64,000 bases of DNA from Incurvaria masculella (lineage: Eukaryota; Arthropoda; Insecta; Lepidoptera; Incurvariidae), in the NCBI GenBank assembly GCA_946894095.1, contig OX335651.1:17816501-17880500 (forward strand), read 5' to 3'. This document shows, piece after piece, positions 1 to 64,000 of the stretch. Position numbers and translations under genes: made by a program. The notes beneath the pieces are model-generated. The model was not told where the DNA came from. It did no database searches and saw only the letters and a list, made by a program, of their open reading frames with translations. Within the stretch, counting starts at the first letter, position 1. Each line of letters opens with the position of its first letter.

Positions 1-1014
1 GTATGAGGTTTAGACACTGTGATCACCAAAAATTATGTAATTAACTAAACTGTAATTGAAATAACGAATTCTTAATAATTAACATAATGTACGTGTTACC
101 ATTAATACGAACGATATAAAACAGAGCAAAGGGCTGGAATCGTGTCAGAGCTATCGGATGCGACCTTTGTGAATTGGGTCGATTTGGCGGCAAAAAATGT
201 GTGCACTCTAGCGAGAATTTGCCAGTGATGCTGTGTGAAATATTCAATTAGGTTTTTCCTCGATTGTTTTTGTCCATTCATTTGTTTACACCTCATCTGC
301 ATAATGCACACAATGTTATGAAGGTTTGATGAAAAATAAATAAATATAAACCTTCTGGACACAGTCTGTACTTACAAAGTAAGGGGGATCTAGTTTTTTA
401 TTCAATAAAATCGACGAATAGTTTTCTGTTTTCGGTGGTTTTCGGTGAACTTTGAAGAATGTGATTTAATAGTTTCGTTAGGACCAGAATTATAACTGTT
501 CTTTAAAAGATAGTCCGCTCACATCTTTACCTAACTGGAGGTTTTTAGGGACAATGCTTGTTTATGTTTGTTTATGACGACGGGCTGAACGATCAGCTCG
601 AAAAGTCGGAGAATAGGTAGGAGGAGAATAATAGTAGGAGAAGTCGCCGTATAAAACGCCGTTAGCTTTCAAATATTTTCAACGACCTCGGTAATCTCAA
701 AAGTATTACAATGCTTGTTTATTCGACTCACCAGGTGGTAATGCTTTGTATTAATTTCTTTTGTCCACATGAGCACCAGATATATATTGTTTTATAATAA
801 AAAATATTATTTATTAATTTTATTCCATTTTCACGAACAGGTGGTGCTCTTCAACCGAATCTTCTTCTTTAAATAATTATTTTTGGGCGCAAGTATGGCG
901 GGTATACCTATATTTATTTTGGATGAAAATAGTCAATATGCTAATCCAGAACTTGAATTCACTTCGTACCTTATGGTAATTCTAACGTCATTTTATGACT
1001 CGGCATTATATTCT

Positions 1015-1125
1015 ATGGAATTGGACATGGGTGGGTAATACCACACCGACTGTCACGATATCAGCCCAGACACCACATTTCCGAAGAAAGGTGCCATGCC
1101 AGGTTCTTTTCGATACCAAGGTGTA
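1015..1125 (-). mobile_element. SINE family A, 3' fragment
   Basis: Contains ggacatgggtgggtaatacc, tcagcccagacaccacattt and aaggtgccatgccagg. Confidence 0.6.
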
Positions 1126-1654
1126 CATTTTTTACCTGAAAAATAAAAATAAAATATTTTTGACATGTTGTTACACTGAATTTCTACTAGGAATTGATTT
1201 AAAAAACTAAAATAATAGCAGAATAATATCTTACTAGGTCAAAATAATCCGGTAATTGAGCAACAACCTACTCTTTTTTGTTTAGTTATCTGTAACAAAT
1301 GTCTAAAGGTGGTGAATCTAGTTAAAACTTTTATTTGGGCAATTTATTCGTACCTATCGATACAAATAATTTTGATTGCATTGCAAATAACAATTTTATG
1401 GCATTTTGAATTATTGAAAGGCGAAGTTAGTAATCCTAACTTAGCCTGAATGTCACGTCACAGCACACGCTTTACGAAGGGCTTGCAACTAATTGATGTA
1501 ATACTGATCAAATGGCGGCTGGCATTTTTTTGGCTGGAGTTCTACCTATGTGGCCTCATTAATTTGTTTTCACAGCTGAAAACATTGGTATCACCGCATT
1601 AAAAAAAACATTTTATTATTAATGATAAGAGAATTTGGGTAAATCGCAGAATTG

Positions 1655-2218
1655 CACGGCAAGAGGTGTAGGGGCTACAGGACTTGTCTTTCATGCGAGA
1701 GGTTCGTGGGTTCAAATCCTTGCCCTGGTCATGCACCACATTCTTTCTCTTTCTGAGTTGGATAAGTGCATTTTGTTACGATTGCGAGCTGTTCCATGGT
1801 TCGGAACCCATGTAAAACTGTAGGTTCTCCCTTTACCCTGTCAGATTTTAATCACTTTAGCAAGCTTGATACCACGTCCGTATGTTTTTATTTAATTTAA
1901 TTATTTAATATTTTAAAATATATTCCTTAAAAAAATGACATCAAAAGAGACACATATTTTTAAAAGTTTATTAGTCAATAATTTTCAATGTAGAAGGTAA
2001 ATGAATGTCTTAAGCCCGTCCTTATTGGTAGCACCGCACTGGATGAAACTATGTTTGAAGCGGCAATGAAAAATTTACTGTTTTCCAACCAGCTTTGTGT
2101 AGCCATGCTCATAAAGGTCCTGGCATGGCGCCTAATTTCTCCTGTGGTGTATGGGACTAATACTATAACGGTAGTTGTGTGGTATTAGCCACCCATGCCA
2201 GGTTGCATAAAAAAAATA
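1655..2218 (+). mobile_element. SINE family A, interrupted
   Basis: The head (aggggctacaggacttgtctt with B box GGGTTCAAATCC) and first body part end near 1840. The rest of the body resumes near 2005 (cccgtccttattggtagcac) and ends with tggtattagccacccatgcc plus a short A tract. About 160 bases of unrelated AT-rich DNA separate the parts. Confidence 0.72.
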
Positions 2219-2462
2219 TCTATAGGCTTTGTGACGAAAATTAACCAAGAAGGGGGTGAAATTGGGGATGAAAATGTATATGGGGATCACAATCGAAAAT
2301 AATTCGGCCCGACATCAGTCCAAAACGACATTGACCCGAGTGGAGCCGGGTACCACAACTAATATATATGTTGTAATGCCCAGAAATTTACTCAGGCCTT
2401 TTTTTTAAATAATAATTTCCATCGTCCAACAATAAAACTCGAGACTTATGTTTTCCGAACAG

Positions 2463-2468
2463 TTTATT
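2463..2468 (-). terminator. Polyadenylation signal AATAAA
   Basis: AATAAA on the minus strand overlaps the stop codon of the candidate exon at 2464-2636. It is followed about 30 bases later by a T/G-rich stretch (gttttattgttgg), as expected around a cleavage site. The hexamer alone is common in AT-rich DNA. Confidence 0.4.
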
Positions 2469-2636
2469 TGCTTTCTTCCTTTGACAAGCTATACCGTACA
2501 TAAAGTGGTGCGAGCACTAAGCAAGCCGTGTCCCACGCCTCCGCAGCGTCGGAGCGTCGCCACACCGAGCATCCATTCCCACCATAAAGATGGCTGCTCA
2601 GCCAGCAGGCGCTACCAACCACTGCGGCGCGTCGAA
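2464..2636 (-). CDS. Candidate terminal exon of tmod with polyadenylation signal
   Basis: On the minus strand a pyrimidine-rich stretch ending ctgtacctgtcgag is followed by 173 nt of open, GC-rich sequence. Its two leading bases fit the phase-1 end of tmod exon 7 and would give NIDR-I-RRAAVVG, comparable in position to the basic RKRRLADLTG near the vertebrate C-terminus. The frame ends in SKEESK-stop, and the stop overlaps AATAAA (2468-2463), followed by a T/G-rich stretch. The intron would be about 11.5 kb. The later residues (CWLSSHLYGG and on) match nothing I recognise, so this could be another gene's last exon or chance. Confidence 0.4.
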
Positions 2637-2669
2637 CTCGACAGGTACAGTAAAAACATATCAACACTA

Positions 2670-4380
2670 CACATTACAAATACCGACCGGATGTCGTGTT
2701 GCAGGAACGCAACTAAAGTATTCAAACAACATAAAAACCTGTCTTTATATTTAATCTGTAAAATTAAATTAATTTTATATTACTTTCAAGTTTGAATAAT
2801 TACATAAAATACTAATTCACTAGTCATATACAAATAATGAATTCCTTTTTCAATTTGGAACCTTTAATACAAATCTCATTATAAAAAAGTCAATCGTCGT
2901 TTCTTATGGAAAAACCAAGTTGTTTTTATCACAATTCATGGACACTAGTTCCTCCGGTAAGACTTCATACAAATTCATCGAAAACATAAATATACATAGA
3001 GTTACTACAATATAAAGCAAAAATAAAATTGATGTGTTTTCAAATAAGCAAGAGGTAAATTTGTGTGGACAATGCAACTTCAAGGCAAGCTTTTATCGCG
3101 ACATTGAGATAAAAAACATTCCAAAACAGCAAAGCAAGGCACCTTCACATAAGTCGATTTCCTATAAAGGGTGTTAATACAGTTATGGTCCAAATTATAA
3201 TCTTCTCGCCATATATTTATATATTAACAGAGATATATAAAAAGAGGTTTATATATTTTATAAACTTCTCAAATGTGAACTGATGCAGGATGAATAAATA
3301 AATGAATAATATATGTCTTCTAGTCTTTTGCACATGATCGTGCCGGATAGCACGACATGTTTACCTAACTATTTGGCTCCAAATATGCCGAAGAACACCT
3401 GGTTAACATTTGGACCATAGTCTATTAACACCTGTATAAGTTACTGAAATTAAGTAGAGCTCGATAAAAACCTAGTGCTTGTTTGAAAATACAAAATCTA
3501 ATTAGTCAAAGAATTAAACTAAAATGATACCCGCCATTGATGCGGAACATGCCTTCGTATTATATACGACATAAATAATATATCCGCTATCAACACATAT
3601 TGTGCTTAGTATATGTACCTTCACGTAAAAGTGTTACTTACAATTTTTATATATACAAAAAAATTAAGCCTAGTGATTAAATGTAAATAAAATTCATGAT
3701 TTCCAATAAGTAGATATATCAGTGGTTACGTTGAATTTGATTAGACGCGTAGACAAATGAAAAGCATGTTTCGCATTAACGGAATGTACTCAAATATATT
3801 ACAATTAATGTAGTAATTACGATTTATTATTAGCACAGTAAAATAGAATTAATAGTTTAAAAATACATTAAAATTTTAAAATATTCAGGATGGAGAATTG
3901 TTGCTCGAATATTCTGCAAAATGCAAGCGTAATGCGTACAAAGTTGATCGAAATGTTTAAAATTGAAGACCAACTTAAAATTCTAACTCGATGAAGCGAG
4001 CCGCAGTAATGATTAAAGATGACCGTCTCTTTTTTCTAGTCAGCCAAAATTGTCAACTGAATGAATGTCTAATCTATGTAAGAGTCATGTCGGTATCGTT
4101 TGTAGAATCGCTGCGGCAAAATTTGTTCTTTGTTAAATTATCTTTCTAGCCCGGAATTATATGGTTATTTGCACAGAATAGCGATGTTTGTAACTTTCAA
4201 ACCAGTATTTGTTAAAAGATTTATTTCAGCGTTTCTACTCATGTCAGTTAAGTGGGTGTGCAGGTCAAGTAGATGACGCTACGGTTGTTTGTCGGAAATT
4301 CTGCTGTAACTCCTTATGCATATGAGGTTACTTACTATAACTGTATTGGCGAGCACACTAAACAGCAAACACAATTATAG
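2670..4380. other. AT-rich stretch, nothing recognised
   Basis: No open frame, repeat family or RNA gene was recognised. If the candidate last tmod exon is real, this belongs to its final intron. Confidence 0.5.
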
Positions 4381-4559
4381 TTTGTAACTTCCTATTTTTA
4401 GGGAGCCACAGCAGAAACAGCGACGAACGACTGTGGCGCCATCTATATGGACATACAGAACCCCGTAGTGTGTCAACTGTTTGGCTATCTAGTCTATGTA
4501 AATGTCACGTGGGTACCTAATGCGCGAGCAATATTCAAGCGACAATCCCTCCCCAAAGT

Positions 4560-4604
4560 TCGCGATGCGGGGCGCGGCGGGGCGGGGCGGGGCGGGGCGC
4601 TAGA
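4560..4604. repeat. GGGGC tandem tract, G-quadruplex-like, in a GC-rich block
   Basis: The plus strand has cggggcgcggcggggcgggg cggggcggggcgc: at least four runs of four G with one-base loops, enough for a G-quadruplex. The surrounding 4390-4770 is rich in CG dinucleotides, unlike its flanks. Open frames on both strands here are low-complexity and not credited. Confidence 0.75.
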
Positions 4605-6275
4605 TCCAGCCGACCGTGTAGCTGCGGCTCCGGGAGAAGTGCCCCATGCGCCGCATCCGGCCACCTGTGGGGCGATGCCATATCGTAAGACCGTCCAATT
4701 ATTGGTCGGTGACGCCGCGCCTTCTCCTCTAGGCAGCACCCTATGTAACCGCACATGGAGTCCTTCAAAAACCGTCAAATTGATCTAGGTTATATTCAAA
4801 GTATTATTTTATGTTTTAGAATACACAACTCAGTATTTAGGGAGGTAAATACCTCGTAACAACATTTTAGTGTGTGCTAAAATGCCTTAGATAATTTATT
4901 ATGTACTAGCAATACCTATTTAAGAAATTTACAATAAAGTGTTAGAATTTGTAAACATATCTTATCCCTGTCTCTCGTATCCCTCTTAAAAATATCTATG
5001 CCAAAATCACACAATTATTACTTCTTTTTATGTGTAAAATTTTGGACCGCCTAAAAAATTATTAGATTTAATATAAGGAAGGGTCATGCCACTTTGTTTA
5101 GTTACAAGCACTTCATGGAAGGCAATCCATTTCAAATATTTTAGGTTATGTGCAGACAAAATATAATTACATGTAATAATAATATTTAAATGCAAAATTA
5201 TAGAAAATATACAAAGGATGGGTGCATTCAAAAGTTACGGAGCAAATATACCTGCAATATCAACAAACCATTAAGCTCTCTTGCGAAAGCTGTACCGCAA
5301 TAAGCTATGAACTAAAAGCATACATTTCAGAAATACAATGTTTATATTTTATACACATTATGTGGAAATATCGAATAAAGTTAGTTGCAAATAATTGCTA
5401 CAAAGCAGAGCTCAAATAAATTGACAAAAAATATAAATACGTAGACCGTAATTTTAATGGAAATCTTGATAATGAAAGCTTAATTTAGCTGAGTTATAAA
5501 ATACATTACGTCCATTATGAAAAGGCCGTTGAAAGATTACCAATTTGACATCTGTCAGATTTATTCAAAGATGTATATTTAGGGCTCCAAATTTTTGTAA
5601 AGTCGCCTACCTCTGTCCATTCAGTGTGAAATTTTTTTTTTGAGATAGCGCTGAAACATCAAAGCTATCTACAGGATCTCTTTACTGATACGGCTATAAG
5701 GTAGTGTAAGTAAGGTGTTTCATTACTAAACACCTAACAAAACAAAGCAATATGCCTCATAACAATGAAATAAAAATGTATGATAAACTTACATTTTAAA
5801 ATTAAAAAATATATGAAATGTTTCCACCTCTGCCGAGCGGAAGAGGTATGTATACATTTTAATTTATCAAATGTTTTATAAACATATAGGATGGACAACA
5901 TTTTACTTCAATGTTCGATATGCATGTCCCCGAGTTTTACTATAATTTTTATATGAAAAATTAGTTTACATATAATTTTGGTTTTGAATTGCTGTTTCGA
6001 TTAAGAGATGTTAATAAATTTTCGATACATATACAAGTGATGCTGGCATTTAAAAAGATACACTATATTTACATTATCATTAAGTGTCAAATTAGTAATC
6101 TTTGGATGATCATAGAAGTGAGAATCCGCGATGGCCTCCAGGTGCTATAAGTGATTCTACATATCTACGTGACATAGTGTATACGTACTGTTGGCGCGAT
6201 GTTCATGGCTCTACGAGCTCGCCAGGCTCCGGCGCTGCTGGCGTACTGAAACACACATCCCCACGTCCACATACC

Positions 6276-6356
6276 GTCCCACGGGTGCCCAATGGGAGAC
6301 CCACGGGTGTCCCACAGGTACCCCATGGGTGTCCCACGGGTATGGTAGCGTGCCAC
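6276..6356. repeat. Minisatellite of CCCACGGGTGT-type units
   Basis: Repeats of about 10-12 bases such as cccacgggtg, cccaatgggagac, cccacgggtgt, cccacaggtac, cccatgggtgt and cccacgggtat. Open frames that cross it are a by-product of the repeat. Confidence 0.75.
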
Positions 6357-7373
6357 CAACCTTTTGTGAATAATGTAAGGATGCCGATGCGGGGAATATT
6401 ACTCTGTGACCATGTCGGAAAACGACTATCACGGCCCATTGAAGCCAGTTGATTGGTACATTCTAAGAGTGCTCAGTTGTAAATTTTCGAATCTTAACAG
6501 AACTGAATACGAACATGAAACAACTCTTTCTTTATTCTGCGAAGTAAAAGTTTATTTCTTAACACCACGGACAGCATGAAACATGTGTGGCTAGATGAAA
6601 TTGTGTCCGGCATCCTTACTTAAAATTATTCACCCAAGGAACTTACGGACGCCAGAATGGAAGGCCGTTTGTATGCGTATACACACACAAACACGCCTCC
6701 ACTTGTGACAATAGTCAACAAGACTATTTGTCACATCATGTCAATCAAAATACATTATCTACCGTGGAAATTTCTGCAAAGTAAAATCTTGGAGCCCTTT
6801 TTATCGTCTTTGAATATAATTCTTGTCAGAATATATATCAATACAAAATAGATGGATTATATACCCGATAGACCTATAGTAATGTATCGTGACCAAAACA
6901 TTTCTCATAAATTTTAATATGTCTCTACTTTCGTCGATTGGTGGTAAAATAGGCGTTCCGACCACAAAGTTTACCACTTTCTTACCAGTTTCTCACCCGT
7001 TTGCTCACAACGAATTTCAGATGAGGTTAGCTGGCGATCAGTCATAACCACAATTTATCTAATCAGTGTCACTTTCGACACCTACAATGCACTTGAGAGG
7101 TAAATGTTGTGCCAAGAGCATTATACCGAGCTAACGATTAATTTTAATACAAGCTGCTGAGCAATTTTTGTACTTATGCCAAATGTGTATTTTTAGATTT
7201 GAATACGGAATTTAAAACGACTGGCGCTCCACAGTAGACACATATTTTTCATCCAGAAACTATGTATAATTATGATTTTAACAAACATATTTTTCACTTA
7301 AAAATTAGATAGTCACATAACTGTGAACATGCTCTCTTATAAACACATAGTAGAGTTGCCATAATATTACTAA

Positions 7374-7409
7374 AGTATTAATAAAGCTTACATAAGCTTT
7401 ATTAATACT
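7374..7409. repeat. Perfect 17-bp inverted repeat
   Basis: The arms AGTATTAATAAAGCTTA and TAAGCTTTATTAATACT are separated by two bases. There is no run of T after it and no gene near it; it could be a small palindrome or the core of a decayed foldback element. Confidence 0.8.
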
Positions 7410-8373
7410 CTCATAGTTTCTGTACAGATTTTAACATATTATCAATATGGATCATAACAAAAACATTAAGTATTTAAATATACCTTTACATAGACATGGA
7501 TAGTGTCATTTTGTATTAGACTGGAAAGGCAGGTAATGCAAATATTAAAGAGTATTCTCAAATCACACGATAAATCCAATGATTTTTTCCATGCCAAAAA
7601 CTAAAAAAGAATGGACCTCATATTGCTAACTCTCATACAGTAAGTAACAATGCGAAAATTCCACCATTTTGTATGAGTAGCATTTTTAATAGTCCTTTCC
7701 TTCAATCTGTTAGTTTTCAGATGCGCTCACACACACACTCATGCCGTTGTTATTTGAAGACAAACTGTTAGTGCTTATAATGATGTCATTAGACAATATG
7801 GGAGTACTCTAACTGATATTTTGAATGTTTTGAATGAATGATACATCGCTGTCCAGTCCGAATGGCAATGTTTCCTGAGAACCTCCTATATTTGCGATGC
7901 TCTGGATCTTAGTAAGCTATCAATCCATCAAGTGAAGTAATTCTGGAATTATCAAAAACACAGCTCGAATTTGAACATTAGTAAACAGCCCTAGTTTCAA
8001 CTCATTCACTGCAGCGTCATGTAACATTATTTTTTTTACCAATAATGCAGTCCCTTGATTAAACTATATTTTCTTTGGTTCTACGCTGCCCTCTCGTCTA
8101 GAAACCAAAACATTAAGGTTAGGATAAGTCGAGATAACACAACTGAAAAAAATATTGAATTCACAAATAAAATTAGTATAAGTGTGAAGTGTGTAGAAGG
8201 TTTCATTAAACTTGGAAATTTTGTGTCTCGCCTAACCATGCACGATTATTAAATCACAGGAAAGAGAATAGATTTTAAAAATAAAATAAGCAAGTTATTT
8301 TTATCGCACGTAAATTAGAAAAAATATGTCACTTATATACTTGATTAAGAATCAGTACAGTTTTTTTCCTTAA

Positions 8374-8740
8374 GAACCCCCGTAAGCTATGCTCCCCATA
8401 CAAACGTAGTTTACTAATAATTTGGAAACCGCTATTCCAATTAAATTGATATTTAATATATAATATCAGGTAACAAATATCTGTGTCTGCATGCTTTTGT
8501 TTTTTTGAAAAATCCAAACCGAATGAAATGAAAGCAAAAAGAAAATCTTCATACGAATTTTGTTTTCTCTATGGTTTGACCCAGAATACATTTACTGAAA
8601 AAACAAAGGCATGCAGACACAGATATTTGTAGCCTTATATTAGATACCAAATATCAGGTAAGTTGGAACATTGGTTTTCAAATGATTAGTAAACTACGTT
8701 TGTATGGGAGGCGAAATTTTCAGGTGCTTACGGGCCGACC
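8374..8740. mobile_element. Foldback element with TTAA flanks (367 bp)
   Basis: TTAA lies at 8370-8373 and 8741-8744. Left-arm motifs ccatacaaacgtagtttact, atatctgtgtctgcatgc and ttttgttttttt recur on the opposite strand in the right half, in reverse order (8715 back to 8600). The arms are about 140 bp around a spacer of roughly 80-100 bp. No coding frame is present. Confidence 0.8.
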
Positions 8741-8759
8741 TTAACTGATTTTTTTTTTC

Positions 8760-11700
8760 CTAAATGTAATTTCAATTAATAATTGACAACAGCTGTAGTT
8801 TATAACATTAATAACAAAATACTAATATGTTTAAATGAAAAGAAGGATATGTTAAATGGAGAACAGACAGACAGACCTTGATTCTCAACATGAAAGTAAC
8901 TAAAACTGCAAACCTCTAAAGCAGCGTGATTGAGGTGATGTTAAAGTGACATATTTTCCTTGTGCTGCATCGAAAACGAGAAGCTGTCAACGTCGAAAGC
9001 AGAATTAGGTAACCTACGCGGCCGTGCTCAATACAACACGAGAATGCCTTTTCGACTCTGACCTTATTGGCTACGGGCGCCCTTCTTATGCAGGTTGTTA
9101 AAGAATCGGAACTGGAGTCTCAGGGTAAGGTCTTTCCGTACTGCAATGGAACACAGATAACGTCGTGACTGGGAGGTGAGTGCACAGTGGGAGGTTCGGG
9201 GTTCGACGTCCGATGGGAACCCCCTGTCACTACTGGTGATGCTGAACGGGAACCGCCCGTCTGGATTGCTTTGTAAGGAGGCTTGTGTGAGGGTTGCATA
9301 AGTTTAGTTTTAATCGCACGAATGAATAGTTTTTAATCAAACCACAATGTAGATTGCACATAATCGATATTGAAGGCGAGAACAAGACTTTACAAAAAAA
9401 TATTTGCTAGGCATATTATTAAATTATGATCATCTGTAATCTTGTTTAACATTTCATTTGGGTTGGACATAAAGCTCATATTTACGGACAAACTTAGGCA
9501 CACTAATTTGCTCAAAATTTTACCGTAACATTCCGGCTATTGACAGCTCGACATCTGATTGGACGATGTTTCAGAGAGACGCGTCGCGAATCTAGTAGAT
9601 ATGGACAGCATGGTTGACAAAACGTCAAAAAAAAGTAAGTTAAAAGTTGTTAATCCGTAAAGAAAAGTAACCTGCAATCTTGTTGTACATTAAATGGTTT
9701 CCCTACGGGCCACCGTATCGTCATTTGACAATGTCATCCTGGCAGCCTGGGGACTAGCCGGTATCGATATCTACACAACATTCTTGATTTACTCACGAAA
9801 TAGATCTAGACCAAGTACTAAACCAGCGTAAGATCTGAGAAAAAATGCGAGGGAATTCGATTAATTGTGCACCAATCAGAAGTGAATGACAAATATTCTA
9901 CACAGTAAGAGCGCAGAAGTAATTACAGAAACGTTTCTGATTGGTTCAGAATTGATCAAATTCCCTCGCATCTATTCTCAAATCTTACGCTGGTTACCAC
10001 CAGAGGTGCTTATCAGCCAATCATAAATTTTCCCAGATTCATTTATAAGAACCAAGCTAAAGCCATGATTCAACCAAACTTCCTCCTCTCACGTCAATAA
10101 CACCATGTTTTTCTCATCAACCCGTCGCTCATACAAGACTTCCTGTGCAAAACAATCCAGGTGGGCGTACGTGTGTGTCGAGTCCAAACGGGTGCGGTGT
10201 CGTCGGCCGGCCTGCGACTACTCACGAGTGGGGGTTGGGGTTTGTATCGATCGGCTGCGCCCGGACGAATACGTCCTCCGTCCCGTTCGAATGGACCTCC
10301 TCAGACGGCGTCACGCCCTCGGCGCTCGGCGGAGTCAGGGACAGAACCGCGCTCTCTATGACATCCTCCACTCTCGCCGCGAGGCTAGCTCGAGGGAGCC
10401 GTATGCTGAGGGTCGCGCTAGCTAGCTCCAATCTCTTTTTGATTCGGCAATCTGATGTTGCGCGTACGAATTGGCCATTTAGTGAGGCCGCACACCGAAC
10501 CAACATGCCACGTGCGCAGGGTAATTGTTGCACCGCATATGAGCTCGAAAACGCACACCGAATCGTAATTTGCCAGGTTACATGGAGGATGGTGAAAATG
10601 ATTTCACTATCCTCTGGCAACAAAGGTATTTAATAAATTAAAGGTGTTACTTGGTGACCCATAAAGATTGGGCGGGTAAACTGTGACAATTTCAAATACT
10701 CACAAGAGTTAAGTGCTTAGACAAAAAATCATATACAAATGGATTGGATACACATAATGAATGCACTGGTACTAGCCAAAACACGAAGTTTGTCGAGGCG
10801 CCACAAGTAAAGTAGCAAAATTGACATAGAGAAATATAATTATTAATGTCAGTCTGAAGTTCCATTTCGACTTACGAGGCATTTTACTACATATTTATTA
10901 CATTTGTTCGAAGGTACATTTGTAAGGCGATGCAAGTTGATTAGCCCTAGCGCCTTAAAGCGTATATTCTTTTTAATTTATAATAACAGTATCGTCTTTA
11001 ATTACCAAAAGCATATGTACCACCACAAAAACATCCGCGTGCGATCCTGCCTTTTCGGGGAGCGATTCATCCTTCGCGAGACACATGCGGCGCAACAACT
11101 GTGGCAAATGTATGTCCGGTGTGCAGCCCTACTTAGACTTCAATACTGACCACCGCATTTACACACCTTGCATTGATTTTTTAGGCAAAAGTCGACTGAA
11201 ATTTAGTTAGTGCTACCGATAACTGCAGTGGACGACCGATGGTTGCGTGTGGTTAATACTACAGGAAAACTTCGGTTTTTGACAGTTAGTGGTTCGTGGG
11301 ATGAAAAACTGCAGTAACTTCCTCACTGGTATCACCAGTGTATGACCCCGTTATGCCTATGCTAATATCCACAGGTTATACGGCCGTGGTTGGTATGTGC
11401 AGTGTTACAGCTTATTCTGTTTTCTCATTGCACTGAATATTCTATGGCTCGCCAGTCATAACCCTGTCCCACAGTTGAGTTGTCGAAACATTTGACTGCA
11501 ATATTTGACATTCACTTGCATCTGTGAGACCTGGGTCGAGACGCAAGTGTATAAGAATTTAGTGAAATGAGAAACCTCAGCATTGTGCATGTGACAGGGC
11601 ACGTCTATTAACGTAAATGGCATGATTACGAATGAGTACGATGTTGCCCCTTCTAATGGCATTTCCTGAAGGCAGCCTTCGTTATGACCCCATCTGTGTA

Positions 11701-12260
11701 TCAATGTAATATTTCATTTCATGTGATCAGCATGTTCACTCTAAAAATGTTTTCTTCACATCTATTGCTACGGACGAAATGTTACGTATACTACCGATGA
11801 TAAGATACATTCTGATATAAATGAAGATATTAGAAATGAAAGCATTGATGGTTGTCGATAGTTTCCCAAACCGTGATGACCGGAAGCTTATATGCTGAGG
11901 TGAGGGTATAAATTTGATGAAGCCAAAATGCCTATCACATTCTTTCATTCTTTGGCCATTCACATACATTTCAGCAGATAACCTAGGACCTGAAAGTAAG
12001 CTGCAAAGGAAACAATATTAACAAAACAAAAGAGCACACACATTTCCCCATTGAAGCAATAAAGTATTTGTTCGATTGGATCCACACTAGTCACGGTGGT
12101 ATTTTATAGCTGTTATACAGATTGTGTATGAATAAATGCATTATAATATAACCCTCCTTCAATGTTTTAATGCTTTAACATTTTATTGTGATATCTATAC
12201 AGGCACACCATTGAAAAAGAATACAAAGCAAGGCCGAAGAATTGCTCAAAAATCTGACTT
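8760..12260. other. Mixed stretch with one exon-like island
   Basis: Only the block at 10205-10405 stands out. At 9160-9300 the sequence ggttcggggttcgacgtcc resembles a pol III B box and may mark another SINE head, but no body was recognised. Confidence 0.4.
10205..10405 (-). CDS. Exon-like block of unknown gene, possible alternative tmod C-terminus
   Basis: A GC-rich island in AT-rich DNA has a protein-like minus-strand frame. After a possible acceptor (accctcag at about 10406) it reads IRLPRASLAARVEDVIESAV, then LSLTPPSAEGVTPSEEVHSN and GTEDVFVRAQPIDTNPNPHS. It ends in either a TGA stop or a GTGAGT donor, which overlap (CTC|GTGAGT). The Ser/Thr/Pro/Glu-rich composition resembles a real disordered tail. 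No family is recognised. It lies between tmod exon 7 and the candidate last exon on the same strand, but the phase from the preferred exon 7 donor does not fit the best acceptor. Confidence 0.3.
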
Positions 12261-12272
12261 TTTCACAGTTTT

Positions 12273-12318
12273 TTATCTTTTGTTACAGAACGAAAAGTTG
12301 TTCTGTAACAAAAGATAA
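12273..12318. repeat. Perfect 19-bp hairpin
   Basis: TTATCTTTTGTTACAGAAC, a loop of 8 bases, then GTTCTGTAACAAAAGATAA. It lies in the long stretch between tmod exon 7 and the candidate last exon. Confidence 0.85.
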
Positions 12319-12622
12319 GTTATTCCATATAGAAATCACACCCTTGAATAATGGAAAAAGTGTGCTCCAATAACAATGTTGATTCTAATATTTGAATCCA
12401 ATGAATAAACACCTTTTAACTATTTTTGGAGCTCCTATAGGAGCTTTACAATACCCCGAGTTGCAAATTGAACACCAAAAGTATTATAAATAAACAAATC
12501 GAAAATTACAGCAAATTTTATCAGTCTGCTGGATTTTTATACATTAAAAATCCGATCTAAGCATAATTACTCAATGTCAAATTGCAACGATCTTTCCCAG
12601 AATATTATAGATGGTAAAAATA

Positions 12623-12768
12623 TGGTATAGTGTTCATTTTATGATGAGGATTGAGGGAGAAGAGTGAGTGGGAAGAAAGACAGACATGAGGACAGTCTGT
12701 TGTCATGGACTTTTACAGCTGAAATTAATAGTAGTAGTAGAGAGAAACAGATGTAAAATGTCAAAATA
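12623..12768. repeat. Dispersed repeat, copy 1 (gatgaggattgagggagaag)
   Basis: Contains atgatgaggattgagggaga, gacatgaggacagtctg and gagagaaacagatgtaaaat. It matches 15278-15426 closely across its length and continues beyond it. Confidence 0.75.
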
Positions 12769-12779
12769 TGAGTGCGGTA

Positions 12780-13600
12780 GGGTGTTAGTGAATGTGTGTG
12801 TTGGGGTAAGGTGCGGTCCATTTAGATGTTCTGAAAAGAGTATAGGAGAGCTCTGAGAGAAGATGAGATCGGGAGGCATCCATTTATTGATGGAGGATGT
12901 ATATATTTGGGATACATGCTAGAGGCAAGAATGAGGTATGTGAATGATGCAAAGTGTACAAGTCAGAGTTCAAAATGAAAGTGTGTGGAAGAAAAAAGGT
13001 GCTGGTAGAAATTTCGAGCCCGTAGGTGTATGTAGGGTGATATATTTTCGGAAAGTGTAAACGGTCAGTGGTTGTGTGTAGATTTCGTAATGCGATGAGT
13101 GTTTTGGGATCTGTATCAGATCGTAAAAGTGGATTGGGTCAATATGCGAGGGTTTGTATTCTGCGCGCGGTAGGCGTAAGTGTTCTCAGGTCTGAGTTCT
13201 CAACTAAACTTTAGTGTTTACGGAACTTCGAAGTTACGTAAAAATGTCAAACCCCATACAAATGTTTACTACATATTCTGTAGTTTTACTTCTTTAAACT
13301 GTCAAAGTCAAACTCGGACTTCCGATTTGTATGAAAACGCGGAGTCGGCGCAAACGGCAATGTCGACGTATTTACGCCGACTATTTGTAAGCTGTCAAAT
13401 CAAAATCGGACTCGCAAATGTTAGTTCGCTTAACGCCCACTGCGCGCGCTTCTCAATTTCTCCATACATTTAAAAACGCCAGTCGATCGGTTTGGCCTAA
13501 ACGCCAATTTAGGTGAGAACTGGGATTACGGGCTCTGAATAAGCTTATGTGAGTACATGAGGTTAATTTGTGAGAGGGATGTGTGTAGGATAGGATGTAA
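12780..13600. other. Probable repeat-derived DNA, unclassified
   Basis: 12780-13170 is purine/T-rich with many tgtgtg and gagaga runs and continues the repeat at 12623. 13160-13510 has matching ends (gcgcgcggtaggcgtaagtgttctca against taacgcccactgcgcgcg and ttaggtgagaactg), suggesting a MITE, but arms could not be matched well. Confidence 0.35.
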
Positions 13601-13601
13601 G

Positions 13602-14014
13602 ATTTTTTTTTTTTATGCGACCTGACATGGATGGCTAATACCACACAACTACCGTTATGACATTAGCCCAATACACCACATTCCCGAAGGAATTAGGTGC
13701 CATGCCAGGACCTTCCCTTTATGAGCACGGCTACATTGAACTGGATGGAAAACACGGACAATATTTCATTGCCGCTTCGACCATCTTTTCATCCAATGCG
13801 ATGGTACCAACCCGGGCGGGCTTAAACCCTACCACCTAGTAGGGGAAGGGGACCTACAGTTTTACATGGATTCCGAACCATGGAGCAGCTCGCATTCGTG
13901 ACGAAATGCACTTATCGAACTCTGAAAGAGAAAGACAGTGGTGCAAGTTGGTATTGAACCCGGGCCTCTGGTACGCTAGGCCAGTCCCCGCGCCACTAGG
14001 CTACGAGCCGCTCA
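13602..14014 (-). mobile_element. tRNA-headed SINE (family A), full length
   Basis: Read on the minus strand, the head has a pol III A box (TAGCCTAGTGGCG) and B box (GGGTTCAATACC). Next come cactgtctttctctttcaga and atggttcggaatccatgtaaaactgtaggtcccc, then the body ending in aatgtcataacggtagttgtg, tggtattagccatccatgtc and an A-rich tail. It is nearly identical to 16091-16506, so it is probably a recent insertion. It lies just downstream of tmod exon 7. Confidence 0.88.
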
Positions 14015-14132
14015 AAGAAATTGAGTGTATGTACTGCGGTTGGTAACGAGACGTAGAGAGGGTACGTACTGTGATTAGGGTAGGTGTGTGTGTCCCGTGA
14101 CATGTATGAGAGTGTGAGCGGGGTGTACGCAC

Positions 14133-14280
14133 TTCTGTCGATGTTGCGCTGCAGGTGTGACGCGATGCGGTGGCGCGCGTCGCTGTACTCGAGGTGGAGG
14201 CCGAGCCGGAGCAGCGTCGGGTTCTGCTCCACCAGCTGAGTTATCTCCATTTCCATCTTGTTGCCCAGCACTTGTGATCT
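14133..14280 (-). CDS. tmod: tmod coding exon 7
   Basis: The exon is 148 nt with acceptor ctgctgcag. It encodes RSQVLGNKMEMEITQLVEQN, the most conserved tropomodulin signature, then PTLLRLGLHLEYSDARHRIA and SHLQRNIDR. The donor is read as GAA|GTGCGT at 14132, leaving phase 1. A second possible GT lies six bases on (GTACAC). The family normally continues for 20 or more residues after this point, so this is not the last exon. A full-length SINE starts about 120 bases beyond the donor. Confidence 0.93.
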
Positions 14281-17200
14281 CTGCAGCAGAGGGACAAAAA
14301 ACATTAATGGCGTTATTTTGGCAAGGAAAGTTGTTCGTTTTACATCAGTTCATCAAATCTAACTATGTAGGTACAAGTTATGGCACCGGAAGAAATTCAA
14401 GGTCTGTTTGTCATATTGAGGTAGTCTTTTGAGTCAAAAGTACTAAGGCTTTCTTTCTTTCCACGAAACAGTACGGACATGAAAATACATGACCGTACCG
14501 TTAACCCCATGGCTATGCGCCATGGCACAACAGTTTTGCACACTTCCGTTATGTTGATTTATTTCGTCTTTCTTTTGTCACTCCTATGCGCTATATATTT
14601 TTTAAATAACTGAATGTAACTGGATAAACCGGATAACTGGATATAACTGATATGGATGTCTAATACCACCTCTACTGTCATGATATTAGCCCACACCACA
14701 TGGGAATTAGGTGCCATGCCAGGACATTCCTTATATTGCATGGTTACATTGCACTGAATGGAAAACACAGACAATTTATATTGCCACTTCGACCATCATT
14801 CACTCAATGCGATGGTACCAAAAAGGGCGGGATTAGCTTTTTACGTGGAATCTGAACAACAAACGACAAATCTCTACGTCGCCTGTTATGAAATGCACAG
14901 GAAGAAATTCTGTTGGACCACAGCACAAGTACAATGGGGATGAAAATTGCTTATTTATCACAACAGGTGGCGCCTAAGCGACCAGACCTAAAGGATCCGT
15001 CAAAGCTGTCAGATACCATGCTAAATAAAACCGAATAGATTTGAAAATTTTATTTACTCAATGTATGTAATTGAAATTACTAAATTTCCTCATGGATATT
15101 CCCAAAGTAAATTGTTCCAAATTATGCTAATAAAATGTAGTCATGGGAAAGAAAATATTACAAAACATAACCTATTATATTTATATTAAATACATTTATA
15201 TTACATTTATATTCAAATTAGTATCAAGACAAAGAAATGCTTTTATTTTCCTCTAAACCATATTCTAACTACATGGTATGGTGTTCAAATTTATGATGAG
15301 GATTGAGGGAGAAGAGTGAGTGGGAAGGAAGACAGACATGAGGACAGTCTGCTGTCATGGACAGCCACTTTTACACCTAAAAGTAAGTAGTAGTAGAGAT
15401 AAACAGATGTAAAATGTCAAAATATCAAAGAGGCAACGCGGCGAGTGTTCCAGGCACTTTGGGGCAAACATCGGCTGACTTCAATGAAATATTTTACATT
15501 TAACGCAACATATTTCATTGGATCGCTCTCTGATTCACATTTGTCTTTAGTTTTAATTTAAATTTTACTTTTAGATGTTAGACTATTTAATATTAATTTA
15601 AGATAGCTTTAGTTCATTATAAATTCATTCCGTGCTTATACAATAAAATTGTTTACTAAATCATGGAGTACATTTTCCATTTAAAAACTCATAAATAAGA
15701 CTGTTTTGAAATGACAGTTTTGACATTTTTAAGGTGAGGTCGCTTATGCGACATCTAAAGCCATTGTAGATTCTTCGCTTTCTTCCCCATTCTCGCAACA
15801 AATTCCCAGATACACCGCGACATCCCCACCTGGTTGGAAGCGCGGAACTCTTCGACGCACTTGGTCGCGAGCAGCGAGCGCACCAGCGCCACCACGCCGA
15901 GCGGGCTGATGAAGTTAGTCTCCACGTTGACGACGCGCAGCGTCGAGTTCGCCTCCAGCGCGGCCGCCAGCAGCTGCGCCGTGCGGTCGTTCAGGCCCAC
16001 GTTGGTGAGGGAGAGCACCTCCAGGTGTGTGTTCGTCTTCAGCGCATCGAAGAGGCGCTCGAATTTCTCGTCGCTTATATTCTGCAAGTCGTCATGGTTT
16101 TTTTTTTTATGCGACCTGACATGGATGGCTAATACCATACAACTACCGTTATGATATTAGCCCAATACACCACTTTCCCGAAGGAATTAGGTGCCATGCC
16201 AGGACCTTCTTTTTAAGAGCAAGCTACATTGAACTGGATGGAAAACACGGACAATTATTCATTGCCGCTTCGACCATCTTTTCATCCAAAGCGATGGTAC
16301 CAACTCGGGCGGGCTTAAATCCTACCACCTAGTATGGGAAGGGGACCTACAGTTTTACATGTATTCCGAACCATGGAGCAGCTCGCAGTCGTGACGAAAT
16401 GCATTTATCGAACTCGGAAAGAGAAAGACAGTGGTGCATGTGGATATTGAACCCAGGCCTCTGGTAAGCTAGGCCAGTCCCCGCGCCACTAGGCTACGCG
16501 CTGCTCAAAATGGTAATGAAATGAAATGATAACATTCTTTATTGCGTGCAAAGCATGGTTTCCAAAAAGGCGGAATTAATGGCATGAGACATTCTCTGAC
16601 ATTCAACCTTAGAGACGTAGGAAAATAGTCTTAAAAAATCTTATAAAATATATAAAGAGAAAATAATCTTAAAAATAATTTTAAAATGAAATGAAAAATT
16701 ATGTATGTTTATTTTCATAAAATAAACGTACATAATATAGGCTTATAATGTATAGTACTTAGTATTAACAGATAGATACATAGACTACTCGGGACTAAGA
16801 GAAGTTAGGGTATACACGGATGGCTCTAAAACCGAGTATGGTACGGGAGCTGGCTGTTTCTCAGCAGACCTCAATATCAAAAGAACAGTTATGCTGGGCG
16901 CCGGAAAGTCCATCTTTCAGGCGGAGTGTGTAGGTCTAATTGAGGCAGCCGCAGCAATTAAACAGCGTGAAATGGTAGACTATACAATCAGAATACTAAC
17001 CGACAGTGCATCTGTTTTGAAGGCTCTTGCCAATAAAACATTCACTTCTGGACTAATTAAACAATGTCATGAGGCTTTACAGGACATCTCAATCGACAAC
17101 AGGATCACACTCCAGTGGATAAAGGGACATAGCGGGAGCTATGGCAACGATGCGGCCGACGATCTCGCCAAGGCGGGTTCGAGTTTAAAGCCCGTCGGAC

Positions 17201-20200
17201 CAGAGCCATTCATGCCAACCCCCTTCAGTGAAGTCAAGACCTGGCTGAGGAAACGAATGACAGTGCTCACACTGCAAGGTGGTCATCTACAGCAGACTGC
17301 AGACAATCAAGGGAAGCAGTGCCAGCACCGGATCCACACCTAACAAGGAAACTCCTACAGCTGCACAGACCACAGTTGAGAACGGTGGTAAGCCTACTCA
17401 CGGGCCACTGCCAGCTCAACAAACACCTTCACACAATTGGAGTCACGGACAGTCCCCTCTGCAGGGCCTGCTTGGAGGCGGAGGAGACACCGGCACATAT
17501 AGTCATGGAATGTAGACAACTGCAGACATTTTGGACGGGGGTCTTTAGCTTCGAAAGGAGCGACCCGCAAGTGTGGAAAGACCCTAAAGGGCTGCTACGC
17601 TTTGTGGAAGAGCTCGGCTGGCTGAAGTGAGCCAAAAGTCGGGTTACTGAGCACAACGGCCTCGTGTCAAGTGCGTTCAAGCGTCGGCAGCCACTCGCCG
17701 ACAACAACAACAACAGATAGATACATAGAAATATTTATACATATAAATATATACATATATACCATTATATTTAATGCACAAAGGAAACATTATTACGGGT
17801 GCCACTCCGGCTCCCGAGAGCAATTTTTCTCAGGGTTCCCAAACAGCAGACCGATTATGTGTAGACAGTATAGGCATAATTTTCATGTTCAATGTTCATT
17901 CATACGATACGAAATAACATTGTCTTGGAACTTAAAAAAAGGTATATTTAGTATGGACCTCTTCAGTACAGGTAATGTCTAAGGCTTCATGTTAGATTGT
18001 GAACACTGTAATTATGGTACGCATGCGAGCACTGTGTGAATCCTTCACAATGAAACGGCGCGCGTTTTAGAAGCTAAAAAGTAGAAAACAAACATCAAAC
18101 TAGTAGAATGCAAATGTCAAAAACAAAAGAATGTGTTCCTGTACATTTGTGACATGGAAATCTAAATGGATGTGTAAGAACCCGCCATAATGCGACCAAA
18201 ATAGTGAGTTCCCTAAAAAAAAAATTCGCAGCAAAGCAGATGAAGTGACTCAGTGGGAATTCTTTATAAGTATCGATCGGGCAAAACTCTCAGAATGGAT
18301 GTTGATAAAACAAGAACTCTCAGAACTCACGATAACAATGTGCGTACCTTAATATTATTCCAATTGAGATCAACAAGTTTCTGGTCATCGTCCTTCACCC
18401 GCTTCACTGTGTCCTCGGGGTCCGTGTCGTTGGGGGGGTCCATGGGGAACACCTGCAATGTACACGGCAACACATTTACCACAACGCTAGCAGCAGCGGA
18501 CACCAATCAGGCATTCTCATTCAATTGAAAATTATGTGCTTAAAAATTTTAATATCTGTTTCTAGCATCCTCATATATTCATTTAATAAAAAATAAAAAA
18601 AAAATTGTCATTATTCACTAGATTGAATGCAGATGCCCTTTTTTACACTGTATTTAATTGTACGGCTGTTTCTTATTAATTAAATCCTTTTGTATGTAGT
18701 TATCCAATGTAACAATGTTATATGTTTAAGTTGTGTGGGTTCCGGCACTTAAAAATAACATATGTGGTCCTATTGAATATCTATCAGTGTAAGAAGTGAC
18801 TAGGTAACGTATTGCTCACATTCCACGTAAAATTGTAGGTCCTCTTCATTACTTACTAGGTGATATAGTTAATCCTGCTAGGTTTCGTATCATCATATTC
18901 AATCGAAGCAATAATGAAAATTGCCTGCATTTTCCATATAATTCATGGTAGCCATTAAATATAAAAATGTCCTACCATGGCATGTGGTGTGTTGGGCTAA
19001 TGTCATGACAGAATTTGGGTTTGGTGTTAGCCATCCATAGCCGGCCATTTTAACATATTTGAAATATGTAAGAGACTGTAAAAAAATTTAATTTAATGCA
19101 AGACCACTTTGGTGGAAATAACGAAAAAAGAAGCAATTCAGCAGTATGAAAGGACCTCATCTCTGTGTACGGCGATTATACTGTGAAAGAAACCTACTGA
19201 AACTTCCCATGGAACAGACAATAGAATAAACAATAAGATTTAAAGACAAGGACCTTCTGTTTGGAGGATTTGGTGATGCCGTCCCAGCCGAGCCCGACGG
19301 GCTGTCCCTTGTTGAGCAGCGACGCGTGGTACTGGTCCTGGTTCATCATGGAGTGGAAGCCGAGGATAGCTGCAACACAAGCGCCAACGTCATTACTGCA
19401 TGCGTTACACTGAGGGGATAAAAACTTTTAACATGTTTCACGGCGATGTGTACTTTCATCGGAATGTGCTGATTTTACCCTAAAACATTTTGGTAGAGAG
19501 TTGGCCGGGGATATTCATTTATTTTATCGGACATAAGCCGAATACCCTATCAGAGAATGGTCCATCTTGTGGTTACAATTAAATTGTATTATTATTATTT
19601 GGTTTATAACACTAGCAGCTATAAGCGTGCATATCAGGTTTTAGAATTACTGAGTGCACTTGTATTTTTTTTAAGTTGTTATGTCCAGAAAATATTATTA
19701 TTAAATCGATTTTATAGAAAAAATAGCATGATAATGATTATCACGCTACGGTTCTTAGGAAGCCAGGCTAGCCACAAAGAACTACTATGTACCCTAAAAC
19801 TCGTACAAGCCATCAAGGAGGCTCGAATGTGAAAAACGAACCTGCCACCAACAGCCACCTGTCAGCGAACCTGTCAGCCTCGGTAGCCCAGTGGCGCGAA
19901 GCCTTGCAATTCGTTAAGCCTGATGAAGCACATCTGAGCCCGGTTAGAACCTAACCGCGCTCAGATGTGGTTCGGATTCCACGTAAAACTGTAGTTCCCC
20001 TTCCTTACTTACTAGATGTTAGTGTGGTATCCTGACCGGGTTGGTACCATCGCACTGAATGAACGATGGTCGAAGCGGCAATGAAAATTATCCGTGTTTT
20101 CCATCCAGTTCAATGTAGCCGTGCTCATAAAGGGAATGTCCTGGCATGGCACCTAGCTCCCATGTGGTGTGTTAGGCTAATATACAGTCTGGTACTAGCC

Positions 20201-23200
20201 ATCCATATCAAGTTACATAAAAACTGGCCAAGTGCGAGTCGGATTCACACAAGAAGGGTTCCGTACCATTGTACAAGATTTAACACAAAAAAATCAGGTT
20301 TTTTTATTGTTATTATTTTTTTTATTTTAACTATTTGTTGTTATAGCGGCAAAACAAATACATACTCTGTAAAATTTTCAGCTGCCTAGCTATTACGGTA
20401 CAGCCCTGTGGCAGACACACGGACAGACGGACGGACGGACGGACGAACGGACAACCCTAAAAAACAACATCAACTTACCGGCGAGGTCAATGATCTCCTC
20501 CTGGCTGGCCGTGTCGAGCGCCTGCTCGTACTCGTCCCCGAGGTCGATCGCGATCTGCTCCTCCGCCTCGCGCGTCTTCGCGGACTCCGGCGGCGGCGAC
20601 CACTGCAACACGACACACGCCGGTGAGCGGTTGTAACCCACAACCCATACACAGATGCTCGTACTCGTCCCCGAGGTCGATCGCGATCTGCTCCTCCGCC
20701 TCGCGCGTCTTCGCGGACTCCGGCGGCGGCGACCACTGCAACACGACACACGCCGGTGAGCGGTTGTAACCCACAACCCATACACAGATGCTCGTACTCG
20801 TCCCCGAGGTCGATCGCGATCTGCTCCTCCGCCTCGCGCGTCTTCGCGGACTCCGGCGGCGGCGACCACTGCAACACGACACACGCCGGTGAGCGGTTGT
20901 AACCCACAACCCATACACAGATGCTCGTACTCGTCCCCGAGGTCGATCGCGATCTGCTCCTCCGCCTCGCGCGTCTTCGCGGACTCCGGCGGCGGCGACC
21001 ACTGCAACACGACACACGCCGGTGAGCGGTTGTAACCCACAACCCATACACAGATGCTCGTACTCGTCCCCGAGGTCGATCGCGATCTGCTCCTCCGCCT
21101 CGCGCGTCTTCGCGGACTCCGGCGGCGGCGACCACTGCAACACGACACACGCCGGTGAGCGGTTGTAACCCACAACCCATACACAGATGCTCGTACTCGT
21201 CCCCGAGGTCGATCGCGATCTGCTCCTCCGCCTCGCGCGTCTTCGCGGACTCCGGCGGCGGCGACCACTGCAACACGACACACGCCGGTGAGCGGTTGTA
21301 ACCCACAACCCATACACAGATGCTCGTACTCGTCCCCGAGGTCGATCGCGATCTGCTCCTCCGCCTCGCGCGTCTTCGCGGACTCCGGCGGCGGCGACCA
21401 CTGCAACACGACACACGCCGGTGAGCGGTTGTAACCCACAACCCATACACAGATGCTCGTACTCGTCCCCGAGGTCGATCGCGATCTGCTCCTCCGCCTC
21501 GCGCGTCTTCGCGGACTCCGGCGGCGGCGACCACTGCAACACGACACACGCCGGTGAGCGGTTGTAACCCACAACCCATACACAGATGCTCGTACTCGTC
21601 CCCGAGGTCGATCGCGATCTGCTCCTCCGCCTCGTGCGTCTTCGCGGACTCCGGCGGCGGCGACCACTGCAACACGACACACGCCGGTGAGCGGTTGTAA
21701 CCCACAACCCATACACAGATGCTCGTACTCGTCCCCGAGGTCGATCGCGATCTGCTCCTCCGCCTCGTGCGTCTTCGCGGACTCCGGCGGCGGCGACCAC
21801 TGCAACACGACACACGCCGGTGAGCGGTTGTAACCCACAACCCATACACAGATGCTCGTACTCGTCCCCGAGGTCGATCGCGATCTGCTCCTCCGCCTCG
21901 CGCGTCTTCGCGGACTCCGGCGGCGGCGACCACTGCAACACGACACACGCCGGTGAGCGGTTGTAACCCACAACCCATACACAGATGCTCGTACTCGTCC
22001 CCGAGGTCGATCGCGATCTGCTCCTCCGCCTCGCGCGTCTTCGCGGACTCCGGCGGCGGCGACCACTGCAACACGATACACGCCGGTGAGCGGTTGTAAC
22101 CCACAACCCATACACAGAGTCGGCCCATAAACGCCAGCACAACTATTCGCCTTCATTTTGTTTCATCTTGGAAAATGAATATGAATTTTGAAATTAAAAA
22201 AGCCGGCCAAGTGCCAGGCGGACTCGCACACGAAGGGTTCCGTACCATCGAACAAGATTTAACACAAACAAATCACGTTTTTTGTAAGGAACCCTCTTCG
22301 ATTTTTATATTTTTTTTATTTTACCTATTTGTTGTTATAGCGGCAAAATAAATACACACTCTGTGAAAATTTCAGCTGCATATCTATTACGGTTCATGGG
22401 ATATAGCCCTGTGACAGACGCACGGACAGACGGACGGACAGCGGGGGCTTAGTAATAGGGTTCCGTTTTCACCCTTTGGGTACAACACCCTAAAAACGAA
22501 GGAAAGTTCCCTTTTTGAAAGAAAGAACACCTATATATAGTCGACATTGCGATTCTGTCATTGTATGTATAACACACCTATCGTGACCTACACCTCTGAC
22601 ATCAATATCTGCATCTTTGCACATCTCTGTATTCAACGAATAAACCTTCCGGTTTTTTTAGTCCTATTAATTTTTTTAAGCATTCTCTTTATTTGAACTA
22701 TGTTTTCATGGGATGGGAAAAACTGTCTATTTTGAACCAACACGGGCCTCATTACATTTAGATCATTATGCTTAAAATCTGAAACACTGAAATGTCTACA
22801 GAGATTTAGAAGACCTGAAGACTAATGGTCTTTAGGTCTGGACAAAGACTGGTGGTAAAATGTAAATGAAGGGCTTTCGCAAGGACTTATATGCGCTTTA
22901 ACACCTATCCCTTACTTCCTCATAGTTTTATACAAATAGGAAAAAGGGAATATTGGCGATAGTAAATCATTAACAATAAAACTGTGAAGGCATAAAAGTG
23001 TGACGGCTCACCCTAAAACTATATTGTAAAAATCAGGTAAGACTCCAACTTCTCTATTTGCTCTATTTGGACCGGAAAACGAAGTGAGGGAAGACCACCC
23101 GCCAGATGGGACGACGAAATCAAGTGCATCGGCGGAAAGCAGTGGGAAAAAGGAGTGTGGGACCCGCCAGGTGGGACGACGAAATCAAGTGCATCGGCGG

Positions 23201-26200
23201 AAAGCAGTGGTTCCATACCGCTGAAGGCCAGGAGGACTGAAGAAAAATTGGAAAGGCGTATGTCTAGCAGTGGACGCAAATACGCTGACTGACTGACTGA
23301 CATGCTCTGGAGGACGTTAGACGTTTCCAGGTCCAAACTATTATATATAAACTACTATACAAAACTCTGAGACTTACTTTCTTTCCTCTGATGATGCCGG
23401 CGACATAGGGCTTCAGTTCGGGTATGTCGGGCGTCTCGAGGGCTTGCTTGTTGATGTGTTCTATGAGCTTCTTCCTGTTCAGGGGCCCGGTGGGGCCCTT
23501 GACGCATTCGTACGAGTGTCTCTGGTCGGGCGGCAGGAAATTGTCCTGGAAATCAATAGAATCACATTTATATTTCTATTGCTGCAAAGGAATTGTTTAT
23601 TTTAAATTGTTTATTCATCATCCATAGACAGTACACTGCACTCGGATTTGTCATATTTTATCATTTTATCATTAGCCAGTTCGGCTATCCCAGCGAAGAA
23701 GAACTGGCAAGAAAATCCGCTGGTTTTTTTTTCAACGTCCACTTAGTCTAAGTTTACAAAAGTATAAAGTACAAACAATTAATATCATATGCAACAGTTC
23801 ATGACAAATATCAGTTTATTTGTAAAGACTATGCCCGCCATCTAACATGTTGCCAATTGGAGCAAGCCAGTCCCCACTAACAGCACTCGTTCAAGAGCAT
23901 CACGCCGGGCTCAGCCATATTTTAGGGAAAGAGGAGACCCAAACCTAGCGTCGCCGCAAGCTAAGGTCTTTGCTGCGAGGCACTGCTAATAATTGACGCA
24001 GGTATGGTAGAAATGGAAGTGATCAAAATAGCAAAGGTGATTTGGGAGATGGGTCATGGTCTGTTATAAGTTTTTTTTTTTTGCATCAACAGTCGAAGAG
24101 CTTTTTTTTATGAATTAGCTGCATGTCTTCTGAAGACGCGAGAAAAGTTTGCTGTCATCGTACCGCAGGTCATACCTCCAGAGGAGTGATTCTATGCATA
24201 CCCCTCCCTATCACATTTATTGATATTGTACATAATTCTATAAGGATAATTCATACCTACCTAATATAAATGTTTTCAAATATTTATTTCTTCCTTAAGG
24301 TGGCCCAACCCGGCGGGCCCAACTCATTCGCGGGCACGGTACAAAACCGTGCTGTTGCGCTCTGGGACCTTCTCTATTTCAAAGAATAAGACAGGCTCCG
24401 TGATGAGGAAGATGCAACATGTCCACAAAAAAGACAATGTGCATAGTGTATGATTTGGTAAGATTTACGAAAATTTTAATTTCAAGACGACTTATAGCTA
24501 AAAGTAAACCACGACCGATGTAGTCAAAAATCTAACAAAAACCAAATAGATCATAAATCTTGATTAAATAAGCTATGTCTGATGACTAATCTTTTTACGG
24601 TGTTCTTACTTTATCATTGCGTAATCCACATCCAAAGTTATTGTATAAAACGCGCGAAAAATTCGAACTTTCGGACCATATAACTTAGAAACCAAACACA
24701 ATTTTACAATGCCAATGGTCATCAGACATCTAGTTGGATCAAATAAAGCTATTTTGAGTAAAATTTTGGATCTCTGACAAGAAATATGGGCGTGATCTTC
24801 TTTCCCCTTTTGTATGGGGAGATGAGCGGGATGGGCCACCTTAATTATACATAGCTTTTTTGTCTTCAATTTCTTAATTGATAAGCAAAGACAAACAAAA
24901 CAATAAAAAACAAAGAACAAGGCTATCTGAGAAACCAATCATATTAAGGTGGAAATTTACTATAAGAATGCCGCCGATCGGTAAATGTTATCTATACTGT
25001 CGAGACAGCCATTTATGTTTACATTTCATAGGCTTCTGCTATCATTCCAATGTGTAATGGATAATCCGAACTCTAAAGACGCAACATTATCTTCAGGTGA
25101 AGTGATAGGGTTATACTATTGCATTGATTGAACCATAGTCGAAGGCACAATGAAAACTGTGTTTTCCATTGAACTTAATGTAGCTTTGCAATATAAAAAG
25201 GTCCTGGCATGGCACCTAGTTCCCAAGAGGTATGTTTGTACTGGGGGCGTGGCTTTCTGATGTTTACGGGCCCACCTTAATCATTACTTTTATTATATAA
25301 CACATGCACAACGCATGATTCGCTCCTGAGAAACTCTGAATACTGACTAAATTCCTAAAAACCCACCAAGGCATCAACGCATCGTCCTGCATATTACATA
25401 GTTGCGGTCACCTAAAAATCTTTTTTTTTATCCTTTTGATCACCACCTGTCACTATGGCAGGACATTCAGCAATCGGTTTGATTTATTGTTTCACTGTCT
25501 TTTGTAAAGTGTGCCCTTTGGTGTACACACTTTTGCAACAATAAGGATTTTTGGGTTTCGTTAAGTCATTGCATTTTTGGGTAATAAATCGTGGGATTCT
25601 GACATCAGTCTCAGGTTGGTTCTTTAGGTTCATTAGGTAGGAGGCCAAGATGTTTGGGTGATTAGACAGTATATGCCTATATTGTTTGACTGTATTGGTT
25701 ATCTCTTCTTTTATCACTGGAATGTGAAGGTTATGGTGCAGTCTCATACTCGTATTCGTTTTCTAACATACTAGTAACTGTGCGTAGCATTTTTTGTTTA
25801 ATTTCTACATTTGGGTTTAAAGCAGTACCCTAAAAAAAATTAAAAAAATTTTTTTCATCGATACATCACAGAATGAATCTATGCAATGCTGGAAATGAAG
25901 CCCTGGGTCTCAGCGAATAACCGGCCAACTACATGATAAGCTCGGCAGTGCAGTCATGTCTTTCATATTTTCATTTACAAAGATAAAATAAAAGAAAACA
26001 ATCCGTTCGACACTAATATGACAGAAAGGGATTCAGATAAATTTCTATTACCGGTATCACAACATGAAAACATGGGATTGTACAGGCCTAGGGTTCAATC
26101 CCTGCTATGGTTTTCCAAGATTTCCTGGTAAAGTAATACACTCCCTATTTGACTACGCCCAAAAGTTACAGACACACAACTAGCTAGGAAACATTAGTCC

Positions 26201-26341
26201 GTTGGTGCAACTTACATCAGGGTCCACCTCCTTCGCCAGCACCGAGATCTCCTCGGCGGTGAGCTTCGACAGCAGCTCGTCCACGTCCACCTCATCGTAC
26301 TCGGAGAGGTCCCGACCGTACAGCTTGGCCGGTGTCGTCAT
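14133..26341 (-). CDS. tmod: Tropomodulin, seven placed exons (join 26341-26216, 23545-23378, 20602-20479, 19369-19254, 18452-18348, 16081-15830, 14280-14133)
   Basis: Tropomodulins cap the slow-growing (pointed) ends of actin filaments and bind tropomyosin in muscle sarcomeres and the membrane skeleton. The exons read in this order encode about 346 residues, close to the 359 of human TMOD1, before a last exon. The N-terminal part has the acidic helix containing LLSKLTAEEI, then a GPTGPLNRKKL segment matching the family's APTGPFKREEL region. A middle acidic helix follows (EEQIAIDLGDEYEQAL), and the C-terminal leucine-rich-repeat cap includes LRVVNVETNFIS and LGNKMEMEI, both nearly invariant in the family. 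Splice phases agree at every junction (0, 0, 1, 0, 0, 0). The last placed exon ends in phase 1, so at least one more exon is needed; see 2464-2636. The start codon is the first Met of an exon whose upstream part is open but unlike the family, so 5' UTR exons lie at higher coordinates. Confidence in identity is very high; usage of individual exons is inferred. Confidence 0.95.
14648..14850 (-). mobile_element. SINE family A variant body, truncated
   Basis: Contains ggaattaggtgccatgccag, gcatggttacattgcactga and tcaatgcgatggtacc. The head is missing. It lies in the intron between tmod exons 6 and 7. Confidence 0.75.
15278..15426. repeat. Dispersed repeat, copy 2
   Basis: Same landmarks as 12623-12768 with a small insertion (agccac). 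It is cut off where the retroposon 3' end begins at about 15428. Confidence 0.75.
15428..15650 (+). mobile_element. Non-LTR retroposon 3' end, copy 2 (5' truncated)
   Basis: Starts abruptly at aaagaggcaacgcggcgagt and is co-linear with the minus strand of 58380-58180 (cactttggggcaaacatcgg, gatgttagactatttaat) to the end atacaataaa. The abrupt start fits 5' truncation during insertion, here into the repeat copy at 15278-15426. Confidence 0.65.
15830..16081 (-). CDS. tmod: tmod coding exon 6, leucine-rich repeats
   Basis: The exon is 252 nt and encodes 84 residues, phase 0 at both ends. It holds successive leucine-rich units: LFDALKTNTHLEVLSLTNVG, then LLAAALEANSTLRVVNVETN and FISPLGVVALVRSLLATKCV. 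The donor is GTGGGG. The acceptor reads ccatgacgacttgcag, but a SINE inserted on its intron side (ending about 16092) has put an A-rich stretch where a pyrimidine tract is expected. The exon is GC-rich and well preserved. Confidence 0.95.
16091..16506 (-). mobile_element. SINE family A, full length, adjoining tmod exon 6 acceptor
   Basis: This has the same structure and orientation as 13602-14014, including A and B boxes. Its A-rich 3' tail ends about 10 bases from the exon 6 AG (16083-16082). Possible short target duplication: atggt on both sides. Confidence 0.88.
16785..17711 (+). mobile_element. 5'-truncated non-LTR retroposon with RNase H domain and 18-bp target duplication
   Basis: The insert is flanked by the same 18 bases, AACAGATAGATACATAGA, at 16767-16784 and 17712-17729. 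It encodes the tail of a retroposon polyprotein: an RNase H domain with VYTDGSK (first Asp), FQAECVGLIEA (Glu), LTDSASVL (Asp) and WIKGHSGSYGNDAADDLAKA. After a frameshift between about 17260 and 17320 comes LLTGHCQLNKHL and a zinc knuckle, CRACLEAEETPAHIVMEC, ending in ELGWLK-stop. The 3' end is an ACA-repeat tail. Domain order fits the jockey/R1 type of non-LTR element. It lies in the tmod intron between exons 5 and 6. Confidence 0.92.
17730..18340. other. tmod intron part, nothing recognised
   Basis: AT-rich DNA between the retroposon and exon 5, with only short chance frames. Confidence 0.5.
18348..18452 (-). CDS. tmod: tmod coding exon 5
   Basis: The exon is 105 nt and encodes 35 residues, phase 0 at both ends, with acceptor attgcag and donor GTACGC. 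It encodes VFPMDPPNDTDPEDTVKRVK and ends in LVDLNWNNIK, which lines up with the family segment PNSTDVEETLERIKNNDPKL...VNLNNI that opens the leucine-rich cap. Confidence 0.95.
18806..19046 (+). mobile_element. SINE family A variant body, truncated
   Basis: Begins attccacgtaaaattgtagg and ends gtgttagccatccatagccg. No head; many substitutions. It lies in the intron between tmod exons 4 and 5. Confidence 0.7.
19254..19369 (-). CDS. tmod: tmod coding exon 4
   Basis: The exon is 116 nt with acceptor tgttgcag. Its first two bases complete an Ala codon begun by the G at the end of exon 3. It encodes ILGFHSMMNQDQYHASLLNK, matching the family's ILGMHTLMSNQQYYQAL block, then GQPVGLGWDGITKSSKQK. The donor reads AAG|GTCCTT, a weak form (C at +3), but it is the only placement that keeps phase 0 into exon 5. 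Confidence 0.92.
19877..20219 (+). mobile_element. SINE family A, variant body with tRNA-like head
   Basis: The head contains CCTCGGTAGCCCAGTGGCGC (A box) and GGTTAGAACCT (degraded B box). The body variant has ggattccacgtaaaactgtag and tcccatgtggtgtgttaggc. It ends immediately before a family B SINE (20221). Confidence 0.82.
20221..20464 (+). mobile_element. SINE-like repeat family B, copy 1 (shortened)
   Basis: Begins actggccaagtgcgagtcgg and includes agggttccgtaccat, which together look like tRNA-type A and B boxes. Then come ttgttgttatagcggcaaaa, the acggacggac stretch and ccctaaaaa. The usual gcttagtaatagggttccg segment is deleted. It ends about 14 bases from the tmod exon 3 donor. Confidence 0.78.
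20479..20602 (-). CDS. tmod: tmod coding exon 3, parent copy of the 133-bp array
   Basis: The exon is 124 nt: acceptor tgttgcag, then TGGTCGCCG, with donor GTAAGT at 20478 and phase 1 at the end. It encodes WSPPPESAKT, then EEQIAIDLGDEYEQALDTAS and QEEIIDLA, matching the second tropomyosin-binding helix. The acceptor and the first 80 coding bases are repeated 11 more times upstream in the gene (see 20523-22118), but only this copy continues into the second half of the exon and a donor. A SINE ends about 14 bases beyond the donor. Use of this proximal acceptor gives the normal tropomodulin frame. Confidence 0.9.
20523..22118 (-). repeat. 12 x 133 bp tandem array carrying the tmod exon 3 splice acceptor
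   Basis: Exactly 12 units of 133 bp run from 20523 to 22118. On the minus strand each unit holds 53 bases of intron end (through cgtgttgcag) and the first 80 bases of tmod exon 3. Units are almost identical: the only differences seen are gcg to gtg in two units (near 21634 and 21767) and cac to tac near 22078. Because 133 is not a multiple of 3, the frame rotates between units; no stop occurs in any of the three minus-strand frames. The array therefore offers 12 equivalent acceptors (exon starts at 20602 + 133k, k = 0 to 11) in front of one donor. Confidence 0.97.
22198..22497 (+). mobile_element. SINE-like repeat family B, copy 2
   Basis: This is full length, from gccggccaagtgccaggcgg to gggtacaacaccctaaaaac. 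It includes cacacgaagggttccgtacc, tttgttgttatagcggcaaa and gcttagtaatagggttccg. It lies about 80 bases beyond the far end of the 133-bp array, in the same orientation as copy 1. Confidence 0.82.
22500..23079. other. tmod intron part, nothing recognised
   Basis: AT-rich DNA between the family B SINE and the RTE fragment; no structure noted. Confidence 0.5.
23080..23305 (+). mobile_element. RTE-type non-LTR retroposon, 3' end with internal duplication
   Basis: It encodes the end of a reverse-transcriptase polyprotein in pieces: RPPARWDDEIKCIGGKQW, then an AYVxQWT-like end (gcgtatgtctagcagtggac). The tail is tgactgactgactgac, as in lepidopteran RTE elements. A block of about 38 bases (gggacgacgaaatcaagtgc...cagtgg) occurs twice, at about 23109 and 23172. 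It lies in the tmod intron between exons 2 and 3. Confidence 0.75.
23378..23545 (-). CDS. tmod: tmod coding exon 2
   Basis: The exon is 168 nt and encodes 56 residues. It is phase 0 at both ends, with acceptor ttccag and donor GTAAGT. It encodes the loop beginning DNFLPPDQR and the GPTGPLNRKKLIEHINKQAL segment, which matches the family's first actin-binding region, and it ends with PYVAGIIRGKK. About 70 bases beyond the donor, in the intron, lies an RTE retroposon tail (23080-23305). Confidence 0.95.
23600..23760. repeat. Dispersed repeat family D, copy 1
   Basis: Contains tttattcatcatccatagac, cactcggatttgtca and cccagcgaagaagaactggc aagaaaatccgc, shared in order with 43480-43640. Confidence 0.55.
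24299..24840 (+). mobile_element. TTAA-flanked MITE, copy 1 (542 bp)
   Basis: The copy is bounded by TTAA at 24295-24298 and 24841-24844. The ends are inverted: GGTGGCCCAACCCGGCGGGC and, reversed, GGTGGCCCATCCCGCTCATC. There is no coding frame. A TTAA target and duplication are hallmarks of piggyBac-type transposition; the assignment is inferred from the target alone. It lies in the tmod intron between exons 1 and 2. Confidence 0.88.
24948..25276. mobile_element. Second TTAA-flanked element, with SINE fragment inside
   Basis: TTAA lies at 24944-24947 and 25277-25280. The terminal match is short: ggtgg at the left, and ccacc at the right after tttacgggc. The right end (tttacgggcccacc) resembles the right end of the foldback element at 8374-8740 (cttacgggccgacc). 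A fragment of the tRNA-headed SINE body (about 25090-25240) lies within it. Confidence 0.5.
25090..25240 (+). mobile_element. SINE family A, fragment inside TTAA element
   Basis: Contains ttccattgaacttaatgtag and ggtcctggcatggcacctag. It lies within the element at 24948-25276. Confidence 0.55.
25290..26170. other. tmod intron part, nothing recognised
   Basis: A minus-strand open frame of 87 codons (25747-25484; MRLHHNLHIPVIKEEITNTV) is present but matches no family I know. It could be a retroelement relic, as the style (KQYRHILSNHPN) is protein-like. Confidence 0.3.
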
Positions 26342-26368
26342 GGTGGTCGTCTTCGTAGACGATGATTT
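26216..26368 (-). CDS. tmod: tmod first coding exon (5' UTR 26368-26342, coding 26341-26216)
   Basis: The exon begins after a good acceptor (ttgcag, AG at 26370-26369). The ATG is at 26341-26339 and the exon ends at 26216 before a consensus GTAAGT donor, in phase 0. It encodes 42 residues that carry the first tropomyosin-binding helix: an acidic run, then DELLSKLTAEEISVLAKEVD, which lines up with human DEDEILGALTEEELRTLENEL. Upstream codons in the same frame are Ser/Thr/Lys codons that do not resemble tropomodulin, which is why the Met at 26341 was chosen. Confidence 0.93.
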
Positions 26369-26544
26369 CTGCAATGGACAGGTCGGTGCGTGAGCAAAAG
26401 AACAAAGTTGGCACACTGTCAAACCTATTTTGAAAAGGGGCGATGGAATGGATTCTTTTTCTATCAAAGTGCGTACAGGACTAGCTAATCCCATAACAAT
26501 AGCGTTCCATATTGAATGGACATTTGACTCCAAAATAGGACTAA

Positions 26545-26600
26545 CTATACTTTCTCTTTTCTTCTTCTTCAGCCTTTTGCTGTCCACTGCTGGACGTTTA
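26545..26600 (-). mobile_element. RTE-like retroposon 3' tip
   Basis: The minus strand reads gtccagcagtggacagcaaa aggctgaagaagaagaaa, the usual terminal codons (QQWT-like) and GAA-repeat tail of an RTE-type element. Only about 50 bases remain. Confidence 0.5.
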
Positions 26601-26789
26601 GTTAGGACTATAGTTTATAATTTCTTGATTATAGACTATTTTACATTAAAAATTGTCTTCAAGGTGCATATGCAAGGTTAGGTTAGGCGTATAGCGTAGT
26701 CATGAATGCATCCCGTGGAATGTTCTACGCCTGACTTTTCAACAACAGCAAAACAACCTTCCGTTTAGTACATTTTTATACTACATTAA

Positions 26790-27331
26790 GGTGGCCCAAC
26801 CCGGCGGGACTAACTTATTCGCGGGCACTGTACAAAACCGTGCTGTTGCGCTCTGGGACCTTTTCTGTTTCAAAGAAAAAGACAGGCTCCGTGATGAGGA
26901 AGATGCAACATGTCCACAATAAAGACAATGTGCATAGTGTATAATTTGGTAAGATTTACGAAAATTTTGATTTCAAAACGACTTATAGCTAAAAGTAAAC
27001 CACGACCCATGTAGTCAAACATCTAACAAAAACCAAATAGATTTTAAATCTTGATTAAATAAGCAATGTCTGATGAGTAATCTTTTTAAGATTTTCTTGC
27101 TTTATCATTGCGTAATAAACCACCAAAGTTATTGTATAAAACGCGCGAAAAATTCGAACTTTCGGACCTTATAACTTAGAAACCAAACACAATTTTGCAA
27201 TGCCAACAGTCATCAAACATCTAGTTCGATCAAATAAAGCTCTTTTGAGCAAAATTTGGGATCTCTGATAAGAAATATGGGCGTGATCTTCTTTCCCCGT
27301 TTGTCTGGGGAGTTGAGCGGGTTGGGCCACC
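26790..27331 (+). mobile_element. TTAA-flanked MITE, copy 2 (542 bp)
   Basis: This copy has the same family and orientation as copy 1 and the same length, with TTAA at 26786-26789 and 27332-27335. The internal sequence is co-linear throughout with scattered substitutions. It lies about 420 bases upstream (in transcription) of the first coding tmod exon. Confidence 0.88.
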
Positions 27332-27723
27332 TTAATGAATTGTTTTAATCTAGGCCCAATAAGCTAATTAAGGGCAATCTGAGATATCTTCTTAATGAAA
27401 ATAAAAGTGCCCTACTTTCAGAACCAAAGTAAATCCAAATGAACGATTCGCTTTGAACAACACACATTGAAGAGTTAATTATATATTTTCTATTCAGTCA
27501 CACAGTTACAATATTTCCATTATATTGTTGTTTGAATGATTTCAGCCGATTCTTTTCGGTGGAATGACCCAAAACATACTGTAGTAGTATAAAAAATATG
27601 CAGTTAAAAAAAACTGGTGAAATGATATAAAACTAAACTATATATCTAAATATAATCTCCAATGTTGCACTAAAGATTAGATTGAAGATTTTCTGGCATG
27701 AGCAAATTTACATTCTGGTGCAA

Positions 27724-28020
27724 TAAAAAAACCGGCCAAGTGCGAATCGGACTCGCACACGAAGGATTCCGTACCATCGTAAAAAATATAACAAAAAATC
27801 AAGTTTTTTGTATGGGGCCCCATACAATCCTTTACCCTTTAATTTAAATTATTTTTTAATTTTACCTATTTGTTGTTATAGCGGCAAAATACACACTCTG
27901 TGAAAATTTCAGCTGTCTATCTGTTACGGTTACTGAGATACAGCCCTGTGACGGACGGACGGACGGCAAAGGCTTAGTAATAGGGTTCCGTTGGCACCCT
28001 TTGGGTACGGAACCCTAAAA
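27724..28020 (+). mobile_element. SINE-like repeat family B, copy 3
   Basis: Runs from accggccaagtgcgaatcgg to ggcaccctttgggtacggaaccctaaaa, with all internal landmarks. Confidence 0.83.
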
Positions 28021-28626
28021 ATGATCCTTGATTTTACATTCGTCATATAATATACACATTTCTCGACATCTACCGTTTTTTTAGGAATCCAGGCCTGCCA
28101 ATATCTATGCAACATTCATGCATGGAGAGAGCTACGAAGTCATGACTGAAGGCATCCTACAGAATATGGAAAGGCAGAGGGAGGTCAAGGGCTGAACTGG
28201 GTTTTATCCGTGTCCTAGGTTTTCACTCTACAGCTGACGAGGCTTAAGGCAAACCTAAATTTGGTGCTAAAGAGTGTGGGACATCCCTAGTCCTGACCTC
28301 ACTTGAAACCCTTCTTTACCGGCTATAGGTCCGTATATCAGTTCATCTGTCGTAGTGCATAATAATTTTCAATTGGAAAATCTGGATCACTTTTTTCGTT
28401 GATTCGTTCATAGATCAATCTATTTAAGACCGTAATTTGAAAGTGTCACTTCCTACACGTAAATGGTTTTAAGGCATGCAAGACTTGATTTTATTTTTGT
28501 TTTAAATTCGTAGAAAGTGAGCATCAGTCTTGATCCTCACTGACTGAGTCAGTGCGAAGAGAAGTAACAATGTAACATGTTATGTAGCTTATTGACCTCT
28601 TTCTCTACTACGAAATTCTTACAGTC

Positions 28627-29290
28627 GTATTCAGAGAGGACCTGTTAAAAATTTGGTAAGATATTAGCAAAGGACTAACCATACAAAAACCGGTGTCAGT
28701 AGTCCGGCGTATTAAGGTGGCCCATCCCGTTCATCTCCCCATACAAAAGGGAAAAGAAGATCACGCCCATATTTCTTGTCAGAGATCCAAAATTTTGCTC
28801 AAAATAGCTTTATTTGATCGAACTAGATGTGTGATGACCATTGGCATTGTAAAATTGTGCTTGGTTTCTAAGTTATAAGATCCGAAAGTTCGAATTTTTC
28901 GCGCGTTTTATGCAATAACTTTGGAGGTGGATTACGCAATGATAAAGTAAGAACATCGTAAAAAGATTAGTCATCAGACATAGCTTATTTATTCAAGATT
29001 TGGTTTTTTTTTGGTTTTTGTTAGATTTTTGACTACAGCGGTCGTGGTTTACTTTTAGCTATACTTAAGTCGTTTTAAAATTAAAATTTACGTAAATCTT
29101 ATCAAACCATACACTATGCGCATTGTCTTTTTTTGTGGACATGTTGCATCTTCCTCATCACGGAGCCTGTCTTATTCTTTGAAACAGAGAAGGTCCCAGA
29201 GCGCCATAGCACGGTTTTGTACCGAGCCCGCGAATGAGTTAGGCCCGCCGGGTTGGGCCACCTTAAAGTTAGTTTGCCCACTGTGAATAC
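28627..29290. mobile_element. Small GTATTCAGAG-TIR MITE, split by TTAA MITE copy 3
   Basis: The left part, 28627-28711, starts GTATTCAGAGAGGACCTGTT and includes ggactaaccatacaaaaacc. The right part, 29263-29290, reads ttaaagttagtttgcccactgtgaatac. Joined at one TTAA, they match the reverse complement of the intact copy at 37120-37227. Confidence 0.85.
28716..29262 (-). mobile_element. TTAA-flanked MITE, copy 3 (547 bp), inverted and nested
   Basis: This copy is in the opposite orientation to copies 1 and 2, with TTAA at 28712-28715 and 29263-29266. The sequence on either side belongs to a different small MITE (28627-29290) that is intact elsewhere in the window, so the insertion point and the TTAA duplication can be read directly. 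Confidence 0.9.
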
Positions 29291-29299
29291 ATAGTTAGT

Positions 29300-30770
29300 T
29301 TCTACTGAGACCAAAATCGGCGCAGAGTTTGTGCACGTCGTTACAATAGAAAAAGAATAAATTTCCAAGTCCTTTTTTCTGCAATGTCGATGCCAATATG
29401 ACTGAAAGGTATATCGAACTTGTATAGCATTTTCCGGTGTAACGAAATCAAAATACACGACTGTACTAGTAGCTTAGACCGGTGTCGATAGCATGACAAC
29501 TGAAGTTGACGTAATCACCCACAATAATCACAACAGAACATAGGTACATAAATCTCAATAAAGGATTGGATGCAAAAATAAACAGATGCTACATTACTGT
29601 AAGGTCAATTTCATGAGAGTCGCAATCCACGCCCTCGCAAAAGCCCAAGTCAAGAGGCAACTTTATCTGTCAAATCGATTACATTGGAAGTACGTTTTGA
29701 TTACCACTTTCAAGATAAATGGTTGGCGAATTATTTCAGCTATTGGATAGCACCCACTTCAACACTTTAGCACGACAATTGTAGGTATCGATTTCTATTC
29801 ACATTTCATTATTTTACCCAAAACTCACAAAGTTGACGAAACACACACCCGCTCACGTCACCCTCCGAATATGGACTGAATTCTATCGGACAACAATTTT
29901 CTTGCTTGGGCACCGCACGACACGCAACCGTGCTTTGTGCTGCACAATCTAGGGTCGCTGTAGTCCGCGTGTATTATAGTACCTGAAGTACTGGAATGCA
30001 CTGTATAGGTTATATAGAGATAGCGATGGGTGAAATCACAGATATTTGAATATAATATATATGAAGGCTGCAAGCCATTATTTTAAATATTTATATAAAT
30101 CATTTGCTGCAAGGTAAAGAATTTGAAGAATGATCTCAAATTCCCAAATGCACTGCTACCGAAATTAATTGTTTCAGTTCGTACTTACAAGTAAAATCAA
30201 GGATCTCGCTGCGATCTCCACGCAACAAGCTTGCTAACGAATTTGACCTTGCCCGCAATCAGTCGAATAAATTCTATCTAGGGACACGCCCCATAATGCA
30301 AGACTCACGCTTCGAGTGACGCTTTTAATGTACAGTCACGCACTGTCATATCGTTACACCGACAAGATCGACGACAAATATCTACTTCAAATATCTGTGA
30401 GATCGACCATGAGGGGAAACCGAATTTATCTCTACCTATTATGGAATGTCATCAATGTCGTTTAATCTGAAACATTTACAAATAGGGACAAATTCGATAT
30501 CTCTTTCTTCCATGTTATCGTCAACTTAGAAAAGGGCTTAGGATAAAAAAAATCAAAGTATATGTATGAAAGTAAAACGACGATCAGTGTAAATTACCAT
30601 ACATTATAAATACAATATTTGTCAATCGCGCACCCCTGGGGATCCAGTAAGCTTGAAACTAGGTAAAAGTAAGTAATTTTGCGCTTACAGTACCTACCTA
30701 ATTAATTTTACTCCATACGATCATTTCTGGACATATGATGACTATCAGCCCTAACCAGAGATCTAAATCT
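29300..30770. other. Stretch without recognised genes
   Basis: Only short frames. It may hold 5' non-coding exons of tmod, which cannot be seen without transcripts. Confidence 0.4.
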
Positions 30771-30779
30771 TTGCCCAAA

Positions 30780-30995
30780 AACACCACTTTCCAGAAAAAT
30801 CTAGATGCCACGCCTGGGACTTACCTTTATTAGGCACGGCTAGATTGAACTGTATGGAAAACAGGATTTTTTTGCTGCCAGTTCGACCATCTTTTCGCCA
30901 AATGCGATTGCTAGTTACGCCGGTTTGTCCCTACCGCCTACAAGGAAGGAAAAAAACAGTTTTACTTGGATTCCGAACCATGGAGCATTCTCAAC
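30780..30995 (-). mobile_element. SINE family A, degenerate body
   Basis: Recognisable pieces are aggcacggctagattgaact, gttcgaccatcttttc and tggattccgaaccatggagc. The head is lost. Confidence 0.65.
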
Positions 30996-31337
30996 AAAAT
31001 GTATTGAAAAAAATAATATTACAATCACGCATAGAAAGAAAGACGTGCAGAAATAGTCTAGCGTTTTATCTACATTCGAGCATCCGAGACACTGGCACCA
31101 CCGTGGGCACAGAATAGGTAATAGTACTCCGAGGGCACCACAGTTACTCAACAGCGAAAGGAAATCCATTGTTCGTATCACGAACCTTTCGTCTTCAAGT
31201 CCGTGGCGCAACGGAGGTTGGAGCAGTCACGACTTAATGCATGTATATACATACATACAAAAATCTAACACATACTTGATACTCGCAAGGTGCAATGGAA
31301 AAAGCAAATGCACTTAACTATTCAATGCAGTCAGGGC

Positions 31338-31656
31338 CGGCTAGTGGCGCGTGGTATTGCATACCAGATTGACCAGAGGTCTGGGTCTAAATCCTCGCCC
31401 CGTTCATCCACCACTTTCTTTCTCTTTCTGAGTGGGATAAGTGCATTTAGGCCCGCCGCCCCTGTCGAATCCGGTCGAAGTAGCGATGAAAAATTGGCTG
31501 TCTTTTACATCCATTTCAATGCCGCCGTGCTCATAAAGGCAAGGTCCTGGCATGGCACCTTGATTCCTTCGGGAATGCGGTGTATTGGGCTAATATCATA
31601 CTAACATCATAACGGTAGTTGTGGCAGCTATTTCAGGTTGCATTAAAAAAAACCTC
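31338..31656 (+). mobile_element. SINE family A, full length, old copy
   Basis: Head GGCTAGTGGCGCGTGGTATT, B-box-like GGGTCTAAATCC, then ctttctctttctgagtggga, body and an A-rich tail. Many substitutions indicate age. Confidence 0.78.
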
Positions 31657-32685
31657 GGGGCCCCTAGGCAATGCAATGCTCGGGTCTAACTTCCTATAAA
31701 GAAGAATGCCCATTGCCGATGCCATTTTGGGCCCCGCACAAATGTTAGTGTCTATTTTCCAAACTACCTAGTGTAATAATTCAGAAAATAATAAAACTTT
31801 TCGACACATTACATTGTTATGACCGAATTCATTGCCATTTAAAAGTTATTGATGAAATGCTGTTTTGAGGTTATGAATGTTATAAGAGATACCAGAGAGC
31901 GCGGAGCAAAATGATCCAATCCAGTCGCAATAAAAAGGACAGAGTTTAATGTCTTTTTGATATTTTATAAGCAATAATCCTTCACATTAGTATTAGGGAT
32001 TATTTTATACAAAGTGTTTGGTATTTCGATCCATTCCTTTGAAGGGGTTATAACTCACTTAAATAACTCAAAAACGATTTATTTTCGACCCCCCGTTTAT
32101 TGGGACAAATTTATTGCAAATTAGCTCTAGAATGACCCCTTAGAAGGAATGTATCGACACCCGGTAAAACACTTGGTACGGACGTTACTTTAAAAATACA
32201 CTGGAAAAAGATTTTATTCGGAAATTCCTTTTACTATTATTTGCGTTTACTGTATGGTTGAGGATAATATGATATATGCATGTACGACAGTAAGAGATCT
32301 CGAATGTGTATCTATTGCCGGTGTATAAGGTTTCAGAGAAAACATGAAGATGAGAGTAAATGTCCGTACCATCGTAGTACCATATATAACGTTTTCCTAT
32401 GAATGAGAACGGCTGTATTCAACTAGGGGGGAAACATGGAAGCTTCGACCGTTGAATGAAAAATGGCCGCCCGAGCGAGCTCCACACCAGCTAGTTAGCT
32501 GCTATGCTATCTTGCACACAATCTGCTTGCTAGGTTTGCCATAAAATGAGTAGTAGATGGTTGCAAAATAGACTCATTAATTGTATGCATTTCTTGACCG
32601 GCAATCATACCTATTATAGACACCATTCGTTGCAAACCGCAGACAAAAATGCCGCCGTCCATGTTAATTACTGCATATCTACTTA

Positions 32686-32990
32686 GGGGTCTACTCATGA
32701 GATTCACTGAGATTCGGATGCACTGGTGACCCACAGGTGAGTCAAACAACTTTTGTACTCATGAGATGACATCAACGAAGAAATCCTATGACTCACCAGC
32801 GACTCACTTGTGACTCTCTGTCGACACACAGGTGAGAATCTCATGAGTAAATAGGCTGGCAAGCGAAAGCGAGAAGTTCTCGTGTTCGGTTCTGTCAAAC
32901 TCTAGTAAAGTAGTCATCTTTTTTTCAACATAGAGTTTGACAGAACCGAACACGAGAACTTCTCGTGTTCGCTTTCATGAGCAGACCCCC
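32686..32990. mobile_element. Foldback/MITE with short ends and a 40-bp perfect hairpin
   Basis: The outer ends GGGGTCTACTCATGA and TCATGAGCAGACCCC are inverted. Near the right end, gcgagaagttctcgtgttcg plus gttctgtcaaactcta is followed about 25 bases later by its exact complement (about 32930-32970). The left half holds repeated tgactca/gactcac blocks and two ctcatgaga motifs. No coding capacity. Confidence 0.7.
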
Positions 32991-33897
32991 ATAATCCCGT
33001 AACGTATACGGTAGGCACTTGGGTCATGTTTTGCGTCAAAAGAGTGAATAATGAAACGCATTTTTCTAATATATTTTAAATGTGAAATACAATTTGAGAC
33101 CAATTAGAATTCATTAATTTGTGATCAATTTATAATCACTATTTTTTTGACAATATTTGTGATGAGGCAAAATAAGGTGCCGTTCAAAATTGATCAGCCT
33201 CAGTAGCACAGGGGCGCCATGCTTGAGTGTTATCGATATAATCTCAAACTTGTTTTGTTACGTCGATGTTCAGTATTTGAGCAACATATTGAAACGAACT
33301 GTATATGGGCAATTTTGTTTTATTTATAGAGTAGCGATTTTAAAAAAAGTACTGAAAACTGATAAATTAAGAAGTAACAACTGTGACATACGGACAGTAT
33401 TTAGTTCCTTACTTACTCGGAACACTAAAAAACTAAAATTCTGCAAAAGCTTTTAATGATTTCCACGGAGCTTGATATTTTCTAAAGAAGACTGGAGGAA
33501 TGCACTGGTATTCTCGTAGAGAAAAAATTAAATCCGCTGTGCGATGTAAACAATGGGAACTTTACGATCCACTGCCAAGTGAAACTCGCAAACACACATG
33601 GCGCAAATGAGAGCGTTTAAGTGAAAGTCTATTTTCCAAGATACCGGTTTATTATTATGATTACCAGTCATTGTTATAGGATATTATAGCTGTTATGTGA
33701 TCTGAGGATGTTATTAAATCTCTCAATTTAAGATAAACGTTGCGTGTGAACGCTTTGTTCGTTTGCAGCATAGGTAGACCTAGCATAGCGCGCTATTTAT
33801 GGTTTGCAGGCACTTTGCAGGGATCGTATGCCCAGGTTTTCTCAACGACTATCTATATAAATGCATTGAGTTATGTGGCTGAATATATCATAGAACA

Positions 33898-34127
33898 GCA
33901 GGCCTATTCCTGGAATGCCGTAATCAGCAATCAGGAATCCTAATTCTTGAAAACAGATTTATAACGGTTTTCAAAGCGATTTTTTTAACGAAAAGATTCC
34001 GAGGCATAGTTTTTCTAATTAATAAAGGTTTTCCGTCGAAAAAAACGCTTTGAAAACCGCTATCAAAGTGGTTTTCTAGACTCGGGATTCCTGATTGCTG
34101 ATTACGGCATTCCAGGAATAGGCCTGC
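33898..34127. mobile_element. Foldback element, 230 bp, near-palindromic
   Basis: The left end GCAGGCCTATTCCTGGAATG through cagcaatcaggaatcc is mirrored at the right end (ggattcctgattgctg ... attccaggaataggcctgc). The arms continue inward with mismatches (ggttttcaaagcg against cgctttgaaaacc), so most of the element can form one long hairpin. No target duplication could be read with confidence. Confidence 0.8.
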
Positions 34128-34204
34128 AGAAACTTGATCGGTTAGTTCGCCATGAAGAATAGTTTGTTTCGCCGGTGCACTTATAACATCAGAAGAAAGC
34201 TTGT

Positions 34205-34618
34205 GTTTTCCAATACCACACTCACCTTCATGATACAAGCCCAACACACTAGATTCACGAAGGAATTAGGTGCCATGCCGGGACCATCCCTTTATAAGCA
34301 CGTTAAAATTGAACTGGATGGAAAACACGGGCAATGTTTCATTTCCGTTTCGACCATATTTTTATCCACTGGGTTGGTACTATTACATCAACCGGTAGCT
34401 TTAAATGTTATAGTTCAATGTTTAAATCATATCACCTAGTAGAGGAAGGATACACCTACAGTTTTACATGGATTCCGAACCATATTGATCTGCTCGCATT
34501 ACTGGCGAATCGCCTCTATCTAACTCAGAATGAGAAAGAAAATGGTTCATGAAGGCGGCCGGGAATGGAACCCATGAACTTTGGCATTCAAGGCAAGTGC
34601 TACGAGCCGCTTTTATAG
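34205..34618 (-). mobile_element. SINE family A, full length
   Basis: The body motifs gaattaggtgccatgcc, aactggatggaaaacacggg and ggattccgaaccat are present. The head end at about 34600 still shows a B-box-like stretch (gggttccattcc on the minus strand). It lies next to the foldback element at 33898. Confidence 0.78.
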
Positions 34619-34826
34619 ACCTACTATATATTCTCCTCCACCTGCCCCAACTCGTAAAATAACTCCCCATTGGCTTGGAATCCCTACCAATACATTAATT
34701 GGATTAATACAAACCAAAGGCGCTATTCGGTTTCGTTAATGATAAGTCCCTATTTAGAGCTAGTCCCTCTTAACAGACTAAGGCCATAGGGTTAGCCAGG
34801 GTAGGCCAGGGTAGGGGTGTTGCTAT

Positions 34827-34872
34827 TAAACTACACAAAATGTACACAATCTACAATTTTGTGTAGTTTAAA
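34827..34872. repeat. 14-bp inverted repeat, short spacer
   Basis: TAAACTACACAAAA and TTTTGTGTAGTTTA are separated by about 16 bases. No associated gene. Confidence 0.7.
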
Positions 34873-34879
34873 TTTTTTA

Positions 34880-36520
34880 TTTAAATTTATAGAACTATCT
34901 TAGCCATCGACGTACCAAAGCAATAGACCGACAATCAGAGTACTTCTCCATACAAACATCCGTACCACGCTTGCGAAATGTACCAGTGTTGATGTTATTT
35001 CTATTTTAATTTGCCTGCTCATTGAATACGTTTTGGTTTTCTATATTATCAACACGATTGCTAAAATACGTGAAATTTCTTAAAATTACTTTAGTAAAAT
35101 AGTTGTAGATCAAATTCAATAAATAAAAGATAGCAAACACCGGGAAAATTACGAAGAAACAATCCCGAAAAACAACAAATAACTTTATTTTTCATCCTGG
35201 TATCCCTGACCACGGAAGCAGTCCCTAACAATGATTCATCTTACTCAGTCGGCACATCGACGTTAAATCTTCGTCGAGGAAGCTATTTGAATATTTAGCT
35301 GTTGTACAGAAACGGCGAAGAACTGAAAGTATAAGTAATGAATTTAGCTCCGCAGAACCCCCAAATTCACTTGAATTGCAGTGTAAAAGCCAGTGAAAAC
35401 ATAGACCGGGGAAAGATGCTGGATCACTTGCAAAATATCTTGATGAAATAGAAAAGTTCAAACCGTTCATAGAAAAAAAAAATAGAAAACAATGTATCTC
35501 GAGTTGGCTGTATCGTTGAAACTTTGGAAACAATGGTAAAACATAACAAAGAGAGTCATTGCTATAGAAGTGGGTTCTTATTTATATATCTTGCTCCAAA
35601 GTAAATTGGGCGAAATTTATATTCCAAAAGAAGCAATGAAATATACAGACAACGAGGCAAGATTCCAGCTTCAAACTCTTTTAGACCATACAGCAAGTAG
35701 GATTCTAAATGTTGTTAGCAGGGATCTAGTGGGAACTTATTAGATGCTGCTAGTATCTAGGGTGTTAATGACACCAGATGGTCAGAGTACCTATAATCAA
35801 CCACCTAATGGTGATGAAGAGGATGACAATGCATTGTCTTTATTTTTGGTAAATTTCTCACTCGTTCAATTAGCCTGCGACTGCTAAGCGTTATGGAGTA
35901 CTGAGACACCTTCATCAACTATGTTGTGTTTGCCTATTTCCTCAATTTCGTGAACGAGACCACTAAAATAGTCAAAAAATAAATGGCAACCCTAGAGGCT
36001 GAAAATAAATTTTGTAGACTGACCAAAGGTACTCATAACAACTAATAACGTCAACTACAAGGGGGCGCTCTGACTATCCGCAGCGGGTGCTGCTATTTTT
36101 AATAGTAAATGTTATTTACTACAATCAAGATAGCTTTTAATACCGAATAACCATTACCAATTCTTACAAAATCTTACATCTGGCGTTTTTCTGTCCGTCT
36201 TTTCGCTTACAATTGAACAATTGATTTCCTGATTTGACTCCGTATGTATATATGTAAAGTTTCATTCTTCCTATCAATTATAGGCCATTTAACATCACGG
36301 TAAGTTACTTCAAGCGGTGAGCATTAGGTTTCATCCGACATTAACGCGGGCGGAGCCGTGGGTATTTTAGGTTTTGTAAACAACGTTGTCGAGGATTGTA
36401 TTCATGGCAGAAACAATAAAATATATCGAAACAAAACCTTTTTAGGACAACATATTAAAACCAGATGTAAATGTAAATATAACAAAAACGGGGACGCACG
36501 GGGACACGATTTTAACAAAT
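34880..36520. other. Stretch without recognised genes
   Basis: Short frames only. Fragments at 35140-35900 read as broken protein-like pieces but no family was identified. Confidence 0.35.
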
Positions 36521-36529
36521 TTATATACT

Positions 36530-36815
36530 TAAGGGCATGCTTAAATGGATCCGTAGCATGGTACAAGATTTATCACAAAAATATAAACGCATTTTTTTGT
36601 ATGGGCCTCCTCTTTAATTTTTGTATTTGTTTAAAGTTACCGATTTGTTGTTATAGCAGCAAATAAATATACACTCTGTGAAATTTTCAGCTGCCTACCT
36701 ATTACAGTTCATGAGATACAGCCCTGTCAGACGGACGGACGGACCGACGAACGGACAGACAGCGGAGGCTTTGTAATAGGGTTCCGTTGGCACGCTTTGG
36801 GTACGGAACCCTAAG
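36530..36815 (+). mobile_element. SINE-like repeat family B, copy 4 (old head)
   Basis: The head is badly decayed (agcatggtacaagatttatc), but ttgttgttatagcagcaaat, cagacggacggacggacc and tttgggtacggaaccctaag are clear. Confidence 0.7.
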
Positions 36816-37119
36816 AACTAACGGCCGATAAAAAGTGGTAGCGCAACAGCCTTCATCGCAACAATGTGGATAGTTACACGGTAAAATGGCCTCCGATGAC
36901 CGTGCGTCGCCCATTGTGGCGAGTTTACGTAGCACACAATGCTCTATTATGTCACGGCTGCCGTGAAATCTGTGCCCATCACTACACCTTAATTCATGAA
37001 TTAATAGATTATAGTATTTTCCCATTATCACAGAATAAGAAATAGTGCTCCATTATACTTACATACGAATATGATATGCATGTAAAATATACCGTAAAGC
37101 AATGTGAACATTAACAGGT

Positions 37120-37227
37120 GTATTCAGAGTGGGCAGACTAACTTGAATCCGCCGGACTAAACCGGTTTTTGTATGGTTAGTCCGGTGCTAATCTCGTACT
37201 AAGTTTTGACAGGTGCTCTCTGAATAC
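37120..37227. mobile_element. Small GTATTCAGAG-TIR MITE, intact copy (108 bp)
   Basis: The ends are GTATTCAGAG and CTCTGAATAC, perfect 10-bp inverted repeats. The centre contains ggtttttgtatggttagtcc, shared with the copies at 28627 and 59572. It has no coding capacity. Confidence 0.8.
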
Positions 37228-37799
37228 GAATGCAAGATTTACAAAATAGGAAGCATTGTGTCGGAAGGATGGACTAGAACCAGCGAGCAAACCTTTTGCG
37301 GGCAGTGCGTCTTCCAATTCCTCAACCAACTCTATACCCGAATTCTCCTACTTATAGTCACTACGCCGCCTTTGCCGGTAATCTATGCTTCCTACTAACA
37401 CAGTTTTTAAGATTCTACAAAGGCACTTTACTACTTTCGTAAAGTAGTAATTTTAGGTACGCTTTACCTACGTGTTATTTGCATAGTGGACTTGTGACTA
37501 ATTCTAGGTATCAGCATGTGCTATGGGTTAACTGTATTAACTTTTAATATACTTAAGGAAAGTAGATTAAACCAAAACTGGAGGGAGGAAGGAATTCATT
37601 ATGTCCTACACAATATAAATAGAAAATCTTATTTCATTTCGCTAGCCCAAATCTACAAATCCGACTAATAACATGCCTCCGTGATGACACATTAATTATT
37701 GCTTCGCATATAACATATTGTTTCCGAGCAAAAATGTGCAGCTTTGTTTCTTGCTGACTAGCGTGTTTTGAACAATACCGAAATTCCCTTATTCTATAG

Positions 37800-38400
37800 G
37801 TTGACAGATCCCGCCGAACTGACGCACCGGAAGTTCGAATAGAAAGCGGTGCGGCCTTGCTGCGGCGATCTAGACGGCGAGTGCTGGTCGCGAAGCGATG
37901 CGGTTGTGATATTTGGCATAGAAAAGCGCTAGTTCCTGTTGTAAGCACGCGGCGGCGGGGCGCGCTGGCTTCGCGCCAGCTTGCTATAATTGGTGGTCGC
38001 CAGAGACAGACGGTATTCTTAGAGAGTGCGCCGGCCACTGGCCTTCCTTGCGACAAACGCGATCGAGAAAAATAAATAATTTTACACCCGCACTTGACCC
38101 AGTCACGGCGACTCGGGATACTGGAATTCCGCATCTTACCTCGCCCGTGTTCACGGACTGTTTGACGTTTATGTTCGTCGCTTCGCTGTACCGCGCGCGC
38201 GGAGACAAACTTGCGGTTGCACAACGCAGTTTCGTGCTCGATGCGAGCACGCAATGTAAATGCGCGTCTCATCCTGTGTTTATTCTACCGCGGACGGACG
38301 TGAGAAATGCCATGGCATCTTCGTTCCCACGGATGAAATCGGACGCAATGATAATTCCGTGGATTCTAGAGTAGAAAACATGATTGCAAAGGTAATATGG
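37800..38400. promoter_or_regulatory. CpG-rich block upstream of subunit e, probable promoter region
   Basis: The block is dense in CG dinucleotides (for example at 37855-37980 and 38180-38310) between AT-rich flanks, just before the non-coding start of the subunit e gene and upstream of the minus-strand tmod gene. This suggests a promoter for subunit e, and perhaps a shared divergent one. A 212-codon minus-strand open frame (38272-37634) crosses it; it is Arg/Ser-rich and resembles no protein family, as expected of a chance frame in CpG-rich DNA. No TATA box was identified with confidence. Confidence 0.4.
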
Positions 38401-38720
38401 TAAAATATAGTTGAAAGGTTTGGCATCAATTTATAAATTTATTAGGAGCTTACTAGAAATAGCAAAATCAAAACAATCAATGTAACTGCGTTATGAATGC
38501 AGCAGTAAAAAGAATACAATTGAAGCGTTTTTTCTATGAGTCCTGTGGTACCGGCGGCATACATTTGTGCCTAAATATTTAAATTTGGAACGAATGAGAA
38601 CTAACGTCAGACGTCAAGTCCGTCAAGCATGTGAAGGACACGCGAAGTCGTTTACGTCCAGGCCGAACGCCGCACTGTCTTTCTCTCGCCTTCATATCCT
38701 TCGTCGTTTCCACAGGAGCG

Positions 38721-38826
38721 ATGAGCGCCATTACCAGGCTGCCCTTCGGGCCGCCGCAGGCCGTATCCCCCGTCATCCGCGGCGCCCGCCTCATTCTGCT
38801 CATCGCCGGCGTCATGTACGGGAGAG
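38721..38826 (+). CDS. ATPsynE: ATP synthase subunit e, coding exon 1
   Basis: The exon holds 35 codons plus one base. It contains the matrix-side N-terminus and the single membrane helix (about residues 20-34). The donor is GAGAG|GTGAGC. The intron of 784 bases that follows contains decayed copies of exon 2. Confidence 0.88.
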
Positions 38827-39777
38827 GTGAGCAGCACTTCTGTTTGATAGCATTCGCGTTCGTCTTTGCCCAACGGACATGTGTGAAACGGTGATGGGTG
38901 GCAGTTTATGTCCGGCGAACAAGGGAAGGACTGACCGCCAACCATTGTCGAGCAAATCCGAATGTGAATGGCCGTTTTAATGAGTCGTCAAAGCTGCACT
39001 AAACGTTGTTCAGTTTGATAAACTGAGTCATCACCACTGAACGTTTTTGTTCGAGGGCTATATAAGTAATTCATCGCTAAAAGTAATGCTAAAGGCACAT
39101 ATTGCGATAAGGAAGGCCAACAAAGAAAAGCAATCGATTGTTTTGGTAGAGAGTGGGGAACTATGTTATAGCCTCTGACTTGGTATTAGATACTAGTATA
39201 CCGTAATAGATACCGTACTTATACGACAGGAAATCAGAATTGCTACGCTTCCATGGAGCAGGAATGGCACGTGGAGGAAGCTGAAGCGGGTGAGGAGCGG
39301 GAGGCCGTCATCGAATGGGGACGGGAAGCTGTTTGATAGCCTCTAGCCTGTTATTGTCTAAGCATGAAACGCACAATTTTCCCTGTATATTATCATGCCA
39401 CACTTGTACGACAGGTAAGCATAAGCATTGAGCGCTATACTTCTACGAAGATGGAATGGCACGTGAATGAGACCAAGCTAAAGGGGACGCGCGACAAGTT
39501 GGCGGAGCAGGAACGGGAAACTGTTCGGTAGCATCTAGCTTGTTATCTAGCAATGGTTGCAGATACCAAGGAGATTTACACCATATTCTTGTGCCATATT
39601 TATACGACAGGCAAGCAGGAGCGCTACGCTTCCATGGAGAAGGAATGGCGCGTGGAGGAGGCCAAGAGGAAGGTGGTGCGCGACAAGTTGGCGGAGCAGC
39701 AGCGTGTGCGCATCGCGGCTGAGGAGCGGCAGGCCGTCATCGACGTGGAGAGCGGGAAACTGTTCGATCGTCTCTAG
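38721..39777 (+). CDS. ATPsynE: ATP synthase membrane subunit e (join 38721-38826, 39611-39777)
   Basis: This is a 90-residue protein of the mitochondrial inner membrane. Subunit e lies in the Fo part of ATP synthase and helps hold the enzyme's dimers together. Exon 1 encodes MSAITRLPFGPPQAVSPVIR and a hydrophobic helix (GARLILLIAGVMYGRG) with the glycine-spaced motif typical of subunit e. It matches the human VSPLIKLGRYSALFLGVAYG region and ends at a GTGAGC donor in phase 1. Exon 2 starts after cgacag and encodes KQERYASMEKEWRVEEAKRK, a charged coiled-coil tail ending in SGKLFDRL-stop. The ATG at 38721 was chosen because it lies 5 bases after a strong acceptor (cgtttccacag, AG at 38714-38715); in-frame codons upstream are intronic by this reading. 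So a non-coding first exon lies upstream, perhaps ending at the AAAG|GTAATA donor at 38391-38392. At 90 residues it is longer than the 69 of the human protein. Confidence 0.88.
39143..39180 (+). pseudogene. Remnant of a further copy of subunit e terminal exon (3' end only)
   Basis: The stretch gagagtggggaactatgtta tagcctctgac resembles the end of the true exon (gagagcgggaaactgttcg ... tctctagcc). It lies one unit upstream of the copy at 39230, which makes the array four units including the functional exon. Confidence 0.55.
39230..39347 (+). pseudogene. Tandem copy of subunit e terminal exon, shortened but open
   Basis: This copy has the same acceptor context as the true exon (ttatacgacag) followed by GAAATCAGAATTGCTACGCT. 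Joined in phase to exon 1 it would read GNQNCYASMEQEWHVEEAEA and then GEEREAVIEWGREAV-stop. The central Arg/Lys-rich part is deleted. It still has an acceptor and an open frame, so it could in principle be spliced as an alternative last exon. It is more likely a decaying duplicate. Confidence 0.7.
39415..39538 (+). pseudogene. Tandem copy of subunit e terminal exon, broken
   Basis: This copy follows cttgtacgacag. It keeps recognisable stretches of the true exon (gaatggcacgtg, cgcgacaagttggcggagca, gggaaactgttcgg), but an early TGA and deletions destroy the frame. The sequence after it (ctagcttgttatctagcaat) leads into the acceptor of the real exon, so the duplication unit is intron tail plus exon, about 190-200 bp. 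Confidence 0.75.
39611..39777 (+). CDS. ATPsynE: ATP synthase subunit e, coding exon 2 (terminal)
   Basis: The exon begins after tatacgacag and completes a Gly codon with exon 1. It encodes a Lys/Glu/Arg-rich helix (EKEWRVEEAKRKVVRDKLAE, then QQRVRIAAEERQAVIDVESG) and stops at TAG 39775-39777. High GC and an intact frame set it apart from the three damaged copies upstream. No clear polyadenylation signal was found close by; the nearest convincing AATAAA is at about 40014. Confidence 0.88.
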
Positions 39778-39789
39778 CCAGATTAAGAA

Positions 39790-41480
39790 AGCAGAGATTA
39801 CAAATTATTAACAGGTTATCGCTATAAAATTATTTGACATTTAAAGATCTTTGTTTTTCTTTCCAAATTTGGAAAGTGAAGGCACTGCAATAAGGAACTT
39901 ACAGATTGCAGACTACGAAAAGAAGGAGTGTAGGTTGATTAAACAAAAATGCAATGAGGTGTAATAAGGAGTGCAATATGGGGGTGGGAAATGTAAAACG
40001 GGTTACGAACACGAATAAAAAAAAATTAGAAATCTAAGAAATGTACTCGACCTTTTTTCTGCTGTGCAACGAGACTTCTTGACAAAACTTTCACCAGTGT
40101 ATTATTATTGAACATTATTTTATCTATCTAATCTAATTGATCTATTGTTACCTTTTTGTGTACAAGAATATGCTATTTACGTTTTGGTAAATGTTTTAAG
40201 AAGTAATTCAATGAATCGAACCTAACATGATAGCGCCAAATAAGCAGATCTACCCCTGAAGTGGGAATAGAAGCATCTACACATTCAAACAATAATATGA
40301 ATTTGATAATAATTTACTACAAACTTTCGGAATGATTGGACTAGATATCTATCCCACTTAAAATCTTATTAATCTGAAAGTCTAATTTTAAAAGTTGGTT
40401 TCCTTTCAGTAACCATATAAGAAAACATATACTTTTCCATTTAAAAACTGTTTGCATGTGTGATGAAATGGTAATGAAAGCCAATGAACTTTTCATTCTC
40501 GTAATGAGCGCACATAAAATAAATAAAATTCAGCGGAAATGTTTTATTAACTTTTTTCTCAAACACGATATCCGACTTTACGACATGTTTTCAGAGTTCG
40601 CTGCACCTCACTCATGAAGACAATTTGACCTCGTTCAACTTAGCCTGTGAACTTAGCAATGACTTATGTGGCTTGAATAAAGTTGACATGTTTGAGAAAA
40701 AATGCAAAATGGGGGTTTGTACTAAATTATATAAGACACCTGAACCTTTGGACAGTAAGGTGATTGAAACCAAATAATTGGTACGACCAATGCAAAAAAA
40801 AAATTCGATACATTTGCTATGTTAGGAACAAGGTACAAATATTTGCATAGTACTGGCAAACGAGTGTACTGACATCAAACGTCTGATCAAGGTTATGAAA
40901 TAACATTAATGCAATATCCCAAAAAGTTTTCTTTTTTATTCAATAAAGGAACGGGAACTTTTTGGAAAACTTGATACTTTTATTCATAATTGAAATATCC
41001 TTTAAAACTGACCTCATCAAGTCAGGCGGGTCGTTTATCGAATCAGTAAATAACAACCTTGAATACGTGTAATGGGTCGACACACGCCATACGCAGTAGA
41101 ATAATCTAATAGTAAGATGTAAGCATTCTCCAAAGCGGAACGAGCAGCGCAGAGGTCCCATGTAGACTGTCCCTTTGCGAGGGGACAATGGGTTTTGCCA
41201 GAGTTTACTAACCTCGCTCCTTAGCAACCGCCCACGCATCGATCGCAACGTGTCCAGCCCACCCAGTCTTCAGCCATGTTCACACGGTCAGTGTAAGTTC
41301 GTATAATAAAATAAGCAACATAGTTTTCACTTTTAAATGTTTGTGGTCCCAATTGCATGAAATGTGTCTTTTTTTTAAATACGATTTTCGGTTCATGTAA
41401 TTGCTCTTTTTATCTGGTACTGTGTTACACTATATAAGATTCCTTTTCATGAATCCTTCCTTTTTTCATATTATTGTTTT
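39790..41480. other. AT-rich stretch downstream of subunit e
   Basis: Likely contains the 3' UTR of the subunit e gene (AATAAA at about 40014). Otherwise nothing recognised. Confidence 0.4.
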
Positions 41481-41499
41481 GTAGTGGTAGTGTATTTAT

Positions 41500-42440
41500 C
41501 CACTTATCTCACTCCCGGTCTAGCAGAACGAGCGACTGTGATTTCTGCTCTCTATCTATGATTATACATTTCATTTGTATCCGCTATAAATATTTTCTTG
41601 TAAACGTTCTTCTAAGTACCATTACCGTCACAATAGATTTGATCAGGCGGCGCCCAGGTGACTCACGGCTATATTATCGCTTTGTTGGACTTTTTTGGCA
41701 TCGTATCGTAGTTTAGATGTACTTACATTTTGTTTGGTGAATGTAATTACTTTCCTCACTCCTATTCTAGCAGTGCGAATAACCTCAAATTGCTGTCTCT
41801 ATCTATGGCTTGATTGCTAACATTGTAGCTTATATCTACAAAGAACTGTATTCTGTAATTTCTGCTTTCTACCTGTAATTACATTTTATTTGTATCAGTT
41901 ATAATTTTTTTTTTGTTATAATCATTCCAAATCAAGAACCTCAATTATTTCCAAAATTACGCTCAAAATGGATTGACTACGGCACTCTCGGGTGCTCTCA
42001 CAGTGTTTTAATATTTTATTGTTATTTTGGATTGTTTTGGCATACTTTAGTATTTGGTGTGCTAACATTTTGTTTTGTGAATTTAACAAATTTCTTACTG
42101 CTACCGGCGATTTCACTACCTCCAGATACCTGAAATCCGATAGTTATCTTTCGGTTACATTGCACATATACATGGTGTAACTAAGAGATAACTATGTCAA
42201 TTTTATAGCTGGAAGTTGTAAAAACAGGCACTAGTCTAGCAGAGCAAGCAAACTCAGATATGTTTTCTCTGTTTATGTCTTGAATGCGAAAATCATGTCT
42301 TGATTGCGGAAATTGTATGGTCATTGACCTGTAATGTTACATTTCATTTGTATCCGTTATCAACATTCTTCCAAGCACCATTACCCTCAAAATGGATTTG
42401 ACCAGGCGACGGCCAGGTGCACTCACAGCGTGCGACGGCG
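41500..42440. repeat. Decayed repeat of about 300-450 bp, three copies
   Basis: Three copies share the ordered landmarks ctctatctatg or ctttctacctg, acatttcatttgtatccg (about 41564, 41881 and 42340), then caaaatggatttgac followed in two copies by caggcg and ccaggtg. The first two also share a later tttttggcat / ttttggcat and acattttgttt(g/t)gtgaat block. Spacing varies (about 316 and 459 bp), so the units have suffered indels. Confidence 0.6.
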
Positions 42441-43479
42441 CATGACCAGTCACGCTAGCGCGCACGCTTTGATTACGACAGTTTCTTCAACTGTAACAGT
42501 TATCGAGGTGTCCCGTCTTGTGTTCTGTGTTACATGCGCATGATTACTGCGCAAGCGCCACGTCTTGACGTTTCGTGTGCGCAACCTGTGCGACGGACTA
42601 GAATTACTGGTCTAGTGGAAATTGTGTCAGGCAAACACTGGTAGAGAACGTAGGTGATCAGTGTTCACCGTCTTTTTCATCATGTAGTCTAAATAAAGAA
42701 TACATTTTGAATTCCTAGGTAAGAATAAACAGAGGAATATTTTTTTTGTAAAAAATAAGTACCATTACCCTATCAAAGTTACAATTGGAGACTATTTATT
42801 AGTTGAAAACATTTAACCAACATTGAGTGAAATGTTAATTCTATTGTTACAAAGTAAGTAGAGATACTACCTACATAAATATATGATTACTTACCTACTT
42901 ACTTACTTACAGTTATTGAAGTTTTACTAACAGGGTGTTATAAAAAAATACAGTCTGATGGAAAAAGGTCAGGTTTCTGGCAGCAAATGAAGAATGCTTT
43001 CAGAATAGCTACTAGCTGACGAACTTTTTTGTATCAATTAACTTTATTCGTACGCTCATTTTGTCTGAGTCTGGGTTATTATCGAGCTATAATCAACATT
43101 TCATTGTTTATTGTCTAATAATCTAAGCATGCAAATATAACGATACATACTTACTAGTTTATTCACGGTCGTAACTTTCTTACTTCACACCTGTTTAGGT
43201 CTAACTTTCATTGAAGCTCACTCTGTTCAATCTCAAATCGTATCAAACTTTCGATGGCACGCGAAGCTATTGAGGTAATGAACCTTAGCGCTCGCGAGGT
43301 GAAGACAAGCGGTTATTGTAAAAACTCGAAGTTGGTCACTAAAGAACACGGCTGTCGTCGGTGCGACAACTTTCTCTAGTCTCGCCGATTTGAGACGTAC
43401 AACTGCTGATCTATGCTACGATATTATCTCTAATTTAACAAATGCATTTTTATATTACTAGCAGTAGGTCTTATGTTAT

Positions 43480-43640
43480 AGTTTCAGTTTCAGTTTCTTT
43501 ATTCCTCCATTAGATGTATATTGCACACTCGGATTCGTCCAAATGTTTTTCTTTTTCTGCCGGTTCGATTTCATCTAGCGAAGAAGAAACGACAAGAAAC
43601 TTCGCCAGGTTTGTAATATGTTTTTCTTCTTTGCTATTTA
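43480..43640. repeat. Dispersed repeat family D, copy 2
   Basis: Contains tttattcctccattagatgt, cacactcggattcgtcc and ctagcgaagaagaaacgac aagaaacttcgcc, parallel to 23600-23760. Confidence 0.55.
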
Positions 43641-43912
43641 GACACTAGTTTACAGTGTTTGATAGATTACCTTTGTTTGATTACCTTGACTACCATAATG
43701 ATATATCATCTGAGATAAATCGGTATTAGGCTACAGCTAAGATATTATATGATAGGCTATTAGCTAAGATAATACGTAAGCGGACAAACTTTTAACAAAT
43801 TTATGACATTTAAGACACAGAATACCTAATAGTGAATGATAACGAGTTAGTATCTATTGTTAAACAAGAACTTTTTATATCCAGATAGGTTAATTCAGGA
43901 AAATTTGTATGT

Positions 43913-43945
43913 AGGTACTGTGGAAACTTTGCGTTTCCACAGTAC
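43913..43945. repeat. 14-bp hairpin
   Basis: GGTACTGTGGAAAC, loop tttgc, GTTTCCACAGTACC. No neighbouring gene is recognised. Confidence 0.8.
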
Positions 43946-44421
43946 CTTCATGGCTACCTGGCTGTAGGTAGAAGTATAACACCCTCAGATTAAATTCTGT
44001 GATCTCATCCAAAAGTTGTGTGATTGGGACTTTTGGAATATATGTTTTGACCAGTTCTGGACTAAAAAAAAACAACAAGGAGAATTGGGAGAACAACAAC
44101 GAGAATTGTTAAGAATTTGTAAAAGTGTTTATTGATTTGTATTTTTATCACGCTGGAACCAATGATAAGATTTGAATCTCTGGCTGCAACGGAGCTGCGG
44201 TTAGAGTCGATTTTTACTCCAGGAACTTTAGCCTTAAATCAGCACTTAGAAAATCATTAAATCCGAAATGCATTTTTTTTTCTCATAAGCGAAGTATTTT
44301 ATGTGGACGTGTGTACATTAAGTTTGCAACATTTTGGGGGGTCCGGAAGATAGAAATAAAATATGAAAAATGATATCTCCTAAAAAAATATTTAGAAATG
44401 TTATTTGAAAATGTTATAATA

Positions 44422-45699
44422 GGTCGGGGAAAAAGTCTTTTCGCATTATAGTATGTATGAACTTGTAATAAAATCTCTTTGGCTATACTATTTGTATCTG
44501 GCTGGTTTTGGTATCATTGAAAGTTTAAATTTTAAAGAACATAATTCCAAATTCAAATTAGGAAAATGTGTGATTCTCATTTGTTTTTCGTACTGTCAAA
44601 ATGAGTGAATCTAATGAAGAAATTCGATACATTTTAAAATTTTACTACAAAAAAGGTAAAAATGCAACGCAAGCCGCGAAAAAAATTTGCGATGTTTATG
44701 GACCTAGTGCAGTGTCTGTGAGAGTAGCACAAATTTGGTTTTAGCGTTTTCAATCCGGAAATTTTGATGTCAAAGATGCACGTCGCTCTGGTCGCCCTAT
44801 TACGGATAAAATGGATGCCATTTTGGAAAAAGTGGAGCAAGATCGGCATATCAGTAGTTACGACGTAGCTGAAGAACTAGGAATTGACCACAAAACAGTT
44901 TTGGCGCATTTGAAAAAAACTGGGTACACAAAAAAGCTCGATATTTGGGTACCTCACGAGCTCACTGAAAGAAACCTAATGAACCGTGTACTCATTTGTG
45001 ATTCTTTATTACGACGTAATAAAACCGAACCATTTTTGAAGAAGCTGATAACTGGTGATGAAAAGTGGATCACGTACGACAAGAACGTGCGAAAAAGGTC
45101 GTGGTCAAAGGCCGGTCAAGCTTCACAGACTGTGGCGAAACCCGGGTTAACTCGCAACAAGGTGATGCTGTGTGTGTGGTGGGATTGGAAGGGCATTATT
45201 CATTATGAGCTGTTATCACCAGGCAGGACCATCGATTCTGAACTCTACTGCGAACAACTGATGAGATTAAAGCAAGAAGTTGAGAGAAAGCGGCCGGAAT
45301 TAATCAACAGAAGGGGTGTGGTTTTTCATCATGATAACGCTAGACCTCACACATCTTTAGCCACTCAGCAAAAACGAAGAGAGTTTGGCTGGGAGGTGTT
45401 AATGCATCCGCCGTATAGTCCTGACCTTGCACCTTCAGATTTCCACCTGTTTAGGTCTCTTCAGAATTCTTTAGGCAGTGTCAGGTTAACATCACGAGAG
45501 GACTGCCAAAACCACTTGTCGCGGTATATTGATCAGAAGTCCCAATATTTCTATAGCAATGGGATCATGTCCCTACCTACAAGATGGCAAAAAGTTATCG
45601 AACAAAATGGTACCTACATACTTTAGTTAAATGTAAATATACCATATTAAAAAATGTTTTGAATTTTCTTAAAAAATGCGAAGAAACTTTTTCCCCAAC
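44422..45699 (+). mobile_element. Near-complete mariner element, 1278 bp, with TIRs and TA duplication
   Basis: The left end reads GGTCGGGGAAAAAGTCTTTT; the right end, reverse complemented, reads GTTGGGGAAAAAGTTTCTTC. These are matching inverted repeats of about 28 bp with a few mismatches. TA flanks both sides (44420-44421 and 45700-45701). Size, ends and the enclosed transposase all fit a mariner. It sits inside another inverted-repeat element (44240-46290). Confidence 0.95.
44601..45626 (+). pseudogene. mariner transposase (DD34D), one in-frame stop
   Basis: The frame is 341 codons and is open except for TAG at 44742-44744 (codon 48, context WF-stop-RF). It has an N-terminal helix-turn-helix region, then the mariner signatures WVPHEL and YSPDLAPSD. 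The catalytic aspartates can be placed at about residues 153 (GDEKW), 245 (HHDN) and 280 (APSD), with 34 residues between the last two, which is the mariner spacing. The stop can be explained by a single C-to-T change. Length is normal for the family. The enzyme cuts and pastes the element at TA dinucleotides. Confidence 0.95.
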
Positions 45700-46691
45700 T
45701 ATGTTAGCTAATTTTAGGTGTAATATTACTGTGAATTTGCAATGAAATGAAAATAATGAAAATTCTATTTTATTTTCTGAAATTGGAAACTGACCGCAAA
45801 CTCTATATTCTGTGAAATTTGTAAAATGTTGCAAATATTAGAAGCACATTTTTTTTTCATTTATAATTTATACATTCACACAAAAGCTAAACAAAAAATT
45901 CGAAATACGTATAAAATCGTTGGTTGTATAGTTTTTAAAGAATTTAATTTTCTTTTACATATTCTAGAACGAAATATAGCAATAGCAAGTTAGGTTCGCG
46001 GCATAGATTTTTTTTTATTAAAAACATTTTTTTAAATACATTTCCGTAATTACAAAATTGTTGCAAATTCAATAGTTACATTACGCCTTAAAAGACTTAA
46101 CATATAAATTTTTTGGATACCGTTTCTAAATATTTGTTTAGGAGATATATATTTTTTGATACATTTTAAATTTTTTTCTATCTTCCGGGCCCCGCTAAAT
46201 GTTGCAAACTTAATGCAAGCATATGAACATGTAATTATATATTTCTGAGAAAAAAATATTCATTTCGGATTTCATGTGCTTCTCAAACCGTATCTATCCC
46301 GGTCTATTTGTGCATTTGTGGGCCGAAAACCCCCTCTTCATTCATCGAAATGACATTGACCCAAGCGTAGTCGGCCACGAAAGTTAGTACTCAATTCAAT
46401 ATGAAGGGCCTGGGCTGAGCTCAGTCGTGTCCCACTTGGAGTCCCGTTATTCGTCTGACCGAGACTGGATGTTGGACGGAGCTCCGGCGACCTTTACCTC
46501 AACTCGACTGCATTCCGGGTTCGTGCCGTTGACAGCGGTGAAATGACCGCTAGACAAGGTTTGTGCGTGTGTTTAGTGTGGTTTAGTGTCTGTTCGTCTG
46601 TCATTGAGCTTGGTTGTGCTGTATACTGCTACATAGATCATCGTGCACTTGGGTCAGGGGCTCCAAAATGTTTCTAAGCGCACCAAATGGT

Positions 46692-46938
46692 AAAAACCGG
46701 CCAAGTGCGAGGCGAACTTGCACACGAAGGGTTCCGTACAATTGTTCAAGATTTAACACCAAAAAATTACTTTATTTGTATCGTTATTTGTTATTTGGGC
46801 CCCCTTTCATTTTTTTTTATTTTACCTACTTGTTTTTATAGTGGCAAAATAAATACACACTCTGTGAAAAATTCTGCTGACAGCGGAGGCTTAGTAATAG
46901 GGTTCCGTCGACACCCTTTGGGTACGGAACCCTAAAAA
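46692..46938 (+). mobile_element. SINE-like repeat family B, copy 5
   Basis: Runs from aaaaccggccaagtgcgagg to ggtacggaaccctaaaaaca; the stretch holding the acggacgg repeats is deleted. Confidence 0.8.
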
Positions 46939-47228
46939 CATCTCTATTCATATTACGAATAAATGTATTCATAACATTCAATGGATAAATGCCCGTTTCC
47001 ACCACCTCGAGCTATAAATATCCCAAAGTTACTTTTCGGTTACACCATACATATTAGCCATGTAACCGAAAGTGACTTATCTGATTTCAGGTAACTGGTG
47101 GTGGTGAAAACCGGGGTAAAACACGCAGTTGTTTAATGGTTTAAGCAACCATAAAACCTGGAGTTTCAATCTAAATGGAAAACCGGAACATTTAGAGAAT
47201 GATTAAAATATCTATTTCAGGCAAAGAT

Positions 47229-47273
47229 CCAAAAAAATATGACAGCCCCTATAGGGCTGTCATATTTTTTTGG
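47229..47273. repeat. Perfect 20-bp hairpin
   Basis: CCAAAAAAATATGACAGCCC, loop ctata, then the exact complement. The long AT tract flanking a GC core resembles the ends of a solo foldback element. Confidence 0.85.
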
Positions 47274-47467
47274 TCTAAAGTATGTCAATATTTATGGAAA
47301 TTGTGATCTTAATCTTAATCTGAATGAACCGATGATCGAATTCCCTCACTTATACTCTCACACTCACGCCGGTTACCCCTTGCGACTATTTTTTGAGCCG
47401 AATTCTAAAATGATCAAAAATAATAAAAAAAAGAAAGCACCTTCAACTGTTAAAATATGGAACATCG

Positions 47468-47640
47468 CAACGGCAGAATACCACACAATTACCGTTATGA
47501 TATTAGCCTAAGACACCGCATTCCCGAAGAAATTAGGTGCCATGCCAGGACCTTCCCGTTATGAGCACGGCTGCATTGAACTGGATGGAAAACACGGCCA
47601 ATTTTTCATTGCCGCTTCAACCGGAGTTTCATCCAAACTC
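47468..47640 (-). mobile_element. SINE family A, truncated body
   Basis: Contains taccgttatgatattagcct, aattaggtgccatgccagga and actggatggaaaacacgg, and breaks off in tttcatccaa. Confidence 0.75.
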
Positions 47641-47780
47641 TAGGCTAGGACTGAATTTGTCGCGTTTGCGGCAGAACGACTGTGCGTCTAATGAAGGGAG
47701 CAAAGCAGGGTCCCACAAACGGGGGCCTACTTTTCCAAAACATGGCCACTCAGCGCGCGGAAACGCCTCTAATGTTCTAG

Positions 47781-48062
47781 AAAAAAACCGGCCAAGTGCG
47801 AGTCGGACACGCACACGAGCGGTTCCGTGCCATCGTCAAAGATTTAACACGAAATAATCACTTGTTTTATATGGGGCCCCCATTTTATTTTTTTTATTTT
47901 ACCCATTTGTTGTCATAGCGACAAAATAAATACACAGCCTGTGAAAATTTCAGCTGCCCACCTATTACGGTTCATAAGATACAGCCTTGTGACAGACGGA
48001 CGGACGGCGGAGGCGTAGTAATAGGGTTCCGTTGGCACTCTTTGGGAACGGAACCCTAAAAA
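47781..48062 (+). mobile_element. SINE-like repeat family B, copy 6
   Basis: Runs from aaaaccggccaagtgcgagt to gggaacggaaccctaaaaag, co-linear with copies 2 and 3. It directly follows the remains of a family A SINE (47468-47640). Confidence 0.82.
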
Positions 48063-48765
48063 GATCAGAGGAATCTTTTAATTTAATTTAGTTACAGGTA
48101 GTTGTTTTTATTTTATTTTGTAATATGGTTTTTTAATCTACGAAAATGAAAAAATATTTGGACTCAATTAGGAATTAATGACGTTGATATCAACAAGCTG
48201 TTGAAAGCTTGAATCGGTGAGAGCAGAGTAGCTAATGTTTTTTTTATATGACGACATGAATACCGCAACCACTTTCAGGATATTAGGCCAACACTATTTC
48301 CCTTTTTGAGTAGGTTAATTGCATTTTGTATTGGATGCGTGCTGATCATTATTTCGGAATCCAAGCATAGGTATTGGTACTGTAGGTCCCCTTGAGTTAA
48401 TGGGTCATCAAGTAGATTTCTGTGGATACGTGTGAATATAAAATAGAAGTTAATAATTTGCGGACAAACGTTTCTTAGAAGACGTGAATTTATTGCCCTT
48501 TATGTGAAGAGTTGGCTCTTTGCTATGATTAAATAAAGACGATATTACTCATCTTCTTCAAGATGAAGGTCAAGTCAATTATTAACAAATCGCAAACAAA
48601 GAAAACGGATTTTATGAAAACTCTACGTTTCTTAAAACGCAATAGCTAGAAAATATATATGCAGCATACTTCCGTGGTTTACAATAATCTGAATTATATC
48701 TTTCTCATCGAAAGTGTTTTAAATATCATATTGAAGAGAGAAGAAATATATCACGAAACATTGTT

Positions 48766-49050
48766 TTGGCATTCCATATCTCTGAGAATAAGAAGACATT
48801 CATGAGAGAAATTAAAAAATATGTTTACAGGTCTTCAGTTATTCAGACAAATATCGAGTTGTTTGAGGAACTTCACTGTGTGCTCTGTATCACGATTTTA
48901 ATGATGTATTACTCAGAACTTTGGAAGAGAGTGGGTGTTGCAAATATTAGGAATCTTGAACGGCTTACATCAATCATAAATCTTGAATATCCAGAAAAAT
49001 GCGTGAAAGACTTGAGCAGTGTTCAGTCAAACACGAAACATCTGCTATAA
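48766..49050 (+). CDS. Unknown 94-codon frame
   Basis: Starts MAFHISENKKTFMREIKKYV and contains LFEELHCVLCITILMMYYSE. The upstream AT-rich DNA is also frequently open. No family is recognised and the codons are AT-rich like the surroundings, so a chance frame is likely. Confidence 0.15.
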   Translation: MAFHISENKKTFMREIKKYVYRSSVIQTNIELFEELHCVLCITILMMYYSELWKRVGVANIRNLERLTSIINLEYPEKCVKDLSSVQSNTKHLL

Positions 49051-50654
49051 GGAATTATTGTTAGTAAATAAATAACTATATGTATATATATCTACGATAA
49101 ATTAGTATATACCTATTGAAACTGAAGCAATAAACTAAAACCGCGACATTTTAATTACTAACGAATAAAACTCTACTTGATGTAATGTAGGTAAGTCGTC
49201 CATATTGACATGAAGAGAGGAGAAGATAACGAAAATGAAGAAGGACCAATCAACTCTTAAATCATAAATATTCTCTTCATGACGCTTAAGGAATAATCGT
49301 GAATAATTTAACAAATCGCCTTTAAACTTATCATACAGCCCTAATTCGATAAAAGCGTGAACTTAGTAGAGATACAATTTAAAAGTTCCGATTGATGTTG
49401 ACGTAACCAGGAAACTTTCCAAGAATTAAAACATGGCAATCTGACAGGCTACAAGACTCATTCTCTGTGAAACAAAGTCTGCGGAAATGAATTCCGTCGG
49501 CGACCTCGCTACAGCGCCTGGAGTGTGCGTTGCGGGCGTAAATCTAGGAAGTCTAAAAGTAGCGGAGCCTATTTCCAGTTCTCCAACCGCAAAACTCGAG
49601 ACCACTCGCCGCAAACCATAGCTTATGGATAAATTGTAACGGGACATGGTTTGCGCGTGGTAAGTAAACTTATTCCACATACTGACAGGCACACAGATTG
49701 TGTTGTGAATTTGGGAACTTTTATACTTATAGTTCACTGCATTGATCTTCTGCAGTAGGTATCAAACGTAGCTATGAATCCACGTCTAAATTTGTCTGTA
49801 TTTATAAACAGCCTTGCATTGTATTTTTAGATTTCATTTGCTTTTATTTGATTCCCAAAAATGTATTTCTCTGCGGAACGGTTCACGGTGGGTACTCTAT
49901 TTTCGTCGACCGCTCGTTCGGGCGTGCAACTCTATCATTACTCAGAACGATAAGGTTTTAACTAACCACAAACTGAATGAACCATTTGAAATCTTGGATG
50001 CGTGCAAAGAAGATTCAGCTTTAGTACGACTCATGACATCTGGGAATAACACAAGTTGAACAGATTGGAACCGATTCTAACTCTTGCTGAGATTACATGA
50101 AAAGCTGTTTTTGAATGGAGGTGTTAATGATGTTATCAGCGGTCTACTTCTTCTGTAATGTGTGGGTGTTTGTGAGTCTTCCCACACACTTGCGTGCATA
50201 CACGTCACACGCATGCGTGTTCGTCCAATTCTACACATACACAAACAACCGGTACAAAATATGACCAGCGGTTAGTTTCCATCTTCAGTGAACGTTGCAA
50301 GATGCAGTGACTCATTTTTGGCTTCTCCGTCTTCCATTAGTCTTTCAAAACAACGCAGTTTCTAAAAACAACAACAATGGCTTACCGGCAAAATATTTAG
50401 TTTAGTTGAATCAAATACTTGAAATAAAAAATATATGTAACTGGTTGTGGCCCAGTAATAAAACTGTAATAAATTATAACGTAACTCACACACTACTTAC
50501 CTTTCTTATATTGTACGGCTACAATAAAGTCAAATAAAAAATCGTTTATTGCAATTAAATAGTACACAATGCTACCATTGTGTACTATTTAAGTACTTAA
50601 TTCCTGAGGCATTTTCTGCCAGTCTAGCCTTTTAACATAATACAACCAAACAGA

Positions 50655-50775
50655 GATTTTCATTGCCGTTTGGTTTCGACCATCGTTCATTCTCGATTGT
50701 ACCAATCCGGATGGGATTAACCCTACCGCCTAGTATGTTAGGAGTTTTATGCGGAATTAGAACCACGAACTACAA
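50655..50775 (-). mobile_element. SINE family A variant, fragment
   Basis: Contains attttcattgccg, tttcgaccatcgttcatt, gatgggattaaccctaccgc and a degraded ggaattagaaccacgaac end. Confidence 0.6.
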
Positions 50776-52933
50776 ATACCTTTGTCAACTCTTAATAAAT
50801 GCACGGAATCAAATGTAGTGGGGACACGTAAAAATGTTACCACTGCATTTAAAACAGAAGTAGATATTTAAGTAGATTCCACTTTAAGTCTCATGGTAAA
50901 ACACATTTGTCGATATCGCTTGGATAAAAGGAAGCCAGGTTACGTTAAAAAAGCTAAAATTGTTTCAAAAAAGATCAGGGGTAAAAGTATAATCTTGGAA
51001 GTAAAAAGAAAGCGAAAGACTTAGAATATTATAAGTTCGAACAATTTTACTCAGAGTATAATAATATCAAAAAAACATTCGAAACACACTTCATATTCAA
51101 ACAGCTTTAACAGAGATTTAACAGCCATAATTTGGCTCGAAGCAATTAGCGCGTCCGAAGCTGTCAACGCCATTTGGACGACTCTTCACTTCTACATCAT
51201 ACACGTAAACAATTTTTGGACATGTGTCAAGTACAAGACTAAGACAATGTATTTGCTGATCCCCACTTATGATAATATTGAATATCTTCTATTTGATCCA
51301 AATATTTTACGAAAAACTCGTGTTGTTTAGATAGGCTATACATATATTTCGGATCAGTAAAACATTTAGTTAGTCCCTTCAAAAAATGTAAACAACCAAG
51401 GTTTGTGAATTCAATGCCCGTTAAAATTAATTTAATTCATCTCTTTGATCACTTAAAACAATATTTCTATTTCTATTTCTCAACTTGTACCTAATTTTGG
51501 ACTTAATAGGGTAAAAATATGTGCAAATGTCCGATTTAAACATTTGAAAGGTTATTAAATTAAACTCGCCTCCGCGCCGCCTCCGCCGCGCACGTTTTAT
51601 CTCCTTGCTGCATGAGCCTATATATTTTCAGCTTCATCCACTCACGTCTAGCTGGCATCAACATTTCGGTCATTGATCCCCGAAATTCTTGTCTGAAGAA
51701 CAAATGCGATATTTATAGACAGTGTAGCCAATACGTATCGACGTATGAATTGTTTGAAGTGTTTTGGTATGCTTAAATTGTTAGTGTTTCTGAGAAAAGG
51801 TTAAAGTAATATATTATTTGATTTGTTTGCGTTGCTGAGACGGAAGATCACTGAAGCATTTGTATTCTATAAACTGGTTTGGAAAATTCAAGTACACAGG
51901 AAATGCTTTAAACCTTTAAAGGGGTGAGCAAGCAAGCGTATAGAAACTAACGGACCGTGTCTTATAGGTCGCTCGTTGTCTTATTACCATTATTCTTGGT
52001 TGCTTCTTACCATTCCTTATGATCGAAAAGAGACTTGGTACGAGCTATTTATTATCCATGAGTGTGCAGACATTGTTATTTACGGTTAAAATTTTGGATG
52101 TAGGCTTGAATGTAGGCTAAGAATGAGAATTGAGCAAATTCTGTTCTTATTCTCCTTGAGAATGTTATGGTAAATCCCATTGAATTATTTTGAACGTTTA
52201 TACCAAAAGATAAACTGTAGGTTGTCCTAACTCTCAGATGTCACAACACACGGTCAGATCGGTCGATAATATGTAATCCAAAGATCGCAAGTTCTGCTTC
52301 TGACGAATATCACGACCAAAACCTCGTCCTGATTATTTTCAAAATCTGATTATAATGCTTCAATGTAGATGTCGTTGAGTAACCTCAAATGAACACAATT
52401 GTTACAAGAACTGAAAAAGGTTTGTAGAGCGGAGCGAAGCAGTGACGGAATAATTACTAACAATGCTTGCTTCAAACAATTACCTGCGACGTTTTATAAC
52501 ATCTCGAGTTTAATATTCGAGAGACGTATAAGATTTCGAAAATCGCTAAGGATTCAAAGAAAAGATTGTGACCCACTATCTTTTCATCGAATAAGTTTAT
52601 TACGAACCAAAGCAAATTATAGCAGACAATGGGTTTGTTATTGAGAACTATGCCCATTGTAATTCGCGGAGGAAATTAAAAGGCTTTTATTGTAGCCGGA
52701 GCGGTCAGAATCATGCCATTGCTCTTGAGTAAGATATTAGCCACAGATTAGCAATAGTGTGGTCTCTACTAAGCACAAAAAAAGGCAGATCCAGAAAATA
52801 ATATCGGAATGTACAGGGTCCGTCACTTGAAGTGTTACCAATTCAAAATGATGGTATTTGGTTAATTGAAGTACAGTTAATTAACAATTGTATCGAAATG
52901 ATAAACAAAACATACATTTGAAGACAATCATTG

Positions 52934-53904
52934 TTATTGTTCGATATAGCCTCTTTTGGCACGGATGATGGCACCAAGTCTTCCGGCAAAGGCATTGCAG
53001 GCTGCTCGAAGATGAGTTTTCGGTATTCTATTCCATTTCCGACGGAGCGCTGCCTTCAGCGTATCCACACTTTCATATCTTTTTGTTGACACGGCAGCCT
53101 CCAAAATGAACCATACCGAGAAGCCCATTGGATTCAAGTCTGGAGAGTAGGCAGGCCACTGTTCTGAAGAAATTAACCGAGGAACGTGGTTCTGTACAAA
53201 CAATTGGTGTCAGGCGAGCTTTGTGGGACGGTGCTGAGTCTTTTTGAAACTTCTAGCTGTTCATACCGAATTGCTAACGTGCCCATAGCGCATCATTGAA
53301 AACCTTTTTCTGGTACACTTGCTGGTCGACTTTGACGCCCTTCTCGATAAACACGAGTGGAGAGCGACCATTTGCGGTCACTGCAGCCCAGACCATAACA
53401 GAAACAGGCGCTTGTTACGAAGGGCAACTCTATCGTCCAAATTCTCGTTGAACTTGCCCTGCAGCCAAACACAATCATTTTGTTTGTTTACTGTTGATAG
53501 GACAGTAAAAGTTTTTTCATCAGCTCTTTGTAGTCGGACTGCCTTATGCGCTGAAGAAGATGCTGTACTTTTTGTATCTCGTAGGGTTTCAGGTTCAGTT
53601 CTTTTTCAGTATTCGCCGAATACTTCAGTCGGATACTTTCAGACTTTTCGCAAATTTTGCAGCACTCTGGCGAGGTTTTTTTTTCTAATTCGAACCTTCA
53701 CCTTTTGAACCATATCACGTGATGTTGCTGTTTTCGGGTGACCACCTCTATGCCGTTTAGCAATGCTCCCGGTTTAGTTATAAAGCTTAATGGTTCGATG
53801 CACTAACATTTTGTTCACACGTAAATGCCCGAGCTCCCGAACGATGACTGGTTGTGTTTTCCGGCCAAATGCAAGAAGATCACATTCTTACGTTTAATAT
53901 CCAT
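52934..53904 (-). pseudogene. Degenerate mariner/Tc1-type transposase
   Basis: The minus-strand remains begin MDIKRKNVIFLHLAGK at 53904 and pass through recognisable pieces (VRELG, then GHPKTATSRDMVQKV, then QKDSAPSHKAR). They end in WPAYSPDLNPMGFSVWFILE and RIPKTHLRAACNAFAGRLGA. Several stops and frameshifts are present, one of them near 53210, just after the second catalytic Asp. The third catalytic residue, expected after NPM, is Gly, so the protein would be dead even if read through. The spacing between catalytic positions is about 37 residues, so this is a different lineage from the mariner at 44422. An outer end may lie near 52814 (acagggtccgtcac) but no clear inverted repeat was matched. 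Confidence 0.85.
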
Positions 53905-53919
53905 TGTATACATAATATA

Positions 53920-55350
53920 CATACATAGTATACATAAAATACATTTTTTATCAAATTCAAATTTGTTCCCGCTTTTTTCGCTCACTTAAAAACAATGAAA
54001 CAAACTGACATTTCGTCAAAATTGGGGGCGCTGTCACTATTTCTTAAAAATTGAAGCAGTGTGAAGGTACTAACAGTTCGAGTGACAGTAACTGCGTAAT
54101 ACGATTATAATAAGATACACAGCTTTTCTGGTGCTTTTAACTGTCCGCCTCCTTTTTGGTCCCATAAATAAGAATCAGGTGGTAGAGCGGGTCTGGACTG
54201 AGCCCTATAGATTAGAGAGACGCCTTGTATATGAAAAAATGGCTAAAGATTGACCTGACAACCTTTAGATTATATTATAGATAAGAATCATTTTTTTTTC
54301 TTTTTCAATAATATCGGTAGAATAATTGTCAAAATATTTTTCTTTATTTTAGATCGACAATAATGTTTCGGAAGTCGTTATGATTTATCATACTTTACTT
54401 TTTACGTGATGAACATTTTTTTAACACTTCTGCTTCATCGTTGATTGTATGTATCTCTATATTAGTTTAATTTACGACCGCTTTCTTTTTATTAGTTTCA
54501 GTTTATATGTATAGTTCTCAGGAGAATGTGTTCGTGTAGTAAGTTTACGTAAAATATAAAAGGTTTTTCAGTTATCCACGGTTTTATACCAGTTTATGTG
54601 ACACACATCACATATCAATGACACACATTTATCAATTTTATATTTCACCTGTAGTTTAGAGTATAGTGTTTAAAATAAAAGTGTGCTATGTACATATTAT
54701 TAAAAATATACAAGAACTAAATACTCGATAATTATGACAGTTTCAAAAAGCCATTTAATCGATCTTGTATCAAGGTTCATAATTTGTACCCTGTATCGTT
54801 ATCGTTTTTCGTTTATAAATGTTTTCATTTTTTAAAACCAGTGGATAGGTCGCATCGATATAATCACAGGTCACATACTTTCGGTGATATGTGATTGTGA
54901 TCGTAAGCACGATTATGATAACATGTGTTTAAATGATTGTAAAGCAGAATAAAATGTACGTGAAGTGTTCTGCAGGCGCAGTTGCGTCGCAAGCAGGCGA
55001 CTGGGCTGTCAGCCAAGCAACCGAATGCTCTACGCTCGTCTGCTATTCGTTTGTGTTTTTATTGCGATAAGATCTTCTTAAATTAACAGCATTGCTCGCT
55101 TTCTTCAATTAGTATTTTGGCACAAACTCCTTTATAAAAGATGACATTTGTTGCTCAGTAGAAAGAAAGTAAGTGCCTATTTTAAAATTATGAAGTCGTA
55201 AAGTTCGGTGATTCACTGTAGTGTAGGTAGTTTGTCGTCTAGTTGCTAGATTGAGTCATTAGAGTGTTTTTTGGCATTCAGAAATTATTGCAATTTTTTA
55301 CACACATTCAAACATCTTAAAGTATTTTTGAAGTAGACCGCGTTAGCTTA
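53920..55350. other. AT-rich stretch, nothing recognised
   Basis: No gene or repeat family identified. Confidence 0.45.
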
Positions 55351-55359
55351 GAACAACGA

Positions 55360-55647
55360 ATGATGAAAACTGTAGGAATTCAATATCGTGCAAGAAAACG
55401 TCAGTGGCACATCTGTAAAGCATTTCATATGCCAAAAAATTACGAAACACAAGCTGACACGTGTTTCTGTTCTATCCATCAGCTAGATGAAACGGAGAAA
55501 ATTATACAAAATCAAAACTTTTTGAACTCCATCTGGATGGATGGATGTGATGATAATGATGATTCCGATTTGAACTTATTTGAAACTAAGTTGATGATAT
55601 CAAATAGTATAATGTTAGCAATTGCTGAAATTAATGAACATCTGTAA
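55360..55647 (+). CDS. Unknown 95-codon frame
   Basis: Starts MMKTVGIQYRARKRQWHICK, has several Cys and His (TCFCSIHQ) and an acidic run (MDGCDDNDDSDLNLFE). No known domain could be named and no splice or promoter signals were identified. It could be a relic of a mobile element or chance. Confidence 0.2.
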   Translation: MMKTVGIQYRARKRQWHICKAFHMPKNYETQADTCFCSIHQLDETEKIIQNQNFLNSIWMDGCDDNDDSDLNLFETKLMISNSIMLAIAEINEHL

Positions 55648-55854
55648 GATACACAAGTGGCTGCAGTTGCTATTTACCAGATGTTCAAAGCAATAACGTG
55701 TACACTCTCCAGCGTCTTTCTACTGGTATTTTTAGTGGTCGCCGTGACACGCTCGTGCGTCATCTTGATTAATACGAAAAAAGTTAGGTGACACGTACAA
55801 AACGTCGTCGACGAGGAATCTCAACTCGCCTTCACCTTGGAGACCGAAGCTGGA

Positions 55855-56094
55855 TTATATCAAGACGAAGGAAGCTTGCATAACGGCGCCCGTGACACCC
55901 ACAGCGCGGCCGGCACTTGGACATCCAAAATAAACAGGTGATTCTGATACAGCATCGGATATAAATAGGGCTCCGACAACGACATTGTGTCTTGTCGATG
56001 AAAAATATTTGACGATGAGTCCTTTGCTCACCAAGATTGCCGTCCCTTTACTAGGTATAGGTACCAGATTTGGTCTCACTATCTCAGAGTACAA
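55855..56094 (-). pseudogene. Possible endonuclease-domain remnant of a non-LTR retroposon
   Basis: The minus-strand frame has RPNLVPIPSKGTAILVSKGL followed by IVKYFSSTRHNVVVGALFI. This is similar in layout to the KGGTAILVR..I.H......L..V.....I segment of retroposon endonucleases. A Ser/Thr-rich stretch upstream on the same strand (about 56390-56240, MTEFFRQWSDSDSQQSVVTT) could be part of its first reading frame. Confidence 0.35.
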
Positions 56095-56499
56095 TATTTA
56101 AAAATTATATACATTATAGATAAATGTTGAATTGGGACCAATAAGGACCTCAATAGAAATGGAATTACTTGTAACGTATGTCCTATAACCCTGTTCTTTT
56201 TTCAATCACTTAATTTTGTCATCACATTTTCTTGCTTCATGAATCCTTTAAGGTTCTTTTCAGCCTGTAAACTTACTGTAATCGTGGTCTTTTTGGTGGT
56301 AGTGGTGGTTACCACCGACTGTTGCGAGTCGGAGTCGCTCCATTGTCTGAAGAACTCCGTCATCTCTGAGCTGACCCGACCAATTCATCCACTGACACTC
56401 CGAACGTCAGCCCCAGTCTCTGGGCATTCACTCGTTCGATCGACACTTCTGAATTCGCAAATCATTCCACAGATTCCTCACTGAACACTGCACTCGATG

Positions 56500-58170
56500 A
56501 TGAACCTCGATGTGACTCTATGCCCTTCTTGGGCGCGGTTGATTCACTTTTGGATATGATCCAGAGCAGGTGTGGAAACAGTGATAGGTGTTTGCGCGGG
56601 CCGCGGTGAGCAGACTGAGCTCCTTCTGCACAAAATCCCGCTGGAAAACTGAAATAACCGCGGCGAACAAAAAGCATCGCCGCCGCCTGAACATTTCACG
56701 TGCGTAAGTATTTTAGTGAGAGAGCTAGTCGAGAGCGCGAAGAGGAGGAGCGACCTTTTACATAAATAATTCAGGCATTCGTTATATTGTTTCCCACTGC
56801 TTCGCGGAATATTTATTACCCAATATTCGTTCACCTGATTGTAATGAGCAACAGTTTATTTTACTGCTACATAGTTCGTGCATGCATGGGCCTTTTCATT
56901 GCTAAAAATGCAAGATTTTCTTAAATCATAAAGCCAACCGATGCTTTTATTTTGTCTCTACGAACATTCTTATTGTTTATTCGAAAATAGATATTTTTTT
57001 TATGGACACTGATGGCTAGTGCTGCATTCCCGAAGGAATTAGGTTATATGCCTGGATCCTGCATTTACTGCACGCCTACATTAAACAGGATGTGAAACAC
57101 GGCTAGATTTTAATTTTCGTCTCGACCATATTTTATCCATTGCAAGTGATACTTAGGCTTACTGGAAAGTGTTTCTAGAAAGTTCAAATTAAAGCTAAAG
57201 ATTAAGTATTTTATTCACATTAAAAAGCTATTGATTTAATTTATTTAATTTTAATTTTAATATAAAATAATATATTTATTATAATAAAAATATGTTTTAA
57301 TAATGGGTTACAGTATATTTTAATAAAAAAAAAAAATTTATAGTTACTTAGTATTATATATAAATATTGAAGTTATTAAAAATATGTAAAAGTAAATTAA
57401 ATTTATTGTATCTTGTGTATCAATATTTCTTGTTACCTTGTGTTACCTAGTAATTGGGAAAACTTTTGTTGATATTGTTTTCAATATTAAATTCATATTA
57501 AATTAGTGCTTTCAGACCGGTCTCCATTGACTATGTACATTTATGGTTCCTTCTCACATTTTTTTTTTTTTATAATTTGCATGCAAGGAAATATTATCTA
57601 TCATTATCCATTGTTCTCAAATATTCCCTGTATTATCAGAAAACTAGGAACGTCTGTGTGAAGTCAGTTCGCCCAGCGGCTCCAAGCGGCCACATCGCCG
57701 TCGGAAGTGTTGACAGCTTCAGCACTTCTTATAAATACTCTCCGATATCGCGCACACTCTCAAACTCTACACACACACTCGTTAAAAACGTCTATACGTG
57801 CACCACTCACATGCAGATCGTCGAATATTGCTATAAATCCATATTATCTGTGCTATAGCTTCACTAATCCTTACAAATTTGCAGTGTGTATTTTAAGATG
57901 CTGGAGATTTCAAGAAAACTGGACCGGGTGTTGAATATTAATCGTTGGATATAGAAGTGTGAAGTGTGAAGATAGCCAGCTCAGATCAAAGTGGACAGGA
58001 ATATATATTATCTAAAGTTATGAATTACATTCAGAAACTTGGTGCAGCTGAGCTGTGTTACTTGTTTTAATTACACAATACTTCAAATGTCTATTACATT
58101 AACTGTAAATGAATATTAAAAACATTATTACGACCAAAATACCTTTAGATTCTGTATGATTTATTGTATA
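56500..58170. other. Stretch without recognised genes
   Basis: A GC-richer part at 56560-56710 carries short frames on both strands, none convincing. 57180-57480 is very AT-rich low-complexity DNA. Confidence 0.4.
57000..57150 (-). mobile_element. SINE family A, old fragment
   Basis: Contains cattcccgaaggaattaggt, cacgcctacattaaacagga and tctcgaccatattttatcca. Confidence 0.6.
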
Positions 58171-58179
58171 AACACGAAA

Positions 58180-58450
58180 TAAAATTACAATGAACTAAAG
58201 CTATCTTAAAATATTACACAGTCTAACATCTAAAAGTAAAATTTAAATTAAAACTAAAACTAAAGAAAAATGTGGATCGGAGAGCAATCCAATGAAATAT
58301 TGTATTTCATTGAAGTCAGCCGATGTTTGTCCCAAAGTGCCTAGAACACTCGCCGCGTTGCCTCTTTGAACTTCGAGAGCGATTCTACGGATAAAAAAGG
58401 CTTTTGCACGACGATCGCCAGATTTCTCCACTAGGAGTTTTCCGATGTCA
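58180..58450 (-). mobile_element. Non-LTR retroposon 3' end, copy 1
   Basis: The minus-strand frame reads GDRRAKAFFIRRIALEVQRG, then NAASVLGTLGQTS, typical of the C-terminal end of a non-LTR polyprotein (family inferred from memory of similar endings). It continues into a 3' UTR ending near atacaataaat. The same sequence recurs at 15428-15650. Confidence 0.55.
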
Positions 58451-59291
58451 TCTGCAAAAGCTTAAGATTCTATATGAAGATAAAAAACGTTGAATACTTA
58501 CTGCATGCCTTCCATAATTGTATTTTCTTGCATTTGTAGTTCCAAAGCGTTGGCTTTTACTGTTTAAGTTGATGTCACAGGGGGCTTACCTGAAATCAAT
58601 AAATGAACTTTTTGTTATATTTTATATCACCGTTTACACCATCATTTCCTTTGGATCAAAGTTGTTCAAACAGAGCGAAAAGAATATTTTGGGGAAATAT
58701 TGGGATATTGTATCTCGTTGTGCATAGTACGAGTATATGACGATTGTATAATAAATACAAAGAGCATTATTGTTGCATATATATGCAAGAAACGCAAGAA
58801 AAAAAACTGTTTCCCGATACGCGATGTCGTTCTGGTAACATTCTCGGTCGCAAAAGAGTTCACGAACTCCAAGCGCGCATCAAATTTTTCCACATGCCAA
58901 CAAAGGTCGATCTGTCGAAACACCTTTGAGAAATTGGCACTTGCAGAAGACCACTGACGATTTGTTTACAGAGAAAACGGAAGTGATTAGTGCAGCCCGA
59001 GCAGTCGTGGTGACGTCGCTCACCGACAGGTGGAGACGCACCTGAACGTGCTCTTGACCTCCCCTCTCCCCTCCGGCGCCGTCTCCGCTCCTATGCGCAC
59101 ATATAAATACGCGTGGACGCTAACATTATGCAAGAATGAGGCACGTGAGATGCATCATTGCATAACAGCCTCAGCTCTCTGAATTCTATCGTCTTTGCCA
59201 TGGAGAATGCCCGTCAGAACTGCATAACGCTGTAGCTCCGTCCCCTTTCTTCTTCGCTCAACGCGGAACATGGAGAACATTCACAGTCGAC

Positions 59292-59498
59292 ATGTCAAAA
59301 ATAAGAACCCACCGATCTTCTATATCCTTCATCTATAGGGTCGGAAAACAATGTAATGAACTCCTTTCCGAGGTGTTTCCCCCAAAGTACAACCTGGGGT
59401 CCTTCAATCATGGTGTGAAGAAGCACCTGGCAAGCCGGCATGGTTTTCGCAGCCCCCCTGTAAGTTCAAAATCTCATGGGCAACGGCGGGCACCTTAA
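59292..59498 (+). pseudogene. Non-LTR retroposon reverse-transcriptase C-terminal fragment
   Basis: The frame includes LLSEVFPPKYNLGSFNHGVK and KHLASRHGF, resembling the conserved C-terminal FP..Y..G.FK/H..V.RHL segment of insect non-LTR polyproteins. Upstream codons do not resemble the family, so only the tail remains. Confidence 0.45.
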
Positions 59499-59571
59499 GA
59501 GGTCCTGCCGTACGCCATATGCCGCGCTTAACATAAAAAAAACAGTTGGTTCAATCTAAAGTCAGGCAGTC

Positions 59572-59652
59572 GTATTCAGAGTGAACTGTCAAATTTTAGT
59601 GCGCGAACTAGCACCGGACTAACAATACAAAAGTCCGCCCACTCTGAATTCT
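59572..59652. mobile_element. Small GTATTCAGAG-TIR MITE, shortened copy
   Basis: It begins GTATTCAGAGTGAACTGTCA, includes gcaccggactaacaatacaaaa, and ends cccactctgaat. An internal deletion has removed the middle compared with 37120-37227. Confidence 0.7.
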
Positions 59653-60736
59653 ACTGAGGATGTTCACCTCTGCTTGAATCGATCGAATCGAATGGTTACT
59701 CCCGTAGTTGAGAACATAGGTACTTACAAATGGCAGACTTGTAATTAAAACTTTTATTCTTCTTCGTCTTGACATGTGATTTGTCGTTTCTCAAAATTGC
59801 CATCAAAATCACTGTTTTCCCCATAGAAATAGGATCATGCGCTGCGCGCGCATGCTAGGTTTATGGTTTTTCCACTCCAATAATGTACCGCATAAAAATT
59901 CATTTGCAAAATTCTCTTCTCATATCAGTAATTCGTCTATGCTATTTATTTACAAATGAGTACAAGAAAGTCCATTCCTCATGATCGTAAATATCGTTTC
60001 TATGATGTGATAACTAGATAATTTGAGACTCTACTTCATGAACGATTGTTATTGATTTCTCCCGATCGCTTTAAACACAAATACCATTTTATATGTCTCC
60101 ATCATTGAAGGCTTCTATTTTGGCATTCTGGAAAGTCCACTTTGTAATAGTTCTATAACGGACACAAAACGAGAGTTCAAGAGAATTTCCACCAATCGAG
60201 ACCAACCGATGTGTTCTAGTTTGCTATTGTTTGATTCCCTTCATAAAGAAGAATTCATATCGTCGTAAACAAATTCCAAATCCCAGTAATGTGATGACAA
60301 ACTGCAACAAATCGTGCCAGATTAATGGGATTACCTCCAGTTTGGCGTGTTGCCGCTCCAATCACGTCTACGATGTCCCGGAAAGCATATTTCGTGTGCC
60401 GGAAAGTCGCACCAGTGATTTACTCCACTGTTCGTGACTCACGATACCTACGTACTTCCAGTTGCCACACTTACAGACACGACAACCGTTCATTGGCGCC
60501 CATTTTAACACCTATTTGTTGAAATTGGATTATATGTTCTGTATTTGTATCTGTATTCTGAATACTCTTTCGACCTGAGCCACGACAAAATTGGTTTTAA
60601 ATTTTGTTATCTCGCGACTTTTGACGCCATGCTATGCTGTATCCTGACTATATCGGAGCCAGGTTGCCGGATACGTCACGGGATTGTTGAATAAATCTCT
60701 CGTGACTGAAATCTAGTGACGAAGACATAGAACGGT

Positions 60737-61036
60737 ATGTTGGGATGTTTTGGACATGTAGAACAAAATGTAGAAATAATGTTTGTAACATGCATGACCG
60801 AGAGACCTAGAAGACGAGCGTATGACCAGATAATTCAAGACGAAGCGAGACAAGGATATGATGTGAGCACTCAGGAAACACGAGATGGAAGCGCGGCATA
60901 TGTCGTACACCACGCTCTTTTAAGAGGTTCCCGAAGATGCCTTTTTGAACTGTATTTTCACACGGTGGCTGCGAAAACCAAACCGGCCAGATGCTTCTTC
61001 ACAACATGTTTGAGCGATGGTAGAAAGGGGACGTAG
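60737..61036 (+). pseudogene. Possible non-LTR polyprotein C-terminal fragment
   Basis: A 99-codon open frame starts MLGCFGHVEQN and has RPRRRAYDQIIQDEARQGYD, reminiscent of the WFGHVERM...RPRR..D.I...L...D ending of insect reverse transcriptases. The remainder is unlike it. The call is weak. Confidence 0.35.
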
Positions 61037-61420
61037 AGTGGCGTTATGCAGCTCCGAAGAGCATTGTCTGTGATATATACGATAGATAATGTATTCATCT
61101 TAAGCTTTATTTACTGCTCCAATGAATAAAAGCAAACTGTGCGATAGATTTAGCCCCGGTTGCACGAAGAGACAGCCCAGTTAATCAATGTTCAAACACG
61201 TCACTTTTAGTGATCCGCATAGAGTTCCTTCCATACTGTCCACACAAAGAGATGTGTTTGATCATACTTTGACGTTGATTTTGATGTTTTGTACGTTCGT
61301 GCACTCGGCCCTTAGTGACGCACCGAGCGATCGCCTTGCCGAATGTTTGCCAACTGAGCATGTGAATAACGATAATCGACAATCGCGCATTGACATTGAA
61401 TTCTCAATGCTGATCAGCGT

Positions 61421-61666
61421 TTATTCTGGCGATCTATTCGTTGTTGCATACAGAATAGACGAGGTACTGAATGAACTTAGAAAGTTGCTCGCTTCGACCA
61501 CCGCTTTCATTTCAATTATCACGTCTTTGGCAGTGCAAGTTGAGGCGTCTTCGGCAGGGAAAACATGTTCGAATCTCTTTATTGGGCCGAGTACGTTAAT
61601 TTGCGTACTCGGGCTTAAAAATAAAGCTAAGAGTATTGAAATCGCTAAGAAAAATAATCGTGGCAA
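61421..61666 (-). CDS. Unknown small frame with signal-peptide-like start
   Basis: The 81-codon frame starts MPRLFFLAISILLALFLSPS, a good signal peptide shape (basic residue, long hydrophobic core, small residues near a cut site). Next comes TQINVLGPIKRFEHVFPAED and one Cys. After its stop the same frame stays open for some 50 more codons. The opposite strand has a 161-codon open frame over the same DNA (61188-61673), so which strand, if either, is coding is unclear. No family is recognised. Confidence 0.25.
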   Translation of the reverse strand: MPRLFFLAISILLALFLSPSTQINVLGPIKRFEHVFPAEDASTCTAKDVIIEMKAVVEASNFLSSFSTSSILYATTNRSPE

Positions 61667-61679
61667 TTCCTGATATTAG

Positions 61680-62750
61680 CCTAATAATGATATTCGATGA
61701 ACTATTTTGTAAATTTAGAGGACTCGAACAAGCCGCTTTCCTTTCGCGGGCAGTTTGCCTACTATCTTTTTAATCAGTCAGTTATCAATAGTTTTGTAGA
61801 AGTTCTGTGTTCTATACACTATATATATTTGAAAATATTTAATAAAGAAGCATAAACATTTCCTTTAAAAGTAAACACTTTTAAAATTAATGTAAAGAGG
61901 AAAGAATTGCCACATTTTAAAACCTTTGTGTCTATCGTTGCAGTATTTTTCCACGCCGCCGCTCCGCCTACATTTTTCTAGTGGATATGTCGTCGCTCCC
62001 CAGCCGACTGGAAATGTTTACAATATTGATGCCGAATTTATGTAGGTTAATGCGGGGCGCGCGCAGAATTTACGGGAAACAAATCTAGCTTATGACAACT
62101 TCGGCGCTGATTTATTTAAGGATTTCCGATATCCATCACGTTTCGACGTTCGATTTGTTTTTATTTATCTACGCTCATTAGCGTGCCTCATTTTGTTCTG
62201 CCTTCGGACTAATGTGTCTATATATCAACGATCTTTACGAAACTGTGAGATCTTATACATCTATTTGATATTATGATTTATACATCTAGGAATATTTTGT
62301 GAGGATAGAGGCTATTTAAACAAATAAAATGCAATACCATAAGCCTTTAAAAATCTTTATTACGAAGAATCTTCTTGTCGATACTTTCAGTTTAGTCAAA
62401 AATTCAGAAGATTGATCCTAACAGAGTTAATATTCCGGGAGGTCATGACATTTTTGGTCACGATAAGGTAAATGGCTGAATCTGGGTTCAAATGTTAGAG
62501 ACCAACCCTCTGATGCTAAATATGTCGGTCTGCCTGCGCCAAGTGGTTGCGTTATCTAGATTGGCTACATAAAATAGATGTTGGTATGTACCTACTGATG
62601 AATGTACTGACTGTCTAGAAACATTGATACCTAGTAATTATGCAACAATAAGCAGTTGGTTTTTTAATCAAATACCTAATTAAACCTAAAGTTATATCTG
62701 TAACCTAAATCGCATATAACTACAAAATGCAACCAAAGATTTGTTCAGTT
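61680..62750. other. AT-rich stretch, nothing recognised
   Basis: Only short frames; no repeat family identified. Confidence 0.45.
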
Positions 62751-62753
62751 TTG

Positions 62754-63012
62754 TTTTTTTTTTATGTGACTGGACATGGATGGCTAATACCACACCTTCT
62801 GTCATGGTATTAGCCCAACAAACCACATGGGAACTAGGTGCCATGCCAGGACCTTCCTTATATTGCATGGCTACATTGAACTGGATGGAAAACACAGACA
62901 ATTTTCATTGCCGCTTCGACCATCGTTCATCCAATGCGATGGTACCAACCCGGGCGGGATTAACCCTACCACCTAGTAAGTAAGGAAGGGGACCTACAGT
63001 TTAACGTGGAAT
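62754..63012 (-). mobile_element. SINE body (family A variant) joined to a 5S-rRNA-derived head
   Basis: The minus-strand body matches 19877-20219 (variant with tggttcggattccac and gttcccatgtgg) and ends in tggtattagccatccatgtc plus an A tract (from about 62765 downward). Where the other copies have a tRNA-like head, this one runs directly into 63013-63340. Confidence 0.85.
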
Positions 63013-63340
63013 CCGAACCACGGCCAGCCTCTTTCAACGGTCATATGGTCACCCATCCAAGACCTGACCGGACCCAGCGTTGCTTAACTTCAGAGAGCGA
63101 TCGCCGAAGTGTCGCGGTATTGCTAAGCAAGTATGTACTGATACTTTCATGCTTCCGTATTTGCAGTCCGTATTTGCCGAACCACGGCCAGCCTCTCTCA
63201 ACGGTCCAATGGTCACCCATCCAAGACCAGACCGGACCCAGCGTTGCTTAACTTCGGATAGCGATCGCCGAAGTGTCGTGACTTGCTTATCAAAAGTATG
63301 TACTGATACTTTCATGCTTCCGTATTTGCAGTCATTAACC
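63013..63340 (-). repeat. Two tandem 164-bp units derived from 5S rRNA (SINE head dimer)
   Basis: On the minus strand each unit contains GAAGTTAAGCAACGCTGGGT and CTTGGATGGGTGACC, which match the internal control region (A box, intermediate element, C box) of animal 5S rRNA. The 5' end of 5S is missing or changed (caagtcacgacacttcggcg), so these are not functional 5S genes. The unit start points, at 63013 and 63177, share ccgaaccacggccagcctct. Confidence 0.8.
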
Positions 63341-63499
63341 TTGTCATATATTTTTTTTGTCACCATAACTATTTTTTCAGGCGCCTTATTTACGTATCGC
63401 AACCACTTGGCGCAGAAAGACTGACACATTTAGCTTCAGATCTTTATCCTGTGAACCTAGTTTCAGCCATTTACGTTATCGTTACCATTTTTGTCGCGA

Positions 63500-63920
63500 C
63501 CTCCTAGTCTATAAGAAAAGAGTGGGGTTAAATTCATTGGGGTAAACAATCATAGCTTGAAAACCATTGTCAGATTTTATGTGGTTTTTATTTACATATA
63601 ACCTGATCGTTCATTCGATATCATTCGATCAATTCGATTCATTACGTTAAATTGCCTAAGGGGTGAGCAAAATTATTAATATGAAAGAAGTTGGTGAAAA
63701 ATCATCGATGTGAAAAATCGCGTCCGCTTATAACTTGAGAACCATATACTCGATTTTAAAGCGGGTTTTATCTTCATAGAGATTGATTATTTCCATTAGT
63801 TATAGGTTACCTACCATCACGCTAAATTGCCTAAGGGGTGAGCGGTGGGGTTAAATATGACATCGGAAAAAACCGACTGTTTCTCGTCAGACTTCAACTC
63901 GGGCACAGCTAGTTCCCTAA
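63500..63920. repeat. Decayed tandem pair of about 176 bp with acagctagtt end
   Basis: acgttaaattgcctaagggg tgagc (about 63643) and acgctaaattgcctaagggg tgagc (about 63819) are one unit apart. The stretch finishes cgggcacagctagttccc, a typical ending of a common lepidopteran repeat. A related decayed piece is at 36270-36365 (ggccatttaacatcacggta, gcgggcggagccgtggg). Confidence 0.5.
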
Positions 63921-64000
63921 TAAAAAACAATTAAAAGTTGCATCCTCGGTTGCATCGCTCCATACCATATCTCATTGCCTATTGATAGATGCCGAACGCG

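Follow-up and report, generated by a model that had tools for sequence, protein, structure and literature searches.

A Minisatellite at the Edge of tmod Exon 3 in Incurvaria masculella, and Similar Arrays at Other Exon Edges

In the genome assembly of the moth Incurvaria masculella, the tropomodulin gene (tmod) carries a tandem array of 12 nearly identical units across the boundary between intron 2 and exon 3. At the level of the assembly, the array is confirmed and matches its first description. As a whole, it is best explained as an exon-edge minisatellite that rides as a passenger in a gene whose transcripts are mostly spliced normally, an account that we regard as reasonably probable. The gene probably tolerates the array for two reasons, namely that one copy of the exon remains complete and that exon definition selects the closest acceptor; an effect on splicing is possible. 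Together with arrays at the edges of unrelated exons, it looks like one member of a genome-wide class of exon-edge minisatellites.

The tmod Gene and Its Array

Positions refer to the window, the whole 64,000-nucleotide stretch of contig OX335651.1 that was analysed, unless another locus is named. The exons, mapped with stink-bug tropomodulin (a database protein), form an unbroken seven-exon model on the minus strand, which encodes a protein of 346 aa with the C-terminal exons omitted.

26216..26341, minus strand, first coding exon (ATG)
23378..23545, minus strand, exon 2, donor AAA/GTAAGT
20603..23377, minus strand, intron 2, 2,775 nt with the array, 1,312 nt minus the 11 extra copies
20523..22118, minus strand, tandem array of a 133-bp unit, 12.0 copies (Tandem Repeats Finder, unit alignment)
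20479..20602, minus strand, exon 3, complete copy, 124 nt, phase 0 in and phase 1 out
19254..19369, minus strand, exon 4
18348..18452, minus strand, exon 5
15830..16081, minus strand, exon 6
14133..14280, minus strand, exon 7

The model protein matches the Pfam family Tropomodulin (PF03250) with 166 bits (cut-off 23.3, E 6.2e-49) and solved tropomodulins (8f8t, Tropomodulin-1, E 1.3e-64). These matches and the model confirm that the gene is tmod and the exon its third, as had been proposed from the sequence; exon 3 encodes residues 99-139 and is supported by homologues. A database search returns 520 proteins at E up to 0.001, and the top-ranked named ones among the best 120 of these come from Lepidoptera. 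On average, the window's tmod has an identity of 0.835 to 27 named Lepidoptera. Its mean identity to six outgroup insects, 0.803, is the highest such value in a set of 31 proteins, made up of the named Lepidoptera, three unnamed proteins and the window's own, and fits an early-branching moth or a near relative of one. With this value and an unbroken model, decay of the gene is unsupported as an explanation. By-eye protein comparison places two apparent alternative C-terminal exons at about 9.1 and 10.4 kb. The donor of exon 4 (AAG/GTCCTT at 19254, score 1.0) is unusually poor for a constitutive donor.

Minisatellites consist of head-to-tail, near-identical units of about 10 to more than 100 bp, and the tmod array has this organization (133 bp, 12.0 copies, 99%). 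Tandem Repeats Finder describes 20523-22118 with a period of 133, 12.0 copies, 99% matches and a score of 3171. One unit comprises the last 53 bases of the intron and the first 80 coding bases of exon 3, on the minus strand. The sequence-only reading had described a 133-bp unit of this make-up in 12 almost unchanged copies, and both the program and the unit alignment agree with it. Its number of acceptors, twelve, is right if taken as one real acceptor plus 11 extra; the array consists of 11 extra partial copies and the true start of exon 3. Cut in register at 133, nine of the 12 units are identical to the consensus, and the departures amount to three single bases: 21635 and 21768 are the same site, a C-to-T change common to units 9 and 10, and 22077 is a change confined to unit 12. 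Stop codons are absent from all three minus-strand frames, so that the claim of stop-free frames stands for the gene strand; it fails for the plus strand, where each frame carries 8. G+C is 65% in the unit versus 41% in the neighboring intron.

Origin of the Array

In the whole assembly (552 Mb, 31 contigs) the array DNA maps to one place, which rules out a satellite seeded from elsewhere. A 35-mer from the coding part, with up to three mismatches, matches 12 times assembly-wide, always inside the array, and the reversed 35-mer used as a control gives 0 matches in the whole assembly. Matches to tmod number 18 genome-wide, namely the 7 exons and the 11 partial copies, all at one locus; the gene is single copy, and a tmod paralogue is ruled out as an explanation.

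The array lies between two copies of an interspersed repeat family, which are 81% identical and in the same orientation.

20219..20436, no strand assigned, interspersed repeat, unclassified, about 40 nt past the exon 3 donor
22197..22439, no strand assigned, second copy of the repeat, across the array from the first and about 80 nt from the array's edge

The edges of the array fall outside both copies, which rules these out as breakpoints. A hairpin is a weak candidate for the driver (DNA z -1.56 for one unit; RNA z +1.20 for two units with the exon). The junctions between units have no bases evidently in common with the flanks; unlike ends were thus probably joined when the segment was first duplicated.

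In the preferred account, a 133-bp segment across the boundary of intron 2 and exon 3 of the sole tmod gene would have been duplicated in tandem, and slippage or unequal exchange would then have enlarged the array to 12 copies. The variant common to units 9 and 10, together with the alternating unit types of an ABC transporter array (below), fits duplication in blocks. A duplication that straddles an exon edge would leave one complete exon, with the extra partial copies all on the intron side, and because the complete exon is spared the reading frame would survive and the array could persist.

Exon-Edge Arrays Elsewhere in the Genome

The tmod array probably belongs to a larger group of exon-edge minisatellites in the genome. 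Tandem Repeats Finder was applied to 275 kb in all, made up of 27 stretches and two 2.5-kb extensions into arrays found earlier. Twenty of the stretches, 10 kb each, were set at round positions; the other seven were taken after the lead had been seen but at positions fixed before it. Ten rows have a period of at least 45, and five pass a filter set after looking (period at least 60, at least 2.5 copies, at least 85% matches). With exon edges judged by eye, three of these five arrays straddle an exon donor and two start within 100 nt after one.

L012:9023-10000 with L024 (C3:9009023-9011101), 110 bp, 18.9 copies, straddles the donor of an ABC transporter exon
L021, 145 bp, 5.4 copies, straddles a GTGAGC donor of a coding-like exon without Pfam match
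L013:9402-10000, 226 bp, at least 2.7 copies (cut by the stretch end), straddles the donor of a GARS_A exon
L021, 69 bp, 4.1 copies, begins 28 nt downstream of the GTGCGT donor of a coding-like exon that has no Pfam match
L027, 115 bp, 6.8 copies, begins 89 nt downstream of a PMSR exon's donor

The exon piece at the ABC transporter array has no Pfam match itself and is flanked on both sides by ABC_tran domains. Two unit types alternate over part of this array, giving it a higher-order structure. The two L021 arrays are 2 kb apart and may share a gene, and hence are not independent. The excluded rows are a coding-like one in L010 (54 bp, 2.2 copies), one in L011 (62 bp, 1.9 copies), two overlapping ones in L011 with a Thr-rich-looking frame (69 bp, 74 and 79%) and one in L021 in which no coding frame was seen (162 bp, 2.0 copies).

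Two family searches were judged on the matches listed, and copies too short to score would escape them. The kinase search of the genome (137 matches; 128 of the 629 candidates scored) contains a clearly repeated exon end at two places, both in exons identified as Pkinase by Pfam; the subfamily names are our assumption.

L033:347-1628, 150 bp, 8.7 copies, straddles the donor of a presumably MST-like kinase exon
L034:518-1347, 139 bp, 5.9 copies, straddles the donor of a presumably NLK-like kinase exon

The unit of the MST-like array is a multiple of three, and one frame runs without a stop from the exon across some six extra copies. A third kinase pair with overlapping profile parts (C5:18902926/18903556) has no duplication in its sequence. 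The myosin-head search (77 matches; 65 of the 129 candidates scored) contains no exon-edge array among the matches listed, and is thus a negative for the class. Its repeated neighbors at C4:6754006, 6754538 and 6754979, which cover the same profile part, are presumably mutually exclusive exons, and a second overlapping pair (C15:2314075/2314695) again has no duplication in its sequence. Arrays thus straddle exon edges in at least five genes other than tmod (ABC transporter, GARS-like, an unnamed C8 gene, and the MST-like and NLK-like kinases).

Conservation of the extra donors differs between arrays. In the NLK-like array the donor 9-mer is identical in all six extra copies, as against 74-81% identity of whole units to the first copy, a figure lowered by a deletion in most copies; in the MST-like array the extra donors are 98% identical versus 82-90% for whole units. 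The ABC transporter array has the opposite trend (74% versus 89-92%), the C8b array is middling, and the GART array has two copies only. The better-kept donors of the two kinase arrays could hint at their use, which would count against the passenger account; taken over all these arrays, the indication of selection on extra splice sites is mixed.

Several other duplications were observed. The window holds what is likely an older exon-edge case, at a putative exon without Pfam match; the long frame is present in the last copy only.

39213..39777, plus strand, three diverged tandem copies of the acceptor ACGACAG with a short terminal exon-like frame

At 11392-11769 of L021 with L025, a 138-bp G+C-rich exon-like piece without Pfam match is present twice, 241 bp apart and 93% identical. 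A 158-bp direct duplication (window 63013-63333, 91% identical) lies away from recognized exons.

Are Exon Edges Birthplaces of Arrays?

A chance calculation that assumes 100,000 donors in the genome gives p = 2e-4 for at least three of five random units straddling a donor, and p = 2e-7 for all five either straddling one or lying within 100 nt after it; with 400,000 donors the corresponding probabilities are 0.011 and 2e-4. Given the small sample, the post hoc filter and the two neighboring arrays, this constitutes a strong lead and not proof. The units of eight arrays have a G+C of 0.46-0.67 versus 0.41 in the sample, and being G+C-richer they could owe their position to base composition as a common cause. 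Repeat clusters in 28 sequences (the 27 stretches and the window) comprise 25 direct and 25 inverted ones; two-copy direct repeats also occur away from exons, and some direct clusters lie in exon-like pieces. Extrapolation yields a rough figure of about 6,100 donor-straddling arrays genome-wide (95% range 1,300-17,900).

We propose tentatively, as an idea that could well fail, that exon-intron junctions, and donors above all, are hot spots for the birth of arrays in this insect lineage. Thousands of genes would then carry evenly spaced extra splice sites, with tmod as an acceptor-side member, and the class would provide starting material for intron gain and a natural experiment in splice-site choice. 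Searches of open-licence PubMed Central turned up no title on exon-edge minisatellites as a class.

By our test, internal repeats occur in three of the 121 tropomodulin proteins examined. Part of exon 7 with intron-like read-through is present twice in Phthorimaea (P0002), the start of exon 6 is present twice in Tuta (P0041), and a caddisfly protein has a short C-terminal repeat. The Phthorimaea and Tuta repeats look like exon-edge duplications caught by gene prediction, and such events may recur in other moths.

Splicing of Exon 3

Splice sites were scored with a weight matrix entered by hand.

20603..20604, minus strand, true exon 3 acceptor AG in unit 1, recurring every 133 bp to 22066-22067 in unit 12
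20623..20627, minus strand, branch-point-like CTCAC with its A at -22, in every unit
20530..20531, minus strand, weak cryptic donor CGA/GTACGA, score 1.99, in every unit
20477..20478, minus strand, exon 3 donor GT, CCG/GTAAGT, score 10.4

By this matrix, exon 3 has the weakest of the model's six acceptors (2.72) and the strongest of its seven donors (10.4). The near identity of the twelve acceptors noted from the sequence holds, since every unit has the branch-point-like site and the AG and the only upstream change is at position -12 of unit 12. In an alternative-site survey, sites closest across the exon are favored where the flanking introns are long (PMC9225289), and in Drosophila exon definition is favored by longer introns and shorter exons (PMC5762160). 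With a 124-nt exon, introns of 2,775 and 1,109 nt and the strongest donor of the model, the geometry of exon definition favors the proximal acceptor. The exon 3 donor would most likely be paired with the nearest of the 12 acceptors, so that most mRNA would be normal and the 11 extra exon starts would be removed as intron; low-level leaky use of upstream acceptors may occur.

The alternative closest to the original proposal is a length-dependent splicing dial, in which the 12 acceptors compete and the length of the array sets the level of normal tropomodulin. The acceptors share the same branch point and AG, and where rival 3' splice sites lie at least 20 nt from each other the upstream one is preferred overall (PMC9225289), a finding that also counts against the passenger account; long flanking introns are described there as significantly reducing this preference, not as reversing it. 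Provided that the array is not spliced internally, the frame arithmetic of the sequence-only reading is correct: acceptors 3, 6 and 9 units upstream keep the frame, would be free of stops in the seven-exon model and may yield 133, 266 or 399 extra residues, and the other eight run into a stop. Its corollary that any other choice shifts the frame holds under the same proviso and would lapse if the GTACGA donors were used, which would offer in-frame combinations with a 62-nt intron. Against the dial, the proximal acceptor is favored by the geometry described above. The most upstream acceptor would moreover require an exon of 1,587 nt, and no repeat-bearing Tmod protein was found among 7,995 scored candidates, the one hit being an ordinary bug tropomodulin. 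Finally, the presence of such arrays across exon edges in five or more unrelated genes makes a regulatory device dedicated to tmod less likely, and we consider the dial improbable.

An account that we rate lower again treats the extra units as nascent introns. In units 2-12 the GTACGA donor and the next acceptor, with the copied branch point, would delimit a 62-nt intron and leave a 71-nt mini-exon. The potato RdRp gene has the same anatomy, with 10 exonic bases recruited there and 9 here (PMC4974935), and 62 nt falls within the 60-70 nt short-intron class singled out in Drosophila (PMC5762160). Isoforms with 3, 6 or 9 mini-exons would keep the tmod frame, but it would be lost for eight of the 12 possible numbers from 0 to 11; a joint count of retained and spliced units puts 26 of 78 combinations in frame, among them the normal form and the pure cases. 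The donor is also weak: its 1.99 compares with a score of at least 2 for 20.7% of the 3,823 minus-strand GTs of the window, and potato used GTAAG. Least likely of all is an assembly artefact in which one or a few real units were inflated in number, which would agree with the 99.8% identity of neighboring stretches of the array but not with variants placed in particular units, one of them common to neighbors, nor with the divergence of at least 10% or the higher-order patterns of other such arrays, which are unlike a simple assembly echo.

Significance

Work on how one of several identical splice sites is chosen generally relies on engineered constructs. Unrelated genes of this genome contain natural runs of like, regularly spaced donors or acceptors, from 3 to about 19 of them, in which ordinary RNA reads could reveal the rules that favor the nearest site across the exon or across the intron. 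If exon edges are truly hot spots of tandem duplication, this bears on the origin of new introns and on the growth of some insect introns.

Relation to Known Systems

The tmod array resembles an intragenic minisatellite (VNTR) in its 100-bp-scale unit, its many near-identical copies and the variants shared by neighbors. Unlike in an ordinary one, the unit is part coding exon and part intron, with a splice site in each copy. Classic duplicated-splice-site constructs likewise set like sites in competition. As described in the survey of tandem alternative 3' splice sites, several similar acceptors compete for one upstream donor, as they would in tmod; the tmod acceptors differ in forming a row of twelve at 133-nt intervals, in each having a branch point to itself and in belonging to a natural gene (PMC9225289). 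In Caenorhabditis elegans, the intronic minisatellite CeRep25B lies near alternative splicing regions (PMC4039745). It is thus also a tandem repeat class linked to such regions, but one described as a single named minisatellite that holds splicing-linked motifs, whereas here each array stems from its own exon edge.

The closest parallel is the potato RdRp gene, reported to have gained an intron by duplication across an intron/exon boundary, with acceptor and branch site inherited (PMC4974935). In both genes the copied segment spans the acceptor boundary and includes the branch site, the acceptor and the start of the exon, and a few exonic bases could act as a new donor. The potato case, as reported, has two copies, a GTAAG donor and splicing confirmed by RNA, whereas tmod has 12 copies and a weak GTACGA, read from DNA sequence only.
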